A DNA stretch of 64,000 nt, from the NCBI GenBank assembly GCA_947496375.1, contig CANMCY010000007.1, positions 1 through 64,000 of the forward strand. Reading direction: 5' to 3'. Origin of the DNA: Flavobacteriales bacterium. GTDB lineage: Bacteria > Bacteroidota > Bacteroidia > NS11-12g > UBA955. The notes beneath the pieces are model-generated. The model saw only the letters and a program-made list of their open reading frames with translations, did no database searches and was not told the origin of the DNA. Numbering within the stretch: position 1 is the first letter of the stretch; the number at the start of each line of letters is the position of its first letter. This document shows positions 1 to 64,000 of the stretch, in pieces. A program made the position numbers and the translations under genes.

Positions 1-848
1 ACATCGCTGATGGTATGGTGCGGACTGCGAAAGGGTCTGTGCGCCACAAGGCCGCCGCTGTTGCCCAGTTTTCCTGCTACAGAATGAATTTTGGTGGTTT
101 CCAGGGCTTCATGCAGGTTTAATGGGGGCATGATGGTGGGAAGGCGCTTTGCCAACATGGTTTTCCCTGCACCCGGAGGGCCGATGAGTATGATATTGTG
201 TCCGCCGGCAGCGGCAATTTCCATGGCCCGTTTGATGTTTTCCTGTCCCTGAACATCGCAAAAGTCCACATCATACTGTTGCTGGGCCTCTTCAAATTCG
301 CTGCGAGGGTCGGCAAAAGCCCGTGTGAGTTGGGTTTTACCGGACAGAAAATCGGCTACTTCCTTCAGGTTTTTAACGCCGTATACTTCAAGGTCTTTGA
401 CTATGGCAGCTTCCCGGGCATTTTGTTCCGGCAGAATCAAGCCTTTGAAACCGTCCTTCATGGCCTGTATGGCGATGGGCAATGCTCCGCGGATGGGTAA
501 AATTCCACCATCCAGGCCCAGTTCGCCCATGAGAATGTAGTGACTGAGTGAGTGGTCTGAAAGCTGATAAGTAGCGGCCAACATCCCGATGGCAATGGGT
601 AAATCGTATGCACTGCCTTCCTTGCGCAGGTCTGCCGGTGCCATGTTCACCACTACGCGCTGCCTGATGGGTTCAAAACCGCTGTTTTTAATGGCGGCAT
701 CTGTTCTGAACAGGCTTTCTTTGACGGCATTGTCCGGCAGCCCGATGACAAATGTTTTAAATTCGGCCCCGGTAGTTGCGTTTACCTCTACTGTAATAGG
801 TGTAGCGTTCACACCGTGAACGGCGCTCGCAAATAATTTTACCAGCAT
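1..848 (-). CDS. ComM/YifB family Mg-chelatase-like AAA ATPase (3' end cut by window)
   Basis: About 282 N-terminal residues are present and the reading frame runs off the left edge. The start is the ATG at 848-846. The N-terminal lobe has the fold typical of YifB/ComM, with a conserved ADLRKEG stretch, followed by a Walker A motif GPPGAGKT near residues 220-228 and a downstream RPFRSPHH motif characteristic of this family. ComM homologues are hexameric helicase-like ATPases that promote branch migration during natural transformation; whether this organism is competent cannot be told here. The start lies 3 bp from the end of the upstream gldH-like gene, so the two are probably co-transcribed. 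Confidence 0.93.
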   Translation of the reverse strand, partial: MLVKLFASAVHGVNATPITVEVNATTGAEFKTFVIGLPDNAVKESLFRTDAAIKNSGFEPIRQRVVVNMAPADLRKEGSAYDLPIAIGMLAATYQLSDHSLSHYILMGELGLDGGILPIRGALPIAIQAMKDGFKGLILPEQNAREAAIVKDLEVYGVKNLKEVADFLSGKTQLTRAFADPRSEFEEAQQQYDVDFCDVQGQENIKRAMEIAAAGGHNIILIGPPGAGKTMLAKRLPTIMPPLNLHEALETTKIHSVAGKLGNSGGLVAHRPFRSPHHTISD

Positions 849-851
849 GGT

Positions 852-1337
852 TTAATAGATTTTACCGGTTTTTACCACCTTGAGCCCTACATCGCTTACC
901 CCGGAGAGTTTTTCATCGCGCATATTCTGTGCGAGTTCTACGGTGTATTGTCCCGGTTTAAGTTTCAATCCGCTCACAAAGGGTTTTTCGTAGCTGATCA
1001 GATTGCCCTGGCCTTTGCCAAGCCATTTCCCGGTATTATCTGAAAGGACTATCTCAAACTGATTTTTTTGGGAACTAACCGGTCCATCCAGTTTGTATAC
1101 CATCCAGATGTTGGAGTAGCTGTACCCAGTCTGAATCCGGAGACCGCAAATCAGCGAGTAGTAATAGGTGGAGTCTTCAACGGTAAAAGTAAACTTTTTG
1201 CCTTGCTTCCATTGCCAGCCGCCGGCATCGGTTTTTTCAAAAGTGTTTAAGACCACATTTTCATCAGTGGTGCAGGATTGAAACAAAGGCAGAGTGAATA
1301 GTAAAACAAACGCAAAACGAAAAAATAGATGATTCAT
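852..1337 (-). CDS. gldH: Gliding motility lipoprotein GldH
   Basis: A 161-residue lipoprotein. The signal peptide ends at a lipobox LFQSC with Cys22 as the lipidation site. The body has the GldH pattern: an FTFTVEDSTYYY strand, LRIQTGYSYSNIW, then a Gly/Lys-rich DNTGKWLGKGQG segment. GldH is an outer-membrane-associated lipoprotein required for gliding in Flavobacterium. The protein is short and diverges quickly, so the assignment rests on overall pattern and length. It lies directly upstream of the ComM-like gene. Non-gliding Bacteroidota with T9SS also carry gldH, so motility itself is not proved. Confidence 0.82.
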   Translation of the reverse strand: MNHLFFRFAFVLLFTLPLFQSCTTDENVVLNTFEKTDAGGWQWKQGKKFTFTVEDSTYYYSLICGLRIQTGYSYSNIWMVYKLDGPVSSQKNQFEIVLSDNTGKWLGKGQGNLISYEKPFVSGLKLKPGQYTVELAQNMRDEKLSGVSDVGLKVVKTGKIY

Positions 1338-1353
1338 AACTCAACAAATAAAA

Positions 1354-2355
1354 TTAATTAAATAATATGCGAAGAAACGCATCTTCCTGTTGAAAAAGAA
1401 ATTTTGGGGTGGTAAATGTCATAAAAATTCGTCTTTTCATGTCATCCGGTAAACCTTGCATTCTTGCAAAATCCTTGCGGGTTGTAAGAATTACTGTATC
1501 TTCAGACATTAACAAGGTTTGTTGCCACTGCGAATAATCAGAAGGTTTAAAGTTGTAATGATCAGGGTAACCCAGACAAACTTTTACGTTGCCCCATTTT
1601 TTTGCCCATGTCTGAAATGCATCGTTATTTGCCAAGCCGGAAACCACCATTATGTGGGCGTCTGAGGGGCAAGTGTTTCCGAGAGCATTTTCCGGATCTG
1701 CGTTTTCATAATGGCAGAAAAACACAGGTATATCATATTTTTCGAGGCGTCTGCGTATTATATCTGCTTCGGTTTCCTGCAAATCAATCGGGCATTTGGT
1801 AACCACAACCACATCCGCCTGAGATGCCGTGCACGCAAATTCTCGCAATCTTCCTGCAGGCATAGGCCAATCCTTGTAAAAGGGTAAATTAAAATCGGTA
1901 AGCAGCACATATTTATTGGCGAGCAGTGGTAGGTGCTGAAATGCATCGTCAAGAATAACGGTTTCAGTTTGAGGAAGCAGCTTTTGAATGGAGACAATGC
2001 CCTCGAGGCGTTTTTCACAAACGAAAATGGGCAAATTCGGATTCGCAATTTTCATTTCAAGGGGCTCATCACCGCACAAAGCAGTATCATCGGTTAACTG
2101 CACCTCCCTGAAACCTTTGGTTTTGCGTTTATAGCCCCTCGAGAGCATGGCTGTGGAGTTTTTGGTGTGTTGGGCAAGGTAGAGTGCCATTGGGGTTTTT
2201 CCAGTGCCTCCTACGGCCAAATTTCCTACGGAAATCGTAAATACGGCGCTTTTTTTGCGTTTATTGAGGCGCTGAAAGTACTGCCTGCGAAACCAAGCGG
2301 CTAAAGCGTAGATGAAACCTAAGGGTATTAAAAATACCTGAAGTAAAGCCCTCAC
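1354..2355 (-). CDS. lpxK: Tetraacyldisaccharide 4'-kinase LpxK
   Basis: Transfers phosphate from ATP to the 4' position of the lipid A disaccharide precursor at the inner face of the cytoplasmic membrane. The 333-residue protein begins with a hydrophobic membrane-associating helix (about residues 4-22). It is followed by the P-loop VGNLAVGGTGKTP (GGTGKT at 49-54), an SRGYKRKTKG motif, and LDDAFQHLPL, all standard for LpxK. The chosen start is a GTG at 2355; it gives the usual LpxK N-terminus and lies 7 nt after a TACCTTTG promoter box, implying a very short leader. The spacing to gldH is 16 bp. Confidence 0.95.
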   Translation of the reverse strand: MRALLQVFLIPLGFIYALAAWFRRQYFQRLNKRKKSAVFTISVGNLAVGGTGKTPMALYLAQHTKNSTAMLSRGYKRKTKGFREVQLTDDTALCGDEPLEMKIANPNLPIFVCEKRLEGIVSIQKLLPQTETVILDDAFQHLPLLANKYVLLTDFNLPFYKDWPMPAGRLREFACTASQADVVVVTKCPIDLQETEADIIRRRLEKYDIPVFFCHYENADPENALGNTCPSDAHIMVVSGLANNDAFQTWAKKWGNVKVCLGYPDHYNFKPSDYSQWQQTLLMSEDTVILTTRKDFARMQGLPDDMKRRIFMTFTTPKFLFQQEDAFLRILFN

Positions 2356-2362
2356 AATGGAA

Positions 2363-2370
2363 CAAAGGTA
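2363..2370 (-). promoter_or_regulatory. TAnnTTTG promoter box for lpxK
   Basis: The minus strand reads TACCTTTG, a perfect match to the Bacteroidota -7 consensus TAnnTTTG. It lies 7 nt upstream of the GTG start of lpxK, so transcription would begin almost at the start codon. No clear -33 TTG was assigned. Confidence 0.55.
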
Positions 2371-2371
2371 G

Positions 2372-2893
2372 CTAATCCAGAATATGCTTCAGCACATACC
2401 ATCCGGAATGCAGGATTCGGTTCATTTCTTTTTCTCCCCATGCCAGTAAAAAACCGGGGCCAGGATGATCGGGCAGCAACATCCACCTATCTCCGGTCTC
2501 AGCGATAAAGACGAGGGTGTTTTCTGTTAACTGAGTTTTGTCACGCACACCGCTGCTGTCCCTTGTTTTTTCTGCCCAGATTTCTATTTTTCGTATCACG
2601 AAGGGCTTGTTGAATTGAAAAACCACCGCGTGGTGTTTGGGTGGCTCGTTGTCAATTCTCAGGGCAAAGCTAATGGGTACGTCTTCCATTGCTATTTCTT
2701 CCTGCCAAACCTTTACGGCCATGCTCTGTGGGTACAACATGAGTCCCAGTTCAGCAGACAGGAACATTTCATCAGCCGACCAGTCTTTTTGCATTTGAGC
2801 GGCGGAGATACTGAGTATTTCTTTACCAATCCAAGATTTACAGGCTTCCATAACCGAATCGCTGAGCCGCAGATAGAACTTTAGTGCTTCCAT
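2372..2893 (-). CDS. Hypothetical protein
   Basis: A 173-residue protein with no signal peptide or membrane segment and no motif I recognise. The C-terminal half has a beta-rich pattern with several Trp residues (IEIWAEKT, GDRWMLLPDHPGPGF, SGWYVLKHILD). The start is placed at ATG 2893 rather than the upstream GTG at 2917, because that GTG lies inside the terminator hairpin of the preceding ompA-like gene. The gene sits between the OmpA-like gene and lpxK. Function unknown. Confidence 0.6.
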   Translation of the reverse strand: MEALKFYLRLSDSVMEACKSWIGKEILSISAAQMQKDWSADEMFLSAELGLMLYPQSMAVKVWQEEIAMEDVPISFALRIDNEPPKHHAVVFQFNKPFVIRKIEIWAEKTRDSSGVRDKTQLTENTLVFIAETGDRWMLLPDHPGPGFLLAWGEKEMNRILHSGWYVLKHILD

Positions 2894-2907
2894 TGCACCA
2901 AAAATAA

Positions 2908-2934
2908 GAAAGGCCACCTTGCGGGTGGCCTTTC
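2908..2934 (-). terminator. Intrinsic terminator downstream of the OmpA-like gene
   Basis: An inverted repeat AAAGGCCACC / GGTGGCCTTT with a 5-nt loop, followed on the minus strand by a T-rich tract. It lies 18 bp past the stop of the 2952-4538 gene. It precludes the GTG at 2917 as a translational start for the next gene. Confidence 0.85.
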
Positions 2935-2951
2935 CATGATATAGTTCAGTT

Positions 2952-4538
2952 TTAGTACGTTACCAGAATTTCAACACGACGGTTGGTCGCTTTATTCAAT
3001 ACGCTGGTGTTTGGCACTTTAGGACGGGTGTCACCGAATCCTAACGCTTTCATACGCTCAGGAGAGATTCCTTTGCCCAGCATGTATACTACAACTGCAT
3101 CGGCACGGCGCTGTGAAAGATCCAGGTTTTTGGCAGGATCACCGTCAGAATCTGTGTGACCTTCGATGGTTACAGAAGCTTCGGCATATTCCTTCAGGAT
3201 TTTCACCAGACGGTCGATGTCATCGTAAGATTCTTTTTTCAGGATGTCTTTGTTGGTTTCAAAGAAGATGTTTTTAGCAGCCTGTTCGATGGCTTTTTTG
3301 GTTTCTACTTTGATTTCGGGACAACCTTTGTTGGCAGCGATACCGGGCTTGGTAGGACACTTATCGATGTTGTCGGTGATGCCGTCACCATCTGAATCGG
3401 GGCAACCTTCACCTGCAATGCTACCGGCCAGATCGGGGCACTTGTCTGCACCATCTTCTACACCATCGCCATCACGGTCAGGGCAACCTTTCAAAGCAAG
3501 TACACCGGCAACATTGGGGCACTTGTCATCTTTGTCAAGCACACCATCGCCGTCTGCATCCGGGCAACCGCCTGATTCTTTAGGACCGGCATTGTTAGGG
3601 CATTTATCCTTGCTATCTTCGATACCATCACCATCTGAATCTGGGCAACCGGCAAACTTCACCGAACCTTTAACATCAGGGCAGGCATCATCTGCATCAT
3701 ATACAGAGTCTTTATCGCGATCTGCGGGACAGCCCACGCTGTCAACATATTTGCGGTATTTCTCAGGAGTGTTTTTGCAAACATCGTATTTGTCGCAAAC
3801 ACCGTCTTGGTCTTTATCCTTGCACTTGCTTGGGCCTTTGCTTTCGCCCAATGCCAGGGTGACACCGATGGCGTTGTAACCCCACATGTCGTTGGTTTTC
3901 CAAAGTTTGTTTACCAAAGGCATGGATGGGTCTGCGTCACCGGGCTGGTTGGCTCCGTCCCAGCGGTCATTCATGGTGTAAGTAGCTGTCCATGACCAAC
4001 GAACGCCGATGCGATCACTTACATTGAATGAAACGCCCAGTCCACCCTGAACGGCGGCACCCATTTCAGTAATTGCATTCTGGATTTCATTTTGATTACC
4101 CCAACGAACCTGACTATGCACATAATAGCCGCCAAAGCCACCATATACATAGGGTATTACTTTGGATTCTTCATTAAAAAATGAATTTAGCTTGAAGCGT
4201 GCACCAAGAGTAAGGTCAATGGTATTAGCCCTGAAAGACTGATATTTCCAGGGTTCAGTTTGCCATGCAACTTCTCTTTTGTAGCCAACATCTCCGGCAC
4301 TGAAATTGACAACCCCGTCAAACATGGGGTTCAGGTAATAACCGAAGTTGATACCGGCACCCTGGTAATCGGGTTTTTTTGCGAAAAACAGGGAAGAACC
4401 CTGATCTCCTAAATATTCTCTTAAGCCGAAATTGGCCTCAACACTCATTGGGGCATCAGCAGTCTGTGCCTGCGCTACTGCGAGGGTGGTGAAAGCCAGC
4501 GCTGTGCTTAGTAATCGTCCCAGGTATTTATGCTTCAT
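2952..4538 (-). CDS. OmpA family outer-membrane protein with thrombospondin type 3 repeats
   Basis: A 528-residue outer-membrane protein. A signal peptide ends near AVAQAQ (residue about 25). An eight-strand-like barrel region covers roughly residues 30-230. About six thrombospondin type 3 repeats rich in DxDxDG and CPD/CPN follow (about 235-405), which in this family bind calcium. The C-terminal OmpA domain (about 420-528) contains VTIEGHTDSDG, LDLSQRRADAV and NRRVEI, the peptidoglycan-binding features. The protein probably links outer membrane and peptidoglycan. A TATATTTG promoter box lies upstream and a strong terminator downstream, so it forms a monocistronic unit. Confidence 0.93.
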   Translation of the reverse strand: MKHKYLGRLLSTALAFTTLAVAQAQTADAPMSVEANFGLREYLGDQGSSLFFAKKPDYQGAGINFGYYLNPMFDGVVNFSAGDVGYKREVAWQTEPWKYQSFRANTIDLTLGARFKLNSFFNEESKVIPYVYGGFGGYYVHSQVRWGNQNEIQNAITEMGAAVQGGLGVSFNVSDRIGVRWSWTATYTMNDRWDGANQPGDADPSMPLVNKLWKTNDMWGYNAIGVTLALGESKGPSKCKDKDQDGVCDKYDVCKNTPEKYRKYVDSVGCPADRDKDSVYDADDACPDVKGSVKFAGCPDSDGDGIEDSKDKCPNNAGPKESGGCPDADGDGVLDKDDKCPNVAGVLALKGCPDRDGDGVEDGADKCPDLAGSIAGEGCPDSDGDGITDNIDKCPTKPGIAANKGCPEIKVETKKAIEQAAKNIFFETNKDILKKESYDDIDRLVKILKEYAEASVTIEGHTDSDGDPAKNLDLSQRRADAVVVYMLGKGISPERMKALGFGDTRPKVPNTSVLNKATNRRVEILVTY

Positions 4539-4576
4539 AAGCTGTTTTGTTTTCTTTTAAAGGGGTTATCAGGCAA

Positions 4577-4584
4577 CAAATATA
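4577..4584 (-). promoter_or_regulatory. TAnnTTTG promoter box for the OmpA-like gene
   Basis: The minus strand reads TATATTTG, matching the Bacteroidota -7 consensus, about 38 nt upstream of the ATG at 4538. The DNA immediately upstream is a run of A and T bases. No clear -33 TTG is visible. Confidence 0.55.
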
Positions 4585-4709
4585 AGAACTTCGGATAAAA
4601 AAAAAGTTTTTTAAAAAAATTTAATGAGGGGTTAAACTAACAGTTTGTCACAACTGTGTCAAAAAAGACGGCTTATTCGCTGATTTTCATAAAGTCAGCC
4701 AATTCGCTG

Positions 4710-5156
4710 TTAGTTGTATATGAGCAATAAATTTCCGCTTCTGCTTACGTTGTATCGGGCAAGCGAACCACCTGCTGGTCCTTTTAACGGTAGACCGTTA
4801 AACATGTATCGGCTTTCGCAGCAAGTTTCAAACCCGCCTGAGCCGGGCGTTCCGCATTTTAGCTGAATGGCCTGGGTATCCACCCAAATCCGGGAACAGG
4901 CATTGAGTGGCTGCCATGCACAGGTTCGTTCAAATGCGTGCCAGGTATCGTCATAATCATGAATGATAAGTACTCCTTTAACGCCACCCTCGGCATAGGT
5001 AAAGCTTCCGGGCACCATTAAATGCTGATTATCCAATAAATTCAAATCGAGGGTAACGTTGACCGGGCCGGTAGGTATGGCTTCTGTTACATTGTTATTG
5101 CGGCAATTACCCAGAAACAACAGCAGGCAGGCGGCTAGAAAAAAATTATTCCTCAT
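4710..5156 (-). CDS. Rieske-like lipoprotein lacking the iron-sulfur ligand pattern
   Basis: A 148-residue exported protein starting at MRNNFF (ATG 5156). A hydrophobic leader ends at FLGNC, a weak lipobox. The C-terminal half resembles a small Rieske [2Fe-2S] fold seen in Bacteroidota lipoproteins: HAFERTCAW...NACSRI...KCG...CCESRYMFNG...GPAGGSLARY. A true Rieske site needs CxH and CxxH, and those His residues are not in place here, so cluster binding is doubtful. The gene overlaps the end of the 3-hydroxyacyl-CoA dehydrogenase gene by 11 bp, indicating co-transcription. A role is not known. Confidence 0.7.
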   Translation of the reverse strand: MRNNFFLAACLLLFLGNCRNNNVTEAIPTGPVNVTLDLNLLDNQHLMVPGSFTYAEGGVKGVLIIHDYDDTWHAFERTCAWQPLNACSRIWVDTQAIQLKCGTPGSGGFETCCESRYMFNGLPLKGPAGGSLARYNVSRSGNLLLIYN

Positions 5157-5991
5157 ATCGATAAAATCCCTGACCTGACTTTCTGCCATGGTGACCGGCA
5201 TCTACCTTCTGTTTTTGTATACGGCTGGGCCTGAATTTAGCATCCTGCCCAAAAAGGTTAAACATGGAGCCGGTAACTGCGTAGTTGGTATCTACTCCGA
5301 TGAGGTCCATGAGTCTGAAGGGGCCCATTTTAAAGCCGGAGGCCTCACACAGTCTGTCAATACTTTCCAGCGGTGCTACCTGTTCTTCCAGTATTTTCAA
5401 CCCTTCTACATAGTAGTGGCGAGCCACCCTGTTCACAATGAAACCCGGTGCATCGGCGGCATATACGGCAGTTTTGCCCAGAGACTCTGCCCATTCATAG
5501 GATTTTTTTGCAATTTCACAATCGGTTTCGGCACCTGAGATAATTTCTACCAGTTTCATAATGTGGGCCGGGTTAAAGAAATGCACACCCACCACACGCC
5601 CCGGATGTTGCAGCCCCCTGGCAATCTGGGTAATGGGAATAGAGCTGGTGTTGGTAGCGAGAATTGTTTCTGCCTTGTTGACCGCTTCCAGTTGCCTAAA
5701 TAGGGTTTGTTTTATTTCCAGGTTTTCTAGAACTGCCTCTATAATAATATCAGCGCGCAGCTCTGTAACATCCGTAACCATAGAAAGCAAAGCCAGCATG
5801 GATTGGGCTTTTTCAGGGGTTAACTTGCCTTTTTCGACGGCTTTGTTCAGCTCTTTTCGGATGTAGGATTCCCCTTTCAGGAGGGCGGACTCGTTCACAT
5901 CAAACAGCAGGGTTGTATATCCTGCCTGAATGCTGCTGAGCGCAATACCGGCTCCCATTACACCTGCACCTGCTACGGCCACTTTCATCAT
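5146..5991 (-). CDS. 3-hydroxyacyl-CoA (3-hydroxybutyryl-CoA) dehydrogenase
   Basis: Oxidises (S)-3-hydroxyacyl-CoA with NAD+ in fatty-acid or phenylacetate degradation. The N-terminal Rossmann motif GAGVMGAGIA is followed by NTSSIPITQIA, the catalytic-His segment VGVHFFNPAHIMKLVEII, and the C-terminal dimerisation half (APGFIVNRV, FKMGPFRLMDLIG). The length (about 281 aa) is normal for the single-domain PaaH/Hbd type. Start is ATG 5991 or 5988; an in-frame TTG at 5997 belongs to the promoter box. The PaaG-like hydratase at 38143 could act in the same pathway but is not linked. Confidence 0.93.
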   Translation of the reverse strand: MMKVAVAGAGVMGAGIALSSIQAGYTTLLFDVNESALLKGESYIRKELNKAVEKGKLTPEKAQSMLALLSMVTDVTELRADIIIEAVLENLEIKQTLFRQLEAVNKAETILATNTSSIPITQIARGLQHPGRVVGVHFFNPAHIMKLVEIISGAETDCEIAKKSYEWAESLGKTAVYAADAPGFIVNRVARHYYVEGLKILEEQVAPLESIDRLCEASGFKMGPFRLMDLIGVDTNYAVTGSMFNLFGQDAKFRPSRIQKQKVDAGHHGRKSGQGFYRYEE

Positions 5992-5994
5992 ATA

Positions 5995-6002
5995 CAAATA
6001 TA
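5995..6002 (-). promoter_or_regulatory. TAnnTTTG promoter box for the hydroxyacyl-CoA dehydrogenase
   Basis: The minus strand reads TATATTTG with the candidate ATG start codons only 3-7 nt downstream. If this box is used, the mRNA is leaderless or nearly so. Confidence 0.5.
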
Positions 6003-6009
6003 AGGATGA

Positions 6010-7278
6010 TTAGCGAGAAGTAAGCCAGCCGGCGGGGTTTAGCTTAGATTGCCCCTGCCAGAGCTGAAATTGTAGAATGGTTTTTGATTCATCATCGGTC
6101 CATACGGTTCCCAGTGCCTGTTTGGATTCTACCTGTTGCCCCCGACTCACATACACCTGACTCAGGCGGCTGTATACCGTGTAGTATTCACCATGATTGA
6201 GCAACACTGCTTTTTCCTGTCCGGGAATTTCGAGAATGGCTGAGACCGTGCCTTTGAAGACTGCCCTGGCCGTGCTTCCACCGGAAGTAGTGATGTCTAC
6301 TCCATTATTAACCAGGGTAATTCCTGCCAGGTCGGGGTGGGCATGGACTCCAAAATACTGGGAAATATAACCTCTTTCTACAGGCCATGGCAGACTGCCC
6401 TTTCCGGATTCAAAATTGTCACTTATTAGCCGGGCTTCGGGTGTGAGCAGTATGGTGCCGGAAGTCCGGGAAGCTTTTCCGCCTGAAGATTTGGGTGAAG
6501 CAGCGGTCCTGCTTGTATTATCCCTGCCGGTTTGTTCTCTGGCGCGTTTTTTGGCCGCGGCGATTTCTCGGGCAATCATCGCAGAGATTGCAGAATTGAG
6601 TTTCGCCACTGCCTTTTCATTCTGTTTGATTTTTTTTCTGAGCTCGGCTTCTTTGCCTGCCAGAGATTGCACCAGTTTGGTTTTTTGCTGTTTATCTGAT
6701 TCCAGTTGCTGTTTTTCCTGTTTTTCTGCCAGTAATATCCCGTTTTTTTCCTGCCGCACTTCTTCCAGTGTTTCCAGGCCATTTTTCACTTCTGCTGCTT
6801 TGGATTCCAGCAGTCCAATCTGTTGTTTTCGATAGTCGGAAAGTCTGCTCAGGTAGTACATTCTCCGAACGGCCTGCCGGAATGAGGATGCGGCAAAAAC
6901 AAAAGCCAGCTGATTTGCTGATTTTCTACCCTTGTAGGCCTTTAATACCGTTTTTCGAAGTTTGAGTCTTTCTGACTGGTAGGATGCTTTCAGTTCTTCC
7001 AGGGTTTCATTTTGAATGTCGATCTCCTTATCTGCTTCTGAAAGTTCAATATTAAGGTCTTTAATAACCTCTGCCTGTTGGTCGATGATGCGGTTAATGG
7101 CCCCTATTTTATGGAGCGTGGCACTTTTTTGTGCACTTGTTTTCTGCAGAATACCACGGGTATATTGTATTTCCTCCTGAACTTTTTTGCGTTTTTTTTC
7201 CAGTTCCCTGCGGGACTGGGCTAATCCTGACAAGGGAATTAGCAACGATAAAAACCCTATGCAGGCGAGGCGAAACAT
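6010..7278 (-). CDS. EnvC-like murein hydrolase activator (degenerate M23/LytM domain)
   Basis: A 422-residue periplasmic protein. The signal peptide ends near SGLAQ (residue 21). A long coiled coil (about 22-235) rich in Glu, Lys and Gln is followed by a low-complexity Ser/Thr/Gly linker and a C-terminal LytM/M23 domain (about 300-420). In that domain the first zinc ligand position reads NNGVDI instead of HxGxD, and the final HxH is replaced by FQLW. The domain is therefore probably non-catalytic, as in EnvC, which activates amidases during septum splitting. The start lies 2 bp after the stop of the DUF4292 gene in a four-gene run. Confidence 0.88.
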   Translation of the reverse strand: MFRLACIGFLSLLIPLSGLAQSRRELEKKRKKVQEEIQYTRGILQKTSAQKSATLHKIGAINRIIDQQAEVIKDLNIELSEADKEIDIQNETLEELKASYQSERLKLRKTVLKAYKGRKSANQLAFVFAASSFRQAVRRMYYLSRLSDYRKQQIGLLESKAAEVKNGLETLEEVRQEKNGILLAEKQEKQQLESDKQQKTKLVQSLAGKEAELRKKIKQNEKAVAKLNSAISAMIAREIAAAKKRAREQTGRDNTSRTAASPKSSGGKASRTSGTILLTPEARLISDNFESGKGSLPWPVERGYISQYFGVHAHPDLAGITLVNNGVDITTSGGSTARAVFKGTVSAILEIPGQEKAVLLNHGEYYTVYSRLSQVYVSRGQQVESKQALGTVWTDDESKTILQFQLWQGQSKLNPAGWLTSR

Positions 7279-7280
7279 GA

Positions 7281-8045
7281 TTACTTTTTAGGTGTAAAAC
7301 CCGGAGGTATACTAAATGGGTACGAAGGTATTGCTGCATCGCTAGGGTTTGTGAACGCTGCCTGCAAGCGTACAGTATTTTTGTCACCAAAGGCGGTAAG
7401 CCGCATCTGGTTTGGCACAGAGAAAGCGCCAGACCGTTGTTCGCCGTCATACACCACCTTAATTTGTCTGTTTTTTTCGGTATCAGCAATAACAGAACTG
7501 TCAATATTGCCATTGCTATTGGTAAATAGCAGGTTGGTAATGGGTGGGGTTGCCGAAAACCAACCGCCGGTAGGGGTGTCTTTCCGGTAATAGAGGGTAT
7601 CGAAAATGGGGTTAGAGACAATAAGATTTTGCAGTTCACGGAGCGAAACGGAGGCCCCCAGCATGGCGGAAAGATCTTTGATACCCAGGCGCATGTATTC
7701 TTTGTGATACAAATCCAGGATCAGCACGCTGTCTCGGGTAATGATGCCTTTGGCAACCTGAATGCCGAAGGCAACCGATACGGAAAACCACAGAATACTG
7801 TCGTTGCGCATGCGCAAACTTAGGGTGCCGCTCATTTCCTGTCCATCGTCGGATGTATAGTCAATGCTGAGCTTATCCGAAAAATGGGACCAGCTTTTCC
7901 GGTTAATGTTGTCGCCTTTCAGCATGGTAGTGGTATCGGTAAGCAAAGTTCCAATGCGCACCGGTGCATCGGTAACAGCATGTTTTTTTGATTTACAGGC
8001 GACAGTTACCGCCAAAATTGCAAGCAAAACGATAAGATTTCTCAA
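7281..8045 (-). CDS. DUF4292 lipoprotein
   Basis: A 254-residue lipoprotein with lipobox VTVAC at about residue 17. The body is beta-rich with repeated patterns such as LSIDYTSDDGQEMSGTLSLRMRNDSILWFSV and ILDLYHKEYMRLG. These match the Bacteroidota DUF4292 family, which looks like a LolA/LolB-type lipid-binding half-barrel. That family is commonly encoded between a TPR protein and an EnvC-like peptidase, exactly as here. Function is not established; a role in outer-membrane lipoprotein or lipid handling is inference from the fold-like pattern. Confidence 0.78.
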   Translation of the reverse strand: MRNLIVLLAILAVTVACKSKKHAVTDAPVRIGTLLTDTTTMLKGDNINRKSWSHFSDKLSIDYTSDDGQEMSGTLSLRMRNDSILWFSVSVAFGIQVAKGIITRDSVLILDLYHKEYMRLGIKDLSAMLGASVSLRELQNLIVSNPIFDTLYYRKDTPTGGWFSATPPITNLLFTNSNGNIDSSVIADTEKNRQIKVVYDGEQRSGAFSVPNQMRLTAFGDKNTVRLQAAFTNPSDAAIPSYPFSIPPGFTPKK

Positions 8046-8052
8046 TGGATGT

Positions 8053-9774
8053 TTAACGGTTTTTGAGTTTAAATATTTTTTGATTTACCCGATTTTTATG
8101 AGGGAATGAAGAACATAGCAATGCCTTTTGATAGCTTGACAGCGCATTTTCTGCATCGGTGTCATACAAATCTCCCATCAATTCCAGTGCCACAGCATTT
8201 TCCGGCATGTACTTTTTTAGTAAAGCAATGGAAGCTTGTTGATGTTGACGGGTGATTAGAGCGAGGCGGGCTTGTTGCAGCACACATTGAAAAAAAGACC
8301 AGCAATCTCCCGTGTTATACCCTTTATAGCGAATCTCTTTCAGAATTTTGGGGCTGCCAAATAATGCATTTAGCATGGTTCCGGCATCGGCTAGCTGATT
8401 TTGGGTTAAAGCCCATTCTACATTCACCATTAATGCATCAGTATTGATGGATGAGTCAGAGAAGTAATAATCAAGGTTGGGTTTTTCGGAGGGAATGCCA
8501 ATATGTAGGGAAATATAGGATTTAAGCGCTGATAGGGCCGAATCATTCTCGGTGAAATTCTCTCCCTCTATGCAAAAAAGCAGTCCTTCATCCAAATTGT
8601 TGTGGATAAAAGCTGCAATGGCTTTCATTCTATATCCGGCGGGAATCAAGGGATATAACTCTGTCAGAGAATCTGATTGTGAAACCGCTTTCAAGGTTTC
8701 GCAACCATAAGAGAGCGCGGTCATATATTGTTGCCAAAGCATGAGATTTTGCTCACCATCCTGAATACTCGCCTTCAGAAACCCGGCCGCTTCAGTATGT
8801 TTTCCATGGAAAAGACACCATAATCCCAGCGCATTGAGGGCTGTGGGTTCATTAGGGTGGGCTTCATGTAGTTTGCGCCATAGCAGTTCGCTAGAATCAT
8901 AGGCATTGTGAATGGGGTTGTTGAAGTATTCCAGACATTCCCATTTAGAATCTAAGGACAGTTTTTTGGATTGTGCAATCTGCCAGAATTGAGAAGGAAG
9001 ATTTGTCCACGACCTATTTCCCATGGTTTTGCACAGTAAAATCTGAAGTTCGGGGTTGTCCGGATCTTTGGAGATTAGGGAGTCGAGCAGTCGAGATGCG
9101 GCCTCAGGTTCGTTGCCATCTATCAAAGTACTCACCTGTTTGTAGCGGTAATTTCTGCGGTCCGGGTATTTACTGCTTAAAGCAGCCCATTTTTCCGCTG
9201 CTTTCACCGGTTCATCCATCATATTCAGGGCCTGGGATTGATATTCCACTATGGGTTCCAATAGTCCAAATTCCCTCTCCCATCGCTGGCAAAGGGTAAG
9301 CATGGCTGTCCATTCACCACCCAGCGAATAATATTTTGCAGCATCTGTATAGCAGGTCCAGGAACGCGGATGTTTAAGGGTATATCGGGCATAGATATCC
9401 CCCACATATTTGTAATCACCTTTTCTGCGAAGTAAGTCTGCCTGCAGCCATAACCATTCCTCAACCGTACTGTCGGTGCGTATCGCTTTTGAATTCCAAT
9501 CGAGTGCGTAATCTGTTTTGCCTGTTTTTGCGGCTATGCAAGCCATTCGGTGGTAAGCCGGTGCGGCGGGTAGTCCGCTTAGCATGTATTTTTTGAAGAG
9601 AGAGTCTGCCTGTTTCCAGTTTCCTTGAACGTAATGCAATTCAGCAGCGTAGTATAATTCCCTCAAAGATGCGGTGTCTATGGCTTTGGAGGAGGCATCA
9701 GGAACCGATTTTTGGGTGCCGCATCCCCATGCTACCCAGAGTAACGGCAGCAGAAAACTGCCGAGACGAATCAT
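8053..9774 (-). CDS. Tetratricopeptide-repeat lipoprotein
   Basis: A 573-residue lipoprotein starting at ATG 9774, which overlaps the stop of the upstream nucleotidyltransferase gene as ATGA. A signal segment with lipobox VAWGC places the lipidated Cys at residue 18. The rest is helical with TPR-like repeats (LYYAAELHYVQGNWKQADSLFKKY, YHRMACIAAKTGKTDYALDW, LNALGLWCLFHGKHTEAAGFL and a C-terminal ALELMGDLYDTDAENALSSYQKAL). It probably acts as a protein-interaction scaffold at the envelope. It lies 7 bp upstream of the DUF4292 gene. Confidence 0.82.
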   Translation of the reverse strand: MIRLGSFLLPLLWVAWGCGTQKSVPDASSKAIDTASLRELYYAAELHYVQGNWKQADSLFKKYMLSGLPAAPAYHRMACIAAKTGKTDYALDWNSKAIRTDSTVEEWLWLQADLLRRKGDYKYVGDIYARYTLKHPRSWTCYTDAAKYYSLGGEWTAMLTLCQRWEREFGLLEPIVEYQSQALNMMDEPVKAAEKWAALSSKYPDRRNYRYKQVSTLIDGNEPEAASRLLDSLISKDPDNPELQILLCKTMGNRSWTNLPSQFWQIAQSKKLSLDSKWECLEYFNNPIHNAYDSSELLWRKLHEAHPNEPTALNALGLWCLFHGKHTEAAGFLKASIQDGEQNLMLWQQYMTALSYGCETLKAVSQSDSLTELYPLIPAGYRMKAIAAFIHNNLDEGLLFCIEGENFTENDSALSALKSYISLHIGIPSEKPNLDYYFSDSSINTDALMVNVEWALTQNQLADAGTMLNALFGSPKILKEIRYKGYNTGDCWSFFQCVLQQARLALITRQHQQASIALLKKYMPENAVALELMGDLYDTDAENALSSYQKALLCSSFPHKNRVNQKIFKLKNR

Positions 9775-10772
9775 GACTGTGTGGAATAATCGCCAATGCT
9801 GAGCTCGCAACTTTCACCATTGAGGGTTACATGGTTCCCAATCATGCTGTTGGTGAAGTTGAGGTTGCTAATTTGACTGTTGTTTTGAATGATGCTGTTG
9901 GAAACTACGCAATTTTCAAGTTTTGAATTGTTGCCAATGCTTACGTAGGGGCCAATGGTACAACCTTTCAACTCCACATTTTCGCCAATGAAGCAGGGCT
10001 GTATGATCTGTGTTCCTCCGTTAAATCTTTCAGGGGCAACATGAAACAGTTCGCGGCGTGTATCAAGCAGGCGTTTATTGGTGTTGACGGTGGCGTCTTT
10101 ATTGCCGCAATCCCACCATTCATCTACTGCTCCGGGCTTGAAACGCATGCCTTTGTTTTTCATGTTTTCCAGTGCATTGGTCAGCTGATATTCGCCCTTT
10201 TCACGAATGTCGTTATCAATCAGGTATTGCAGTTCGGTGTGCAGTGTTTCACCACTCTTGAAATAATAGATGCCTATGATGGCCATATCTGAGACAAACT
10301 CAGCCGGTTTTTCTACAAAATCGGTGATGAAGTTGTCATTATCGAGTTTTACCACACCAAAACTTGACGGATTATCCACCCTATGCACCCAGATTACGCC
10401 ATCGGGGTTGGTATCAAGGTGGAATTTGGCCCTGAAGAGGGTATCTGCAAACGCCACGATGACTTCACCCTTGAGACTTTCTTTGGCACACAGTATGGCA
10501 TGGGCAGTGCCCAGCGGATCGTGCTGGTAGCAGATGCGACCTTTGGCGCCCACGCTTTCTGCAATGTGCAGTAGGTGATTTTCTGTTTCGGCTCCAAAAT
10601 CGCCAATCACAAAGGCGATTTCGTCTATGGGCTCATCGCAGACAGCCGCAATGTCTTCAATGAGCCAGTGAACTATGGGCTTACCTGCCACAGGGAGCAG
10701 GGGTTTGGGAATGGTAAGGGTATGGGGCCGCATGCGCTTGCCCATGCCGGCCATGGGAATAATTAACTTCAT
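9771..10772 (-). CDS. Sugar-1-phosphate nucleotidyltransferase with hexapeptide C-terminus
   Basis: A 333-residue cytosolic enzyme. The N-terminal domain carries the nucleotide-binding signature PMAGMGKRMRPHTLTIPKPLLPVAGKP (residues about 6-32). A DTLF/ADTL metal site and a VEKP motif follow, and then a left-handed beta-helix tail (about 255-333, repeats like CFIGENVELKGCTIGPYVSIG). It makes an NDP-sugar from NTP and a sugar-1-phosphate; glucose-1-phosphate thymidylyltransferase or mannose-1-phosphate guanylyltransferase are both possible. Start is ATG 10772 (MKLIIPM); the longer frame adds ten residues not expected in the family. Confidence 0.88.
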   Translation of the reverse strand: MKLIIPMAGMGKRMRPHTLTIPKPLLPVAGKPIVHWLIEDIAAVCDEPIDEIAFVIGDFGAETENHLLHIAESVGAKGRICYQHDPLGTAHAILCAKESLKGEVIVAFADTLFRAKFHLDTNPDGVIWVHRVDNPSSFGVVKLDNDNFITDFVEKPAEFVSDMAIIGIYYFKSGETLHTELQYLIDNDIREKGEYQLTNALENMKNKGMRFKPGAVDEWWDCGNKDATVNTNKRLLDTRRELFHVAPERFNGGTQIIQPCFIGENVELKGCTIGPYVSIGNNSKLENCVVSNSIIQNNSQISNLNFTNSMIGNHVTLNGESCELSIGDYSTQS

Positions 10773-10897
10773 GTATCTGTCGGGTTTAGGGTTCTTACCC
10801 AAAAACTATGCAAATTAAATACAAAGGGATCAATTTTGATGTTTTGTTAACATTAAGTCGGAGAAGGATCATACAGTAGACCGAAATTGTATAATTA

Positions 10898-12346
10898 TCA
10901 ATTTGATTTAAGACTAAAAAACAGGTAATCTTCTATGTTATTTTCTACGTTAATGGGAATTCCTTTTAACAGCGGATAATCTGTCACAGAAATCATAATT
11001 CTATCCCGGCTATTGAGTGTTCTGAGAGAATCTATATTTAGTCTCACGCAGGTGTTGTGATTCCATTTGAAATACAGATTCATGTTTTGTTTAAAATGCT
11101 TTAGATTTTTCGGGTTTTCAAGCAAATAATATTGATTTCCGGAATATTTCGGATTGTTTTTGAAAGTAACGTTGGTTTCAACAGAAAGTTTATTTAAATA
11201 CATAATTTGAGACACTGACGCAGTGGTGAATGCGATGATAAAAAACAGATGAAATTTAAACATCGATTCAAAATATACTATTAAATAACCCAATAAAATG
11301 GCAAAAAATATGAATACTGGTGCTAAATACCAGCTATTTTGGTTGGCAGAAAAAGTGAGTAAAATACAAATGGGTACTGATAGGCAAAATGATAATGAAA
11401 CCAAGGGTTTTTTTAGTAAAATATGAAAATATCTTTTCATATTATTTTTCTTAACAATTAGAAAAATCAACGACAGCAGAATGCCGGTAAAAAACCATAT
11501 CCCAAAACGGGCCTCCAATACACTAAGCACAAAATCATATTGTCGGGTGGTGTCACTTTTGAAATCGCCACTGAAAATGCGATTAAAGGTATCGTGCATA
11601 AATAAAGTCTCGATGGGATTATTGCTGCCATAGTGGGATTTTCCGGAGAAAACATAGTTTCTGGAATTGAAATACCAAACCCCGATAAAAATCAAAAGTA
11701 TCAGAAAAGCGATCCAAAATTGCGGTTTTTTAATGGTTTTCAAAAACGATTTATTGAGCAGTAAGAAAATGAAGAGGCCCGGTAAATATATGAATGCGGG
11801 TGGTCCTTTAGTCAGGAATGCACAGGAAATGAACAGGGAAGAATATAATAGTGCATAATTATAATTATCAAAATAAAATTTAATAAAATAATACAATCCG
11901 GCGGTTAAAAAAAACACCAATACCATGTCAAAATCTCCATTAATAGCGATGTGATAACCCAAAAAGGCCTTGCATGAAATTAAAATTTCCAGACAGTACA
12001 TTGCTAATTTATGCGATTCGAATTTTACTATAATTTTATATAAAAAAAACAATGTACCGATGAATGAAAGGAAGACGGGTATTCGCAGCGCAAAAACTGA
12101 AAAACCGAATGCTTTATATGACAAACAAATCAGCCATGTTAATAGTGGAGGTTTGGTGTTCCAGGTATCAATAACGCCATCGTAATACAATCCGAAATAA
12201 TGCCCATTCTGCAGCATTTCGTATGCATTTACCCCATTTCTGGATTCGTCCCATTCGCATAAACTATACGTTGATATAACGTATAAACTAAATAGCATCA
12301 TCAATGAAAACAATACCCAATAATATGATTTAATTAGCTTGATCAT
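10898..12346 (-). CDS. GT39/ArnT-like membrane glycosyltransferase
   Basis: A 482-residue integral membrane protein with roughly ten or more hydrophobic segments. The first periplasmic loop contains CEWDESRNG (about residues 31-39), the acidic DE motif of lipid-linked-sugar glycosyltransferases of the GT39/GT83 (PMT, ArnT) type, and DTWNTKPPLLTW follows. Such enzymes transfer a sugar from a polyprenyl carrier to protein or lipid A. The gene is visibly much more AT-rich than its neighbours (many AAA, TTT and ATT codons), suggesting recent acquisition. The donor and acceptor cannot be told from sequence. Confidence 0.8.
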   Translation of the reverse strand: MIKLIKSYYWVLFSLMMLFSLYVISTYSLCEWDESRNGVNAYEMLQNGHYFGLYYDGVIDTWNTKPPLLTWLICLSYKAFGFSVFALRIPVFLSFIGTLFFLYKIIVKFESHKLAMYCLEILISCKAFLGYHIAINGDFDMVLVFFLTAGLYYFIKFYFDNYNYALLYSSLFISCAFLTKGPPAFIYLPGLFIFLLLNKSFLKTIKKPQFWIAFLILLIFIGVWYFNSRNYVFSGKSHYGSNNPIETLFMHDTFNRIFSGDFKSDTTRQYDFVLSVLEARFGIWFFTGILLSLIFLIVKKNNMKRYFHILLKKPLVSLSFCLSVPICILLTFSANQNSWYLAPVFIFFAILLGYLIVYFESMFKFHLFFIIAFTTASVSQIMYLNKLSVETNVTFKNNPKYSGNQYYLLENPKNLKHFKQNMNLYFKWNHNTCVRLNIDSLRTLNSRDRIMISVTDYPLLKGIPINVENNIEDYLFFSLKSN

Positions 12347-12640
12347 TTAGTTGATAAAAACCCCATTGAATATAAAATACGTATTGATATGTGATTTTGG
12401 TTGATTAAATTTATTAACCATTAATTAAAATAAATAATTTATCTTTCTCAAAAAGAGCTAATTCAAGAGGTGAAAAAACATTCAAATTCATTAGTGCCTT
12501 TTTTCTGCAAAATCGGCAGGCACTGCAAATTAAATAAAAGGAAATGACTTTTAGCAGTTACGGGCTAAATAACCCCGGCAGATATTTCGTTTTAAATTAA
12601 AAACACCCGTGACGCAACTTTTGAGGTTTTTGACACGCAC
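12347..12640. other. AT-rich intergenic region
   Basis: No credible gene. The left half is very AT-rich. Around 12492-12523 there is an interrupted hairpin with outer arms AGTGC/GCACT and inner arms CTGC/GCAG, but no clear terminator T-run on the expected strand. It may hold the promoter of the glycosyltransferase gene and the end of the GDYXXLXY gene transcript. Confidence 0.4.
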
Positions 12641-13192
12641 TCATTCCGCCCAATTTTTGAGGGATTTACCATCAATTTTTACATCTGTTAAAATGGTGAC
12701 GCCGTTTTTTACGCGCATTTCTGCCCAGCACCTACGATTGCTGTCTGCGGTAGCTGTACGTAACGCTTGCTCTGCTTTTTTAATCCTGTCTTCACTCATA
12801 AAATAGCGTTCCTGCATAAATGAAAACAACAGCATTGTATCATCTTCTTCCATTACGGAGCCGCCGGAATTGCTAACTTTTACCCAGTTATCCCCTCCGG
12901 GTAATGTTCGGGAAACTTCTACGGGACGGGCAAAACCGGAATTTTTATCGGTGATTAGCTTCACATAAAATTTCTCATCCCATTTCATCGGTCCTATGGG
13001 TGTTTTAATGCGGTCTTCCCTGAAACTAAGGGCCAGGTAGTTGCCCCTGAACATATCGTATGGATCATACGCTTTCAGTTCCAGGCGGAAGAGAGCCCCA
13101 TTGTTACGCGTATTTTCCAGTTGCAATAGCATCCCGGTCAGAAGTAATATCTGTATCAACCCTGTGCCCCACAGTAAACGATTAGCCCACAT
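12641..13192 (-). CDS. GDYXXLXY domain membrane-anchored protein
   Basis: A 183-residue protein with one N-terminal transmembrane segment (about residues 5-25). It carries the family motif in variant form, LKAYDPYDMFRGNYLALSF, where the usual GDYxxLxY reads GNYLALSF. Family members are almost always encoded next to a DUF2157 membrane protein, as here: the start overlaps the end of the DUF2157 gene by 11 bp. The function of the pair is unknown. Confidence 0.85.
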   Translation of the reverse strand: MWANRLLWGTGLIQILLLTGMLLQLENTRNNGALFRLELKAYDPYDMFRGNYLALSFREDRIKTPIGPMKWDEKFYVKLITDKNSGFARPVEVSRTLPGGDNWVKVSNSGGSVMEEDDTMLLFSFMQERYFMSEDRIKKAEQALRTATADSNRRCWAEMRVKNGVTILTDVKIDGKSLKNWAE

Positions 13193-14492
13193 TTTTTTGC
13201 TCCTTTCCTTTTTTACCCACTACAAAAATGTTGATGAAGAACAGCAGAATGCCCAGCCCGATGAAGAACAGGCCGCGGGCCAGATATCCCTGATTGACAT
13301 CGCTAAAACGATATATTAGCAATAGAAATAACCAGAGCAGTCCATAATTCAGCCATAACAGGGATTGCGTTTTTACACCTTTTTGCAAATAATAAATGCC
13401 CAGTAGCATCATCATCAGGTTTGTAAGGATCATTCCTGCAAGCGGAGCGAATTTGCCCAACACAAAAAACGCCACTATATAAATGATGATGGCAGCAACA
13501 TCAGGTTGGATGTCCGCAAACGCATCCTTGAATTTTTTTCTGATGAAAATGAATGCACCTATAGCTATGAAACCCAACCCAATCCAGAGGAGTTTATCAC
13601 TGATAAAATCTGATTTTCGGAATAGTTCATCATGAATGATGTGATCCCAGAAGAAGCGGTAACTGAACATGCTAAAGATGACGAAAAGGCCCATTCTGCC
13701 CCAAAATCGCAACCCATTAAAGTTGAACCGCTCCTGAAAATATTTCAGCCATTCGCCCAAGATCAGCGTTAATAAAACCAGGCCGGTATAAACCAGAAAC
13801 AGTAACTCCACGTTTTTGGCCTGGAACCCCAGGGTTCCCATACCCCAGGCAAATAGAGGCGGTAAAAACCAGCTGTAAACCCTTAAAAACACCATTGCAT
13901 TGCCCTTGAGGTAAAGGTTTCTGGCAGATACTGCAATGCAACCCAGCATCCAGAATACATGCATCGGATGAGCATCGGGACTATGGCTGAAACCGGAGGA
14001 CGTTACAAACCAGTTGGCCAGAATCGTGTATAACAACAGGGAGACGCGGCCGGAGAGGATAATCTGGGTGGGCGTATATACGAGCAGCCATGAAAACAAA
14101 AAGGATTCCATGGAGCCGGCAATGTGATAAACTTGTGAAATAAGGGAAATGGAAGCACCCAAACCTATCATTTGCGATAGTGAACCCAGTTCCATCCAGA
14201 TGAGGTTTTGGTTTCTTTTGAGTGCAGCAAACAACATTAGGGCGGTACCTGCAAGGGCCGGTAACAGTGCCAAGCTGAGGCGCATGGCATGGGGAAGTTC
14301 GTCCCAGTTGTGGGCAATGATTAGCAAAACACCGAGGCCCACCAGCAATCCGGCCAGCAATGAAATCCAGAAGATCAGGCCCGGCATTTTTCCTTGCTTT
14401 GCTTCCATCCAGGCCAGAATTTGCTTTTCCTGATCCTGTGTAATGATTCCTTGATTAACCCATTCGGGCAGGTACTTTCTGGTTTGATTCAT
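13182..14492 (-). CDS. DUF2157 integral membrane protein
   Basis: A 436-residue protein with a soluble N-terminal helix-turn region (about 1-35, LPEWVNQGIITQDQEKQILAWM) followed by about twelve hydrophobic segments. The pattern, including IAHNWDELPHAMRLSLALLPALAG, matches DUF2157. It overlaps the downstream GDYXXLXY gene by 11 bp, which supports a two-gene operon. Biochemical role not known. Confidence 0.87.
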   Translation of the reverse strand: MNQTRKYLPEWVNQGIITQDQEKQILAWMEAKQGKMPGLIFWISLLAGLLVGLGVLLIIAHNWDELPHAMRLSLALLPALAGTALMLFAALKRNQNLIWMELGSLSQMIGLGASISLISQVYHIAGSMESFLFSWLLVYTPTQIILSGRVSLLLYTILANWFVTSSGFSHSPDAHPMHVFWMLGCIAVSARNLYLKGNAMVFLRVYSWFLPPLFAWGMGTLGFQAKNVELLFLVYTGLVLLTLILGEWLKYFQERFNFNGLRFWGRMGLFVIFSMFSYRFFWDHIIHDELFRKSDFISDKLLWIGLGFIAIGAFIFIRKKFKDAFADIQPDVAAIIIYIVAFFVLGKFAPLAGMILTNLMMMLLGIYYLQKGVKTQSLLWLNYGLLWLFLLLIYRFSDVNQGYLARGLFFIGLGILLFFINIFVVGKKGKEQKNVG

Positions 14493-14538
14493 TCAGACGG
14501 TATAAACGAATATACCGAAAAAAAACGGGATTTCCAAA

Positions 14539-15426
14539 TTAATTGACCTCAATCACCTTGCGGCTTGCAGCACTAACACAGAAAAATCCGGCCAGGCCAC
14601 GCTTTTTTGAGGGGTTAAACGGAAACATGTTGGTCCCAATATTGCTTGGGGGGGTGGCGAACAGGCCTCCGTTCTGGTTTTCATTTACAATAAGCGTGAG
14701 CCAGTAAAAGGCCTCCGGGGTAAGACTGTGAATTTCAATCCGCACCTTGTCGCCTACCCGGTATGGTTTATTAAAATCATTGATGGCACCATAGCGAATG
14801 GGCCAGATAAAAAGCCCCCCATCCTGCGATGAATTGGGGCTACCGGCTTGGTCGTAAGCCAGGTTTATATCGGAAATGGTGCTGCGGAAGGTGTCGTTGT
14901 ACCAGGTTTTGATCCAGTAAACATTTCCCGTACCGGGTAAATCATTGGCTGCTAATTCTACGTATTTACCGGGCGTAAATCCGGGGTTATCGCCGGTTTC
15001 ATTTACCACAAACAAGCTGTCGATGGTTGCCGTAGGATTCAAGGTTGAAAATCCAATCAGGGTATCCAGACCTTCAATTACAACCAGTGCATAGGTTTTG
15101 CCAACGGTTAAGGTATCTCCTATAGCAGGATTGGGATTCCATATATAATTCCCGTTTCCGCTATCGGAAAACAGGAATAAACGCGCGTTTGAGGTATCTA
15201 TCAGTACCACGGTGGCACCCCCTACGGGTGGTTCCGTTCCCGGCGTAGTGAAATAAGGATTGCTCTGGGTAAGGCGAATGCGCTGGGGTTCGTGTAGGTT
15301 ATTAACGAATGCATCAATTACCAGTTTGGGTTCACCGGCATCTACGTTAACATTGATGGGGTCTTCGCAAGAAGTAAATACGGACAAAAATAAAGTGGCT
15401 AAAAAAAACAGCTGTAGTTTTCTCAT
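14539..15426 (-). CDS. DUF4249 lipoprotein (TonB-receptor partner)
   Basis: A 295-residue lipoprotein starting at ATG 15426, 2 bp after the receptor stop; an in-frame ATG 12 bp upstream overlaps the receptor. The lipobox FTSC is followed by EDPINVNVD, the usual DUF4249 N-terminus. The body is beta-sandwich-like (VIDAFVNNLHEPQRIRLTQSNPYF, GATVVLIDTSNA). DUF4249 proteins are typically encoded directly downstream of a TonB-dependent receptor with a carboxypeptidase-like domain. They are thought to act as its surface or periplasmic companion; the substrate is unknown. Confidence 0.88.
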   Translation of the reverse strand: MRKLQLFFLATLFLSVFTSCEDPINVNVDAGEPKLVIDAFVNNLHEPQRIRLTQSNPYFTTPGTEPPVGGATVVLIDTSNARLFLFSDSGNGNYIWNPNPAIGDTLTVGKTYALVVIEGLDTLIGFSTLNPTATIDSLFVVNETGDNPGFTPGKYVELAANDLPGTGNVYWIKTWYNDTFRSTISDINLAYDQAGSPNSSQDGGLFIWPIRYGAINDFNKPYRVGDKVRIEIHSLTPEAFYWLTLIVNENQNGGLFATPPSNIGTNMFPFNPSKKRGLAGFFCVSAASRKVIEVN

Positions 15427-15428
15427 GT

Positions 15429-17780
15429 TCAGTTCCATTTAAAATTATAAGAAATGGCCGGCACGAAACTGCCAATAACACTGTACCGTATGGCCTGATT
15501 GATGTTTTGTGCCTGGTAATTCGTGGCAAAGTATATGGAGAAAGGATTTCTGCGGTCGTAGGCATTGTATACGCTGAACACCCAGCTTTTCTCCCATTTT
15601 TTCGATTTGCGTTTGGTGTAGGTTGCGCTCAGATCCAGGCGGTGGTAATCCGGATTGCGCACGTTGTTTCTGGCATTGGAGCCAATATCGGGCACAATGT
15701 AGCCCTGCACATTATACTGGTTGGAGTAGAATGTGGTAGGGGTACCGGAACTAAATACAAAATTGGCAGAGGCATCCCACTTGTCGGAAAGTTTATACTG
15801 CAGCACTACATATAGATTGTGCAGGCGGTCAAATCGCACCGGAAACCACTCATTATTGTTGATGCCGCTTACTTGTCTTTCACTGCGGCTTAGGGTATAG
15901 GAAATCCAGCCGGTGAGGTTTCCTGATGATTTGCGCACATAAAACTCTGCTCCATAGGCCCTTCCAATGCCATTCAGTAATTCGGCCTCCAGCAGTTCAT
16001 TCAGCAGTAAATCGGCCCCATCCACATAATCCACCTGGTTTTGAAGACTTTTGTAGTAGGTTTCAAAAGAGGCCTCAAAATCATTGCCTGAGGGTCCAAA
16101 GTTTCGGAAATAGCCAATCGTATACTGATCGGCCTTTTCGGGTTTGATGTTATTACTGGTAGGTTGCCACACATCAAATGGGACGCTGGCGGATGTATTG
16201 CTGATCAGGTGCAGGTTTTGAACCATGCGGTTATAGCCACCCTTGATACTTGACGAATTGTTTAGCTGGTATTTGAAGCCAAATCTCGGCTCGGGATTGA
16301 TGTAGGATGCAATGGTCTCAGCGGCGTCAAAATCGCGTGTATTGTCCAGGATTCTTCTTCCGCCGGGAGTGGAGGCATCCCGGAAATAGTAGGCCTTACC
16401 TTTGCCCAGGTATTGCCAGCTGCTAACCCTCAGTCCCAGGCGATAGCTGAACTTACCGGTGGGATTGTATTCATCGCCTAAATAAACAGCGTTTTCCAAA
16501 GCATACTTTTCGGGTAAGCTAAAATTAAATTGCCCGTTTTTGTTGGTGGCTATAGCCGAACCTGGTTTAAAATTGTAAAAAGTAGTCTGTGATCCAAAGG
16601 TGAGCTGGTGTTTTGGCGAGAGATAATAATTAAAATCTACCTTAGCACTGTTGTTGATGATAAAGCTTTTCCAATTAAAGGTTAAATCGCGGTTTTTAAA
16701 TTCGATGTTGTATCGGTAACGGCTATAATAATAGGTAAAATTAGAAAACAGCTTTTTATTGAAAACGTGGTTCCATCTGGCGGTTACGGTGCTATTGCCC
16801 CATTTGACGCCAAATGCATTGGGGGCACTGAATGCATCATCGCCGAAATAGCTGCTTATGTAGTAGTGGTCACGCCCCCGGCTGTAATTAACCTTGGCGG
16901 TTAAATCGTAAAAATAAAACTGGCTTCCTGAAAGTTCTTTGTTCAAAAAAGGTTTGGCCAGCGCATCAATATAGCTTCTTCTTCCTGCCACCATAAAGCT
17001 GGCTTTGTTTTTTACAATAGGACCTTCCAACGTAAGGCGGCTAAAAATGGTACCTACGCCACCATTGGCCTGAAACTGTTTTTTGTTTCCTTCTTTCATA
17101 CGCACATCAAGGGTGCTGCTAAGACGACCGCCATACTGCGAAGGAATACCACCTTTAACCAGTTGAACATCTTTCACACCATCGGGGTTAAAAATGCTGA
17201 AGAAGCCAAACAGGTGCGCAGAGTTGAAGATGGGCGCTTCATCCATAAGCACCAGATTCTGATCAATTCCACCGCCGCGCACATTGAAGCCGGTAGCACC
17301 TTCACCCACGGTGGATACACCGGGCAGCAGCTGCACTGCCTTGATTACATCGGCTTCACCCAGAAAGGCCGGTATTTTCTTAATGGTCTGGCTGTTTATG
17401 TTTTGCGTGCTAATGTCAATTTTCCTAACATTGTCATTGCGGTTGGCGCGAATATTGATTTCACCCATGCCCGTGGACTGCTTTAACAAGCTGATGTTGA
17501 GCACGGTGTGTGTGTCAAGATTGACGGAAATTTCTGTTCCCTCATAGCCGGGGGCCTTTGTTAACAGTGTATACGTGCCATTTTCAAGGGTAATGCTAAA
17601 AAATCCGTAGGAATTGGTTGCGACGGACAGGTTGGTTTTTGGGAGTGCAATCATAGCTCCTGCTATGCTCTCAGAGGAGGCGCTGTCTCTTACATAGCCG
17701 CTCAGGGTAAACTTTTGCTGAGCTTGTAAATTTTCAATACCCAAAAGAACGACAACCCCCCAAATCCAAAATTTTAGCAT
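15429..17780 (-). CDS. TonB-dependent receptor with carboxypeptidase-like regulatory domain
   Basis: A 783-residue outer-membrane receptor. Start is ATG 17780; the upstream in-frame codon is a TTG. A signal peptide ends near NLQAQ. It is followed by a CarboxypepD_reg-like domain (about 25-105, FTLSGYVRDSASSESIAGAMI), a plug domain (about 115-235, with GFNVRGGGIDQNLVLMDEAPIFN) and a beta-barrel ending in SYNFKWN. It lies 2 bp upstream of the DUF4249 gene and is probably its import partner. Substrate unknown; this clade is not of the SusC type. Confidence 0.93.
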   Translation of the reverse strand: MLKFWIWGVVVLLGIENLQAQQKFTLSGYVRDSASSESIAGAMIALPKTNLSVATNSYGFFSITLENGTYTLLTKAPGYEGTEISVNLDTHTVLNISLLKQSTGMGEINIRANRNDNVRKIDISTQNINSQTIKKIPAFLGEADVIKAVQLLPGVSTVGEGATGFNVRGGGIDQNLVLMDEAPIFNSAHLFGFFSIFNPDGVKDVQLVKGGIPSQYGGRLSSTLDVRMKEGNKKQFQANGGVGTIFSRLTLEGPIVKNKASFMVAGRRSYIDALAKPFLNKELSGSQFYFYDLTAKVNYSRGRDHYYISSYFGDDAFSAPNAFGVKWGNSTVTARWNHVFNKKLFSNFTYYYSRYRYNIEFKNRDLTFNWKSFIINNSAKVDFNYYLSPKHQLTFGSQTTFYNFKPGSAIATNKNGQFNFSLPEKYALENAVYLGDEYNPTGKFSYRLGLRVSSWQYLGKGKAYYFRDASTPGGRRILDNTRDFDAAETIASYINPEPRFGFKYQLNNSSSIKGGYNRMVQNLHLISNTSASVPFDVWQPTSNNIKPEKADQYTIGYFRNFGPSGNDFEASFETYYKSLQNQVDYVDGADLLLNELLEAELLNGIGRAYGAEFYVRKSSGNLTGWISYTLSRSERQVSGINNNEWFPVRFDRLHNLYVVLQYKLSDKWDASANFVFSSGTPTTFYSNQYNVQGYIVPDIGSNARNNVRNPDYHRLDLSATYTKRKSKKWEKSWVFSVYNAYDRRNPFSIYFATNYQAQNINQAIRYSVIGSFVPAISYNFKWN

Positions 17781-17861
17781 GCGGTACAAAGTTACACAGT
17801 AACAAGCTGTGGCAAGTAAATGTTTGGTTAAAACTGACCAATGCCTTGAGATTTACGACAT

Positions 17862-17892
17862 AAAAAAAGCCGCTGCATTGCAGCGGCTTTTT
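17862..17892. terminator. Bidirectional intrinsic terminator
   Basis: A perfect 8-bp stem GCCGCTGC/GCAGCGGC with loop ATT (17869-17887), with a run of A on the left and T on the right. It terminates the esterase-like gene ending at 17910. Confidence 0.9.
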
Positions 17893-17909
17893 AGGTTTAA
17901 GGTTTTGAA

Positions 17910-19430
17910 TTACTCAATTACGAGTTTCTGCACACCCACACCATCATTGAACTGAAGGCGGAGCATGTAGATACCGGCTGAAGCATTCAGGTTAACCACG
18001 TTGTGTACGGGGCTAAGGTTCATTTTCTGAACACTGCGGCCGTTGATGTCAACCAGTTCTGCGGCAACCAGGCTGCGGTTAGTCCAGTTGTTGTGGATTA
18101 CCACCTGATTTTTTGCAGGATTGGGAGCAACGGTCACATTGCTGCCCAGGTTGTTCTCACGAATACCAACAGCAGTCTCAAGTCCCATGCTCACAGCCAG
18201 ACGAGGAGCAACATAGCCCATGATGCTGTCTACGTAAAGCATAGCACGTGTCTTACCGAAAATTTTGTGCAGGGGGTTTGAAGCGTTGCCGTTAGCAATA
18301 ACGGTAGCGGCGTTTGGAATACCCAAAGCTTTGATAGCAGCAGTGTCCCACCACTCATAAGGTCCTGAACCGTTGGCAGCACCGGCAATGGGGAACAAAC
18401 CGTCCAGACCGTCATTGATTTTGTTGGCCTGCATGGTGTAAGCGTCGTATACTTTGCCTTTGTATGAAGCGTTGTTGCCAAATTTGTTGGTACGGCTCAT
18501 TACATCATAACTGCCTGAAACGTCAATAACGTTCAAGGGAGGGTTGGTGCCGGGTACGCTTACGATACCCAGTTTGTAGGGTGCGAAAGGATCCTGAACA
18601 CCATGAATGCTGATGATGGGCAAGCTGCCTTTTTCCAACCAGCTGCTGTCACCCAATGCTCCGCCAATGTTGAAGGCAATGGATACATCTGAGGTGTGAC
18701 CTTTGTGATTTTCCAGACACAATTGACCTAAAGTTCCTGGGATTTTGAAACCCAGACGGTCACCCATCAGCAAGCTGTCCTGCACCATCCAGCGCTTGGC
18801 GTTCAGGTTGTAGAATTTTTCAAGACGAATCTCATTCTGACGGTCCAGGGTAGCATAGGCCAGTGTTACGTAGCCACCTGTTCCCTGACCACCAACAGCT
18901 ATTTTGGTAGTATCAACAGCGTAGGTATTGGTGTTTTTTGCGTCTTTTTTGAAGTAACGAACGCAGGCAGCCAAATCCTGAACACCGCGGTAAGCAGCGT
19001 TAATGATGGTCTCGCGGCGTACATTTTCATCAGGACTGGTAGGGTTCCATCCCAGACGGTAGCTCATGTTAGCTACTACGTAACCGCGCTGAGCGAGTTT
19101 TTTACAGAAAGCAACGGTAGCGCTGTCATCGCGGGCACCTGTAGTTCCATTATTTACATAACGGGGCAGGAAGTTGCCGGTATGCAGGAAAATCACCAGT
19201 GGCTTTTTGGCGGCTGTATTTCCTGTTGAACTGAAAATATCCATGGTGAGATTCTCGGGGGCAGGACTGCCACCGGATAGCACCGGTAAAATGGAGATGT
19301 GGGTTGCATAATTCACGTTCTTGGTAATCTGAACGGTGTTTTCTGCATAGATGGGATCCACATACTTAATCTGCGCAAATGAAGCTACAGCCAGAAGCAT
19401 TGTGGATGCTGAAAGTAATAGTTTTTTCAT
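17910..19430 (-). CDS. Secreted alpha/beta-hydrolase-like protein with T9SS sorting domain, nucleophile missing
   Basis: A 506-residue exported protein: signal peptide to about residue 19 (VASFAQ), an alpha/beta-hydrolase (carboxylesterase-like) body (about 25-410), and a C-terminal T9SS type A sorting domain (about 425-506, VAPNPAKNQVVIHN ... GIYMLRLQF). In esterases of this type the nucleophile elbow is GxSxG. Here residues 181-185 read GQGTG, so the serine position (183) is Gly and hydrolase activity is doubtful unless another residue serves. It is followed by a strong terminator and preceded by a TonB receptor gene. Confidence 0.8.
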   Translation of the reverse strand: MKKLLLSASTMLLAVASFAQIKYVDPIYAENTVQITKNVNYATHISILPVLSGGSPAPENLTMDIFSSTGNTAAKKPLVIFLHTGNFLPRYVNNGTTGARDDSATVAFCKKLAQRGYVVANMSYRLGWNPTSPDENVRRETIINAAYRGVQDLAACVRYFKKDAKNTNTYAVDTTKIAVGGQGTGGYVTLAYATLDRQNEIRLEKFYNLNAKRWMVQDSLLMGDRLGFKIPGTLGQLCLENHKGHTSDVSIAFNIGGALGDSSWLEKGSLPIISIHGVQDPFAPYKLGIVSVPGTNPPLNVIDVSGSYDVMSRTNKFGNNASYKGKVYDAYTMQANKINDGLDGLFPIAGAANGSGPYEWWDTAAIKALGIPNAATVIANGNASNPLHKIFGKTRAMLYVDSIMGYVAPRLAVSMGLETAVGIRENNLGSNVTVAPNPAKNQVVIHNNWTNRSLVAAELVDINGRSVQKMNLSPVHNVVNLNASAGIYMLRLQFNDGVGVQKLVIE

Positions 19431-19489
19431 GTATTTGAAAGGTTTAGTTAGTTGCGAAAGTAGTTAATTTTTTGAAATTAATGAAAATT

Positions 19490-22309
19490 TTACGGTTCAT
19501 AGGTAAGACTGATGTAGGCCATTCTACCGATTCTGGGGCCTCCATACACCTGAAATACCATGTTGTTGGTAAGGTTAGATGCGCCTATTTTCAGGGTAGA
19601 TTTCCATTTGGGAATTACTTTGTTAAACTGGGCATCCAGCATCCAGTATGAAGGCACATCTCCGGTAAACTGGGGTGATCCTTCAAATCGGTAACCTTCC
19701 ACAAATTTGAAATTGATATTGAAGCCCACATTCTTAATGGATACCTCATTGCCCAGTATGGTAAATTCTTTTTTCATGTCTGATGCACCAAACATCACAT
19801 TGAACTTGTGGCGGGGTGTATTAAACGCGGGTATTAATGCATCGTTGCTGCCACGCCTGTCAAGCACATTCCAGCTCCAGTTACCGCCCACCATAAAGCA
19901 TTTGGCAAAGAAGTAGTTGGCGCCGGCCGAGAAGCCCTGTGTACTCACCACATCACGGCTGTTGGAAGCCACCCGGTAAGCTTGTGCTTTCGGGAAAGGT
20001 GAGAAGGTATCAAATGCTACATCCACTACCACCCGGTAACCAATAAAATTGGTGTAGTAGCTGAGATAATATCCGGCATCTACCATGAGTTTACCGTTAA
20101 GCAAAATTCCTTTGTACCCGATTTCACCTGTTTTTACACTTTCAGGACGAATGGGATCAACAGTAAAAGGTTTAAGTGTATCACGATTCAGCGTGTTCAG
20201 GTAATCAAGAAAATTGTTAACTTCGCATACATTTTTTACACCGTCTTTATTACCCAGCAGTATGGCGCGACCTACATTATAATATAGGAATTGATCTTGC
20301 AGTGTGGGGTTTCGGATGGCGCTGCTAAAACTGCCTCTCCAGGTATTGCGTTTGTCTTTGCTGTAAATGATAGAGGCAGCAGGTGAAAACAGGAAAGGAA
20401 AATTCTGGTTTTTGTCTACCCTGGCCGTAGCATTTATTTTCCAGCGGTTGCTCCACAGTCTGCGTTCAAAACCCGCATATGCTCCGGCTTCGGTATTGGT
20501 GATGCGTGCATTTCCGGTATCCAGAAAAATGGTGCCGTTTGAATTGGGTGCATACATTCTTGCGCTGAAACCGGCCGTAAATTTCCACTGCCGGAGGGTA
20601 AATCTACGTTCACCGGTAAGGTGATACAGGGCTGATTTATCAAAGAAGCGAGAACCTACAGGACCGCCTTCACGGTTGTAGCTGTAAGCTTCAGTAATTT
20701 CCTTCTTCTTGGCTTCAAATTCAGGGGTGCCGGGCACAAAACGGTCAAAATAAGGATCCGGATAGGTCAAACCTTGATAATTGGAGGCCTTGTTTGCCTG
20801 CGCGCGCGCTTCGGCATGCCATTGCAGCAATTTATCAGAATTTCTTGCCATAAAATTGTCATAATCTCTTTCCCAGTTTGGGTTATATCTCCCGGGTATC
20901 GGAGCGAATGTACCCAAATCATAATAACCGGGCAAACCGGTTACTTTGCCTTTAATGAAATTTATCCAATAATTCTGATAGTCTGAAAACCAGTATCCAC
21001 CGGGTTTTGAATCACCCTGCATAAGAAAAGCAGTGAGTACGGCATCGTAGGTTCTTCCTGCATCTTCATTGGTGGTATAAAAACGAAGATGTCCTTTCTT
21101 ACCCAACCACTCCAGCCGGTTTTGAAAAAATAAAATATTATTTAGACTATATCGGTTATCTCCCTGGTAGACAGTGGTTCCTGTGCCAAAGTTAAATCCA
21201 TATTGTATTTCATTTCTGTTATTAATCTTGTAGGCCAGTACAAGGTTGGTTTTGAGGTTTCGTGTATTGTAGTCCACCAAATCCTTTTCATTGTAGCCAT
21301 CCCGGTAATATGCTCCTAATCCGGGCAATATGGCTTTGGTTTGGATAGACACCTGGTCATTCGCGGCTGTGCCAAACACTTCGTCACCATATCGGTTTAC
21401 CGCATCATACCCGCCGGGGTTGCTCTTACCGGCTTTGCTGTCCAGCGTGGGGTCATAATTGTCTGCCACCCAGTCATAGGCACGCATATAGCTTAGGCCT
21501 GCTTTAAAGGCAAATACTTCCCTGCCTTTTTTGTTTTTATACGCTTTGGCGTAGCGGAGCATAATTTGTGCCAGTTCGCGCTCGCCCACTTTGATCTGTG
21601 CTGTCAGGCCCTGATGTTTCCAGGGGTCTTTGGTGGTCATGTTGATCACCCCATTGAAGGCATTGGGGCCGTAGTATGCACTGCTGGCGCCTACCACAAT
21701 CTCGGTGTTGGCCACGTCCAGTTCGTTGGCCCCCAGAAAATTACCCAATGAAAAATTCAATCCGGGTGCCTGATTATCTACACCGTCAATCAGCTGTAAG
21801 CTTCTCACCGGGCTGGTGCTGTTAAAACCACGGGTATTTACGATACGGAAACCCAGACTGGCTGCTGTTACATCCACGCCGCGCAAATGGCCTAAACCCT
21901 CATAAAAGTCACTGGCCGGGGTTTCCTTGATGGCTTTGGCGTTCAGACTTTCTACGGTTACCGGGCTTTCCCGAAGCTTTTCTTTCAGGCGATTGTGGCT
22001 GATGGTGACCTGGCCTACGCCTTTTGCTACGGATTCAAGTTCAATACTGACTTCAGTAACAGCCACACTGTTTATCGTGTATGTCAATTCCTGATAATCC
22101 ATGGCCGAAATCTGCAAGTTTTTAGCTCCTTTAAGGTCAATTCTGAAGTTCCCCGAGCTGTCGGTTGTGGCAGCACCGCCTCGCCAGGTGAGCGACACGG
22201 AGGGAATGCCCTGTCGGGTTTCCTTGTCAATAACCCTGCCCCCAAGTATTTGAGACCAGGCAGAAAAATTGCTAAAAACGGTCAAAAAGGAGAGTAAAAG
22301 TATTCTCAT
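19490..22309 (-). CDS. TonB-dependent receptor
   Basis: A 939-residue outer-membrane receptor. The signal peptide ends at about residue 19 (NFSAWSQ). A carboxypeptidase-like domain follows (about 21-95, LGGRVIDKETRQGIPSVSLTW), then a plug with RIVNTRGFNSTSPVRSLQLIDGVDNQAPG, and a barrel to the C-terminus. It lies 59 bp upstream of the serine-less esterase-like T9SS gene, and no terminator is evident between them, so the two may form a surface uptake/binding pair. Substrate unknown. Confidence 0.92.
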   Translation of the reverse strand: MRILLLSFLTVFSNFSAWSQILGGRVIDKETRQGIPSVSLTWRGGAATTDSSGNFRIDLKGAKNLQISAMDYQELTYTINSVAVTEVSIELESVAKGVGQVTISHNRLKEKLRESPVTVESLNAKAIKETPASDFYEGLGHLRGVDVTAASLGFRIVNTRGFNSTSPVRSLQLIDGVDNQAPGLNFSLGNFLGANELDVANTEIVVGASSAYYGPNAFNGVINMTTKDPWKHQGLTAQIKVGERELAQIMLRYAKAYKNKKGREVFAFKAGLSYMRAYDWVADNYDPTLDSKAGKSNPGGYDAVNRYGDEVFGTAANDQVSIQTKAILPGLGAYYRDGYNEKDLVDYNTRNLKTNLVLAYKINNRNEIQYGFNFGTGTTVYQGDNRYSLNNILFFQNRLEWLGKKGHLRFYTTNEDAGRTYDAVLTAFLMQGDSKPGGYWFSDYQNYWINFIKGKVTGLPGYYDLGTFAPIPGRYNPNWERDYDNFMARNSDKLLQWHAEARAQANKASNYQGLTYPDPYFDRFVPGTPEFEAKKKEITEAYSYNREGGPVGSRFFDKSALYHLTGERRFTLRQWKFTAGFSARMYAPNSNGTIFLDTGNARITNTEAGAYAGFERRLWSNRWKINATARVDKNQNFPFLFSPAASIIYSKDKRNTWRGSFSSAIRNPTLQDQFLYYNVGRAILLGNKDGVKNVCEVNNFLDYLNTLNRDTLKPFTVDPIRPESVKTGEIGYKGILLNGKLMVDAGYYLSYYTNFIGYRVVVDVAFDTFSPFPKAQAYRVASNSRDVVSTQGFSAGANYFFAKCFMVGGNWSWNVLDRRGSNDALIPAFNTPRHKFNVMFGASDMKKEFTILGNEVSIKNVGFNINFKFVEGYRFEGSPQFTGDVPSYWMLDAQFNKVIPKWKSTLKIGASNLTNNMVFQVYGGPRIGRMAYISLTYEP

Positions 22310-22396
22310 GCCGGAGGAAATAATGTTGCAATATAGGGAAGTTTGGGAAAATTCAACTTTACAAAGTCACAAGCCCCTATTGAGAGAGTTAGCCCC

Positions 22397-22404
22397 TATC
22401 TTTG
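22397..22404 (+). promoter_or_regulatory. TAnnTTTG promoter box for the E1 dehydrogenase gene
   Basis: TATCTTTG, matching the Bacteroidota -7 consensus, 10 nt upstream of the chosen ATG at 22415. It argues against the longer reading frame starting at 22343 and implies a leader of only a few bases. Confidence 0.6.
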
Positions 22405-22414
22405 CGTCCCTTTC

Positions 22415-24460
22415 ATGGTCAGTAAAGACATTCTCCTTCTCGCCTGGAAAACCATGTGCACCGCAAGGGCCATGGCACGCTTATACGACGATAACCGGCC
22501 AATTACAAAATATGTGCACAGTACCAGTAAAGGGCACGAGGCCATACAATTGGCTACTGCCTGGCAACTGAAAGCGATTGATTTTGCCTATCCTTATTAC
22601 AGGGATGAGAGCTTGCTGCTAGGCATTGGCATGGAGCCCTATGAGTTAATGCTGCAATTGTTAGCTAAAGCCGATGACCCTTTCAGTGGCGGCAGAAGTT
22701 ATTATGCTCATCCATCCTTAAAAAGACCGGATAAACCCAAAATACCCCATCAGAGCAGTGCTACCGGCATGCAGGTTATTCCCGCCACCGGTGCAGCCCA
22801 CGGCATTAAATACCTTGAAAAACAAGGCCTGCTGAAAGGTGCTGAAAAACCCATTGTGCTCTGTTCGCTGGGTGATGGAAGCGTTACGGAGGGCGAAGTG
22901 GCAGAGGCCTTTCAAATGGCCGTATTGCACCAGCTGCCAATTTTATACCTGGTTCAGGACAATGACTGGGGTATCAGTGCGAGCGGGGCTGAAATGCGCG
23001 CCATGGATGCCTTCGAATATGCGCTGGGATTCAAGGGTATGCGGCGACTTCGCATCAATGGAAGTGATTTTGTTCAATGCTACTCCGAAATGGAAAAGGC
23101 GGTGCAGTTTGTGAGGGAAAACCGAAACCCCATGCTGGTGCACGTGAAAGTACCGTTGCTGGGCCATCACACCAGTGGTGTGCGCAGTGAATGGTATCGC
23201 GATGATATGGACCAACACGAGCGGTTGGACCCTTTGCCCAGGTTAAAAAGTTTACTGCTCAATCTGGGAGAAAAAGAAGAAAATTTACAGGGCATCGAAG
23301 AAGAAGCGGCAGTGCTGGCTGAGCGAGATTTTGAGCGTGCCAAGGCCGCCGCGGATCCCACCCCTGATATGCTCTATCTGCATGAGTTTGCCCCCACTCC
23401 AATTACGGAAGAAACAGGGGTGCGTGAGCCCGCAGGTAAGGAGCCCATCATCATGGTGGACGCTGCGTTGTATGCAGTGGATGAAATTTTAAAAAACCAT
23501 CCTGAAGCGCTTTTATACGGCCAGGATGTAGGTAAAAGACTGGGTGGTGTATTCCGTGAAGCAGCCACCCTGGCGCAGAAATATGGCGATCACAGGGTTT
23601 TTAACACACCCATTCAGGAGGCCTATATTGTGGGAAGCACAGCCGGCATGAGCGCTGTGGGTTGCAAGCCCATTGTAGAAATACAGTTTGCCGACTACAT
23701 CTGGCCCGGCATTAACCAACTGGTGGAAGAGCTAAGTAAATCTTGCTACCTGAGCAATGGTAAATACCCGGTGGCATCGGTTATCAGGGTACCTACCGGT
23801 GCTTACGGTGGTGGCGGTCCATACCACAGTGGGACTGTGGAAAGCAGTCTATTGCCCATCAAAGGCATCAAAATCGCCTATCCAAGCAATGCTGCGGACA
23901 TGAAAGGGTTGATGAAATCGGCCTGGTATGACCCCAACCCGGTGGTAATGTTTGAGCACAAGGGCATTTACTGGAGCAAGGTTTCCGGAACGGAAGCGGC
24001 CAAAACACCTGAGCCCGATGAGGATTATGTAATTCCTTTCGGTAAAGGGCGCGTGGCACTGGACTGCAGCAGCGAAGCCCTCAGTCGGGGTGAAACCTGC
24101 GCCGTTATTACCTACGGCATGGGCGTTTACTGGGCCATGTCCGCCGCCAAGGCATTCCCCGGCAGGGTAGAGGTCATTGACCTTCGCACCCTGGCACCCT
24201 ATGATGAAAAACTGGTATTTGAAACCGTAAAAAAGCATGGAAAAGTGCTGGTACTGACCGAAGAAACCCTTCGCAATTCCTTTGCAGAGGCCCTTGCCGG
24301 ACGCATTGCTCAGCACTGCTTCGCTCAGCTGGATGCGCCGGTGCAGACCCTGGGCTCGGCCGATTTGCCTGCTATCCCTTTGAATATGGGACTGGAAGCT
24401 GAAATGCTGCCAAGTGCTTCCAAAGTGCAGGCGGCTTTGGAAGAATTGCTGTCGTGGTGA
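22415..24460 (+). CDS. Branched-chain 2-oxo-acid dehydrogenase E1, fused alpha and beta subunits
   Basis: A 681-residue thiamine-diphosphate enzyme carrying out the first, decarboxylating step of a 2-oxo-acid dehydrogenase complex, most likely for branched-chain oxo-acids. The alpha part (about 1-330) has the ThDP motif region GDGSVTEGEVAEAFQMAV and DNDWGIS. The beta part (about 360-681) has LYGQDVGKRLGGVF, EIQFADYIWPGINQL and the C-terminal transketolase domain (VIDLRTLAPYD). Alpha/beta fusion is common in Bacteroidota. Start ATG 22415 is supported by a promoter box just upstream. The E2 and E3 subunits are not in the window. Confidence 0.92.
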   Translation: MVSKDILLLAWKTMCTARAMARLYDDNRPITKYVHSTSKGHEAIQLATAWQLKAIDFAYPYYRDESLLLGIGMEPYELMLQLLAKADDPFSGGRSYYAHPSLKRPDKPKIPHQSSATGMQVIPATGAAHGIKYLEKQGLLKGAEKPIVLCSLGDGSVTEGEVAEAFQMAVLHQLPILYLVQDNDWGISASGAEMRAMDAFEYALGFKGMRRLRINGSDFVQCYSEMEKAVQFVRENRNPMLVHVKVPLLGHHTSGVRSEWYRDDMDQHERLDPLPRLKSLLLNLGEKEENLQGIEEEAAVLAERDFERAKAAADPTPDMLYLHEFAPTPITEETGVREPAGKEPIIMVDAALYAVDEILKNHPEALLYGQDVGKRLGGVFREAATLAQKYGDHRVFNTPIQEAYIVGSTAGMSAVGCKPIVEIQFADYIWPGINQLVEELSKSCYLSNGKYPVASVIRVPTGAYGGGGPYHSGTVESSLLPIKGIKIAYPSNAADMKGLMKSAWYDPNPVVMFEHKGIYWSKVSGTEAAKTPEPDEDYVIPFGKGRVALDCSSEALSRGETCAVITYGMGVYWAMSAAKAFPGRVEVIDLRTLAPYDEKLVFETVKKHGKVLVLTEETLRNSFAEALAGRIAQHCFAQLDAPVQTLGSADLPAIPLNMGLEAEMLPSASKVQAALEELLSW

Positions 24461-24529
24461 CCCGAAACAGTCATATTTTTACGAACTTTGCAGCACCTTT
24501 ATCAAGCTTGCATTACACAAATTACACGC

Positions 24530-25738
24530 ATGTCAGAATTTACCTTACATAGCATAGAAGAGGCCATAGAAGATATACGCCGCGGCCGGGTGGTGATTGT
24601 GGTAGATGATGAAAACCGCGAGAATGAAGGCGATTTTCTGACCTCCGCACGCAATATGACCCCCGAACTGGTGAATTTTATGGCCAAAGAAGGACGGGGG
24701 CTGATCTGCGTGCCCCTTACCGAAGAGCGCTGCGAGTCGCTCAATCTGGGCATGATGGTGGGTTCTAACACAGCCACCCATGAAACCGCTTTTACCATTT
24801 CGGTAGATCTGTTGGGACAAGGCTGCACTACGGGTATCAGCGCACATGACCGTGCTAAAACCATTCAGGCGCTCATAGACCCGAGCACCAAAGCCGAAGA
24901 TCTGGGAAGGCCGGGGCATATTTTTCCCCTAAAGGCCAAAGCAGAAGGGGTTCTAAGGCGTGCAGGCCACACAGAGGCCGCCATTGACCTTTCCCGACTA
25001 GCCGGATTTGAACCTGCTGGCTGCATTGTTGAAATACTGAACGAAGACGGTAGCATGGCACGATTGCCCGATTTGATGGAGGTTGCCAAAAAATGGGATC
25101 TTAAAATCATCAGTATTGAAGACCTTATCCGTTACCGTCTGCAGCATGAAACCCTTATCCGTAGGGAGATTAGCGTAGATATGCCAACGCGTTTCGGCGA
25201 TTTTGAGCTGGTTGCATATAAACAAAGCAATACCCATCAGGAACATCTGGCGCTTATTAAAGGCAGCTGGGAGCCCGGAGAAGCCATTCTAACAAGGGTA
25301 CACAGCAGTTGTCTTACCGGTGATATTTTCGGATCCTGCCGCTGCGATTGTGGTGAACAGTTGCAAAAAGCCATGGAAAAAATAGAAGCGGAAGGCAAAG
25401 GTGTGATTGTGTATATGAATCAGGAAGGCAGGGGTATAGGCCTGCTTAATAAACTCAAAGCATATAAACTGCAGGAGCAGGGGTTTGATACCGTAGAAGC
25501 CAACCTGCAGCTGGGCTTTAAAATGGATGAACGCGAATATGGTGTGGGAGCGCAGATACTGCGTGATTTGGGCGTGAGTAAAATGAAACTCATGAGCAAT
25601 AATCCCCGCAAACGCACCGGACTGATTGGTTATGGGCTGGAAATAATTGAAAATGTACCGCTGGAAGTAGAGCCCAATCCCCATAACGCAGGATACCTGG
25701 CCACCAAGAAAAATAAAATGGGGCACACCCTCAAATAA
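24530..25738 (+). CDS. ribBA: Bifunctional RibBA: DHBP synthase / GTP cyclohydrolase II
   Basis: Catalyses two entry steps of riboflavin synthesis. The N-terminal 3,4-dihydroxy-2-butanone-4-phosphate synthase domain (about 1-200) has [11 protein letters not shown] and [14 protein letters not shown]. The C-terminal GTP cyclohydrolase II domain (about 205-402) has the zinc-binding set [15 protein letters not shown] and the catalytic [11 protein letters not shown]. Both active sites look intact. Start is ATG 24530 (MSEFTLH), not the upstream frame start at 24488. It lies 70 bp after the E1 gene and is followed within 8 bp by a flavin reductase, a fitting neighbour. Confidence 0.96.
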
Positions 25739-25746
25739 TCCATACC

Positions 25747-26592
25747 ATGGACTTTCTTTCCATCAATCCCCAAGAGACTGCGCTTCCCCAGTTGCACCAG
25801 TATCTACTCGGCAGTGTGGGGCCAAGGCCCATTTGCTTTGCCAGCACGGTCGATATGGACGGTAAGCCGAATCTGGCACCGTTCAGCTTTTTCAATGTAG
25901 TGAGTGCCAATCCGCCTGTGTTGGTATTTGCCCCCAACAACAGCGGCCGGGATGGTACACCCAAACATACCTACCTCAACGCAAAACAAGTGCCTGAAGT
26001 GGTGGTGAACGTGGTTACCTATGGGATGGTTCAGCAAATGAATGTGGCCGCTGCACCCTGGGACCGGGGCATCAGCGAGTTTGAAAAAGCCGGCTTCACA
26101 CCCATTTCTTCCGAGCTCATCAAACCCTTTCGGGTAAAAGAAAGTCCGGTGCAGATGGAATGCCGGGTGCTGGAAATAAAAGAATTTGGAACCGGTGGCG
26201 GAGCCGGAAATCTGGTGATAGCTGAGGTACTGAAAATTCACATCAATAAAGATGTAATTGGAGCAGACGGGAAAATTGACCAGACCCGCATCGATTTGGT
26301 GGGGAGAATGGGCGGTAGCTGGTATTGCCGCACCACCCCCGATTCCCTTTTTCAACTGTCACAGCCCATGCAGGCAACAATCGGCTATGACGCCTTACCC
26401 GAAAGCGTTAGAAACAGCCGTGTGTTAAGCGCAAATGATATTGGTATGCTTGCTTCGCTTCCCGACTGGCCAGACAAGGAATTTCAGGTACAGATTCAGG
26501 AAAAATTCGGGTCTGAAAATGCAGAAGAAACTGCTAAAAAACTCATTGCTGAAGGCAGTACAGCCGAAGCACTGGCATTATTGATTCGCTAG
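25747..26592 (+). CDS. Flavin reductase-like (flavoredoxin) protein
   Basis: A 281-residue cytosolic protein with an FMN-binding split-barrel (about 15-205). Key segments are YLLGSVGPRPICFASTVDMDGKPNLAPFSFFNVVSANPPVLVFAP, the typical flavoredoxin/flavin reductase flavin-binding region, and GNLVIAEVLKIHI. It probably binds FMN and passes electrons from NAD(P)H or a donor protein. The last 40 residues are helical and specific to this group. The gene follows ribBA by 8 bp and is likely co-transcribed with it. Confidence 0.87.
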   Translation: MDFLSINPQETALPQLHQYLLGSVGPRPICFASTVDMDGKPNLAPFSFFNVVSANPPVLVFAPNNSGRDGTPKHTYLNAKQVPEVVVNVVTYGMVQQMNVAAAPWDRGISEFEKAGFTPISSELIKPFRVKESPVQMECRVLEIKEFGTGGGAGNLVIAEVLKIHINKDVIGADGKIDQTRIDLVGRMGGSWYCRTTPDSLFQLSQPMQATIGYDALPESVRNSRVLSANDIGMLASLPDWPDKEFQVQIQEKFGSENAEETAKKLIAEGSTAEALALLIR

Positions 26593-26617
26593 GGTAGGCG
26601 CATCAGGCAGAAAATCG

Positions 26618-26625
26618 TATTTTTG
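26618..26625 (+). promoter_or_regulatory. TAnnTTTG promoter box for ileS
   Basis: TATTTTTG, matching the Bacteroidota -7 consensus, 29 nt upstream of the ileS ATG. No convincing -33 TTG at the right distance. Confidence 0.5.
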
Positions 26626-26654
26626 CAGTTTATTCAAGCTGCTGCCTCAGAATT

Positions 26655-29600
26655 ATGTACCCTACACTCAAACAGATGAACTGGCCCGAAATTGAGGCCG
26701 AAATCCTCAAATTCTGGGAAGAGAACGGCATTTTTGAAAAAAGCATCCATGGCCGTCCTGTCGAAAAAGCATTTACCTTCTTCGAAGGCCCACCCAGCGC
26801 CAATGGAATGCCCGGTATTCACCACGTGATGGCCCGTGCCATTAAGGATATTTTTTGTCGATACAAAACCCTTCAGGGTTATCGAGTGGAACGCAAGGCG
26901 GGATGGGATACCCATGGTCTGCCCATAGAACTGCAAGTAGAAAAACGACTGGGCATCCGCAAAGAGGATATAGGCGTAAAAATTAGCGTTGAGCAATACA
27001 ATGCCGAATGCCGAAAGGATGTAATGATGTTTAAGGATGTGTGGGATGACCTGACCCGTAAAATTGGTTATTGGGTAGATTTACAGGACCCTTACATAAC
27101 GTACGAAAACAACTATATCGAAACCCTGTGGTACCTGATAAAGATGTTGCACGAAAAGGGTTTGCTATACAAAGGATTCACCATACAGCCCTTTTCTCCC
27201 GCCGCCGGAACCGGCCTTTCCAGCCACGAACTCAACCAGCCCGGTACCTACAAAATGGTGAAAGATACCACCATTGTGGCAAAATTCAAGGAGCAGGGAA
27301 CGGAACATCATTATTTTCTGGCCTGGACCACTACCCCGTGGACATTGCCCGGAAACACTGCACTCGCCGTGGGTGCACGCATAGAGTATGTGCAGATAGA
27401 AACCCTGAATCCCTACACCGGTCAGAAGCAGGTTGTTACACTGGCGCAGGCCCTTGCCGGGAAATATTTTTCTGCCGAAGGCGAAAATGCAGATTTTACT
27501 GCCTGGAAACCAGGCGATAAAGTGTTGCCCTGGAAACGCATATCGGCTTGCATGGGTAAAGATCTTGAGGGTAGGCGTTATGAGCAGTTGATGCCATACA
27601 TACAGCCCGAATCGGGCGATGCTTTCAAGGTGGTTTGTGCGGATTTTGTGAGCACGGAAGACGGAACCGGTATTGTACATATCGCACCGAGTTTTGGCGC
27701 AGACGACTTTAAAACAGCCCGTGAAAATGGTATCGGAAACCTGACTCCGGTTGACAGAAAAGGCCGTTTTATGGAAGAAATCACCGACTTTGCCGGCGAA
27801 TTTGTGAAAGAGGCCTTTCTGACTGATGAAGAGAAAGAGGCAGAGCGCATTAAACAGGGTCGCGACAAATACCTGAGTGTGGATGAGCGCATTGCCATCA
27901 AATTAAAGCAGGAGAACAAGGCCTTCAAGGTTGAAAAATACGAGCATAGCTATCCCCACTGCTGGCGCACGGATAAACCCATTCTATATTATCCGCTGGA
28001 AAGTTGGTTTGTTAGGACAACAGCACTAAAAGACCGATTGGTTGAACTGAATAAAACCATCAACTGGAAACCCAAAAGCACGGGTGAAGGCCGTTTTGGT
28101 AACTGGCTTGAAAATCTGGTGGACTGGAACCTCAGCAGAAGCCGTTATTGGGGTACACCCCTTCCAATTTGGGCCACTGAAGACGGTACAGAAACCAGAT
28201 GCATTGGCAGTATCGATGAGCTGTTCAGCGAAATAGAAAAAGCCAATCAGGTGCTGGGTCTGCAGCAGTCACCGGATCGCAGCAAGCTGGATTTGCACCG
28301 ACCCTATGCAGATTATATAACCCTCGTAAGTGATTCCGGTAAGCCCATGAAGCGCGAAACCGACCTTATCGATGTTTGGTTTGACAGCGGTGCTATGCCT
28401 ATGGCTCAGTGGCACTGGCCGTTTGAAAACAAAGAACTCTTTGAGCGCAACGAAGTGGCCGATTTTATTGCAGAAGGTGTTGACCAGACCCGTGGATGGT
28501 TTTTTACGCTGCATGCCATAGCCGTATTATTGTTTGACCGCGTAGCATTCCGTAATGTAATTGCCAACGGCCTGGTGCTGGATAAATTCGGCAACAAAAT
28601 GAGCAAGCGCCATGGCAATGCGGTTGATCCATTTACCACAGTTGCCAAGTATGGTGCTGATGCCGTTCGCTGGTATATGGTTACCAATGCACCGCCCTGG
28701 GATAACCTGAAATTTGATATTGCCGGAGTGGAAGAGGTGCAGCGTAAGTTTTTCGGTACCCTTTACAATACCTACGGTTTTTTCGCGCTGTACGCCAACA
28801 TTGACAAGTTTGTGTTTGATGCGGGCAAGTCTATACCCCACCAAGATCTCCCTGAACTGGACCGTTGGATTATCAGTCGTAAAAATAGTCTGATACAAAC
28901 CGTGCAGGAAGCGATGGATGACTATGATCCCACCCGCGCAGGACGCGCCATTGAGTCTTTTGTATGCGACGACCTCAGCAACTGGTATGTACGTCTGGGT
29001 CGGAAGCGTTTCTGGCGCGGTGATATGAACCAAGACAAGCAGGCCGCGTATGAAACACTGTATCAGTGTTTGCTTACGGCTGCGCAGCTTATGAGTCCGC
29101 TTAGTCCGTTCTTTGCCGACTGGCTTTACAGAAGTCTGACATCAACTGAAAGAGACTCGCAACCTGAAAGTGTACATTTAACACTAATGGAACATCCCAA
29201 TCCGGTGCAGATTGACAAAGAGCTGGAAGAAACCATGCAAATGGCCCAGCAGCTGAGCAGCATGGTATTATCGCTGCGCAAAAAAGAGAAAATCAGGGTG
29301 CGACAGCCCTTGCAGAAAGTCATGATTCCGGTGCTGGATGAAACTTTTGGAAAGAGACTAAACCATATTTCCGCCCTGTTTTTAGCTGAAGTGAATGTTA
29401 AGGAAATTCAGACCATTTCTGCCGACAACAATTTGATTGTAAAGAAAATAAAGCCCAATTTTAAAACCTTGGGGCCCAAGCTGGGAGCGGATATGAAACA
29501 GCTGGCACAGGTAGCGCAGGGCTTTACGGCAGCACAGATACAAATCCTGGAAAAACAAGGCGTACTGAATGTGGATCTGGGTAACCGACAGTTTGAACTG

Positions 29601-29960
29601 GAACTGGCTGATGTGGAAATTTTGACCCAGGACATGCCCGGATGGTTGCTGAGTACAGAAGGAAATATTACCGTGGCTTTGGATGTAAATATTACACCAG
29701 AACTGCAACAGGAGGGCCATGCACGTGAACTGGTGAACCGCATACAAAATATGCGTAAGGAGTCAGGTCTGGAAGTTACAGACCGAATAGTGTTGCACTT
29801 TTCAGCCCCTCAAGAACTGGAAGATAGCATCCGAACATTTAAATCGTATATTTGCACTGAAACGCTTGCCGATGATGTACTTTTTGAAGACAGCACAGAC
29901 GGAGAAGCCATTGAGATAGAGGAACACGTCGCGAAGCTCAAACTCGTAAAAGCCCAATAA
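26655..29960 (+). CDS. ileS: Isoleucyl-tRNA synthetase
   Basis: Charges tRNA-Ile with isoleucine. A class I synthetase of 1101 residues, long as in the eukaryote-like IleRS group found in many Bacteroidota. The HIGH-type motif reads PSANGMPGIHHVMAR (about residues 46-60). The editing domain follows, then WFDSGAMPMAQWHWP and the KMSKR loop LDKFGNKMSKRHGNAVDP (about 640-660). The anticodon-binding helical domain and a C-terminal extension complete it. Start ATG 26655 gives the standard MYPTLKQMNWPEIE N-terminus. Confidence 0.97.
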   Translation: MYPTLKQMNWPEIEAEILKFWEENGIFEKSIHGRPVEKAFTFFEGPPSANGMPGIHHVMARAIKDIFCRYKTLQGYRVERKAGWDTHGLPIELQVEKRLGIRKEDIGVKISVEQYNAECRKDVMMFKDVWDDLTRKIGYWVDLQDPYITYENNYIETLWYLIKMLHEKGLLYKGFTIQPFSPAAGTGLSSHELNQPGTYKMVKDTTIVAKFKEQGTEHHYFLAWTTTPWTLPGNTALAVGARIEYVQIETLNPYTGQKQVVTLAQALAGKYFSAEGENADFTAWKPGDKVLPWKRISACMGKDLEGRRYEQLMPYIQPESGDAFKVVCADFVSTEDGTGIVHIAPSFGADDFKTARENGIGNLTPVDRKGRFMEEITDFAGEFVKEAFLTDEEKEAERIKQGRDKYLSVDERIAIKLKQENKAFKVEKYEHSYPHCWRTDKPILYYPLESWFVRTTALKDRLVELNKTINWKPKSTGEGRFGNWLENLVDWNLSRSRYWGTPLPIWATEDGTETRCIGSIDELFSEIEKANQVLGLQQSPDRSKLDLHRPYADYITLVSDSGKPMKRETDLIDVWFDSGAMPMAQWHWPFENKELFERNEVADFIAEGVDQTRGWFFTLHAIAVLLFDRVAFRNVIANGLVLDKFGNKMSKRHGNAVDPFTTVAKYGADAVRWYMVTNAPPWDNLKFDIAGVEEVQRKFFGTLYNTYGFFALYANIDKFVFDAGKSIPHQDLPELDRWIISRKNSLIQTVQEAMDDYDPTRAGRAIESFVCDDLSNWYVRLGRKRFWRGDMNQDKQAAYETLYQCLLTAAQLMSPLSPFFADWLYRSLTSTERDSQPESVHLTLMEHPNPVQIDKELEETMQMAQQLSSMVLSLRKKEKIRVRQPLQKVMIPVLDETFGKRLNHISALFLAEVNVKEIQTISADNNLIVKKIKPNFKTLGPKLGADMKQLAQVAQGFTAAQIQILEKQGVLNVDLGNRQFELELADVEILTQDMPGWLLSTEGNITVALDVNITPELQQEGHARELVNRIQNMRKESGLEVTDRIVLHFSAPQELEDSIRTFKSYICTETLADDVLFEDSTDGEAIEIEEHVAKLKLVKAQ

Positions 29961-29986
29961 CCCACAAAAACTTAATCTGACCGACC

Positions 29987-30361
29987 ATGGAAAAAACCCG
30001 TTACAGCGATGAAGAGTTACAGGAATTCAAAGACATTATTCTGAAAAAACTTACCTCTTCCCGCGAAGAATTTAACACCTTGCAGAAAAGTCTGAAAGAT
30101 GGCAACGAAAACGGCACAGACAGCACCAACAACAATTACCTGACGCTCGATGATGGTGCTGATACATTCGAAAAAGAAAACACCACGCAGCTGGCCGCTC
30201 GCCTGATGAAGTTTATTCAGAATCTGGAAGCCGCGCTGGTGCGCATCGAAAATAAAACCTACGGTGTATGCAAAACCACGGGAAAGCTTATTCCCAAAGA
30301 ACGTTTGAGGGCAGTACCTCATACCACGCAAAGCATAGAGGCCAAACTTGGAAAATCCTGA
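29987..30361 (+). CDS. DksA/TraR-like protein with degenerate zinc finger
   Basis: A 124-residue protein with an N-terminal coiled-coil (about 5-90) and a C-terminal segment YGVCKTTGKLIPKERLRAVPHTTQSIEAK. That segment is the Bacteroidota version of the DksA/TraR domain. The C4 zinc finger of DksA is reduced to a single Cys, so zinc binding is unlikely. DksA relatives act on RNA polymerase through its secondary channel; whether this one does is not known. It starts 26 bp after ileS, and lspA begins inside its 3' end. Confidence 0.85.
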   Translation: MEKTRYSDEELQEFKDIILKKLTSSREEFNTLQKSLKDGNENGTDSTNNNYLTLDDGADTFEKENTTQLAARLMKFIQNLEAALVRIENKTYGVCKTTGKLIPKERLRAVPHTTQSIEAKLGKS

Positions 30362-31034
30362 GACGGCCACAGCGACCCCATCGGTTTACCGCAGCCCCAA
30401 ATTCTGGCTGCCGGTAGGTATTTTGATGCTCAGTCTGTTCATTGATCAGGCCATTAAAATTTACGTAAAAACCCATTATTGGCCGGGTCAAATGGTACCG
30501 TTGCTGGGCAATTGGTTCAATATGTATTTCATTGAAAACAATGGAATGGCATTTGGAATTGAGCTGGGTGGGCGTATTGGAAAATTTTTACTCACCGGGT
30601 TCAGAATTGCCGTGAGCATTTTTGGTGCCTGGTATTTGTGGCAAAATATTCGCAAATATGCGCATACGGGATTGCTGGTTTCCATTGCCTTCATTCTGGC
30701 CGGAGCCATCGGAAATATCATTGACAGTGTATTCTATGGTGTGCTGTTTAAGCACCGCAATTTTGATTATGAAGGCGGCTGGTTTGAGGGGCGTGTGGTA
30801 GATATGTTTTACGCACCCATTATCGAAAGCCGTTTCCCGCAATGGTTGCCGGTCTGGGGCGGTCAGGAGTTTACTTTCTTCAGCCCGATCTGGAATTTTG
30901 CTGACGCGTGCATTACCGTCGGCGTTGTCATCATCATTTTGGGGCAGCATCGATTTTTTAGCCATGCAGTAAAAAAAGAAACCGCCGGTTCCCCAACGGA
31001 TTCTCAATTAACAACACAACAAGAAGAGTCTTAA
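30348..31034 (+). CDS. lspA: Lipoprotein signal peptidase LspA
   Basis: Cleaves the signal peptide of prolipoproteins at the inner membrane. The 228-residue protein has four hydrophobic segments. The conserved sites are FIENNGMAFGI, GNIIDSVFYG (first catalytic Asp) and FNFADACITVG region (second catalytic Asp), all intact. The only suitable start is a TTG at 30348, which lies inside the 3' end of the DksA-like gene (14-bp overlap); the next ATG would remove part of the first membrane helix. A non-conserved polar tail (about 205-228) follows the last helix. Confidence 0.93.
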   Translation: MENPETATATPSVYRSPKFWLPVGILMLSLFIDQAIKIYVKTHYWPGQMVPLLGNWFNMYFIENNGMAFGIELGGRIGKFLLTGFRIAVSIFGAWYLWQNIRKYAHTGLLVSIAFILAGAIGNIIDSVFYGVLFKHRNFDYEGGWFEGRVVDMFYAPIIESRFPQWLPVWGGQEFTFFSPIWNFADACITVGVVIIILGQHRFFSHAVKKETAGSPTDSQLTTQQEES

Positions 31035-31202
31035 ACACAAGGCCTAAAACGAAAAATTTAGGTCTGTAACAAACAATTATCTGCAAAAGTAAAGGGTTGC
31101 CACGCAGCCTATTTGCGTTGTAAAATATAGTTGTTTTTATTTTTTATTTCCCGCTGCAGCCCCCTATTTTGCAGTATAAATTAAACTAAATTACTTTTTA
31201 TC

Positions 31203-32537
31203 ATGGAAAACATTCTATTTCTCGTCTTCGGAATTGTCTTGGGTTTTATTATTACCTATTTCATTGTTAAATCCCAGTTTTCAGGCAAACTGGCCGCTGC
31301 TGAAACATTTAAACAGCAGGCAGAATTGTTGCCCTCACTTCAAAACGAAAACAAAGACCAGTATGCCCGCATAGCATCGCTGGAAAACGAGGTAAAGAAC
31401 CTCTCTGACCAAAATAAAAACCTGCAGCAGAGCAACGAATCCACCGAAAAGCTCATGCGCAAAATTATGCAGGAGGTTACCAATGAAGGGCTGGTGAAAC
31501 AGGGGCAGGTACTCACACAACAACAGGAAAAAACCCTGGTTGATATTGTGAATCCGCTTAAAGAAAAACTGAAAGAGTTTGAGCAAAAGGTGGAAGACAC
31601 GCGCAAGGAAGCCAGTACCGGTAATACGCAGCTGCTGGAACAGATTAAAAATCTGACAACCCTGAACAATACCATTACCGAGCAAACCCAAAACCTTACC
31701 AACGCGCTGAAGGGCAGTACCAAAACCCAGGGTGGATGGGGTGAAATGATACTGGAAAAGGTACTTGACAGCAGCGGACTTGCCAAAGGAAGGGAATATG
31801 AAACTCAGTTTGTTACATCATCTTCTTCAGGTGCCACCATCAAGCCCGATGCGGTGGTATTTCTTCCCGAAGAAAAAAATATTATTGTAGATGCCAAAGT
31901 GAGTCTCACGGCCTATGAGCAATACACCTCAGCAGCAGACGGATCTGCAGAGAAAGAAACAGCTTTAAAGGCGCATATTGTTTCCCTGAAGAACCACATT
32001 AAAAACCTGGCTGAAAAGGATTACCACACTGCGATAAACCTTAAATCACCGGAGTTTACCCTAATGTTCATTCCCATTGAATCCGGTTTTGCCCTCAGCG
32101 TGCAAAGTGATACTGAACTGTATGAATATGCCTGGAGCCGACGCATTGTGCTGGTTTCGCCATCTACATTGTTGGCTACCCTTCGCACCGTTGCTTCCGT
32201 TTGGAAAGCCGAAAACAGCAACAAAAACACCCTGGAAATCGCCAGACAGGCCGGAGATATGTACGATAAATTTGTGGGTTTTGCCGAAAATTTGCAGGAA
32301 GTGGGCAAGGCCATCCAAAAAGCAGAAACAACCTATGCTGAAGCCATCGGCAAACTGAGCACCGGAAAAGGCAACCTTGTTAACAGGGCAGAAAAACTCC
32401 GAAAACTGGGATTGAAAACGACCAAGAACATTCCCCAAAATTTGATTGCTGATGAGGAGGCCGAGGATGTAACCGCTGAAGATTTGCCTCAATCAGCCCT
32501 CCCGCCCTTAACTGAAATCGATTTGGACGACATTTAA
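31203..32537 (+). CDS. rmuC: DNA recombination protein RmuC
   Basis: A 444-residue protein. An N-terminal transmembrane segment (about 4-22) is followed by a long coiled coil (about 35-165) and then the RmuC domain (about 170-400). That domain contains TKTQGGWGEMILEKVLDSSGL, KPDAVVFLPEEKNIIVDAKVSL and FIPIESGFAL. RmuC is thought to limit DNA inversions at short repeats and has a restriction-endonuclease-like core. A 168-bp gap separates it from lspA, so it probably has its own promoter. Confidence 0.93.
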   Translation: MENILFLVFGIVLGFIITYFIVKSQFSGKLAAAETFKQQAELLPSLQNENKDQYARIASLENEVKNLSDQNKNLQQSNESTEKLMRKIMQEVTNEGLVKQGQVLTQQQEKTLVDIVNPLKEKLKEFEQKVEDTRKEASTGNTQLLEQIKNLTTLNNTITEQTQNLTNALKGSTKTQGGWGEMILEKVLDSSGLAKGREYETQFVTSSSSGATIKPDAVVFLPEEKNIIVDAKVSLTAYEQYTSAADGSAEKETALKAHIVSLKNHIKNLAEKDYHTAINLKSPEFTLMFIPIESGFALSVQSDTELYEYAWSRRIVLVSPSTLLATLRTVASVWKAENSNKNTLEIARQAGDMYDKFVGFAENLQEVGKAIQKAETTYAEAIGKLSTGKGNLVNRAEKLRKLGLKTTKNIPQNLIADEEAEDVTAEDLPQSALPPLTEIDLDDI

Positions 32538-32567
32538 TCAGGGCTGAATGCCTAACTTCGCCCCTGG

Positions 32568-33380
32568 ATGAGTAAAGTTTTCCGTGCATTTAAAGCTCTT
32601 TTAAGCATTATCAGAAAGCCATGGCTATTGAATCTTGTTTTGGATGAAGATGGTGCCTGGGATGCGAAAATCAGGGCTATGAAGGGCAATGCATACCGCC
32701 TTCCGTCCATCGATTTTCGTTCGTTGCTGAAACCTGAAGGCAGCAACATATATCCTTTTGCTTTTTTGGATGGGGGCTCCCTGCCCACCGACCTGGCTTT
32801 GCTCAAATCTCTGGCTGCCGGTATCCCTGATTGTCGCTACTTTGAAATTGGCACCTGGAGGGGTGAGAGTGTGGCCAATGTGGCCAATGTGGCCAAGCAA
32901 TGCACTACGCTGAACCTCTCACCGGAGCAGATAACCGACCTTGGTCTTCCCAAGGCCTATGCCGATTTACATGGCTTTTTTTCGAAGGATTTGCCCAATG
33001 TTTCTCAGCTCTACGGCGATACGGCCACGTTTGATTTCAAAGGCCTGAATCAGCACTACGACCTGGTTTTTATTGATGGAGATCATCATTATAACATGGT
33101 AAAATCCGATACGGAAAATGTGTTTAATTACCTGTTGCACGAAAAGAGTATCGTTGTGTGGCACGATGCGGCTTATACCCCCGAAAAACTTAGACCTGAG
33201 GTAATTTACGGTATACTGCAAGGCACACCTGCAGCATTACACCACAAAATATTTCATGTTTCAAACACACAGTGTGCCGTTTTTCTTCCTGAAGGATTTT
33301 CGGAAACTTTTATCCTCAATCCACCGGAAACACCCAATTTTGCATTTGAAATTTCGTTAAATATCAAAACTGTTTCATGA
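32568..33380 (+). CDS. Class I SAM-dependent methyltransferase
   Basis: A 270-residue protein with the SAM-binding motif YFEIGTWRGESVANVA (about 91-106). The downstream acidic motif YDLVFIDGDHHYNMVKSDTENVF is typical of the Methyltransf_24 group. The substrate cannot be told. The stop overlaps the start of the next gene as ATGA, indicating translational coupling. A near-consensus promoter box TAACTTCG lies 7 nt before the ATG. Confidence 0.82.
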   Translation: MSKVFRAFKALLSIIRKPWLLNLVLDEDGAWDAKIRAMKGNAYRLPSIDFRSLLKPEGSNIYPFAFLDGGSLPTDLALLKSLAAGIPDCRYFEIGTWRGESVANVANVAKQCTTLNLSPEQITDLGLPKAYADLHGFFSKDLPNVSQLYGDTATFDFKGLNQHYDLVFIDGDHHYNMVKSDTENVFNYLLHEKSIVVWHDAAYTPEKLRPEVIYGILQGTPAALHHKIFHVSNTQCAVFLPEGFSETFILNPPETPNFAFEISLNIKTVS

Positions 33381-34606
33381 TACAATATCCTAAAACAATG
33401 CTGCTGTCCATCCTCTCCCTAGGGCTGATAATGGCGGGCAGTGCCTGTAAAAAAGATGCCTTAAAGCGCACCATCTGGGTCAAGAAAGGTGAATCCATAG
33501 CCACAGTAAGAAATTCGTTTGCAGTGGAGCCAGGCAAAGAAATCACCCATCCTGCTGGGGTTTACCGCAGCGGTAATTATTTGCTGCTCCTGGAGGAAGG
33601 AGAGGGCATTGGTATTATCGATATCAGTGTGCGTGAAATTCCGGTTAATCTGGCCTTTATCAAGTTGCTGGCCAATTCCCATGCCGTAATTAAGGACGAC
33701 TACATATTGGCTGATAACGGCCCCGACCTGGTGAGTATTGATATTTCAGACTTGCTGCAGATTGAGTTGGTCAATCGCCTGGAAAATGTGTTTCCCGACA
33801 AATGGCTGGAGGAAAACAATACGGTTTTTACCGGATATGAAGAAAAGCAGATATCCATTTTCAAGAATTTCAATCCTTCAGATACCATACCGCCAGAAAG
33901 CAGAGATGCCGAAAACCTGGCCGCACTCGCCATTGGCAGGGGTGGCAGCGAAACCCGTTTTGCGCTCATGAACGATTACCTCTATGTGGCCCGCGATAAG
34001 GGAATTCGCCCATTTAATGTGGCATTTCCTGCTGCTCCGGTAATGCACAACGAACTGGGTTATACCCTGGATGGCTTCGAAACCCTGTTGGCTAAAAATG
34101 GATATTTATACATTGGAACCAGCAATGGCGTGGTGATACTGAATGCCAATAATAGTCCGGCTACCCCCTCGCAGGAATCTGTGGCCCTGCGAGATATCAG
34201 GGGTTGTGATCCGGTGGTAGTTCAGGGCAATTACATGTTTAGTACCGTAAGATCCGGCGCTGACTGTAATCGTTTTAACAGCAGCAGTGGCTTGTTTGTG
34301 CATAATATTCAGGATAAAAAAATGCCGTATACCATTTTCTCTCAAACGGTGGATAACCCCAAAGGTCTGGGTATTGACGGCAATCTGTTATTTCTGTGTC
34401 AGGGCAATATGGGACTGTCTGTTTACAATTGGGATGAAATTACCAAAAAACCCACATTCCGTTATCGCTATAATGACATTCATGCCTTTGATGTAGTTAC
34501 CGGCAATAATACCCTGATAGTAGCTGCTGAAAATGGATTGTTTTTATACGATTACAGCGATCCCAATAACCTGAGAAAACTTTCGCGCGTGGCGGCTTAT
34601 AACTAA
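33377..34606 (+). CDS. LVIVD-repeat surface lipoprotein
   Basis: A 409-residue lipoprotein with lipobox AGSAC (Cys24) followed by KKD. The body is a predicted beta-propeller of LVIVD-type repeats (for example YLLLLEEGEGIGIIDIS, DYILADNGPDLVSIDIS, LYIGTSNGVVILNAN, NLLFLCQGNMGLSVYN). These proteins are widespread in Bacteroidota and of unknown function. It is translationally coupled to the methyltransferase gene upstream. Confidence 0.82.
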   Translation: MIQYPKTMLLSILSLGLIMAGSACKKDALKRTIWVKKGESIATVRNSFAVEPGKEITHPAGVYRSGNYLLLLEEGEGIGIIDISVREIPVNLAFIKLLANSHAVIKDDYILADNGPDLVSIDISDLLQIELVNRLENVFPDKWLEENNTVFTGYEEKQISIFKNFNPSDTIPPESRDAENLAALAIGRGGSETRFALMNDYLYVARDKGIRPFNVAFPAAPVMHNELGYTLDGFETLLAKNGYLYIGTSNGVVILNANNSPATPSQESVALRDIRGCDPVVVQGNYMFSTVRSGADCNRFNSSSGLFVHNIQDKKMPYTIFSQTVDNPKGLGIDGNLLFLCQGNMGLSVYNWDEITKKPTFRYRYNDIHAFDVVTGNNTLIVAAENGLFLYDYSDPNNLRKLSRVAAYN

Positions 34607-34644
34607 TGACTGTCGGGGCCTTGCCCGTCATGATTGCATTTTTT
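34606..34644 (+). terminator. Possible terminator after the LVIVD gene
   Basis: An imperfect hairpin with outer arms ATGAC/GTCAT and inner arms GGGC/GCCC (34606-34631), with a T-run 7 nt further on (34639-34644). The bulged stem and the delay before the T-run weaken the case. Confidence 0.35.
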
Positions 34645-34879
34645 AAAACAGCATTCTTTTGAGTGATTCAATTTTTCAAACATTGTTATTGGGTAAATCA
34701 CGCCGCAATTGATTTTAGAACGGCCAGTAAGTACATCCCCAACTAACTGTTGCTTGCAATCTGCAGTAGCTCGAAAATTAATTGAAACACCTCAATCAGC
34801 AGCAATATGGCCTATTTATCCAATATGTGTTCTTGTAAATCCCTCAAGCCATTATGTTAACCGTGGATTAAGGCCAACA
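34645..34879. other. Intergenic region between convergent genes
   Basis: About 235 bp between the LVIVD gene and the XRE regulator, which converge. No open frame, repeat or RNA gene was recognised. Confidence 0.4.
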
Positions 34880-35281
34880 TCATGATTGTTTGTTCAGCGC
34901 CAGCAATAATTGCCGGAACGCTTCTATTTGTTGTTTCAGGTCGTTGATTCTTTCTTCGTAAACCTTACGTTCGTTTTCTGCCATTCCCTGCACGTACATA
35001 ACGGTGCCGGCATTACCGCCCTGCTGGTTGTAGTTTTGTTGTATATACAGGTCATCCTCACCGACCAGGGTGTTAAAGGGCACACCCAGTATGGCGGATA
35101 AGTCGCGCATCCTCGCCACAGATATATTGTCCGGATTTTTCTCCATGCGTGAATATGCCTGTTGGCTGATATGGAGTTTGTTTGCCACGTATTCTTGCGA
35201 AAGATTGATGCTTTCGCGCACCATTTTTATTTTGTTTTTTGTATTGGGTTGCTTGATTTCCGCGTCTTGCTGTACATTCAT
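34880..35281 (-). CDS. XRE-family transcriptional regulator
   Basis: A 133-residue protein. An N-terminal HTH (about 15-70) reads IKMVRESINLSQEYVANKLHISQQAYSRMEKNPDNISVARMRDLSAILGVPFNTLVG, the classic XRE/Cro pattern. The C-terminus (about 100-133) is a coiled coil of the leucine-zipper kind. It is a single minus-strand gene in an otherwise plus-strand block. Direct repeats in its upstream DNA (35301-35314 and 35386-35399) could be its own operators. Confidence 0.88.
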   Translation of the reverse strand: MNVQQDAEIKQPNTKNKIKMVRESINLSQEYVANKLHISQQAYSRMEKNPDNISVARMRDLSAILGVPFNTLVGEDDLYIQQNYNQQGGNAGTVMYVQGMAENERKVYEERINDLKQQIEAFRQLLLALNKQS

Positions 35282-35300
35282 TTTGGGAAGTTAATGATAA

Positions 35301-35314
35301 TCTACAAATAAAAG
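35301..35314 (+). repeat. Direct repeat, copy 1 (TCTACAAATAAAAG)
   Basis: A 14-bp exact repeat shared with 35386-35399, lying 20 bp upstream of the XRE regulator start. Read on the minus strand it is CTTTTATTTGTAGA and extends to about 18 bp with one mismatch. It is close to a -7 promoter box (TTTATTTG), so it could be a promoter or a regulator site. Confidence 0.6.
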
Positions 35315-35385
35315 ACCATATCACAATCATGGCATAGGCATTACATAAAAATCGAGTAAAAAACAACTAAAAATAGTCAACATAG

Positions 35386-35399
35386 TCTACAAATAAAAG
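35386..35399 (+). repeat. Direct repeat, copy 2 (TCTACAAATAAAAG)
   Basis: Second exact copy, 85 bp from the first. It directly abuts the IS3-like terminal sequence at 35401. The spacing of about eight helical turns would suit two bound regulator dimers; that is inference. Confidence 0.6.
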
Positions 35400-35400
35400 G

Positions 35401-35420
35401 GTGACCCCAAAAGTTGACAC
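35401..35420. mobile_element. Possible terminal inverted repeat remnant of an IS3-family element
   Basis: The sequence beginning GTGACCCCAAAAGTTGACAC resembles the ends of IS3-family elements that I recall from Bacteroidota. No transposase frame or second end was seen nearby, so at most this is a solo relic or a chance match. Confidence 0.25.
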
Positions 35421-35697
35421 AACAAATAAACTTTTTCAAGTTAGCCAATTAATTAAATAATTAAATATCAAAATTTTGCATTGTTTGTATATACTGATAT
35501 TGTAGATTGAGCGTTTATCGATGAGATAATTTGTATACTTATAATGTTGCAATCCTATACTCCAATAGGGGTTCATTATCGAAAACAGTATGGTTTAAAC
35601 CATTACATTGTAAAGCAAGAAAAGGCAAACACACTCTCAAGATCACAACGGGAAGCACAGCAGCATACCGCACGCGGCTTTGTATCTACAAAACCCG
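35421..35697. other. AT-rich intergenic region upstream of lysS
   Basis: No credible gene; the short open frame 35531-35734 has no recognisable features and overlaps lysS. The left half is strongly AT-rich and composition changes toward lysS. Together with the regulator and repeats to its left it looks like a former insertion site. Confidence 0.4.
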
Positions 35698-35705
35698 TAA
35701 TTTTG
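35698..35705 (+). promoter_or_regulatory. TAnnTTTG promoter box for lysS
   Basis: TAATTTTG, a match to the Bacteroidota -7 consensus, 10 nt before the lysS ATG. A TTG at 35680-35682 could be the -33 element, but the 15-bp spacing is shorter than usual. Confidence 0.55.
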
Positions 35706-35715
35706 CGGTGAAACC

Positions 35716-37239
35716 ATGTTTGACAACGAACTGAACGAACAACAGCTGGTGCGCCGGCAAAAAATGGCGCAACTCCGTGAGTTGGGCATAGATCCTTTCC
35801 CCCCTGAGGCCTATGAGGTATCGCACTATGCTGCCGAAATTAAAGAACATTACCCCCAAAACGCCGATGGTTACCGCCATGTGCGCCTTGCGGGCAGAAT
35901 GATGAGCCAGCGCATTATGGGTAAGGCCGCTTTTGCCAATCTGCAGGACAGTTCAGGCCGCATACAGATTTATGTGAACCGTGATGAGATTTGTCCGGGT
36001 GAGGATAAAACCCTCTACAACGAAGTATTCAAAAAACTGCTGGATATTGGGGATATCATTGGGGTGGAAGGACATGTTTTTACAACACAAACGGGTGAAA
36101 CCAGTGTACATGTAACCTCGTTGCAACTTTTATCCAAATGCCTGAATCCTTTGCCATTGCCCAAACAGGATGCGGATGGCAACGTATATGACGCATTTAC
36201 CGATCCGGAAGCCCGCTACCGCATGCGCTATGTGGATTTGGTGGTGAACCCAGGGGTGAAAGATATTTTCATCAAACGAAGCAAGGTGGTGCAAAGTCTG
36301 CGCGAAACGTTTAATAACCAAGGATATCTGGAGGTGGAAACCCCCATTTTACAGCCCATACACGGCGGTGCTGCTGCCAGACCGTTTGTTACCCATCATA
36401 ATGCCCTGGATGTGCAGTTATACCTGCGCATAGCCAATGAGCTATACCTTAAACGCCTGATTGTGGGTGGTTTTGACGGGGTATACGAATTTGCCAAAAA
36501 CTTCCGCAACGAAGGTATCGACCGAACCCATAACCCTGAGTTTACCGGGCTGGAAATTTATGTGGCCTACAAAGATTATTTCTGGATGATGGAATTTGTG
36601 GAGACCATGCTGGAAAAGTGTGCCATGGATGTGAACGGAACAACAGCATGCAAGGTGGGTGACAATGATATTAGCTTTAAGGCACCTTTCCTCCGCCTGA
36701 GTATGTTTGATGCCATCCGCGAGTATGGTAAACTGGATGTGGAAGGAAAATCAGAAGATGAGTTGCGTGAAATGGCAAAAAAAGCAGGAGTGGAAGTAAC
36801 GCCTCAAATGGGTAGCGCCAAATTGATAGATGAAATTTTTGGTGCAACCACCGAAAAGCACCTGATACAGCCAACCTATATCACCGATTATCCGGTAGAA
36901 ATGAGTCCACTGACCAAAAAGCACCGCAGCAAGCCCGGTCTGGTAGAGCGTTTTGAACTCTACGTAAATGGGAAAGAAATTGCCAATGCTTATACGGAGT
37001 TAAACGACCCCATAGACCAGAAAGAGCGTTTTGAGGAACAGCTGAAACTGGCCGAACGAGGCGATGACGAGGCCATGAGTATGGACCTTGACTTCATCCG
37101 TTCATTGGAATATGCCATGCCTCCCACCAGCGGTTTGGGAGTGGGCATAGACCGCCTGACCATGATGCTTACCAATCAGCAGAGTATACAGGAAGTGCTG
37201 TTTTTCCCACAGATGCGCCCTGAGAAATCACAGGATTAA
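35716..37239 (+). CDS. lysS: Lysyl-tRNA synthetase (class II)
   Basis: Charges tRNA-Lys. The 507-residue protein has an N-terminal OB-fold anticodon-binding domain (about 55-165) and the class II core. Motif 2 reads [15 protein letters not shown] (about 274-288) and motif 3 reads [13 protein letters not shown] (about 475-487). Length and motifs are standard. It is followed 2 bp later by a small unknown gene, so both are likely on one transcript. Confidence 0.97.
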
Positions 37240-37241
37240 GT

Positions 37242-37514
37242 ATGCTCGAAATCGGGGATGATGAACTGAAGGTGATGAATTGCCTGCTCCACCCCGAGAG
37301 CATGGAAACGGTTGTGTCTGAGACTAAATTTCATCCTAAAGTGGCTTTGGATATCGTGCGCACTTTGGTCCATTACCGCTATGTAAAAGCCCAGGAGATA
37401 AGCGGCAAATCATTGACCATGTTTTCTCCGGATAAACTCACGCTGGTGAGGTTTGTACTTACTGCTAAGGGGTTAAAGGAAATTACACCTACCAAGCCAC
37501 CGCTTCAGGCCTGA
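37242..37514 (+). CDS. Small hypothetical protein, winged-helix-like
   Basis: A 90-residue soluble protein that I do not recognise. Its helical N-terminal half followed by YRYVKAQEISGKSLTMFSPDKLTLVRFVLTAKGLKEI looks like a small winged-helix domain (helices plus a C-terminal TAKGLKEI recognition-type ending), but this is pattern only. It starts 2 bp after the lysS stop. Confidence 0.6.
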   Translation: MLEIGDDELKVMNCLLHPESMETVVSETKFHPKVALDIVRTLVHYRYVKAQEISGKSLTMFSPDKLTLVRFVLTAKGLKEITPTKPPLQA

Positions 37515-37568
37515 AAAGAAGTTGCCTTTTCGTAAAACCAACGGCTGTGCCGCATATATTTGCTGTTG

Positions 37569-38168
37569 ATGGTTGGTTTTTATCGTGGCATCTCATATTT
37601 GCTGTACCCGGGAAGTATGGCGATGCTGGGACTGGGTTATATTCATCTTAAAAATCCTGTCGCATTGCGTGTTTGGTTGGTCTTTTCCTGTGGTATGGTC
37701 ATTCTTCCTTTGCTTGCATTGGCCTTGTTTATGAAAATAGGTAAGGTTTCCGATGTTTTTGTTTACCATAGGGAACAGCGGCATGGATTATACGCTTTGG
37801 GTGTGGTTTTTTCGGTAATGTCCACATTGCTTATTTTTCAGGAAGATGCATTGTCAGCTATGGTTTGGAGTGCCTGTAACACAGCAGTTCTGTTGTTGTT
37901 ATTCGTGATTAATTATATGGGTTATAAGGCCTCTGCACACATGGCCGGAGTATCGGGTTTGCTGGCATGGGTATTGTGCTTGCCACGCGATTATGTAACG
38001 GTTATTTCAGTGTTTTTTCTCGCGGTGCTGGTATACACGGCACGCAGGGGATTATCTGCTCACAGCCATTTTGAACTGATACTGGGGTTTTGCCTCGGAT
38101 TATTCGTTACATTTGCGATAGCTTGTTTTTTGCTTACCTATCATGGAATCTGCTGCAGTTTTATATGA
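37569..38168 (+). CDS. Integral membrane protein, possibly PAP2-like
   Basis: A 199-residue protein with about six hydrophobic segments. GKVSDVFVYHREQR followed by GYKASAHMAG recalls the signature region of Bacteroidota PAP2-like membrane proteins, where a KxSxHxAG stretch forms part of a phosphatase site. The match is partial and the enzymatic role uncertain. Start ATG 37569 is preferred to a TTG 9 bp upstream. Its 3' end overlaps the PaaG-like gene by 26 bp. Confidence 0.6.
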   Translation: MVGFYRGISYLLYPGSMAMLGLGYIHLKNPVALRVWLVFSCGMVILPLLALALFMKIGKVSDVFVYHREQRHGLYALGVVFSVMSTLLIFQEDALSAMVWSACNTAVLLLLFVINYMGYKASAHMAGVSGLLAWVLCLPRDYVTVISVFFLAVLVYTARRGLSAHSHFELILGFCLGLFVTFAIACFLLTYHGICCSFI

Positions 38169-38925
38169 AAAAAAGGGCAATGTGGCCTTTGTCACGTTAA
38201 ATCGCCCCGATGTTTTTAATGCCTTTAATGATGATCAGAGCTATCAGCTTCAGGATGCGCTGAAGCAGGCAAATAAGGATGAAGATGTGCGTGTAGTTGT
38301 GCTTACCGGTGCAGGAAAGGCATTTTGCAGCGGACAGGATTTGAAGGCCATTGCGGGCAGCAAAAACCGAAGTTTAAGCGAAAGTCTTTACAAGCGTTAC
38401 AATCCCATTATTCGGGCCATGCGTGAAATGCCAAAGCCCATTATTGGCAGAATCAACGGCGTAGCGGCAGGTGCCGGGGCCTCTTTGGCACTGGCTTGCG
38501 ATTTTATCATTGCTGTAGAACACGCCTCATTGATTGAGGTTTTTGTGAATGTAGGACTGGTTCCGGACAGTGGAAGTAGTTATTTTCTGCCCAAATCCAT
38601 TTCTCCCGCTCGGGCTTTTGAAATGTGTACCATGGCTCAGAAAGTAACGGCACTGCAAGCGCTGGAGTGGGGGTTGATCAATCGGGTAGTTGTCGCAGAA
38701 GGCCTGGATGAAGAAGTGGCTAAAGTGGCAGATTTCTATGCAAATGCGCCTACCTTGGCCATAGGAATGATTAAAAAGATGCTTAACAAAGCCACCCACT
38801 CCGACTTGGATACCATGTTACAGTATGAGGCCTATTGTCAGGAGATTGCCGGCAGAAGCGATGATTACCGCGAAGGGGTTACCGCGTTTAATGAAAAAAG
38901 AAAACCTGAGTTCAAAGGAAAATAA
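38143..38925 (+). CDS. Enoyl-CoA hydratase/isomerase, PaaG-like
   Basis: A 260-residue crotonase-family enzyme. The oxyanion-hole segment reads GAGKAFCSGQDLKAI and the second conserved region reads GRINGVAAGAGASLALACDFIIA. FVNVGLVPDSGSSYFLP carries the acidic residue position and Asp typical of PaaG-type isomerases of phenylacetate degradation (1,2-epoxyphenylacetyl-CoA isomerase). A generic enoyl-CoA hydratase or isomerase is also possible; no other paa gene lies next to it. Confidence 0.87.
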   Translation: MESAAVLYEKKGNVAFVTLNRPDVFNAFNDDQSYQLQDALKQANKDEDVRVVVLTGAGKAFCSGQDLKAIAGSKNRSLSESLYKRYNPIIRAMREMPKPIIGRINGVAAGAGASLALACDFIIAVEHASLIEVFVNVGLVPDSGSSYFLPKSISPARAFEMCTMAQKVTALQALEWGLINRVVVAEGLDEEVAKVADFYANAPTLAIGMIKKMLNKATHSDLDTMLQYEAYCQEIAGRSDDYREGVTAFNEKRKPEFKGK

Positions 38926-38929
38926 TCCC

Positions 38930-40288
38930 ATGAAATACTTACCCTTGATATTATTACTTCTGATAGGTGGGCAGGCCCGAGCTCAGACCCCTGTCATTGA
39001 CCGTTGTGGATATGATCAGGTGATGGAAAACTTGGAAAAACAGTATCCGGGTTTCAGAGCCGCTTATGATAGGGACTACATGAAAAGTGTGAAGGGATTT
39101 CAGGTGCTGCCAAGAAAAATCAACATCAAGGACACCACGTATTTTTATGATACGATTTATACCATTCCGGTTGTATTTCACATATTGTACAACAATGCCA
39201 ATGAAAATCTGAATGATAGTCTGGTTTATAATCAGTTGGAAGTGCTGAACCAGGACTTTAGCAGACTGAATCCCGATACCGGCAATACGCGAAGTATTTT
39301 CAAAAGCCGCGCCGGCAATACAAGATTTAAGTTTGTCCTGGCCACGGTGGATCCCTCCGGAAATACAACTACAGGTATTGTACGCAAGAGCACAACACTT
39401 ACATATTTCAATACAACCAACGATAATATAAAATTCACTTCCCAAGGTGGGGATAATGCCTGGAATCCTACCAAGTATCTCAATGTATGGGTGGGTGATT
39501 TACAGGTTCCAAACCAAGGTAACCTTGTTTTAGGGTACGCATATCCTCCTTATGGCCATCCCAATTGGCCAAGTTCCTCTTGGGTAGGCAATAACAACCA
39601 GGGGGTAGTGATACATTATCAGATATTTGGCCGCAACAATCCCAGGGCTACCGGTGCCCTAGTAAGCAGCAGAAAAGGAAGGGTAGCTACGCACGAGTTT
39701 GGTCATTATTTTGGATTAAGACATATTTGGGGTGATCCACCGTTTTTTACCTCCGGTTGCCTGGTGGATGATTATTTGTATGATACGCCGAATCAGGGTA
39801 GTAGAAGCAACTTTAATTGCAATCTGGGGGCCAATACCTGTTTTGATGCCAAAGACGATTTGCCGGATATGGTTGAGAATTACATGGATTACAGTTCTGA
39901 GAATTGCCAGAATATGTTCACCCGTCAGCAGGTACAGGTAATGCGCAACGTTATTAAAGATTATCGCGCAAGCTTGCCAGACAAGATTGAAATCGTGGAG
40001 CGGATGCGCATTTTTGATACGTTTGTGTACAATGAAGTGAAAATATTCGCACGCAACAGTAATCAAACCGCTGTAGTAGAAGTAACCAACGATGAGCTGC
40101 TGAACGCCCTTACCCTAAATGTTTATGATGCCTCAGGTCGTAGTATTATTTCAGACCTGCCCATAGACCGCAATGAAGTGATGATTTCAACGGTTCGTTT
40201 TGCACCCGGCATTTATGTATTTCAGCTGGGCCGCAATGACAATAAAAAGCCGGTTAAAACAGAAAAACTTTACATCAACAAAAGTTGA
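38930..40288 (+). CDS. Secreted M43 (pappalysin-like) zinc metalloprotease with T9SS sorting domain
   Basis: A 452-residue exported protease. Signal peptide to about residue 19 (GQARAQ), then the metzincin motif HEFGHYFGLRH (zinc ligands His255, His259, His265; catalytic Glu256) and a Met-turn NYMDYS. A C-terminal T9SS type A sorting domain (about 375-452) ends in PGIYVFQLGRNDNKKPVKTEK. Start ATG 38930 is chosen since it gives a clean signal peptide; a longer frame reads into the upstream gene. M43 proteases of this type degrade or process extracellular proteins. Followed by rsmI, whose start overlaps the stop. Confidence 0.9.
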   Translation: MKYLPLILLLLIGGQARAQTPVIDRCGYDQVMENLEKQYPGFRAAYDRDYMKSVKGFQVLPRKINIKDTTYFYDTIYTIPVVFHILYNNANENLNDSLVYNQLEVLNQDFSRLNPDTGNTRSIFKSRAGNTRFKFVLATVDPSGNTTTGIVRKSTTLTYFNTTNDNIKFTSQGGDNAWNPTKYLNVWVGDLQVPNQGNLVLGYAYPPYGHPNWPSSSWVGNNNQGVVIHYQIFGRNNPRATGALVSSRKGRVATHEFGHYFGLRHIWGDPPFFTSGCLVDDYLYDTPNQGSRSNFNCNLGANTCFDAKDDLPDMVENYMDYSSENCQNMFTRQQVQVMRNVIKDYRASLPDKIEIVERMRIFDTFVYNEVKIFARNSNQTAVVEVTNDELLNALTLNVYDASGRSIISDLPIDRNEVMISTVRFAPGIYVFQLGRNDNKKPVKTEKLYINKS

Positions 40289-40989
40289 GCAGCGGCAAAC
40301 TTTACCTTGTGGCCACGCCAATTGGCAATTTGTCTGACATGACATTCAGGGCGGTAGAAACGCTCAAAACAGCAGACGCCGTTCTGGCTGAAGACACCCG
40401 CAGCAGCAAGGTTTTGTTTAACCATTACGGCATACAAACACCACTGGAGTCCTTACATCAACACAATGAGCACCACCGCTTGGCGGGAATTCTGGAGCGG
40501 CTGCAGAAAGGGGCGGTGCTTGCCCAGATTTCAGATGCAGGCACTCCCGGAATTTCAGACCCCGGTTTTTTGCTTGCCAGGGCCTGCATTGAAAAGAATA
40601 TTCCGGTGGAGGTAATTCCCGGAGCCACAGCGTTTGTACCTGCGTTGCTGAAAAGTGGTTTTGCCTTGCATCGCTTTGTATTTGAAGGGTTTTTACCCCA
40701 GAAAAAAGGTCGTCAAACCAAATTGTTGCAGATGCTGGAACAACCCTGCACGGTCGTTTTTTATGAAAGTCCTCACAAGCTGCTCAAAACCCTGCTTGCA
40801 TTAAAAGACCTGGGAGCTGGAGATCGAAGAATGAGTGTGAGCCGAGAGTTGACAAAGAAATTTGAAGAGACGTTGAACGGCACGGTAGAAGAGCTAATCA
40901 GCCATTTTACCAAACAAGCTCCCAAAGGTGAATTTGTGGTGGTGTTGCAGGGAGCGGATTATGTGAAGGAGGGTGGTGACGATGAATAA
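40285..40989 (+). CDS. rsmI: 16S rRNA (cytidine1402-2'-O)-methyltransferase RsmI
   Basis: A 234-residue tetrapyrrole-methylase-fold enzyme that methylates C1402 of 16S rRNA. Family motifs are LYLVATPIGNLSDMTFRAVETL, VLAEDTRSSKVL, ISDAGTPGISDPGF and the VIPGATAFVPALLKSG region. The start is a TTG at 40285 that overlaps the TGA stop of the upstream protease gene (TTGA); there is no ATG in a suitable position. It overlaps lnt by 8 bp downstream. Confidence 0.94.
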   Translation: MSSGKLYLVATPIGNLSDMTFRAVETLKTADAVLAEDTRSSKVLFNHYGIQTPLESLHQHNEHHRLAGILERLQKGAVLAQISDAGTPGISDPGFLLARACIEKNIPVEVIPGATAFVPALLKSGFALHRFVFEGFLPQKKGRQTKLLQMLEQPCTVVFYESPHKLLKTLLALKDLGAGDRRMSVSRELTKKFEETLNGTVEELISHFTKQAPKGEFVVVLQGADYVKEGGDDE

Positions 40990-42559
40990 GTGGAAATGGC
41001 TTTATTACCTATTAGTACCCGGTTTGTGTCTGTGGCTGGCCTGGCCTCCTATAGGCATTTTTGTACTGCTGTTTGTGGGTTTTGTACCGCTGCTGCAATT
41101 GCAGGAAGAGTGGCAGAATCGCAGCGGTATTCGCTGGTGGATGTGGCTTTACGGCTCTTTATTTTTCTGGAATCTTTTCACCACGTGGTGGGTGTGGAAC
41201 AGTACGTTGCCCGGAGCAGTGGCTATGCTGGTACTCAATACGCTCTTCATGACCATTCCCTGGATGCTATACCGGTACAGCCGAAAAAAGCTGGGGGACC
41301 CTGCTGTTTACCTGTTTGTAATTTTCTGGTTAACCTATGAATATCTTCATCATCGCTGGGATTTAAGCTGGCCATGGCTAACACTGGGTAATGGACTGGC
41401 ATCGGCACCCTGGCTGGTGCAGTGGTATGACATAACCGGTACTTTGGGTGGGTCTGCCTTTGTATTGGCCATGAATGTATTGATCTGGAAAGCATGGAAA
41501 TACCGCAGCAGAAATTATGGAATTGCCGCCACAGCCCTCCTGGTGCTTGTCTGGGGTTCCTCTTTATTCAATGCATGGAAGTGGGAGCGAACGGTAAAGC
41601 CCGATACAACATTAAAAGTGGCGGTTTGTCAGCCCAGCTATGATCCCTGGACAGAGAAATTTGCGAGACCATCCGATGAGATGGTGACAGAATTAATCAA
41701 CCTGAGTAAACCCGTACTGGATAAAAATACATACCTGTTGGTATGGCCTGAAACCTCACTTACTTCTGCCATTGATGTGGACCATATCAGGCAGCATTCG
41801 GATGTAGCATCGGTGGCTGCGTTAAACAGGGAATATCCTTCGTTGAGTATCCTGACGGGTGCAGATATGCAGCAGGTATATGAAAACTGCCGGGAAAGGC
41901 CGAACGGAACAGCCAGGCCCACACAAGATCCGACCTTGTGGTGGAACGCATACAACAGCGCACTGTTGATTGGCTCGGGCCCCATCGAATATTACCACAA
42001 GAGTATTTTGGTACCGGGAACTGAGCAAATGCCATTTGTACAGCAATTTTCATGGATAGACAAACTGGCGGTACAGCTCGATGATAATTCTATATCAGGG
42101 AGTCTGGGTAAAAGTCCTGCCCCCAAGGTCTTTAATGCCGGTAAAATCAAAGCCGCACCCATAATTTGTTATGAGAGCATTTATGGTGACTATACCGGTC
42201 GGTTTGTGAAAGACAGTGCAGATGTGCTGTGCGTCATTACCAACGATGCCTGGTGGGGCAATACGCCCGGATACAAGCAACATCTTGCCTATGCCGGCCT
42301 GCGTGCCATAGAGCATAGGAGGTGGCTTGTGCGCAGCGCAAACACCGGGATTTCCGGTTTTATTAATCCTTACGGCGAAGTGGTAAAAGCAACAGACTGG
42401 TGGGAAAAGACCGCATTGTCTCAGGAAATTTCCATAGACAGTGAGCGCAGAATGACGCTATATACCCGCATGGGAGATTTGGCATGGCTGATGATTCTGT
42501 GTGGCCTCTCGCTGTCGCTGGGCATTGCGTATTATCTGAGGTTGAAAACTAGAGCTTAA
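40982..42559 (+). CDS. lnt: Apolipoprotein N-acyltransferase Lnt
   Basis: Adds the third acyl chain to lipoproteins at the periplasmic face of the inner membrane. A 525-residue protein with about six N-terminal membrane segments, a periplasmic nitrilase-like domain (about 205-490) and a final membrane helix. The catalytic triad segments are VWPETSL (Glu), YYHKSILVPGTEQMPF (Lys) and PIICYESIYG (Cys), all present. With lspA also in this block, two of the three lipoprotein-maturation steps are encoded here. Its stop overlaps the stop of the convergent AI-2E-family gene. Confidence 0.94.
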   Translation: MNKWKWLYYLLVPGLCLWLAWPPIGIFVLLFVGFVPLLQLQEEWQNRSGIRWWMWLYGSLFFWNLFTTWWVWNSTLPGAVAMLVLNTLFMTIPWMLYRYSRKKLGDPAVYLFVIFWLTYEYLHHRWDLSWPWLTLGNGLASAPWLVQWYDITGTLGGSAFVLAMNVLIWKAWKYRSRNYGIAATALLVLVWGSSLFNAWKWERTVKPDTTLKVAVCQPSYDPWTEKFARPSDEMVTELINLSKPVLDKNTYLLVWPETSLTSAIDVDHIRQHSDVASVAALNREYPSLSILTGADMQQVYENCRERPNGTARPTQDPTLWWNAYNSALLIGSGPIEYYHKSILVPGTEQMPFVQQFSWIDKLAVQLDDNSISGSLGKSPAPKVFNAGKIKAAPIICYESIYGDYTGRFVKDSADVLCVITNDAWWGNTPGYKQHLAYAGLRAIEHRRWLVRSANTGISGFINPYGEVVKATDWWEKTALSQEISIDSERRMTLYTRMGDLAWLMILCGLSLSLGIAYYLRLKTRA

Positions 42560-43626
42560 ACCCGTCGGGTGATGCTGCGAACAACATCAAACCCCTGTAA
42601 AAACTCTTTTGCAATAATTCTGAGCATGGTATACACCGGTGCTGCCACTATCATGCCCCCCAGTCCGGCAAATTGAAACCCTGATAAAACCACAAAGAAG
42701 AGTTCCAGCGGGTGTATTTTCAATGAATTGGAGAAAATAAGCGGGTATGAAACGAGGTTGTCGAGTATAATAGCAACGCCAAAAACAGTGGCGACCTCCA
42801 TTAAATGGGGCAATATCACTGCATAAAAATCGGCACCGATGTGTCCACCGATACTGAACAGCATTGCAAACGAGAGACCCAGTGCGGGTCCAATGTAGCT
42901 TATCAGGTTTATCAGTCCGCAAAATACGGCAATGGTAAGTGCATAGGGCTCACCTACGATGCTAAGGCCAATGAAAATGTAGCTTCCAAACACCACAATC
43001 TGAAGCAGAATGCTTCTGAAATAGTTGCCAAGCAGCGACTGAATGGCCCGCAACACCTTTTGAATTCTGGGTTCTATGTGATCTGGAGTGAGTGTGTGAA
43101 TAAGCCGGTACAGCAGAAATTTTTCCTTTAGAAAGAAAAAAGTGATGAATAGCACCGAGAAAATCCATCCACCGGCAGTGCTAACACCATTGAGAATTTC
43201 GGCAATGGCCAGGCGTATATCCACCGACTGCATCCATTGCATGAAATCCTGTTTTAGCTGCTCGGCGCTAAAGGTCTGGCCTGCTATGCCCCAAGTGCTG
43301 AGATATTGCTGCAGATCGGCCAGAGGGGCTCCAAAACTGCGTTTAAAAGCGTCATTGGATATGTGGCTGATGCGGTCGGCCTGCTCCAGTAGCGGAGGAA
43401 CGATGAGACGCAATAATCCAAAAACGGATGCAAGCAACAACACAATGATGCCGAGGGCATATATCCAACGGGGGAGGGCTTTTTTCCGCCAGGTGACATA
43501 TTTTTCCAATACTGTCATTAGCGGAGCGGCAATGAAGCTAATGAGGGCGGCTGCCAGAAAATAAGCGATGACGCTGCGCAGATACCATGCTGCAAACAGG
43601 ATGGCAATCAATGCCACCCGGCCCAT
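42556..43626 (-). CDS. AI-2E family transporter (permease)
   Basis: A 356-residue integral membrane protein with the layout of the TqsA/PerM family: two N-terminal membrane segments, a soluble middle region (about 80-150), and further helices ending in LGGMIVAAPVYTMLRIIAKEF. The exported substrate is unknown; family names are historical. Start ATG 43626 lies 8 bp after the ftsH stop; a TTG 24 bp upstream would overlap ftsH. Confidence 0.86.
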   Translation of the reverse strand: MGRVALIAILFAAWYLRSVIAYFLAAALISFIAAPLMTVLEKYVTWRKKALPRWIYALGIIVLLLASVFGLLRLIVPPLLEQADRISHISNDAFKRSFGAPLADLQQYLSTWGIAGQTFSAEQLKQDFMQWMQSVDIRLAIAEILNGVSTAGGWIFSVLFITFFFLKEKFLLYRLIHTLTPDHIEPRIQKVLRAIQSLLGNYFRSILLQIVVFGSYIFIGLSIVGEPYALTIAVFCGLINLISYIGPALGLSFAMLFSIGGHIGADFYAVILPHLMEVATVFGVAIILDNLVSYPLIFSNSLKIHPLELFFVVLSGFQFAGLGGMIVAAPVYTMLRIIAKEFLQGFDVVRSITRRV

Positions 43627-43633
43627 CCATTTT

Positions 43634-45670
43634 TTATAACTCGGGTTCAATGCCGGTGTTTTCTTCTGCGTGGGCTGCCGGGGCTTCCGGTTCGGTGGCC
43701 GGGGGTAAATCCGCCACAGGGGTTTCAGAAGCGCTCTCAGTCAGTATGGGTTTCTGGTCGAATGGACGTTTTCCGATCAGTCTTTCCAGGTCAGACTGGA
43801 ACAGAATTTCCTTTTGCAGCAGTTCTTCGGCCACGGCCTTCAGTTCCTCTTTTTTGTCGGTGAGGAGGTTTTTACAGCGGTTGTATGCACCTGCAATAAT
43901 GTTTCGTACCTCTTCATCAATCAGCTCTGAAGTTTTTTCGCTGTAGGGTTTTTGATAACCATATTCACCCTGGGGGTCGTAGAAGGACAGGTTGCCAACT
44001 TTTTCACTCATTCCATAAATGGTAACCATGCTGTAGGCCATTTTGGTAATACGTTCCAGGTCATTTTGAGCGCCGGTACTGATTTTTCCGAAGAAAATAT
44101 CTTCAGCGGCTCTTCCGCCAAGCGTCATACACATGCTGTCGAGCAACTGTTCTGTGCGATACAGGTACTGTTCTTTGGGCAAATATTGTGCATAGCCCAG
44201 TGCAGCTACGCCACGGGGAACAATACTCACCTTCAGAAGGGGATCAGCATTCTCGAGAAACCAGCCAGCAATGGCATGCCCGGCTTCATGGTAGGCAACA
44301 ATCTGCTTTTCTTCTGGTGATATAATTTTATTTTTCTTTTCCAGTCCACCGATAACACGGTCAACGGCATCCTGAAAATCCTGCATGTCTACATGCTCTT
44401 TCCCATGACGGGCGGCAATAAGGGCGGCTTCGTTGCACACGTTTGCAATTTCAGCCCCTGCAAAACCCGGAGTCTGGGCTGCCAGTTTGTGGGCATCAAC
44501 ATCGCCAGCCAATTTGGTGAGGGGTTTCAGGTGAACTTTGAAAATTTGTTCTCTGCCGGCAAGATCGGGGCGGTCAACGGTAATTTGTCTGTCGAAACGT
44601 CCGGGGCGCAGCAGTGCGCTGTCCAGGATATCGGGTCGGTTGGTAGCGGCCATGATGATGACACCGCTGTCGGTTCCGAAACCATCCATTTCTGCCAGCA
44701 GCTGGTTTAGGGTGTTTTCGCGTTCATCATTGCTGCCCTGTACGAGGTTTTTGCCCCTTGCACGACCTACCGCATCAATTTCATCGATAAAAATGATGCA
44801 GGGTGCTTTTTCTTTAGCTTGTTTGAAAAGGTCGCGAACACGGCTGGCACCAACGCCCACAAACATTTCCACGAAATCGGAACCGGAGAGTGAAAAGAAG
44901 GGAACGCCTGCTTCTCCGGCCACTGCTTTTGCCAAAAGGGTTTTACCTGTGCCCGGAGGGCCTACCAGCAAGACGCCTTTGGGGATTTTACCTCCCAGAT
45001 TCGTGTATTTTTTGGGGTTTTTCAGGAAGTCAACCACCTCCATCACTTCTACTTTGGCTTCTTCCAGTCCGGCAACATCCTTAAATGAAATGTTCACCTT
45101 GGTATCTTTATCAAAAAGCTGAGCTCTTGCACGTCCAATGCTGAAGATATTGGATCCGCCGCCACCGCCGCCGCCGCCAACACGGCGGAAAAGCACGCTC
45201 CAGAAAATCAGGAATATACCGATGAAGAACAGCCACTGAAACAGCTGTCCGACAAAATCACTGTGGGATTCGTAGGTGATGGGTGGAATTTGCGGGGCGT
45301 CTTTCCTGGTTTTCAGCTCTTCTTTAAGATCTTTTATTTCGCTGTTGAAATAACCTTTTTCAATTTCGAAGTAATAGTTTGGCTGATTTGCACCCAGCAT
45401 ATCTTCTTTTTTCGCGCTGGATTTGTGCTGTTCTTTTCCTGTGGCATTCTTGGTTAAGTATACCTCTACAATTTGCTCATTGACGATGGTGAGTTTTTCA
45501 ATATCGCCTTGCACGATCATGTCTCTTACTTCTGTCCAGTTGGAACTGCGACCAGAGCTGCGAGGCAAGAAGGTAAGAACAATCATCACGATGAAGATGA
45601 TGCCATAGATCCAGTAAGGGTTAAACCGGAAGCCACCGGGTTTGGGTTTGTTGTTTTTAATTTCGCTCAT
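43634..45670 (-). CDS. ftsH: ATP-dependent zinc metalloprotease FtsH
   Basis: Membrane-bound quality-control protease of 678 residues. Two membrane segments (about 19-35 and 143-160) flank a periplasmic domain. The AAA domain has Walker A GPPGTGKT (237-244), Walker [12 protein letters not shown] and an SRH region, and the protease domain has the zinc site HEAGH. A run of eight glycines (165-172) follows the second membrane helix, coded by a GGN-rich triplet tract. The C-terminus is a Pro/Glu/Ala-rich tail. The permease gene directly downstream probably shares the transcript. Confidence 0.97.
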
Positions 45671-45784
45671 TATACGGTTATCAATCTGATGGCAAAAGAT
45701 GAGCCAAACAGAAATACACTACAAAGCTAACATTTATGGCGACTAAAAACTATCGTATTTTACGCTGAAAACATATTTTAAAAG

Positions 45785-45813
45785 AAAAACCCTGCCAAAT
45801 TAGCAGGGTTTTT
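45785..45813 (-). terminator. Intrinsic terminator of the T9SS amylase gene
   Basis: An 11-bp stem AAAAACCCTGC/GCAGGGTTTTT with a 7-nt loop, just past the stop of the gene ending at 45833. It separates the alpha-glucan locus from ftsH. Confidence 0.9.
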
Positions 45814-45832
45814 CTTTGTTTTAATTTTGATA

Positions 45833-48595
45833 TTAATGCTGAATCAGGGTTTTAACAGACCAAGTATGATCCTTGCTTCTGGCGTGAATCAGGTAAACTC
45901 CATTGGACCATTGTGAAGTGTTAATTTCCTCAGACTGGTTGCGGATGTACCCCCTGTAAATCATTCTGCCTGTATTATTCCAGATGGTAATTTCAGTTTT
46001 TTCTTTACTGTTTATTCTCAGTGTTTCATTTGCAGGATTGGGGTAAACGGCTAGTCCATGATTCAGAACAGCATCTTCTGTACTGTTGGGGATTTGAACA
46101 ATGGGTTGAAGTTCCATGCGCTTATTGGTAAATAAGCGATATTCACCGGCATTGAGGGAAATGGGCATATTGATATTTGTTACCCTAAGACTGTCCCCTG
46201 AAAATATTTCATACCATTTTCCGGTGTCATGAAAGTCATAGTTTGTGCTCACTGTTTTTACGTCGGTATTCGCAATTACATGCACATAATGGTCGAAATA
46301 CTGCAACCAGGCCTTTTTAACAGCGCCGCCCAGGTTGAAATTATTGTACGATGTGTGAAATACAGGGTATTTGTTTCGCAAGTTCATCATGGTAGAATAT
46401 ACCTGATGCAATTTCTGGCGATTTGGATCCTGCAGATAAGTCCAGCGAATCGGTTTCTCACCGGTGCGGCCGTTCGTGTTAATGCCCACATCGTATCCAA
46501 GTTCTCCAAATTGCCAAATCATTTTTGGTCCGGGTATACTGAAAAACAATACTGCAGCCATTTCGCAGCGTTTTAACCCTGTTGGGATTTGTTTAATATT
46601 GTATGAGCCATTGGTATTGCCAAAACTGATGTTTTTATACATCATTCTTTCCTCATCATGGCTTTCCATGTAGGAAACCAGTCTAGGATTGCCCCATCCC
46701 CGGCTTTTATAGTTACTTGCCCAGGAAATGTCATAGCTATAGCCCATGGCTATTTCTGAATAGGCGGTATTTCCATTGCCCCAGAAGTAGAAACCTTCGT
46801 TTGAAAGTTCGGTTTCTTCGCTGTTATCAGCGAAATGTTCCAGAATCAGTAATGCATTGTTATCGTATTTTCTGATTTCATCACGCATCCTCTTCAGGAG
46901 ATAAATTCGACTGCCATCGTACTGACCCCAGGCACCCGTATTTCCCAATGTGTTCTTTTGGGTAAATCCTTTTGATAAATCGAAACGGAATCCATCGGCT
47001 TTGAATTCGGTAAGCCAATATTTCAATATTCGATCCATGTATTGCTGTGTAAACTGACTTTCGTGGTTGAAATCATAACCCACATTAAAATCGTGTTTTG
47101 CAACCGGGTTTAACCAGGGGTTATCACTGGCGGGCTGGTTCAGTGCGCTGTTCCAGTAGAGGTGGCACAGGGTGCTTTGTCCGAAAACATGATTAAATAC
47201 AACATCCAGAAACACGGCTATTCCCTGTCTGTGGCATTCATCAATAAACGCTTTCAACTGGTTTGCATTGCCATAGTACTTATCCAGTGCCATGTGGTAT
47301 GATACATTGTAGCCCCAGCTTGAATTGCCTTCAAATTCATTGACGGGCATGAGTTTTATGGCAGTCACCCCCAGTTTTTTCAGGTAGGCAAGGGTGTCTT
47401 TTAACACTGTATATGAGTGTGCTGCAATAAAGTCACGTATGTGAAGTTCGTAAATATTCAGATTTGACGGATTTTTTACGTAAAAGGTATCATGTTTCCA
47501 GGAATAAGCTGCTTTACCGGGCTGAATTACCGAAATCAAGCCGGTGCTCTTGTCGGAAGGATACTTTGGCAGCCCCGGGAAATCGGCTGCGTTGATGTAT
47601 GGGTCGTTCCAGTTATCCAGCATTAGTTCGCTGAAGGGGTCTGCTTCCCGAAGCAGTCCGTCTACCAGGTATTGATATCCGTACTGTTGACCTTTCTTTA
47701 ATCCTGAAATCTTTATCCACCAGCGGTTTCCGTCAGGCGTTTTTTTCATGAAAAATTCTGGAAGCGGTTGCCAGTTGTTAAAATCGCCTATCAGGTAAAC
47801 GTATTTTTTATTGGGGGCTACCAATGAGAACAGCAGTGCTGTATCACTCAAGTAATTTGCACCGTCTGCCATTCCGGCCGGTAACGTTTCAGTCACAACC
47901 GCCGGATTGATGCTCAGTTGAAGCGTGTCTGCCGAAGTGAGATTTCCTTTTTGCGCTCTTACTACGTAGGTGTATCGACCCGGATTTCTGCCGGTTAAAG
48001 TTTTGGTAAAAACCGCGGAAGTAGTAGTATCAATCTGGATGCCGTTTTCAAACAAGGTGATTTTGGCAGATTCTGATGCGGTAATTTCAAAGTTAATATT
48101 GTCAGTGGATTCGAAAATACCGGGAATTTCTGAGGGCTTTGTGAAACTTACTTTGAGACCGGCTTCATAGACATCGGCATAAATATCAGTTGCATCAACG
48201 TTTCGGCCCACTTTACTGCCGTCTTTGTTTCTAAAAACGGCCGCTATTTTCCTGATTTTTTCGCCTGTGGGCACGCCATAAAATGTAGGAATATAAATTT
48301 TTATTTTATAAATATTATTGCCGGCATACGACATTTTTCTTGGGGCATCATCAGTGCCCCATACCCCTTTAACATAGCGCCAGTCTGACAATCCTGTGCT
48401 TAGGTTTGTGATGACACCGGTATGTATATATACATCAGGTGGCCCTAAATCCTTGAGGGCTGCATTGCCTTTGGTGGCATCATAAATAATTGTCACGCTA
48501 TCGTTTTGCGTAACAAATACCGGATCTAATGTCATCTGCGAATAACCATAGCCGAATGACATTAATGCAAAAACTATAGTAAAAAATTTTGTCAT
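45833..48595 (-). CDS. Secreted GH13 alpha-amylase with binding modules and T9SS sorting domain
   Basis: A 920-residue exported enzyme. Order: signal peptide (about 1-20); a beta-sandwich module (about 25-145, with VYIHTGVITN and AAVFRNKDGS) of the kind found in Sus-linked amylases; an Ig-like module (150-230); a CBM48-like E-set (250-340, VYLIGDFNNW); the GH13 barrel (375-760); and a T9SS type A domain (about 845-920). Catalytic residues are Asp539 (GFRFD), Glu586 (LLILEHF) and Asp647 (ESHDEERM). It probably cuts starch or glycogen at the cell surface. A terminator-like hairpin lies between it and the upstream binding-protein gene. Confidence 0.93.
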   Translation of the reverse strand: MTKFFTIVFALMSFGYGYSQMTLDPVFVTQNDSVTIIYDATKGNAALKDLGPPDVYIHTGVITNLSTGLSDWRYVKGVWGTDDAPRKMSYAGNNIYKIKIYIPTFYGVPTGEKIRKIAAVFRNKDGSKVGRNVDATDIYADVYEAGLKVSFTKPSEIPGIFESTDNINFEITASESAKITLFENGIQIDTTTSAVFTKTLTGRNPGRYTYVVRAQKGNLTSADTLQLSINPAVVTETLPAGMADGANYLSDTALLFSLVAPNKKYVYLIGDFNNWQPLPEFFMKKTPDGNRWWIKISGLKKGQQYGYQYLVDGLLREADPFSELMLDNWNDPYINAADFPGLPKYPSDKSTGLISVIQPGKAAYSWKHDTFYVKNPSNLNIYELHIRDFIAAHSYTVLKDTLAYLKKLGVTAIKLMPVNEFEGNSSWGYNVSYHMALDKYYGNANQLKAFIDECHRQGIAVFLDVVFNHVFGQSTLCHLYWNSALNQPASDNPWLNPVAKHDFNVGYDFNHESQFTQQYMDRILKYWLTEFKADGFRFDLSKGFTQKNTLGNTGAWGQYDGSRIYLLKRMRDEIRKYDNNALLILEHFADNSEETELSNEGFYFWGNGNTAYSEIAMGYSYDISWASNYKSRGWGNPRLVSYMESHDEERMMYKNISFGNTNGSYNIKQIPTGLKRCEMAAVLFFSIPGPKMIWQFGELGYDVGINTNGRTGEKPIRWTYLQDPNRQKLHQVYSTMMNLRNKYPVFHTSYNNFNLGGAVKKAWLQYFDHYVHVIANTDVKTVSTNYDFHDTGKWYEIFSGDSLRVTNINMPISLNAGEYRLFTNKRMELQPIVQIPNSTEDAVLNHGLAVYPNPANETLRINSKEKTEITIWNNTGRMIYRGYIRNQSEEINTSQWSNGVYLIHARSKDHTWSVKTLIQH

Positions 48596-48616
48596 GGTTT
48601 GTATTCAAATATATTA

Positions 48617-48654
48617 AAAAAAAGGCAACTTTCAAGTGAAAGCTGCCTTTTAAT
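48617..48654 (-). terminator. Intergenic hairpin between the T9SS binding protein and amylase genes
   Basis: An inverted repeat with arms AAAAGGCA...CTTTC and GAAAG...TGCCTTTT, loop AAGT and one mismatch, followed on the minus strand by a T-run. It lies between two same-strand genes. It would end most transcripts after the binding-protein gene and let part read on into the amylase gene. Confidence 0.75.
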
Positions 48655-48668
48655 ATGGAAAAAATCAA

Positions 48669-49973
48669 TTATTCAAATACGAGTGTTGAAGTCGCAGAAG
48701 CTCCATCAGCAGCAACTACTTTTACAAAATAGGTTCCTGCGCTTGGCTTCATGATGGTGCCGAAATTAACACCTGCAGCATAAGTATTTTTAGCAACTAC
48801 TTTACCTGAAATGTCGAGCAATTCCACGGTATGAGCCATGTTTTTCTTGGTGAAAGAAACATTGGCAGAAGAAGTAGCAGGGTTAGGATAAATACCGTTG
48901 AAAACAGCATTTGATTTTTTAACGCCAACATTAAGTGGGATGTAAACCACACAGCTGTCGTATTTGTAGATGTTCACCATCACATCGGCAGTAGCGTTGC
49001 TCAAATCTATGGTACGGTTGAATCCACCCAAACCATTGTCAGAACCACATCCACCGGTTTTGAAATCGCCTTTTTCGCCGTCTATATCGCCACCACGGCC
49101 GTTGAAGTATTTGTAGGCGTAGTTGCCTGGTGACATGCTCACGGTAAGTTCGTAAACATCATCATTGTTGGCATCTGTTAAACGAAGCGTGTCTTTGCTC
49201 CAGTTGCAAAGTGATTTACCGGCGATTGCATCCTGGAAGTTGCCGGCAACATAAAGGCCAGCAGAATTTAAGATTACATCACCCATGTAAACTCGGAAAG
49301 TAACATTGATAGGAGTTGACAGTGCAGGTATTTTATAAGAAACGTCACCTGATACAGCACCACCTACAGCTACGGTATACTGGCGGTTAGAGCCAACCAG
49401 TTTCCATCCGCACTGATTTTCAATACCCCATTCCCAGCTACCTTCTTCAATGTCAGATTTTAGGGTCCAAACATTGTCACCGGCAGTGGTGTCACCATTG
49501 GTGCCATTGTCAAACATATCCTTGGCTGACCAGCTGAACATTGAACCTTTCAATTTAATACTGGTTTCTTTTTTGCTCAAATCACGTATGGTGAAAATTA
49601 CAGGATGTGTTGGCTTGCTTTTGGGAATAACTATTTCCATTTGACCGGTTACTGCACCTGAAGCTACGGTGAACTTGTAGTTTGGGCTGCCGGTGGTAAG
49701 CCATGCGCCATCTTGGTCGGTTGCTCCCCACTCGTATGTGCCGTCTGCAACGCCCGCTACTTTTAGCGACCAAATATTGTCATTGGCAGTGGCATCGCCG
49801 TTGGTGCCATCGTCAAAAGCAGAAACATCAGCCCAGTTGTTGAACTGGCCCTTGAATTTGATAGCGGTTTTGGTTTTGTTGTTTCGATCGTCAACCGTAA
49901 GGGTTACGTCAGCTTGAGCATAGAGGCCCGCTACTGCCGCAAAAGCTCCAATGGTAAGGTAGTGTTTAATCAT
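48669..49973 (-). CDS. Secreted multi-module putative alpha-glucan-binding protein with T9SS sorting domain
   Basis: A 434-residue exported protein with no catalytic domain. After the signal peptide (about 1-20) come two clearly duplicated beta-sandwich modules (about 21-118 and 119-217) sharing FKGxxxxW...FDxGTNGDxTAxDNxWxLK and a YEWG/WEWG element. A third, CBM20/48-like module (about 218-325) has LYVAGNFQ and YELTVSMSPGNYAYKYFNG. The T9SS type A domain is at about 350-434. I infer surface binding of starch or glycogen from its place next to the amylase and from the module style. The promoter carries a candidate operator. Confidence 0.8.
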   Translation of the reverse strand: MIKHYLTIGAFAAVAGLYAQADVTLTVDDRNNKTKTAIKFKGQFNNWADVSAFDDGTNGDATANDNIWSLKVAGVADGTYEWGATDQDGAWLTTGSPNYKFTVASGAVTGQMEIVIPKSKPTHPVIFTIRDLSKKETSIKLKGSMFSWSAKDMFDNGTNGDTTAGDNVWTLKSDIEEGSWEWGIENQCGWKLVGSNRQYTVAVGGAVSGDVSYKIPALSTPINVTFRVYMGDVILNSAGLYVAGNFQDAIAGKSLCNWSKDTLRLTDANNDDVYELTVSMSPGNYAYKYFNGRGGDIDGEKGDFKTGGCGSDNGLGGFNRTIDLSNATADVMVNIYKYDSCVVYIPLNVGVKKSNAVFNGIYPNPATSSANVSFTKKNMAHTVELLDISGKVVAKNTYAAGVNFGTIMKPSAGTYFVKVVAADGASATSTLVFE

Positions 49974-49999
49974 TTGGTTTGATAGGTTAGTTATAAAAG

Positions 50000-50007
50000 C
50001 AAAAATA
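50000..50007 (-). promoter_or_regulatory. TAnnTTTG promoter box for the T9SS binding-protein gene
   Basis: The minus strand reads TATTTTTG, 26 nt upstream of the ATG at 49973. The candidate operator (50018-50034) lies 10 bp upstream of this box, in the region between the -7 and -33 elements. Confidence 0.55.
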
Positions 50008-50017
50008 AAAATTAATT

Positions 50018-50034
50018 AGTGTAATTCCGACACT
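50018..50034. promoter_or_regulatory. Candidate operator 1, AGTGT-N7-ACACT
   Basis: An inverted repeat AGTGTAATTCCGACACT in the divergent promoter region between the T9SS binding-protein gene and the neopullulanase-like gene. Its GTGT-N7-ACAC core is shared with sites at 53370-53390 and 54182-54196. Probably bound by the Nudix-type regulator of the locus. Confidence 0.6.
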
Positions 50035-50078
50035 TTGAAAGAAATATTTTTTCTTTGTTGAAGTAATTTTAACGAATC

Positions 50079-51917
50079 ATGAAATTTTTAAGTCCAAAAA
50101 GTATCCTTTCTTTTTTCTTATTTCTTCAATCCATTATCCTATTCGGGGCTCACCACATTCATAGGTGTGATCCTCCGTTCTGGTTTAAAAATATGGGCCA
50201 GGAAAAGCTTCAATTGCTCTTGTACGGCGATTCCATTAATATGGCGAAAATTCTGGTTAAAGGTGGACCACGGCTGGTTTCAGAAGCAACTGGTATTAAT
50301 GCCGGTTACAGAATATTGTATTTGGTAATTGGGCCGCAGCAGGGTGACTTTACCATTGAGACTTCTTTAAATGGTCGCAAATGTAAATTTCTGTATGCGG
50401 TCAGAGAAAAACCACGTTCTGGAGCGATGATAAGCCCTGCAGACAGAATGTATTTGCTGGTGCCGGATCGGTTTGCCAATGGAAATGTGAGCAATGACAA
50501 TAACCATGGTATGACGGAAAAGGCAGACAGAGGAGCCCTGCATGGAAGGCATGGCGGCGATCTAGCCGGAGTTTCGCAAAACCTAAATCATATCAAAGAC
50601 CTTGGCTTCAATGCATTGTGGATGACCCCCTTGTTGGAAAATAATCAGCCATCCCAAAGCTACCATGGTTATGCCTGCACCGACCATTACCGAATAGATC
50701 CCCGTTTCGGCAGTTTTGAAGAATATGTAAGTCTGGCTGAAAAAGCCCGTGGAACCGGAATAAAATGGGTTTTAGATGTTGTGTATAATCATATTGGGAA
50801 CGAACATCTGTTGTATAAAAAGCGAATAGCGGATGACTGGTTTCACCTGCGCGATACTTTTTTTAGGAGTAACTATCGCGTAGCGACCCTGAGTGACCCC
50901 TATGCCGCCCAATCTGAGGTTACCGCCATGTTGGATGGATGGTTTGATTATCACATGCCTGACCTAAACCAGGACAACGCCCATGTGCAGCGCTACCTGA
51001 TTCAGAATACCCTGTGGTGGATTGCAGTGTCGGGTGCTTCGGGTGTGAGAATAGATACCTATCCTTACTCGCAGCCCTCGTTTTTGCACCAGCTAAATCT
51101 TGATCTTAAAAAAGCTTTTCCCGATTTATTTGTATTTGGCGAAACCTGGGAGCATACGCTAGCCGCGCAGGCCATTTTTGCCCCCAATCATTTTAATAAA
51201 AGCCCCAATGCCTTGCCGGATGCTGTTACGGATTTTCAGTTTTGTTTTGGTTTGCAACAGGCGCTGAATGAGCCATTTGGTTGGAATACAGGCATAAGCA
51301 GGATGTATTACCTGATGGCATCCGATTATGTATATCAAAATCCCCGATACCTGGTAACATTTGCCGATAACCATGATCTAAACCGCATGCATGCTACATT
51401 TGGCAGAAATGTGGCAAAAACAAAGATGGCACTTGCCCTCATGTATTTAAGCAGGGGAATTCCATGTGTTTTTTATGGAACCGAATGGTTGTTTTCCGAT
51501 ACGGGTGCCCATGGTGCCATCCGCAGAGATTCACCGGGAGGTTGGGCGGGAGATTCCAATAATGGATTTGAAATCGCAGGAATAAGCCCGCAACAGGCCG
51601 AAATTCATGGTTACCTGAAAAACCTTGCCGAAATTCGTTCACAATATGCAACGCTATTTGAAACAGGCAAACGTACCCAATACATTCCCCAACATGGCCT
51701 TTATGCATTTTTTATTGAAGGGGATAAAGAAATACTGGGTGTTTTTGTGAATCAATCGGACATGTCTATCAGTGTAAATCCTTCAAAATATCCAGATATT
51801 CCTGCCATATGGGCAAATGGGACGGTTATTCTGAATCCGGAACCCAGCGGTCTTAAGGTTCCTTCTGTTTCACCGATGGCAATTTCTGTTGTACGCTACC
51901 CTAAGCAAGGCAAATGA
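50079..51917 (+). CDS. GH13 neopullulanase/cyclomaltodextrinase-like amylase (SusA-like)
   Basis: A 612-residue exported enzyme. Hydrophobic signal segment (about 8-24), an N-terminal cyclomaltodextrinase-type beta domain (about 25-115, which keeps FWFKNMG and LQLLLYGDSI), then the GH13 barrel from about 120. Catalytic residues are Asp326 (GVRIDTYPY), Glu355 (VFGETW) and Asp433 (FADNHDLNRM). Lacks a T9SS domain, so it probably works in the periplasm, trimming imported maltodextrins, as SusA does in Bacteroides. A candidate operator lies about 45 bp upstream of its ATG. Confidence 0.92.
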   Translation: MKFLSPKSILSFFLFLQSIILFGAHHIHRCDPPFWFKNMGQEKLQLLLYGDSINMAKILVKGGPRLVSEATGINAGYRILYLVIGPQQGDFTIETSLNGRKCKFLYAVREKPRSGAMISPADRMYLLVPDRFANGNVSNDNNHGMTEKADRGALHGRHGGDLAGVSQNLNHIKDLGFNALWMTPLLENNQPSQSYHGYACTDHYRIDPRFGSFEEYVSLAEKARGTGIKWVLDVVYNHIGNEHLLYKKRIADDWFHLRDTFFRSNYRVATLSDPYAAQSEVTAMLDGWFDYHMPDLNQDNAHVQRYLIQNTLWWIAVSGASGVRIDTYPYSQPSFLHQLNLDLKKAFPDLFVFGETWEHTLAAQAIFAPNHFNKSPNALPDAVTDFQFCFGLQQALNEPFGWNTGISRMYYLMASDYVYQNPRYLVTFADNHDLNRMHATFGRNVAKTKMALALMYLSRGIPCVFYGTEWLFSDTGAHGAIRRDSPGGWAGDSNNGFEIAGISPQQAEIHGYLKNLAEIRSQYATLFETGKRTQYIPQHGLYAFFIEGDKEILGVFVNQSDMSISVNPSKYPDIPAIWANGTVILNPEPSGLKVPSVSPMAISVVRYPKQGK

Positions 51918-51983
51918 TTTACAGTTTTGACTCTGTAAAAGCCCAATTGGGTGCCTGATTTAATTTTACCAATAAACCTATAA

Positions 51984-53336
51984 CTATTTCACCTTGATAA
52001 GCTTACCGTCATTCACATAAATCATGGAAACCGCGGCCAAAAGCAGCATAAATCCTGCGGTAGCCAGCGCATAAATGGCTTGATTGTCGAAAAGGAATGA
52101 AACCATCGGCCCTGCCAGCAGGGCACTTACTATCTGGGGTATAGTGATGAAGAAATTGAAAATGCCCATGTATATGCCCATTTTGCCTGCAGGTATGCTT
52201 CCTGCCAGAATGGCATAGGGCATTGCAAGGATGCTGGCCCAGGCCATGCCGACACCAATCATGCTGTATACAAGCATGTCAGGGTCAGTAATAAAAAACA
52301 TGGATATGAGGCCAACGCCGCCACATACCAATGAAAATGCATGGGTTTGTTTCCTGCCGATTTTTCTGACAATGGCGGGTAGAATGAGGGCATAAATGGC
52401 ACTGATGCCATTGTAAATACCAAATAATATACCCACCCAGTCGCCGGCTTTACCAAATGCTATTTTTTGGGCACCGTCATATTCCGAAATTCCCACAGGC
52501 AAACCAAAGGCATTTTCGGCGATTCCTTTGGTGGTGTAAACCCACATACAAAATAAACCAAACCAGCTGAAAAACTGTACCAGACCCAGTTGCAACATGG
52601 CTTTTGGCATTTTTGCAAAATCCCTGAAAATCTCGGATAGACCTGCTGACTCACTTTGTGGGTTCTCCCCATGGTATTTTGCGTAGGTTTCGGGATCATA
52701 TTCTTTGGCAAACAACACCGTAACCAGAATACAACCCAGGAAAAAAGCGGCACCTATGTAGAATGAGTATACCACGTTATCGGCCACCATCCCTTTGGGA
52801 GCAGAATTGCTCACGTTGAAAACATTGGTCATCATCCACGGCAACCAGCTGCCTAAGACTGCACCAATACCGATGAGAAATGTCTGTATACTAAAGCCAA
52901 GGGTGCGCTGTTTGTCATTCAGATTGTCCGCAACCAAGGCCCGAAAGGGCTCCATAGCCACATTAATGCTGGCATCCATCAAGGCGAGGAATACAGCACC
53001 GAATAGCAGGGCAGATTTACCGGCAAACCAGGCAGCACTGTTTGGCAGCAAGACAATTGCAACGCAGCAAAGCAGGGTGCCGACCAGAAAATATGGTTTG
53101 CGTCTGCCTAAAAATGTCCATGTTTTATCGCTGAAGTAACCAATTAGTGGTTGTACCAGCATTCCTGTGAGCGGCGCTACTAGCCAAAACCAGCTCAATT
53201 CGTGCACTTTGGCACCAAAATCTTCCAAAATACGGCTTGCATTTCCATTCTGAAGTCCGAAACCACACTGTATCCCCATGAAGCCAAAGCTCATCCAGAT
53301 AATTTGCGCGGTGGTAAGGTTGGGTTTGTTTTCCAT
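51984..53336 (-). CDS. MFS sugar transporter, SLC45-like
   Basis: A 450-residue inner-membrane carrier with about twelve membrane segments. The N-terminal half has the SLC45/sucrose-porter pattern: SWFWLVAPLTGMLVQPLIGYFSDKTWTFLGRRKPYFLVG. Such carriers sit in many Bacteroidota alpha-glucan loci and are presumed to bring maltose or maltodextrin into the cytoplasm; here that is inference from context, consistent with the GH65 phosphorylase. The promoter region contains candidate operator 2. Confidence 0.88.
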   Translation of the reverse strand: MENKPNLTTAQIIWMSFGFMGIQCGFGLQNGNASRILEDFGAKVHELSWFWLVAPLTGMLVQPLIGYFSDKTWTFLGRRKPYFLVGTLLCCVAIVLLPNSAAWFAGKSALLFGAVFLALMDASINVAMEPFRALVADNLNDKQRTLGFSIQTFLIGIGAVLGSWLPWMMTNVFNVSNSAPKGMVADNVVYSFYIGAAFFLGCILVTVLFAKEYDPETYAKYHGENPQSESAGLSEIFRDFAKMPKAMLQLGLVQFFSWFGLFCMWVYTTKGIAENAFGLPVGISEYDGAQKIAFGKAGDWVGILFGIYNGISAIYALILPAIVRKIGRKQTHAFSLVCGGVGLISMFFITDPDMLVYSMIGVGMAWASILAMPYAILAGSIPAGKMGIYMGIFNFFITIPQIVSALLAGPMVSFLFDNQAIYALATAGFMLLLAAVSMIYVNDGKLIKVK

Positions 53337-53348
53337 AAGATTGGGTTT

Positions 53349-53356
53349 GCAATCTA
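53349..53356 (-). promoter_or_regulatory. Weak -7 box for the MFS transporter gene
   Basis: The minus strand reads TAGATTGC, an imperfect match to TAnnTTTG, preceded by a TTG 20 bp upstream that overlaps the candidate operator. Confidence 0.35.
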
Positions 53357-53369
53357 CGGATTTGAATTC

Positions 53370-53390
53370 ATAGTGTCAATAACACACTAT
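53370..53390. promoter_or_regulatory. Candidate operator 2, ATAGTGT-N7-ACACTAT
   Basis: A perfect 7-bp-arm inverted repeat ATAGTGT/ACACTAT with a 7-bp spacer, 34-54 bp upstream of the MFS transporter ATG. It is the longest of the three sites sharing a GTGT-N7-ACAC core and overlaps the likely -33 region. Confidence 0.65.
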
Positions 53391-53401
53391 TTCATTTAAA
53401 A

Positions 53402-54112
53402 TTAAATCTGGTGAAACAAAGATTTATCAAAACGGTATAGACTTGCCGGTTTATGGGCCACACCCTTCTGCTTTTCATTCAAGGGAACAATAAATGAAGT
53501 GCGAAGAATTTTTCGCCTGAAGTTTCTCTTATCAAACGTGTCAACCAATATAGCTTCATATAATTTTTGAAGCTGGGCGAGTGTAAATCGGTCAGGCAAA
53601 AGTTCATAACCTAGTGGTTCCAGGTAAATCTTGTGTTTGAGGTAATTGAGCGCTTTGTCCAGAATCTCATTGTGGTCAAACCCCAGCTGAGGAACATCTT
53701 TCACTTTGACCCAGACGGCATTTCTGGCAAAACTGGAGGGTGTGAGGTTAAAACGTTGTTTGTTGATTAGTGAAGTATAAGCAACTGTAATGACGCGGGC
53801 CTCCGGATGTGCTCGAATGCTTCTAAGCCAGTCTTGGTCGTGTTTTTTGCTGATTCGGTTGGGGTCTCCAAACGTATATACCTGCTCCAGATAAATATTG
53901 GAAAGTCCCGTTAACTCGCATAAAACGCGCTGTGCCGCCTCATCTAGATTTTCATCTTCATAAATAAGATTTCCGGGCAGGGCTTTAATTTCATCCACTT
54001 TCTCCGTGTTGCCGGCAGAGCGTTCAATCAGCAAAACTTCCAGTTCTTGATTATTAAAACCAAAAATAACACAATCTACAGAAACATTGGGATTAACAGC
54101 ATGGTCAGTCAT
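53402..54112 (-). CDS. Nudix-like transcriptional regulator (NrtR/AraR type)
   Basis: A 236-residue protein starting at ATG 54112. The N-terminal Nudix fold (about 10-145) has a Nudix box region GNLIYEDENLDEAAQRVLCELTGL in which the catalytic REUxEExGU pattern is broken (RVLCELTGL). Pyrophosphohydrolase activity is therefore probably lost. A C-terminal winged helix (about 160-230) contains LPDRFTLAQLQKLYEAILVDTFDKRNFRRKI, typical of Nudix-related regulators such as NrtR and Bacteroides AraR. It sits between the transporter and the catabolic operon, so it is the obvious local regulator; its ligand may be a sugar or sugar phosphate. Confidence 0.87.
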   Translation of the reverse strand: MTDHAVNPNVSVDCVIFGFNNQELEVLLIERSAGNTEKVDEIKALPGNLIYEDENLDEAAQRVLCELTGLSNIYLEQVYTFGDPNRISKKHDQDWLRSIRAHPEARVITVAYTSLINKQRFNLTPSSFARNAVWVKVKDVPQLGFDHNEILDKALNYLKHKIYLEPLGYELLPDRFTLAQLQKLYEAILVDTFDKRNFRRKILRTSFIVPLNEKQKGVAHKPASLYRFDKSLFHQI

Positions 54113-54126
54113 AGCAAGGGGGTGCA

Positions 54127-54134
54127 CAAATATA
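54127..54134 (-). promoter_or_regulatory. TAnnTTTG promoter box for the Nudix-type regulator
   Basis: The minus strand reads TATATTTG, 14 nt before the regulator's ATG at 54112. Confidence 0.55.
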
Positions 54135-54173
54135 ATGACTTTGCTAATATTCATAATATTGAACATGTATTGG

Positions 54174-54204
54174 TTGGGTATGTGTAATTATTACACTAAG
54201 TTTG
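54174..54204 (+). promoter_or_regulatory. Promoter of the kinase/pgmB/GH65/GH13 operon
   Basis: TTG at 54174-54176, a 20-bp spacer, and TAAGTTTG at 54197-54204: the best full match in the window to the Bacteroidota promoter (TTG at -33, TAnnTTTG at -7). The ATG of the kinase gene is 16 nt downstream. Candidate operator 3 fills the spacer. Confidence 0.75.
54182..54196. promoter_or_regulatory. Candidate operator 3, GTGTAATTATTACAC
   Basis: A perfect inverted repeat GTGTAA-TTA-TTACAC exactly between the -33 and -7 elements of the catabolic operon promoter, the classic position for a repressor site. Shares the GTGT-N7-ACAC core with sites at 50018-50034 and 53370-53390. Confidence 0.7.
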
Positions 54205-54220
54205 CAGATATTAGAATCTA

Positions 54221-55093
54221 ATGATAATTGTAGCTGAAAGTGGTTCTACCAAATGCGATTGGCTGATCAACCACAATGATGGTAAGGTGCTGGAAACGCA
54301 CACTATGGGTTTTAATCCGTTCTTTCATCAGCCGGACGAGATTATGACCCATCTTAGGGGAAATCAGAATCTCAGCCAGGTTGCTTCGAAAGCTACGGCT
54401 GTTTACTTTTATGGTGCAGGTTGTTCCAGTCCGGACCGTAATGAAGTGATTTTATCTGCCCTGGTACAGTTTTTTCGCAATGCACACTGCGAGGTCAACC
54501 ACGATTTAAATGCTTCAGCATTTGCCACCTGGGATGGAAATCCCGCCATAACCTGCATAATCGGCACAGGCAGTAACAGCTGTTATTATGATGGGGTTTC
54601 GGTTTCTGAACAGGTGCCTGCACTGGGTTATATTCTGGGTGACGAAGGCAGTGGATCCTATTTTGGGAAAAAACTCATTGCCGATTATCTGTATAAAAGA
54701 CTTCCTAAAGAGTTACAGGATGCTTTCTTTGAGCAGTACAAACTGCAAAAAGAAGAAATTTTTCATCAGGTATACAATACCAATAAGGCCAATGTATTTC
54801 TTGCCTCCTTTATGCGCTTCATTGTGCCCCACAAGGAACATGCCTATATTCGGGAAATGGTATATGAAGGCCTTTCCAGGTTTGCCGAAATTCACATTTG
54901 CTGCTATTCAAACTTCCGCGAGGTTCCGGTTCATTTTGTGGGCTCAGTGGCTTTCTATTTTACCGAAATTCTTCAGCAGGTAGCAGTAGAAAAGGGTTTC
55001 AGTCTGGGGAAAATTGATAAAAACCCAGGTATGTCATTGCTGAAATATCACCTGACAAGAGAGGCAACGCTCAACAATATAGAAAAAGTATGA
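54221..55093 (+). CDS. BadF/NagK-type sugar kinase, probably acting on glucose here
   Basis: A 290-residue ASKHA-fold kinase similar to N-acetylglucosamine kinases of Bacteroidota. The phosphate-1 loop reads AESGSTKCDW (residues 5-14), the phosphate-2 loop reads IIGTGSNSCYYDG, and GYILGDEGSGSYFGKKL follows. It opens the catabolic operon and overlaps pgmB as ATGA. In this setting the expected substrate is free glucose released by the GH65 phosphorylase and the amylases; N-acetylglucosamine is the annotation by similarity alone. Confidence 0.85.
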   Translation: MIIVAESGSTKCDWLINHNDGKVLETHTMGFNPFFHQPDEIMTHLRGNQNLSQVASKATAVYFYGAGCSSPDRNEVILSALVQFFRNAHCEVNHDLNASAFATWDGNPAITCIIGTGSNSCYYDGVSVSEQVPALGYILGDEGSGSYFGKKLIADYLYKRLPKELQDAFFEQYKLQKEEIFHQVYNTNKANVFLASFMRFIVPHKEHAYIREMVYEGLSRFAEIHICCYSNFREVPVHFVGSVAFYFTEILQQVAVEKGFSLGKIDKNPGMSLLKYHLTREATLNNIEKV

Positions 55094-55740
55094 TACGCGG
55101 TGTCATCTTTGATCTGGATGGCGTGATTACGGATACTGCCGTTTATCATTATCAGTCATGGAGACGCATTGCAACAGAGGTGAATTTTGATCTCACCGAA
55201 GAACATAATGAACAACTGAAAGGGGTGAGCCGGGCGGAAAGTCTGGATAGAATTCTTGGCTGGGCCAATGCACTGAGGACAGAAGAGGAAAAGGCAAAAC
55301 TGCTCGTTCAAAAGAATGAACATTACCTCACACTCATTGAATCGCTGAATGACAAGGATATACTGCCGGGAATCGTTGCTTTTTTAGAAAATATCAGAAG
55401 TGCAGGCATTAAAACCGCAGTGGGTAGCAGCTCCAAAAACGCCCATTTTATTTTAAACAAACTTAGGCTCATAGATAGTTTTGATGCTGTTGTTGATGGC
55501 AATATGGTAAAACAAACCAAGCCGGATCCTGAAGTTTTTATATTGGCCGCCCAGCTTCTCGGTCTGCAACAGCAAGAATGTATTGTAGTTGAGGATGCCG
55601 AGGCAGGCGTTCTGGCAGCAAAAGCCGCCGGTATGAAAGTGCTTGGAATAACTGCGCATGGTCAGCTTCATCAGGCAGATTTATGTACGCACAATCTGCT
55701 TGAAAAGGATGCACAGTTTATTCAGCAATTTTTTTCTTAA
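55090..55740 (+). CDS. pgmB: Beta-phosphoglucomutase
   Basis: Converts beta-glucose-1-phosphate to glucose-6-phosphate. A 216-residue HAD-superfamily protein with the nucleophile motif FDLDGVITDTA (Asp8 and Asp10), the cap domain, VGSSSKNAHFILNKL, the Lys-containing KQTKPDPEVF and the metal site VVEDAEAGVLAA. Its coupling to the kinase upstream (ATGA) and to GH65 15 bp downstream shows the phosphorolytic maltose pathway. Confidence 0.94.
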   Translation: MIRGVIFDLDGVITDTAVYHYQSWRRIATEVNFDLTEEHNEQLKGVSRAESLDRILGWANALRTEEEKAKLLVQKNEHYLTLIESLNDKDILPGIVAFLENIRSAGIKTAVGSSSKNAHFILNKLRLIDSFDAVVDGNMVKQTKPDPEVFILAAQLLGLQQQECIVVEDAEAGVLAAKAAGMKVLGITAHGQLHQADLCTHNLLEKDAQFIQQFFS

Positions 55741-55755
55741 TAATGGTTAAATGAT

Positions 55756-58056
55756 ATGAAGGATTATATTAAAATAGATCCGTGGAATATTATCGAGGAG
55801 GGCTTTGATCCTGCATTGCATAAGGTTTCCGAAAGCTTGTTTAGCATTGGTAATGGCCGAATGGGGCAGCGTGCCAATTTTGAAGAATCTTACTCAGGTA
55901 AAACCCTTAGAGGTTCATACCTGGCAGGGGTGTATTATCCCGATAAAACAAGGGTTGGCTGGTGGAAAAACGGGTATCCGGAATATTTTGCCAAGGTGCT
56001 CAATTCGGTTAACTGGATTGGGATAGACATATCGGTGGATGGGGTTGCAGTTGATTTGGCCCATATTCAGCCCAAGGGATTTCAGCGTAAACTGAATATG
56101 CAACATGGGTTGCTTGAGAGGCACTATACTATTGAGCTTCAGAACGGCAATCAGTTGCAATTTAAATGGACAAGGTTTTGCCACATTACAAGAAAAGATT
56201 TGGGTGTAATTCGCCTGGAAATTGCGGCCACCAAGGATTGTGAGCTCACTATTAATAGTTATCTCGATGGTGCAGTTTACAATCAGGATTCCAATTACGA
56301 TGAGTTTTTCTGGGAACAGACTTCAGCCGGTGCTTACGAAAAGGCAGGCGTGGTATGGGTGCGTCAGCAAACCCGTAAAACCGGATTCAAAGTATTAGCG
56401 GGTGCCAAGACACAAGTTCAGCAGGGAAGTGAGATGATTCCGGGTACATTGTCATCCGGTGAGATGCGGGCCGAGGAGCATTACCGGCTCCTGTTAAAAT
56501 CCGGGCAAACCCTGAAACTTGAAAAATATGTGGCGGTGCTTACCGATATGTACCATCAGCCCGCACAATTCGAAGATATTGTAAAAAGTACAATATCTGC
56601 CGCAGTTGATACCGGATTTGAACAGTTGCTCGAGGAGCAAATACATGGCTGGGCTGATATCTGGAAGCAGGCGGATATTCTGATTGAAGGTGATGATGCC
56701 GCTCAGCAGGGTATCCGATTCAATATTTTTCAGTTATTCCAGACCTACAATGGGGATGATGCCCGCCTGAATATTGGTCCAAAAGGATTTACAGGTGAAA
56801 AATACGGTGGCAGCACTTATTGGGATACGGAAGCCTATTGTATTCCATTTTATCTGGGCACTGCCTCACCGGAGGTTTCACGAAATTTGCTGTTATACCG
56901 GTATCAGCAATTGCCTAAAGCCATTGAAAATGCTGAGAAACTCGGTTTTTCAGGCGGAGCGGCATTGTATCCTATGGTCACCATGAATGGGGAGGAATGC
57001 CACAACGAATGGGAAATAACCTTCGAAGAAATTCACCGTAACGGTGCCATTGCTTATGCCATTTACGACTACATCAATTACACCGGAGATGCTGATTACA
57101 TGGCCTCACATGGTCTTGAGGTGCTTATTGGTATTGCCCGATTCTGGGCCCAGCGGGTAAATTGGTCCAACGATAAAAAGAAGTTTGTGATGCTGGGTGT
57201 TACAGGGCCAAATGAGTTTGAAAACAACGTCAATAATAACTGGTACACCAATTATATTGCATCCTGGTGCATGCGTTATGCTGCCGAACAGTGTGAATGG
57301 CTAAAAACTGCCAATCCTTCAGCAATGAATGCGATTTCCGGCAAAACTGCCCTGAGTACCGAGGAAGTGTCTAACTGGAAACACATTCAGGCCAATATGT
57401 ATTTTCCTTTCGATTCGGACCAAAATGTGTTTTTGCAGCAGGATGGATTTCTGGATAAAGAACTAATCCCGGTTAGTGATTTGCCCGCTTCGCAGCGTCC
57501 CATTGTGGAACACTGGAGTTGGGACCGGATCCTTAGAAGTTGTTACATAAAACAGGCCGATGTGCTGCAGGGTTTTTATTTCTTTGAGGATGACTTTGAC
57601 GCAGATGCACACCGCAGGCATTTTGATTTTTACGAGCAGTACACTGTGCATGAATCTTCTTTGTCGCCCTGTATTCATAGCATTTTGGCCAATAAGATTG
57701 GCAACCATGAAAAAGCGTATGAATTTTACCTGCGCACCTCACGCCTGGACTTAAATGATATCAACAACGATACGTGCGACGGTTGCCATATTACCAGCAT
57801 GGCAGGTACCTGGATGACCATTAGCAAGGGATTTGCAGGCATTCGGGTAAAAAATGGAAAACTGCACTTCAACCCGGCGCTTCCCAATCAGTGGAAGTCT
57901 TTGACATTTAACCTGAGATTCAGGGAAAATCTGTTTTACATCCATATAGCGGGAGATGGTGTGCAGGTTACCAATACTTCAGGACCCGATACCAGTGCTG
58001 TAATCAACGGAATTGAAAAGCATTTGCCTCAGTCAAATCCGGTTTCTGCTTCATGA
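55756..58056 (+). CDS. GH65 disaccharide phosphorylase (maltose/trehalose/kojibiose type)
   Basis: A 766-residue cytosolic enzyme without signal peptide. It follows the GH65 order: N-terminal beta-sandwich (about 1-260), helical linker, (alpha/alpha)6 barrel (about 310-690) and a C-terminal beta domain. The active-site region NEWEITFEEIHRNG (417-430) holds the general acid Glu. With phosphate it splits a disaccharide into beta-glucose-1-phosphate and glucose. The adjacent pgmB fits this product, and the surrounding alpha-glucan genes favour maltose as substrate. Its stop overlaps the start of the next GH13 gene. Confidence 0.93.
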   Translation: MKDYIKIDPWNIIEEGFDPALHKVSESLFSIGNGRMGQRANFEESYSGKTLRGSYLAGVYYPDKTRVGWWKNGYPEYFAKVLNSVNWIGIDISVDGVAVDLAHIQPKGFQRKLNMQHGLLERHYTIELQNGNQLQFKWTRFCHITRKDLGVIRLEIAATKDCELTINSYLDGAVYNQDSNYDEFFWEQTSAGAYEKAGVVWVRQQTRKTGFKVLAGAKTQVQQGSEMIPGTLSSGEMRAEEHYRLLLKSGQTLKLEKYVAVLTDMYHQPAQFEDIVKSTISAAVDTGFEQLLEEQIHGWADIWKQADILIEGDDAAQQGIRFNIFQLFQTYNGDDARLNIGPKGFTGEKYGGSTYWDTEAYCIPFYLGTASPEVSRNLLLYRYQQLPKAIENAEKLGFSGGAALYPMVTMNGEECHNEWEITFEEIHRNGAIAYAIYDYINYTGDADYMASHGLEVLIGIARFWAQRVNWSNDKKKFVMLGVTGPNEFENNVNNNWYTNYIASWCMRYAAEQCEWLKTANPSAMNAISGKTALSTEEVSNWKHIQANMYFPFDSDQNVFLQQDGFLDKELIPVSDLPASQRPIVEHWSWDRILRSCYIKQADVLQGFYFFEDDFDADAHRRHFDFYEQYTVHESSLSPCIHSILANKIGNHEKAYEFYLRTSRLDLNDINNDTCDGCHITSMAGTWMTISKGFAGIRVKNGKLHFNPALPNQWKSLTFNLRFRENLFYIHIAGDGVQVTNTSGPDTSAVINGIEKHLPQSNPVSAS

Positions 58057-60512
58057 AAAGGGCAAAGCAAATTATATCGGTAGTTTTTCTTACTGTTTTT
58101 CTATTCTCTTGCGGAATTGTAAGAAAGAAAACAGTGTGGATTACCTATTTACATCCTTCCACACCTGTGATGCCGGCATGGCTTGCCGGTGATACCACCA
58201 CGCTATACACGGGCGATATTTTTCCGAATCAGAAGGTGGGTGTGGTGGTTGCGGGTTCAACTGACAAAACCGGAGAACTTTCCTTGCTGCCGGGTCTTTC
58301 ATCAGATACTTCCATGGTGAACCAAGCTTTTAGGGTGGTTTCTCCCAAGAATGGTGTTCTTAATGCGGTTACCCTCGTAAATCTTCAGAATAGTAAGCGC
58401 TGTGACTGGGTATTGAAAAAAACGGTTATTATACCTGTAACCCTCACCTATAAGGGAAAAGTGGAAAAGGGTATTTTTGTGAAAGGCGATTTTAATGCCT
58501 GGAATTCAAAATCGCACCCGCTACAAAAAATCAGTGATACCGTTTATCAGACTACCCTTTCACTGGATCCGGGGGAATATGGATATCAGTTTGTGGCAGA
58601 TGGGAAAGGTGTATTTGATGTTTCCAATCCCAACAGAAGGAGCAATGGTTTTGGGGGCGAGAATTCCGTATTAACTGTGGCTGAAAGCAGGCCTGTTCCG
58701 CACATCGTAGCGAAATGGGAAAATCAAGCATTGCATTTGCATTTCGAGCAGCCACTAAAGACTGAAAAACTTCATGTTATTGCCCTATGGGATAATCAGA
58801 TTATTTATCAGACTGTTAATAGTCAGGATAAAAACAGGGTGGTACAGTGGTCCAATCCGGAATTAACCATCCCCGCAGATGCTAAGTCAATCAAGAGAAG
58901 CTTTATCAGGGTGTTTTGTGCAACGGAATTTGTACACGGAAACGATCTGTTGATTCCGCTTGAATATGGAATACCCGTAACGGACCCAAAGCAACTTTCA
59001 CGGGAAGATCTGGAAAAAACCGTTATGTACTTTGCGTTTGTTGACCGCTTTAACAACGGTGCAAAAAGCAACGATAAACCGCTGAACCATCCCCAGGTAA
59101 CGCTCAGGACCAATTTTCAAGGTGGAGATATACAGGGTATAACGCAAAAGATACAGTCCGGATATTTCGACAGCATGGGGATGAATGCCATCTGGATTAG
59201 CCCTATTTCTAAAAATCCCAAGGGCGCATGGGGAGATTTTCCTGATCCGCATGTGAAGTTCAGTGGCTACCATGGTTACTGGCCCGTTTCCAATACGCTC
59301 ATTGATGAAAGGTTTGGAAACGCATCAGCCCTGAAACAAATGCTGTCTGAAGCGCATAGCCGTAACAATAACGTTTACCTGGATTATGTGGCTCATCATG
59401 TGCACAAAGAACACCCTATTTACAGGCAGCATCCTGATTGGGTTACGCCCTTGTATTTACCCGATGGGCGAATGAACACGGAATTGTGGGATGAGCAGCG
59501 TTTAACGACATGGTTCGATACATTTCTGCCAACCCTGGATTTGGGAAGGCCCGAAGTGGCAACCTACATGGTAGATTCTGCCCTGTATTGGCTTAGGACA
59601 TTTGATTTTGATGGTTTTAGGCACGATGCAACAAAGCATATACCTGATAATTTCACAAGATTGCTCACCGCCAAAATTCGCACGGAAATTGAACCTGCTA
59701 GAAACCAACGTATATACCAGATTGGAGAAACCTATGGCAACACCAAGTTGATTGGTTCATATCTGGGCCATGGATTGCTCGATGCGCAGTTTGATTTTAA
59801 CCTGTATGATGCGATGCTGAGAACCTTTGCCTGGAATGGTTCCTTAACCGGACTGGTAACGGAGCAACTGCGAAGCATAGGTCAATACGGACATCATCAC
59901 CTTATGGGCAATATCACCGGCAACCAGGACAAACCCAGGTTTATGTCTTATGCCGATGGCACCATAACCGGCAAAACACCTTGGAACGAAGGGAAAAAGA
60001 TGGGACATCTAGGTGATTTGCCCCTGAAGAACGATTCTGCATTCCAGAAATTTCTTCATTTTTATACGTGGTTGTTTTCCGCACCCGGCATCCCTGTGGT
60101 TTATTATGGCGATGAGATTGGTATGACAGGAGGCAATGATCCGGGAAACAGAAACATGATGCAGTTTGATAGCTTAACCTCGCAGCAATCTCAATTTAAA
60201 ACAAAAATAGCAGAACTGGCCAAACTCAGAACGGGCAGCATGGCCCTGTGCTACGGAGATTATAAGGTTTTGAGCTACAATGATTCGCAGGTTGTGATTT
60301 GCCGCAGGTACCTGAATGAAATGGCTGTAATGGCCATAAACAGAGGCAAAAAACCTATGGAACTTGATGGGTTTCAAAAAACTATCGATATTTTTAGCCA
60401 TAAACAAATAGCCGTTTGGTCTAATATGGACAGCGCAGAATTATTGGGTATGCGCAAAGGAACAATGCTGAAACCCCATCAATCGGCCATCTTCATTTAC
60501 TCGAATAAATAA
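58053..60512 (+). CDS. GH13 amylase-family lipoprotein with CBM48-like module
   Basis: An 819-residue lipoprotein: lipobox FLFSC (Cys20), an N-terminal region (about 25-125), a CBM48-like E-set (about 133-195, VKGDFNAW ... DPGEYGYQFVADG), and a GH13 barrel from about 320. Catalytic residues are Asp525 (GFRHD), Glu559 (QIGETYG) and Asp626. Before the last Asp the usual NHD reads NQD, a His-to-Gln change at a substrate-contact position. Probably on the outer membrane, periplasmic or surface face unknown. It overlaps the GH65 gene by 4 bp. Confidence 0.9.
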   Translation: MKRAKQIISVVFLTVFLFSCGIVRKKTVWITYLHPSTPVMPAWLAGDTTTLYTGDIFPNQKVGVVVAGSTDKTGELSLLPGLSSDTSMVNQAFRVVSPKNGVLNAVTLVNLQNSKRCDWVLKKTVIIPVTLTYKGKVEKGIFVKGDFNAWNSKSHPLQKISDTVYQTTLSLDPGEYGYQFVADGKGVFDVSNPNRRSNGFGGENSVLTVAESRPVPHIVAKWENQALHLHFEQPLKTEKLHVIALWDNQIIYQTVNSQDKNRVVQWSNPELTIPADAKSIKRSFIRVFCATEFVHGNDLLIPLEYGIPVTDPKQLSREDLEKTVMYFAFVDRFNNGAKSNDKPLNHPQVTLRTNFQGGDIQGITQKIQSGYFDSMGMNAIWISPISKNPKGAWGDFPDPHVKFSGYHGYWPVSNTLIDERFGNASALKQMLSEAHSRNNNVYLDYVAHHVHKEHPIYRQHPDWVTPLYLPDGRMNTELWDEQRLTTWFDTFLPTLDLGRPEVATYMVDSALYWLRTFDFDGFRHDATKHIPDNFTRLLTAKIRTEIEPARNQRIYQIGETYGNTKLIGSYLGHGLLDAQFDFNLYDAMLRTFAWNGSLTGLVTEQLRSIGQYGHHHLMGNITGNQDKPRFMSYADGTITGKTPWNEGKKMGHLGDLPLKNDSAFQKFLHFYTWLFSAPGIPVVYYGDEIGMTGGNDPGNRNMMQFDSLTSQQSQFKTKIAELAKLRTGSMALCYGDYKVLSYNDSQVVICRRYLNEMAVMAINRGKKPMELDGFQKTIDIFSHKQIAVWSNMDSAELLGMRKGTMLKPHQSAIFIYSNK

Positions 60513-60513
60513 C

Positions 60514-61878
60514 ATGAAAAAGCACATAATACTTTTAGCCGGAATGCTCGCGCTTGGGTTCAATTCAGTGATTGCACAACCTGCAGACTGGCCCGAAAAT
60601 CCCATTATTTACGAGGTGAATTTACGCCACCATACGCCAGAAGGTACCCTTGCGTCATTTAAGCAGGAATTACGCCAATTAAAGGGGCTAGGGGTAAATG
60701 TACTGTGGTTTATGCCTGTGCAGCCCATTGGTGAGAAAAAACGCAAAGCCAAGGGCGATCTTTTCGTGGAAGATATCAAAGAACCTGCTGAAAAGTTGCG
60801 TTATCTGGGAAGTCCTTATTCTATCAGGAATTATACCCAGGTTAATCCGGATTTTGGTACCCTGCAGGAATTTAAATCTGTGGTAAAACTTTGCCATGAA
60901 ATGGGAATGAAAGTGATTCTGGACTGGGTTGGTAATCACACCGCATGGGATCATCCATGGATTGCCGCGCATCCTGACTGGTATACAAAAGATAAAAATG
61001 GCAATATCACCGATCCGCTGAATGAGGAAGGCAATAGCATGGGCTGGACTGATGTGGCAGACCTGAATTATGGCAGCCAGGAAATGAGAGCGGCGATGAT
61101 CCAGGATATGAAATATTGGGTTAAAGAATGCGATATCGATGGTTTCAGGTGTGATGTAGCCATGAGCGTTCCGGCTGATTTTTGGGATGCAGCCAGAAAA
61201 GAAATTGAAACGGTAAAACCCATCTTCATGCTCGCAGAGTCCGAAGAGCACGACATGGCGCAATTTAAGGGAGCGTTTAACGCTTATTATGGCTGGGAAT
61301 TACATCATGTTATGAACCAGGTTGCCAAGGGAAAACGCAAAGCCACATTTCTTGATACAACCCTGTCTAACAAGCTGAAAAAGTTTCCGGTTAATGTTTA
61401 CAGCATGAACTTCATTACCAATCATGATGAAAACAGCTGGAATGGAACCGAATTTGAAAGAATGAAAGATGCATGGAAAGCCATGGCAGTGTTTACTTTC
61501 ACTGCTCCCGGTATACCACTTTTATATACCGGTCAGGAATATGGAAATAATCGCAGACTGCGTTTCTTTGAAAAAGACACGATACAAAAACGCCATGATT
61601 TTAATTACTTCGGATTTTACTCCTTGCTTTGTGATTTAAGGAAGTACCACGGACTTGGCACATCAGCAGCGTCAAACAACATATCATTCATTCCCCAAAA
61701 GTCCCCTAATCTGCTGGTATTTACCCGGGGCAATAAAGAACATACTTATTGGGTTTGCCTAAACCTTTCAGAAAGCGCATATAAAAAGCGTATTAAGATT
61801 CCAAAAGGTGCGCTATTGATGGGTACCCCGGGCAAAAAACTCGGCCCCTGGGCTTATAAAGTTATTCAATTGAAATAG
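60514..61878 (+). CDS. Exported GH13 alpha-amylase, compact form
   Basis: A 454-residue enzyme with a signal peptide ending near residue 22 (NSVIAQ) and a single GH13 barrel. Catalytic residues are Asp214 (GFRCDVA), Glu242 (LAESEE) and Asp305 (FITNHDE), all in standard order. No binding module, lipobox or T9SS domain, so it is probably periplasmic. It starts 1 bp after the upstream GH13 stop and ends the operon at a strong bidirectional terminator. Confidence 0.92.
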   Translation: MKKHIILLAGMLALGFNSVIAQPADWPENPIIYEVNLRHHTPEGTLASFKQELRQLKGLGVNVLWFMPVQPIGEKKRKAKGDLFVEDIKEPAEKLRYLGSPYSIRNYTQVNPDFGTLQEFKSVVKLCHEMGMKVILDWVGNHTAWDHPWIAAHPDWYTKDKNGNITDPLNEEGNSMGWTDVADLNYGSQEMRAAMIQDMKYWVKECDIDGFRCDVAMSVPADFWDAARKEIETVKPIFMLAESEEHDMAQFKGAFNAYYGWELHHVMNQVAKGKRKATFLDTTLSNKLKKFPVNVYSMNFITNHDENSWNGTEFERMKDAWKAMAVFTFTAPGIPLLYTGQEYGNNRRLRFFEKDTIQKRHDFNYFGFYSLLCDLRKYHGLGTSAASNNISFIPQKSPNLLVFTRGNKEHTYWVCLNLSESAYKKRIKIPKGALLMGTPGKKLGPWAYKVIQLK

Positions 61879-61908
61879 TACAGAATCTCACAAGCACCAA
61901 CATAATGA

Positions 61909-61941
61909 GAAAAGGCTGTCGAATGACAGCCTTTTCTTTTT
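61909..61941. terminator. Bidirectional terminator between convergent operons
   Basis: A 12-bp stem GAAAAGGCTGTC/GACAGCCTTTTC with loop GAAT, followed by TTTTT on the plus strand. It ends both the GH65/GH13 operon and the SusD operon. Confidence 0.9.
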
Positions 61942-61955
61942 GGGTTATGAATTGT

Positions 61956-62843
61956 TCAGCAACCGCCCTGGTTGAACTGATAAATCATTAGGTCATCAAT
62001 AGCATCATTGGAGTTCACCAGATTGGGTTTCACAATTTGGTATTCTATGCGATAGATTTTGGTGCTTGCAGGTATTTTGAAAAACTTTTCCGGAATAATA
62101 CTGAACTGGAAGATTCCCTTGGCGGTCTGCTTCATTTTTAGTTGCGGAAAATCCCCAACGCGTTTTGCATTAGAAGCAATCCTGTAGGCGGTTCCTGCTG
62201 CATCGTAAGCAATGGGAAACACATACAAATCTGTGGCATTTTGCATGCTTACTTTCTCTTCTGCAGTGTTATTGTATATGATACTAAATACATCAGCTGT
62301 AGTGGTAATCATGGTGTCTTTTTTTGTGCCTTTTCCTACCGGAATGGTTTGGATTTTTACTACCGGACCTGATGGTGGATCTACCGAAATGGTTAAATCT
62401 TCGGTTTTCTTGTCAGGATCTCCGTATCCACCGCCGTCTTTGGGTTTTACAAGGAAATGAAAATCTTCTTTATAAACAGCTGCAGCATCGCACTCAAAGA
62501 AAGTGGTTGGTGTAAATGTATAGCTGTAAACGCCTTCAGATTCCTTGGTCATTTTAAGGGCCTCATTGCTGCTTTTCCATGCTGCAGAGCCGGTTCCGTT
62601 GGCCATGGGGTGGCCAGCGGGATGTTCCTTGGGTTTCCAGATCCACAGGTACATGTCTTCAGTCATTGCAATATCAACAATGCCATAGTCATTTTTGGTC
62701 AACTTGAGGTTAACCATAATTTTACAGGGTTTTGCGGGATCAAATTCGTCCGGTTTATCCAGAAAGGCAGCTTGTCCGTATACATTTACAGAAAAAAATC
62801 CCATGAGGATTCCTGCCAAAATTGAAAAACTATATTTTTTCAT
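61956..62843 (-). CDS. Sus-locus accessory binding protein (DUF4961-like)
   Basis: A 295-residue exported protein with signal peptide to about residue 24 (NVYGQ) and two successive beta-sandwich modules (about 30-150 and 160-290). The first (MYLWIWKPKEHP ... GVYSYTFTPTTFF ... FHFLVKPKDGGGYGDP) resembles the N-terminal module of the T9SS amylase at 45833 (VYIHTG ... NNIYKIKIYIPTFY ... AAVFRNKDGS). Position after SusD and an ATGA overlap with the gene before it suggest a role like SusE/SusF in glucan binding. The DUF4961 name is from memory and tentative. Confidence 0.7.
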   Translation of the reverse strand: MKKYSFSILAGILMGFFSVNVYGQAAFLDKPDEFDPAKPCKIMVNLKLTKNDYGIVDIAMTEDMYLWIWKPKEHPAGHPMANGTGSAAWKSSNEALKMTKESEGVYSYTFTPTTFFECDAAAVYKEDFHFLVKPKDGGGYGDPDKKTEDLTISVDPPSGPVVKIQTIPVGKGTKKDTMITTTADVFSIIYNNTAEEKVSMQNATDLYVFPIAYDAAGTAYRIASNAKRVGDFPQLKMKQTAKGIFQFSIIPEKFFKIPASTKIYRIEYQIVKPNLVNSNDAIDDLMIYQFNQGGC

Positions 62844-63313
62844 TTTCTTGTAAAGCTAAATTGGTAAATGGTGCTGGTTGTGCCACCGCCACAATAGCGG
62901 GTGAGCTGAATTCTGAGTTTTGGATCTACCGTCCTGATGGTTTGGAGAAGTTTCACAGTCTCTACCCCTGCATCGCCGCTCATCTCTATTTGGGTTGGGA
63001 ATTGATTATCATCAAATTTCCAGGTACCGCTGGTTCCCAGAAATAAGGGATTAGATCGGTTAAAAGCGTAAGAGAAATCAGATGAATTAACATCGAGTTC
63101 AATGGGGGTAGAATCCTTGAATGCATCGGTCACATCAATGATTAAATCCTTGTTTGATGGGTCTAGCTGTTGTACCTGATCCAAAACCCATACATCCTGA
63201 ATACCCTCTAGTTTGCTTGAAGGCCCTTCAAGATCCCGGTTTTTCTTTTTGCAGCCACCTATTACTGTTACGAGTAAAAAACTCAGGGCTGCTATTTGAA
63301 TGATATTTTTCAT
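62840..63313 (-). CDS. Sus-locus accessory lipoprotein (DUF5004/lipocalin-like)
   Basis: A 157-residue lipoprotein with lipobox VIGGC (Cys21) followed by KKK. The body resembles a small lipocalin-like barrel (GIQDVWVLDQVQQLDP, GTWKFDDNQFPTQIEM, IYQFSFTRK) as in DUF5004 proteins found after SusD genes. Its start overlaps the SusD stop (TAATG), and its end overlaps the next gene as ATGA, so the three are one operon. Function unknown. Confidence 0.7.
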   Translation of the reverse strand: MKNIIQIAALSFLLVTVIGGCKKKNRDLEGPSSKLEGIQDVWVLDQVQQLDPSNKDLIIDVTDAFKDSTPIELDVNSSDFSYAFNRSNPLFLGTSGTWKFDDNQFPTQIEMSGDAGVETVKLLQTIRTVDPKLRIQLTRYCGGGTTSTIYQFSFTRK

Positions 63314-64000
63314 TAGTTACATCCTCCTTCTGTGTTAAAAATAAATCCTGCCGTATTTTCACTTTGTGGGAACTGAATCAGCATGCCGGGGCAGTTCCAG
63401 TCGCTGTTTCTTATTTTGATATTTTCACCTTTTGCACCTCTTCTTCTCAGTTGCAGGGTCCAGTCACCTTCAAAAGCCATTTCGAGTCTTCGCTGCAAGC
63501 GGATAGAATCTTTCAGTGCAGATACGCTTATCAATGGGTCGATGGAAGTCCATGTGCTGTCATATGCACGTTTGCGGATTTTATCAATATCTGCGATGGC
63601 AATGCTTTTATCGCCACCCGTTTCAGCAATACATTCGGCACGCATGAGCAGCATATCTGTTAAGTGAAGTAAGGGAACATTGAAAACATCTTTGTCAAAT
63701 TTATGACATAAATAAAATTCATTGGCTTTGCCCTTGTTTTTTACTTCATAAAATGCGCTTCGCTTGTCATATCCATGCATGGCAATCTTCGCAAAATCGG
63801 CAGTGGGTTTAAGAACAGGGTTGGGGTTATTGTCTGAACGATAGTTGTTGATAAAACCACCACCGCGGTTATCGCTGTTCCCGGTACTGATGAGCTGGAA
63901 AATGATTTCTTCAGGTGCCCCTTTAACAAACCTGGAGAAACTGTCTGAGAATGAATATTTGGCGTTTCCAAGGATGTCGTCAGCCAGTGTTTTTGCTCCT
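63313..64000 (-). CDS. SusD/RagB family nutrient-binding outer-membrane protein (5' part beyond window)
   Basis: The C-terminal 228 or so residues; the frame is open to the right edge, so the N-terminus and lipobox lie outside. SusD features are PLLHLTDMLLMRAECIAETGGDKSIAIADIDKIRKRAY (the TPR-like C-terminal part), RLQRRLEMAFEGDWTLQLRRRG and AKTLADDIL near the edge. SusD binds glycans at the mouth of the SusC TonB transporter. By arrangement the SusC gene should lie just beyond 64000. Confidence 0.9.
   Translation of the reverse strand, partial: GAKTLADDILGNAKYSFSDSFSRFVKGAPEEIIFQLISTGNSDNRGGGFINNYRSDNNPNPVLKPTADFAKIAMHGYDKRSAFYEVKNKGKANEFYLCHKFDKDVFNVPLLHLTDMLLMRAECIAETGGDKSIAIADIDKIRKRAYDSTWTSIDPLISVSALKDSIRLQRRLEMAFEGDWTLQLRRRGAKGENIKIRNSDWNCPGMLIQFPQSENTAGFIFNTEGGCN

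Follow-up and report, generated by a model that had tools for sequence, protein, structure and literature searches.

A predicted T9SS-exported, non-catalytic alpha-glucan-binding protein with two CBM48-like modules at a Flavobacteriales GH13 and SusCD locus

The product of a gene at a Flavobacteriales locus for alpha-glucan use is most likely a secreted, enzyme-less protein that grips starch or glycogen by means of two uncatalogued modules, termed here X1 and X2. We assign a probability of about 85% to the reading in which this 434-residue protein is a T9SS-exported, non-catalytic alpha-1,4-glucan binder, with Trp-pair platforms in X1 and X2, a stiffening loop, a third module (module C), uptake through SusCD and control through an NrtR-like operator. 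The predicted non-catalytic binding of starch or glycogen is strongly supported by fold, sequence profiles, tryptophan conservation, gene neighbourhood, co-occurrence and a shared operator. Architecture, fold, conservation, neighbourhood and the shared palindrome were computed here. The gene and its parts, all within the window (the whole stretch of 64,000 nucleotides that was analysed), are as follows.

48669..49973, minus strand: predicted gene for a non-catalytic alpha-glucan-binding protein (434-aa open reading frame; Pfam and NCBIfam searches; AF2)
49917..49973, minus strand: putative signal peptide, residues 1-19, with no Cys and hence no lipobox (reading of the translation)
49617..49916, minus strand: module X1, residues 20-119, CBM48-like fold, DDGTNGD loop, W47/W82/W91 (NF041940; AF2; VIA-align)
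49317..49613, minus strand: module X2, residues 121-219, duplicate of X1, W148/W182/W190 (alignment to X1; VIA-align)
48936..49319, minus strand: module C, residues 219-346, CBM20/CBM48/X25-type (VIA-align; profile A4)
48681..48893, minus strand: T9SS sorting tail, type A (TIGR04183; VIA-align)

The reading frame proposed at 48669-49973 by a first-pass annotation, made from the DNA letters, is real and lies on the minus strand. X1 and X2, each of about 100 residues, are identical at 43 of 96 aligned positions and align with a score of 194, whereas no score in 1000 shuffles exceeded 64, which bears out the two duplicated beta-sandwich modules that the annotation had described. Two of its shared signatures, FDxGTNGDxTAxDNxW and the YEWG/WEWG element, are present in both modules; FKGxxxxW holds for X1 only, X2 having LKG instead of FKG, and the shared form is [FL]KGxxxxW. 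It had also correctly recognised a T9SS protein (TIGR04183 at E = 9e-11, above cut-off; PF18962 at E = 4e-9), the tail resembling the C-terminal domain of mirolase (8qb1_A, Z = 10.2 by VIA-align), with no enzyme domain, none being found in the 434-residue protein by Pfam and NCBIfam searches. A phmmer comparison of the protein with PDB sequences gave chance matches only (best E = 0.22). The whole-protein AF2 model, built with an alignment of 29 sequences, has a mean pLDDT of 87.4; a Foldseek search with it was uninformative, being dominated by unrelated multi-Ig chains, and the modules needed separate examination.

Modelled alone by AF2 with 53 X modules, X1 has a pLDDT of 95.9 and takes up the CBM48 fold, a beta-sandwich of the AMPK glycogen-binding-domain type. 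The best VIA-align match is 1z0m_C (Z = 9.0, rmsd 1.9, 69 residues aligned), and the top matches are AMPK, SNF1 and SEX4 (Z 8.8-9.0, rmsd 1.8-2.3, 69-73 aligned). All 50 of the 50 VIA-align matches listed for X1 are CBM48 proteins (AMPK/SNF1 beta, SEX4, Fae1B) or CBM20 proteins, and the top Foldseek match is a CBM20 (E = 9e-4). For this model the Z values are moderate, and their weight comes from the absence of unrelated folds among the matches listed. X2 is matched to the glycogen-binding domain of AMPK beta (6c9f_B) with Z = 9.7, rmsd 2.2 and 75 residues aligned. The X modules share with the CBM48/AMPK beta domain the fold (Z 9.0-9.7) and two glucan-binding Trp positions, but differ from it in an inserted DDGTNGDxxAxD loop and an EWG motif. 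SusE, SusF and CBM58, CBM69, CBM82 and CBM83 are absent from the structural neighbours listed, an absence that does not amount to exclusion.

At the amino acid sequence level both X modules score above the curated cut-off of NF041940, "choice-of-anchor X" (58 bits against 25), a 37-residue motif model with no assigned function that spans only the motif part, about one third, of each module; no mention of "choice-of-anchor X" was found in the literature searched. None of the 53 X modules matched Pfam CBM_48 or AMPK1_CBM at E up to 0.01, no other Pfam family was found in them save for one stray match in one module, and the X profile gave no significant match to PDB sequences (best E = 0.48). Iterated profiles collected 90 X modules and 140 C modules. 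By profile comparison, hhalign gave 95-97% for X against C and 88-94% for X against the CBM48 domain of the locus's 819-residue GH13, while eight other locus domains, used as controls, reached at most 0.5%. The values were 2-4% for X against the CBM48 domain of the adjoining T9SS GH13 (0.1% in another comparison) and 14% against one single CBM48 sequence. Plain pairwise alignment of X1 and X2 with C gave scores of 30 and 33, where the shuffled sequences averaged 31 and 29, and since the scores do not exceed the shuffles the relation between X and C is visible by profiles only. The fold of X1 and X2 is not new; the two modules belong to a branch that has diverged within the CBM48/CBM20 fold.

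Conservation was assessed in an alignment of 53 X modules (A3), comprising X1, X2 and 51 of 60 non-redundant X matches; nine low scorers were left out (two each from loci L105 and L120, four from L131 and one from L133). W28 and W63 are present in all 53 modules and W72 in 52, and 81 of the 90 X matches overall have Trp at all three positions. In the profile alignment W28 and W72 fall on the glucan-binding Trp columns of CBM48, named W100 and W133 for AMPK in the excerpted text of PMC4339375, which also describes the equivalent Trp pair of PTST as required for starch binding. The DDGTNGD motif occurs as well in Ig-like repeats that have no Trp triad (loci L105 and L131; other settings), and the motif alone is therefore uninformative on starch. 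This pattern, read from sequence, suggests that the loop is structural and that the Trp residues bind sugar. The occurrence of the loop in repeats with no link to starch (L131) would also suit spacer modules of a generic kind, stabilised by calcium and binding no ligand. We regard that explanation as extremely improbable: the Trp triad, kept in the 53 core modules, is missing from those repeats, and the sole A3 row without W72, locus L084 (genome G002, contig C4), comes from a genome with no GH13 match and from a gene without the palindrome described below. Decay or repurposing is possible at L084.

Module C, for which the first pass had suggested a CBM20/48-like domain, is a sandwich of the CBM20/CBM48/X25 type, sub-threshold in Pfam and clear by profile and fold. 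Its model has the CBM20 fold, matching 2z0b_A with Z = 10.4, rmsd 2.1 and 96 residues aligned (VIA-align). The C-module profile (A4) matches 31 PDB sequences at E up to 0.01, namely pullulanase, glucoamylase, AMPK beta, CGTase, an alpha-amylase, BT3088 (SGBPdex), LSF1, DSP4 and SIP2, and it reaches the CBM48 domain of the 819-residue GH13; hhalign gave 99% for C against CBM48. In Pfam the window's C module alone gave sub-threshold X25, AMPK1_CBM and CBM_48 matches and no family, CBM_20 included, at E up to 0.001, and among 30 C modules CBM_20 was matched in 7 and X25 in 17. The fold is shared with CBM20 and X25 domains (glucoamylase SBD, CGTase E domain, pullulanase X25) at Z of about 10, but the window's module lacks their second Trp; W258 is retained, and the second Trp is absent in this clade.

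The T9SS amylase given as a neighbour in the first pass is encoded by the GH13 gene with a T9SS tail that follows on the same strand, and another GH13 gene lies upstream in divergent orientation:

45833..48595, minus strand: GH13 with DUF4961, CBM48 and T9SS tail, 73 bp downstream (open reading frame, Pfam, NCBIfam)
50079..51917, plus strand: divergent GH13, cyclomaltodextrinase/SusA-like (open reading frame, Pfam)
51984..53336, minus strand: MFS sugar transporter (open reading frame, Pfam, NCBIfam)
53402..54166, minus strand: NrtR-like regulator, Nudix + NrtR_WHD (open reading frame, Pfam, NCBIfam)
54221..55093, plus strand: BadF/NagK-like kinase, a tentative name (NF046058 match far below cut-off)
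55090..55740, plus strand: beta-phosphoglucomutase-like protein (open reading frame; name from reading)
55756..58056, plus strand: GH65, maltose phosphorylase-like (domain search)
58053..60512, plus strand: GH13 with AMPK1_CBM/CBM48 domain (domain search)
60514..61878, plus strand: GH13, 454 aa (domain search)
61956..62843, minus strand: DUF4961 protein of the SusCD operon (domain search)
62840..63313, minus strand: DUF5004-like lipoprotein (sub-threshold match)
63313..63999, minus strand: SusD, C-terminal part (domain search); SusC is next, beyond the window

Four of the five GH13 proteins of the genome are encoded at this locus, and the X motif occurs twice in the genome, both times within the 48669-49973 gene. 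The type A tail is found in a genome with a T9SS, as expected of a T9SS substrate: SprA is present as two pieces on two contigs (C13 and C6), and 76 of the 78 T9SS-tail matches listed are above cut-off. The N-terminal DUF4961 stretch of the T9SS GH13 (45833-48595) is a Pfam domain that is also found in the SusCD-operon protein at 61956-62843.

The protein is predicted to work like SusE and SusF of Bacteroides thetaiotaomicron and yet is no member of that group. It shares with them a non-catalytic nature, tandem beta-sandwiches of starch-binding type and a place in a SusCD starch system. SusE and SusF are, in the excerpts of PMC9112005 and PMC8211771, lipoproteins of the susCDEF operon with X25 modules, whereas the 434-residue protein has no lipobox, its signal peptide containing no Cys, carries a T9SS tail, lies beside GH13 genes and has two main modules of X type. 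Nor is it encoded directly downstream of susCD, where DUF5004-like and DUF4961 genes occupy the place. Because the locus also encodes SusC, SusD, DUF5004-like and DUF4961 proteins, the best reading is that the protein acts beside these and not instead of them. Of the proposed new type of starch- or glycogen-binding protein, the predicted binding stands on fold, profile, Trp residues and context, and the suggested use in place of SusE/SusF has no support in this genome. Sas20/Sca5 of Ruminococcus bromii is likewise secreted and non-catalytic and binds starch through tandem modules with four Trp, but is an amylosome protein with X25 modules, and no T9SS tail is reported for it in the excerpts of PMC9112005. 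No T9SS starch-binding protein of this kind was recognised in the literature searched, mostly titles and abstracts.

A search for the repeat signature in other genomes found X in 25 of the 108 genomes of the order and GH13 in 64, with both in 24 (Fisher p = 5e-6, kinship ignored); all 108 were counted because a smaller set of 24 genomes was hand-picked. The X gene adjoins a GH13 gene in 20 of the 25. Of the other five, G093 has a contig that stops at this point, G066-G068 carry the X gene beside genes for NrtR-like and SusC proteins, and in G002 there is no GH13 match. A sample of the phylum (296 genomes) yielded matches with E of 1e-6 or below in 27 genomes; outside the window's genome these were at 8e-14 or weaker and mostly partial. 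GH13 was present within the fetched stretch at 25 of 58 X loci from named genomes, including two of Marinimicrobia (L085, L091) and one labelled Dehalococcoidia (L083), and was not found at 33, where some contigs end nearby. Architectures at the same place vary (XXC, CXC, CCXC and C-only), and a C-only relative sits inside a SusC-SusD-DUF5004-DUF4961 gene row in L087/L088.

Within the genus the T9SS GH13 directly follows the X gene, an arrangement that could be expected if the protein were a subunit serving the T9SS amylase for docking or as a scaffold, its sandwiches binding the enzyme or the surface of the cell and not glucan. Protein contacts are often mediated by beta-sandwiches, and SusE has been reported to aid starch uptake independently of its own starch binding (a reference title in PMC11093988). 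We nevertheless consider a docking role unlikely, as the CBM48 fold of X holds a Trp pair that hardly varies and the family persists next to differing GH13s and, in Saprospiraceae, with no GH13 nearby and the palindrome retained. The choice of ligand is a separate question, since the presence of feruloyl-esterase CBM48 modules among the structural neighbours of X1 means that the fold does not fix it. Some of those modules may bind another glycan, such as xylan or beta-glucan. That X binds such a glycan would agree with Fae1B among the neighbours and with an X module beside GH43 in Marinimicrobia (L095), but is very unlikely given the GH13, GH65 and SusCD genes of the window's locus and the co-occurrence of X and GH13 in the order.

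A shared palindrome links the gene, read as that of an alpha-glucan binder, to its neighbours. The sites, all from motif search, are as follows.

50018..50034, no strand: operator-like palindrome AGTGTAATTCCGACACT, divergent promoter region of the X gene and GH13
53372..53388, no strand: operator-like palindrome AGTGTCAATAACACACT, upstream of the MFS gene
54181..54197, no strand: operator-like palindrome TGTGTAATTATTACACT, between the NrtR-like and BadF-like genes
contig C7 67754-67770: palindrome 15 bp before susC, with 1 mismatch

The consensus AGTGT-N7-ACACT was derived from the three window sites, and the susC site and those of relatives were found afterwards. With at most one mismatch it lies at the three promoter positions in the window and in five congeners, and it was found upstream of 28 of 30 genes of the family (11 exact; two start codons corrected by hand) compared with 2 of 183 unrelated neighbouring ORFs. 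Its conservation extends over the order and to several Saprospiraceae; it was found at none of five SusC-like genes of relatives and at no Marinimicrobia genes. Genome-wide it occurs at 56 places against 61 for the reversed control, and is enriched only by position at this regulon's promoters. A first operator guess, ATACAANNNTTGTAT, showed no enrichment and was dropped. The palindrome is probably the operator of an NrtR-like regulator, for which the NrtR-like protein of the locus is the candidate, and the gene at 48669-49973 seems to be turned on along with the starch-digesting genes. AraR is a published NrtR-family regulator of sugar (arabinose) genes in the excerpted text of PMC4666351, and the shared palindrome outlines a putative NrtR-like-controlled starch regulon, a role for the regulator family next to the arabinose one.

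Glucan binding, metal binding and a surface location are predicted for the 434-residue protein. In the mechanism that we propose, it would be exported via the T9SS and would hold alpha-1,4-glucan (starch, glycogen or maltodextrin) outside the cell. The conserved Trp pair of each module, W47/W91 in X1 and W148/W190 in X2, would serve as the platform for the sugar. The sandwich would be stiffened by the conserved DDGTNGDxxAxD loop, which is probably a site for a metal (Ca2+). C would be a third module of starch-binding type, perhaps weaker because its second Trp is missing. Two or three sites in a row would give avidity for the polymer and keep the substrate near the co-encoded T9SS amylase, oligosaccharides could then pass in through SusCD, and the NrtR-like regulator, bound to the operator, would switch the gene along with the rest. 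This offers a testable function, with predicted binding-residue positions, for a motif family known in databases only as "choice-of-anchor X". It also suggests that Bacteroidota with a T9SS supplement the SusCD system with non-catalytic glucan binders that are soluble or attached to the surface. We lean, by a small margin of confidence, towards a broader proposal: that the X module, as defined by "choice-of-anchor X" together with the FKG-W/EWG-W triad, founds its own CBM family, derived from CBM48, binding alpha-glucan and containing a metal loop of its own, present in 1-4 copies in Bacteroidota and Marinimicrobiota and, in Bacteroidota, T9SS-exported as a second, non-lipoprotein starch-capture layer under an NrtR-like operator regulon.

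One congener (G073) has neither X nor GH13. Its locus L166 (contig C21) is a decayed copy, in which GH65, MFS and bPGM genes are fragments, the NrtR-like gene is split in two frames and the kinase-like gene is intact. Marinimicrobia proteins at L094 and L095 have a C-C-X architecture, the L095 gene having a PorV-like gene upstream and a GH43 gene downstream. Large proteins of about 1150-1680 residues with one X module are encoded in MAGs of Bacteroidota and Chlorobiota (L108-L110, L113, L114, L116, L119 and L123-L126); at L108 the protein additionally contains X25, lamin-tail and PKD domains and carries a T9SS tail, and at L109 an HSP70 (dnaK-like) gene lies upstream.
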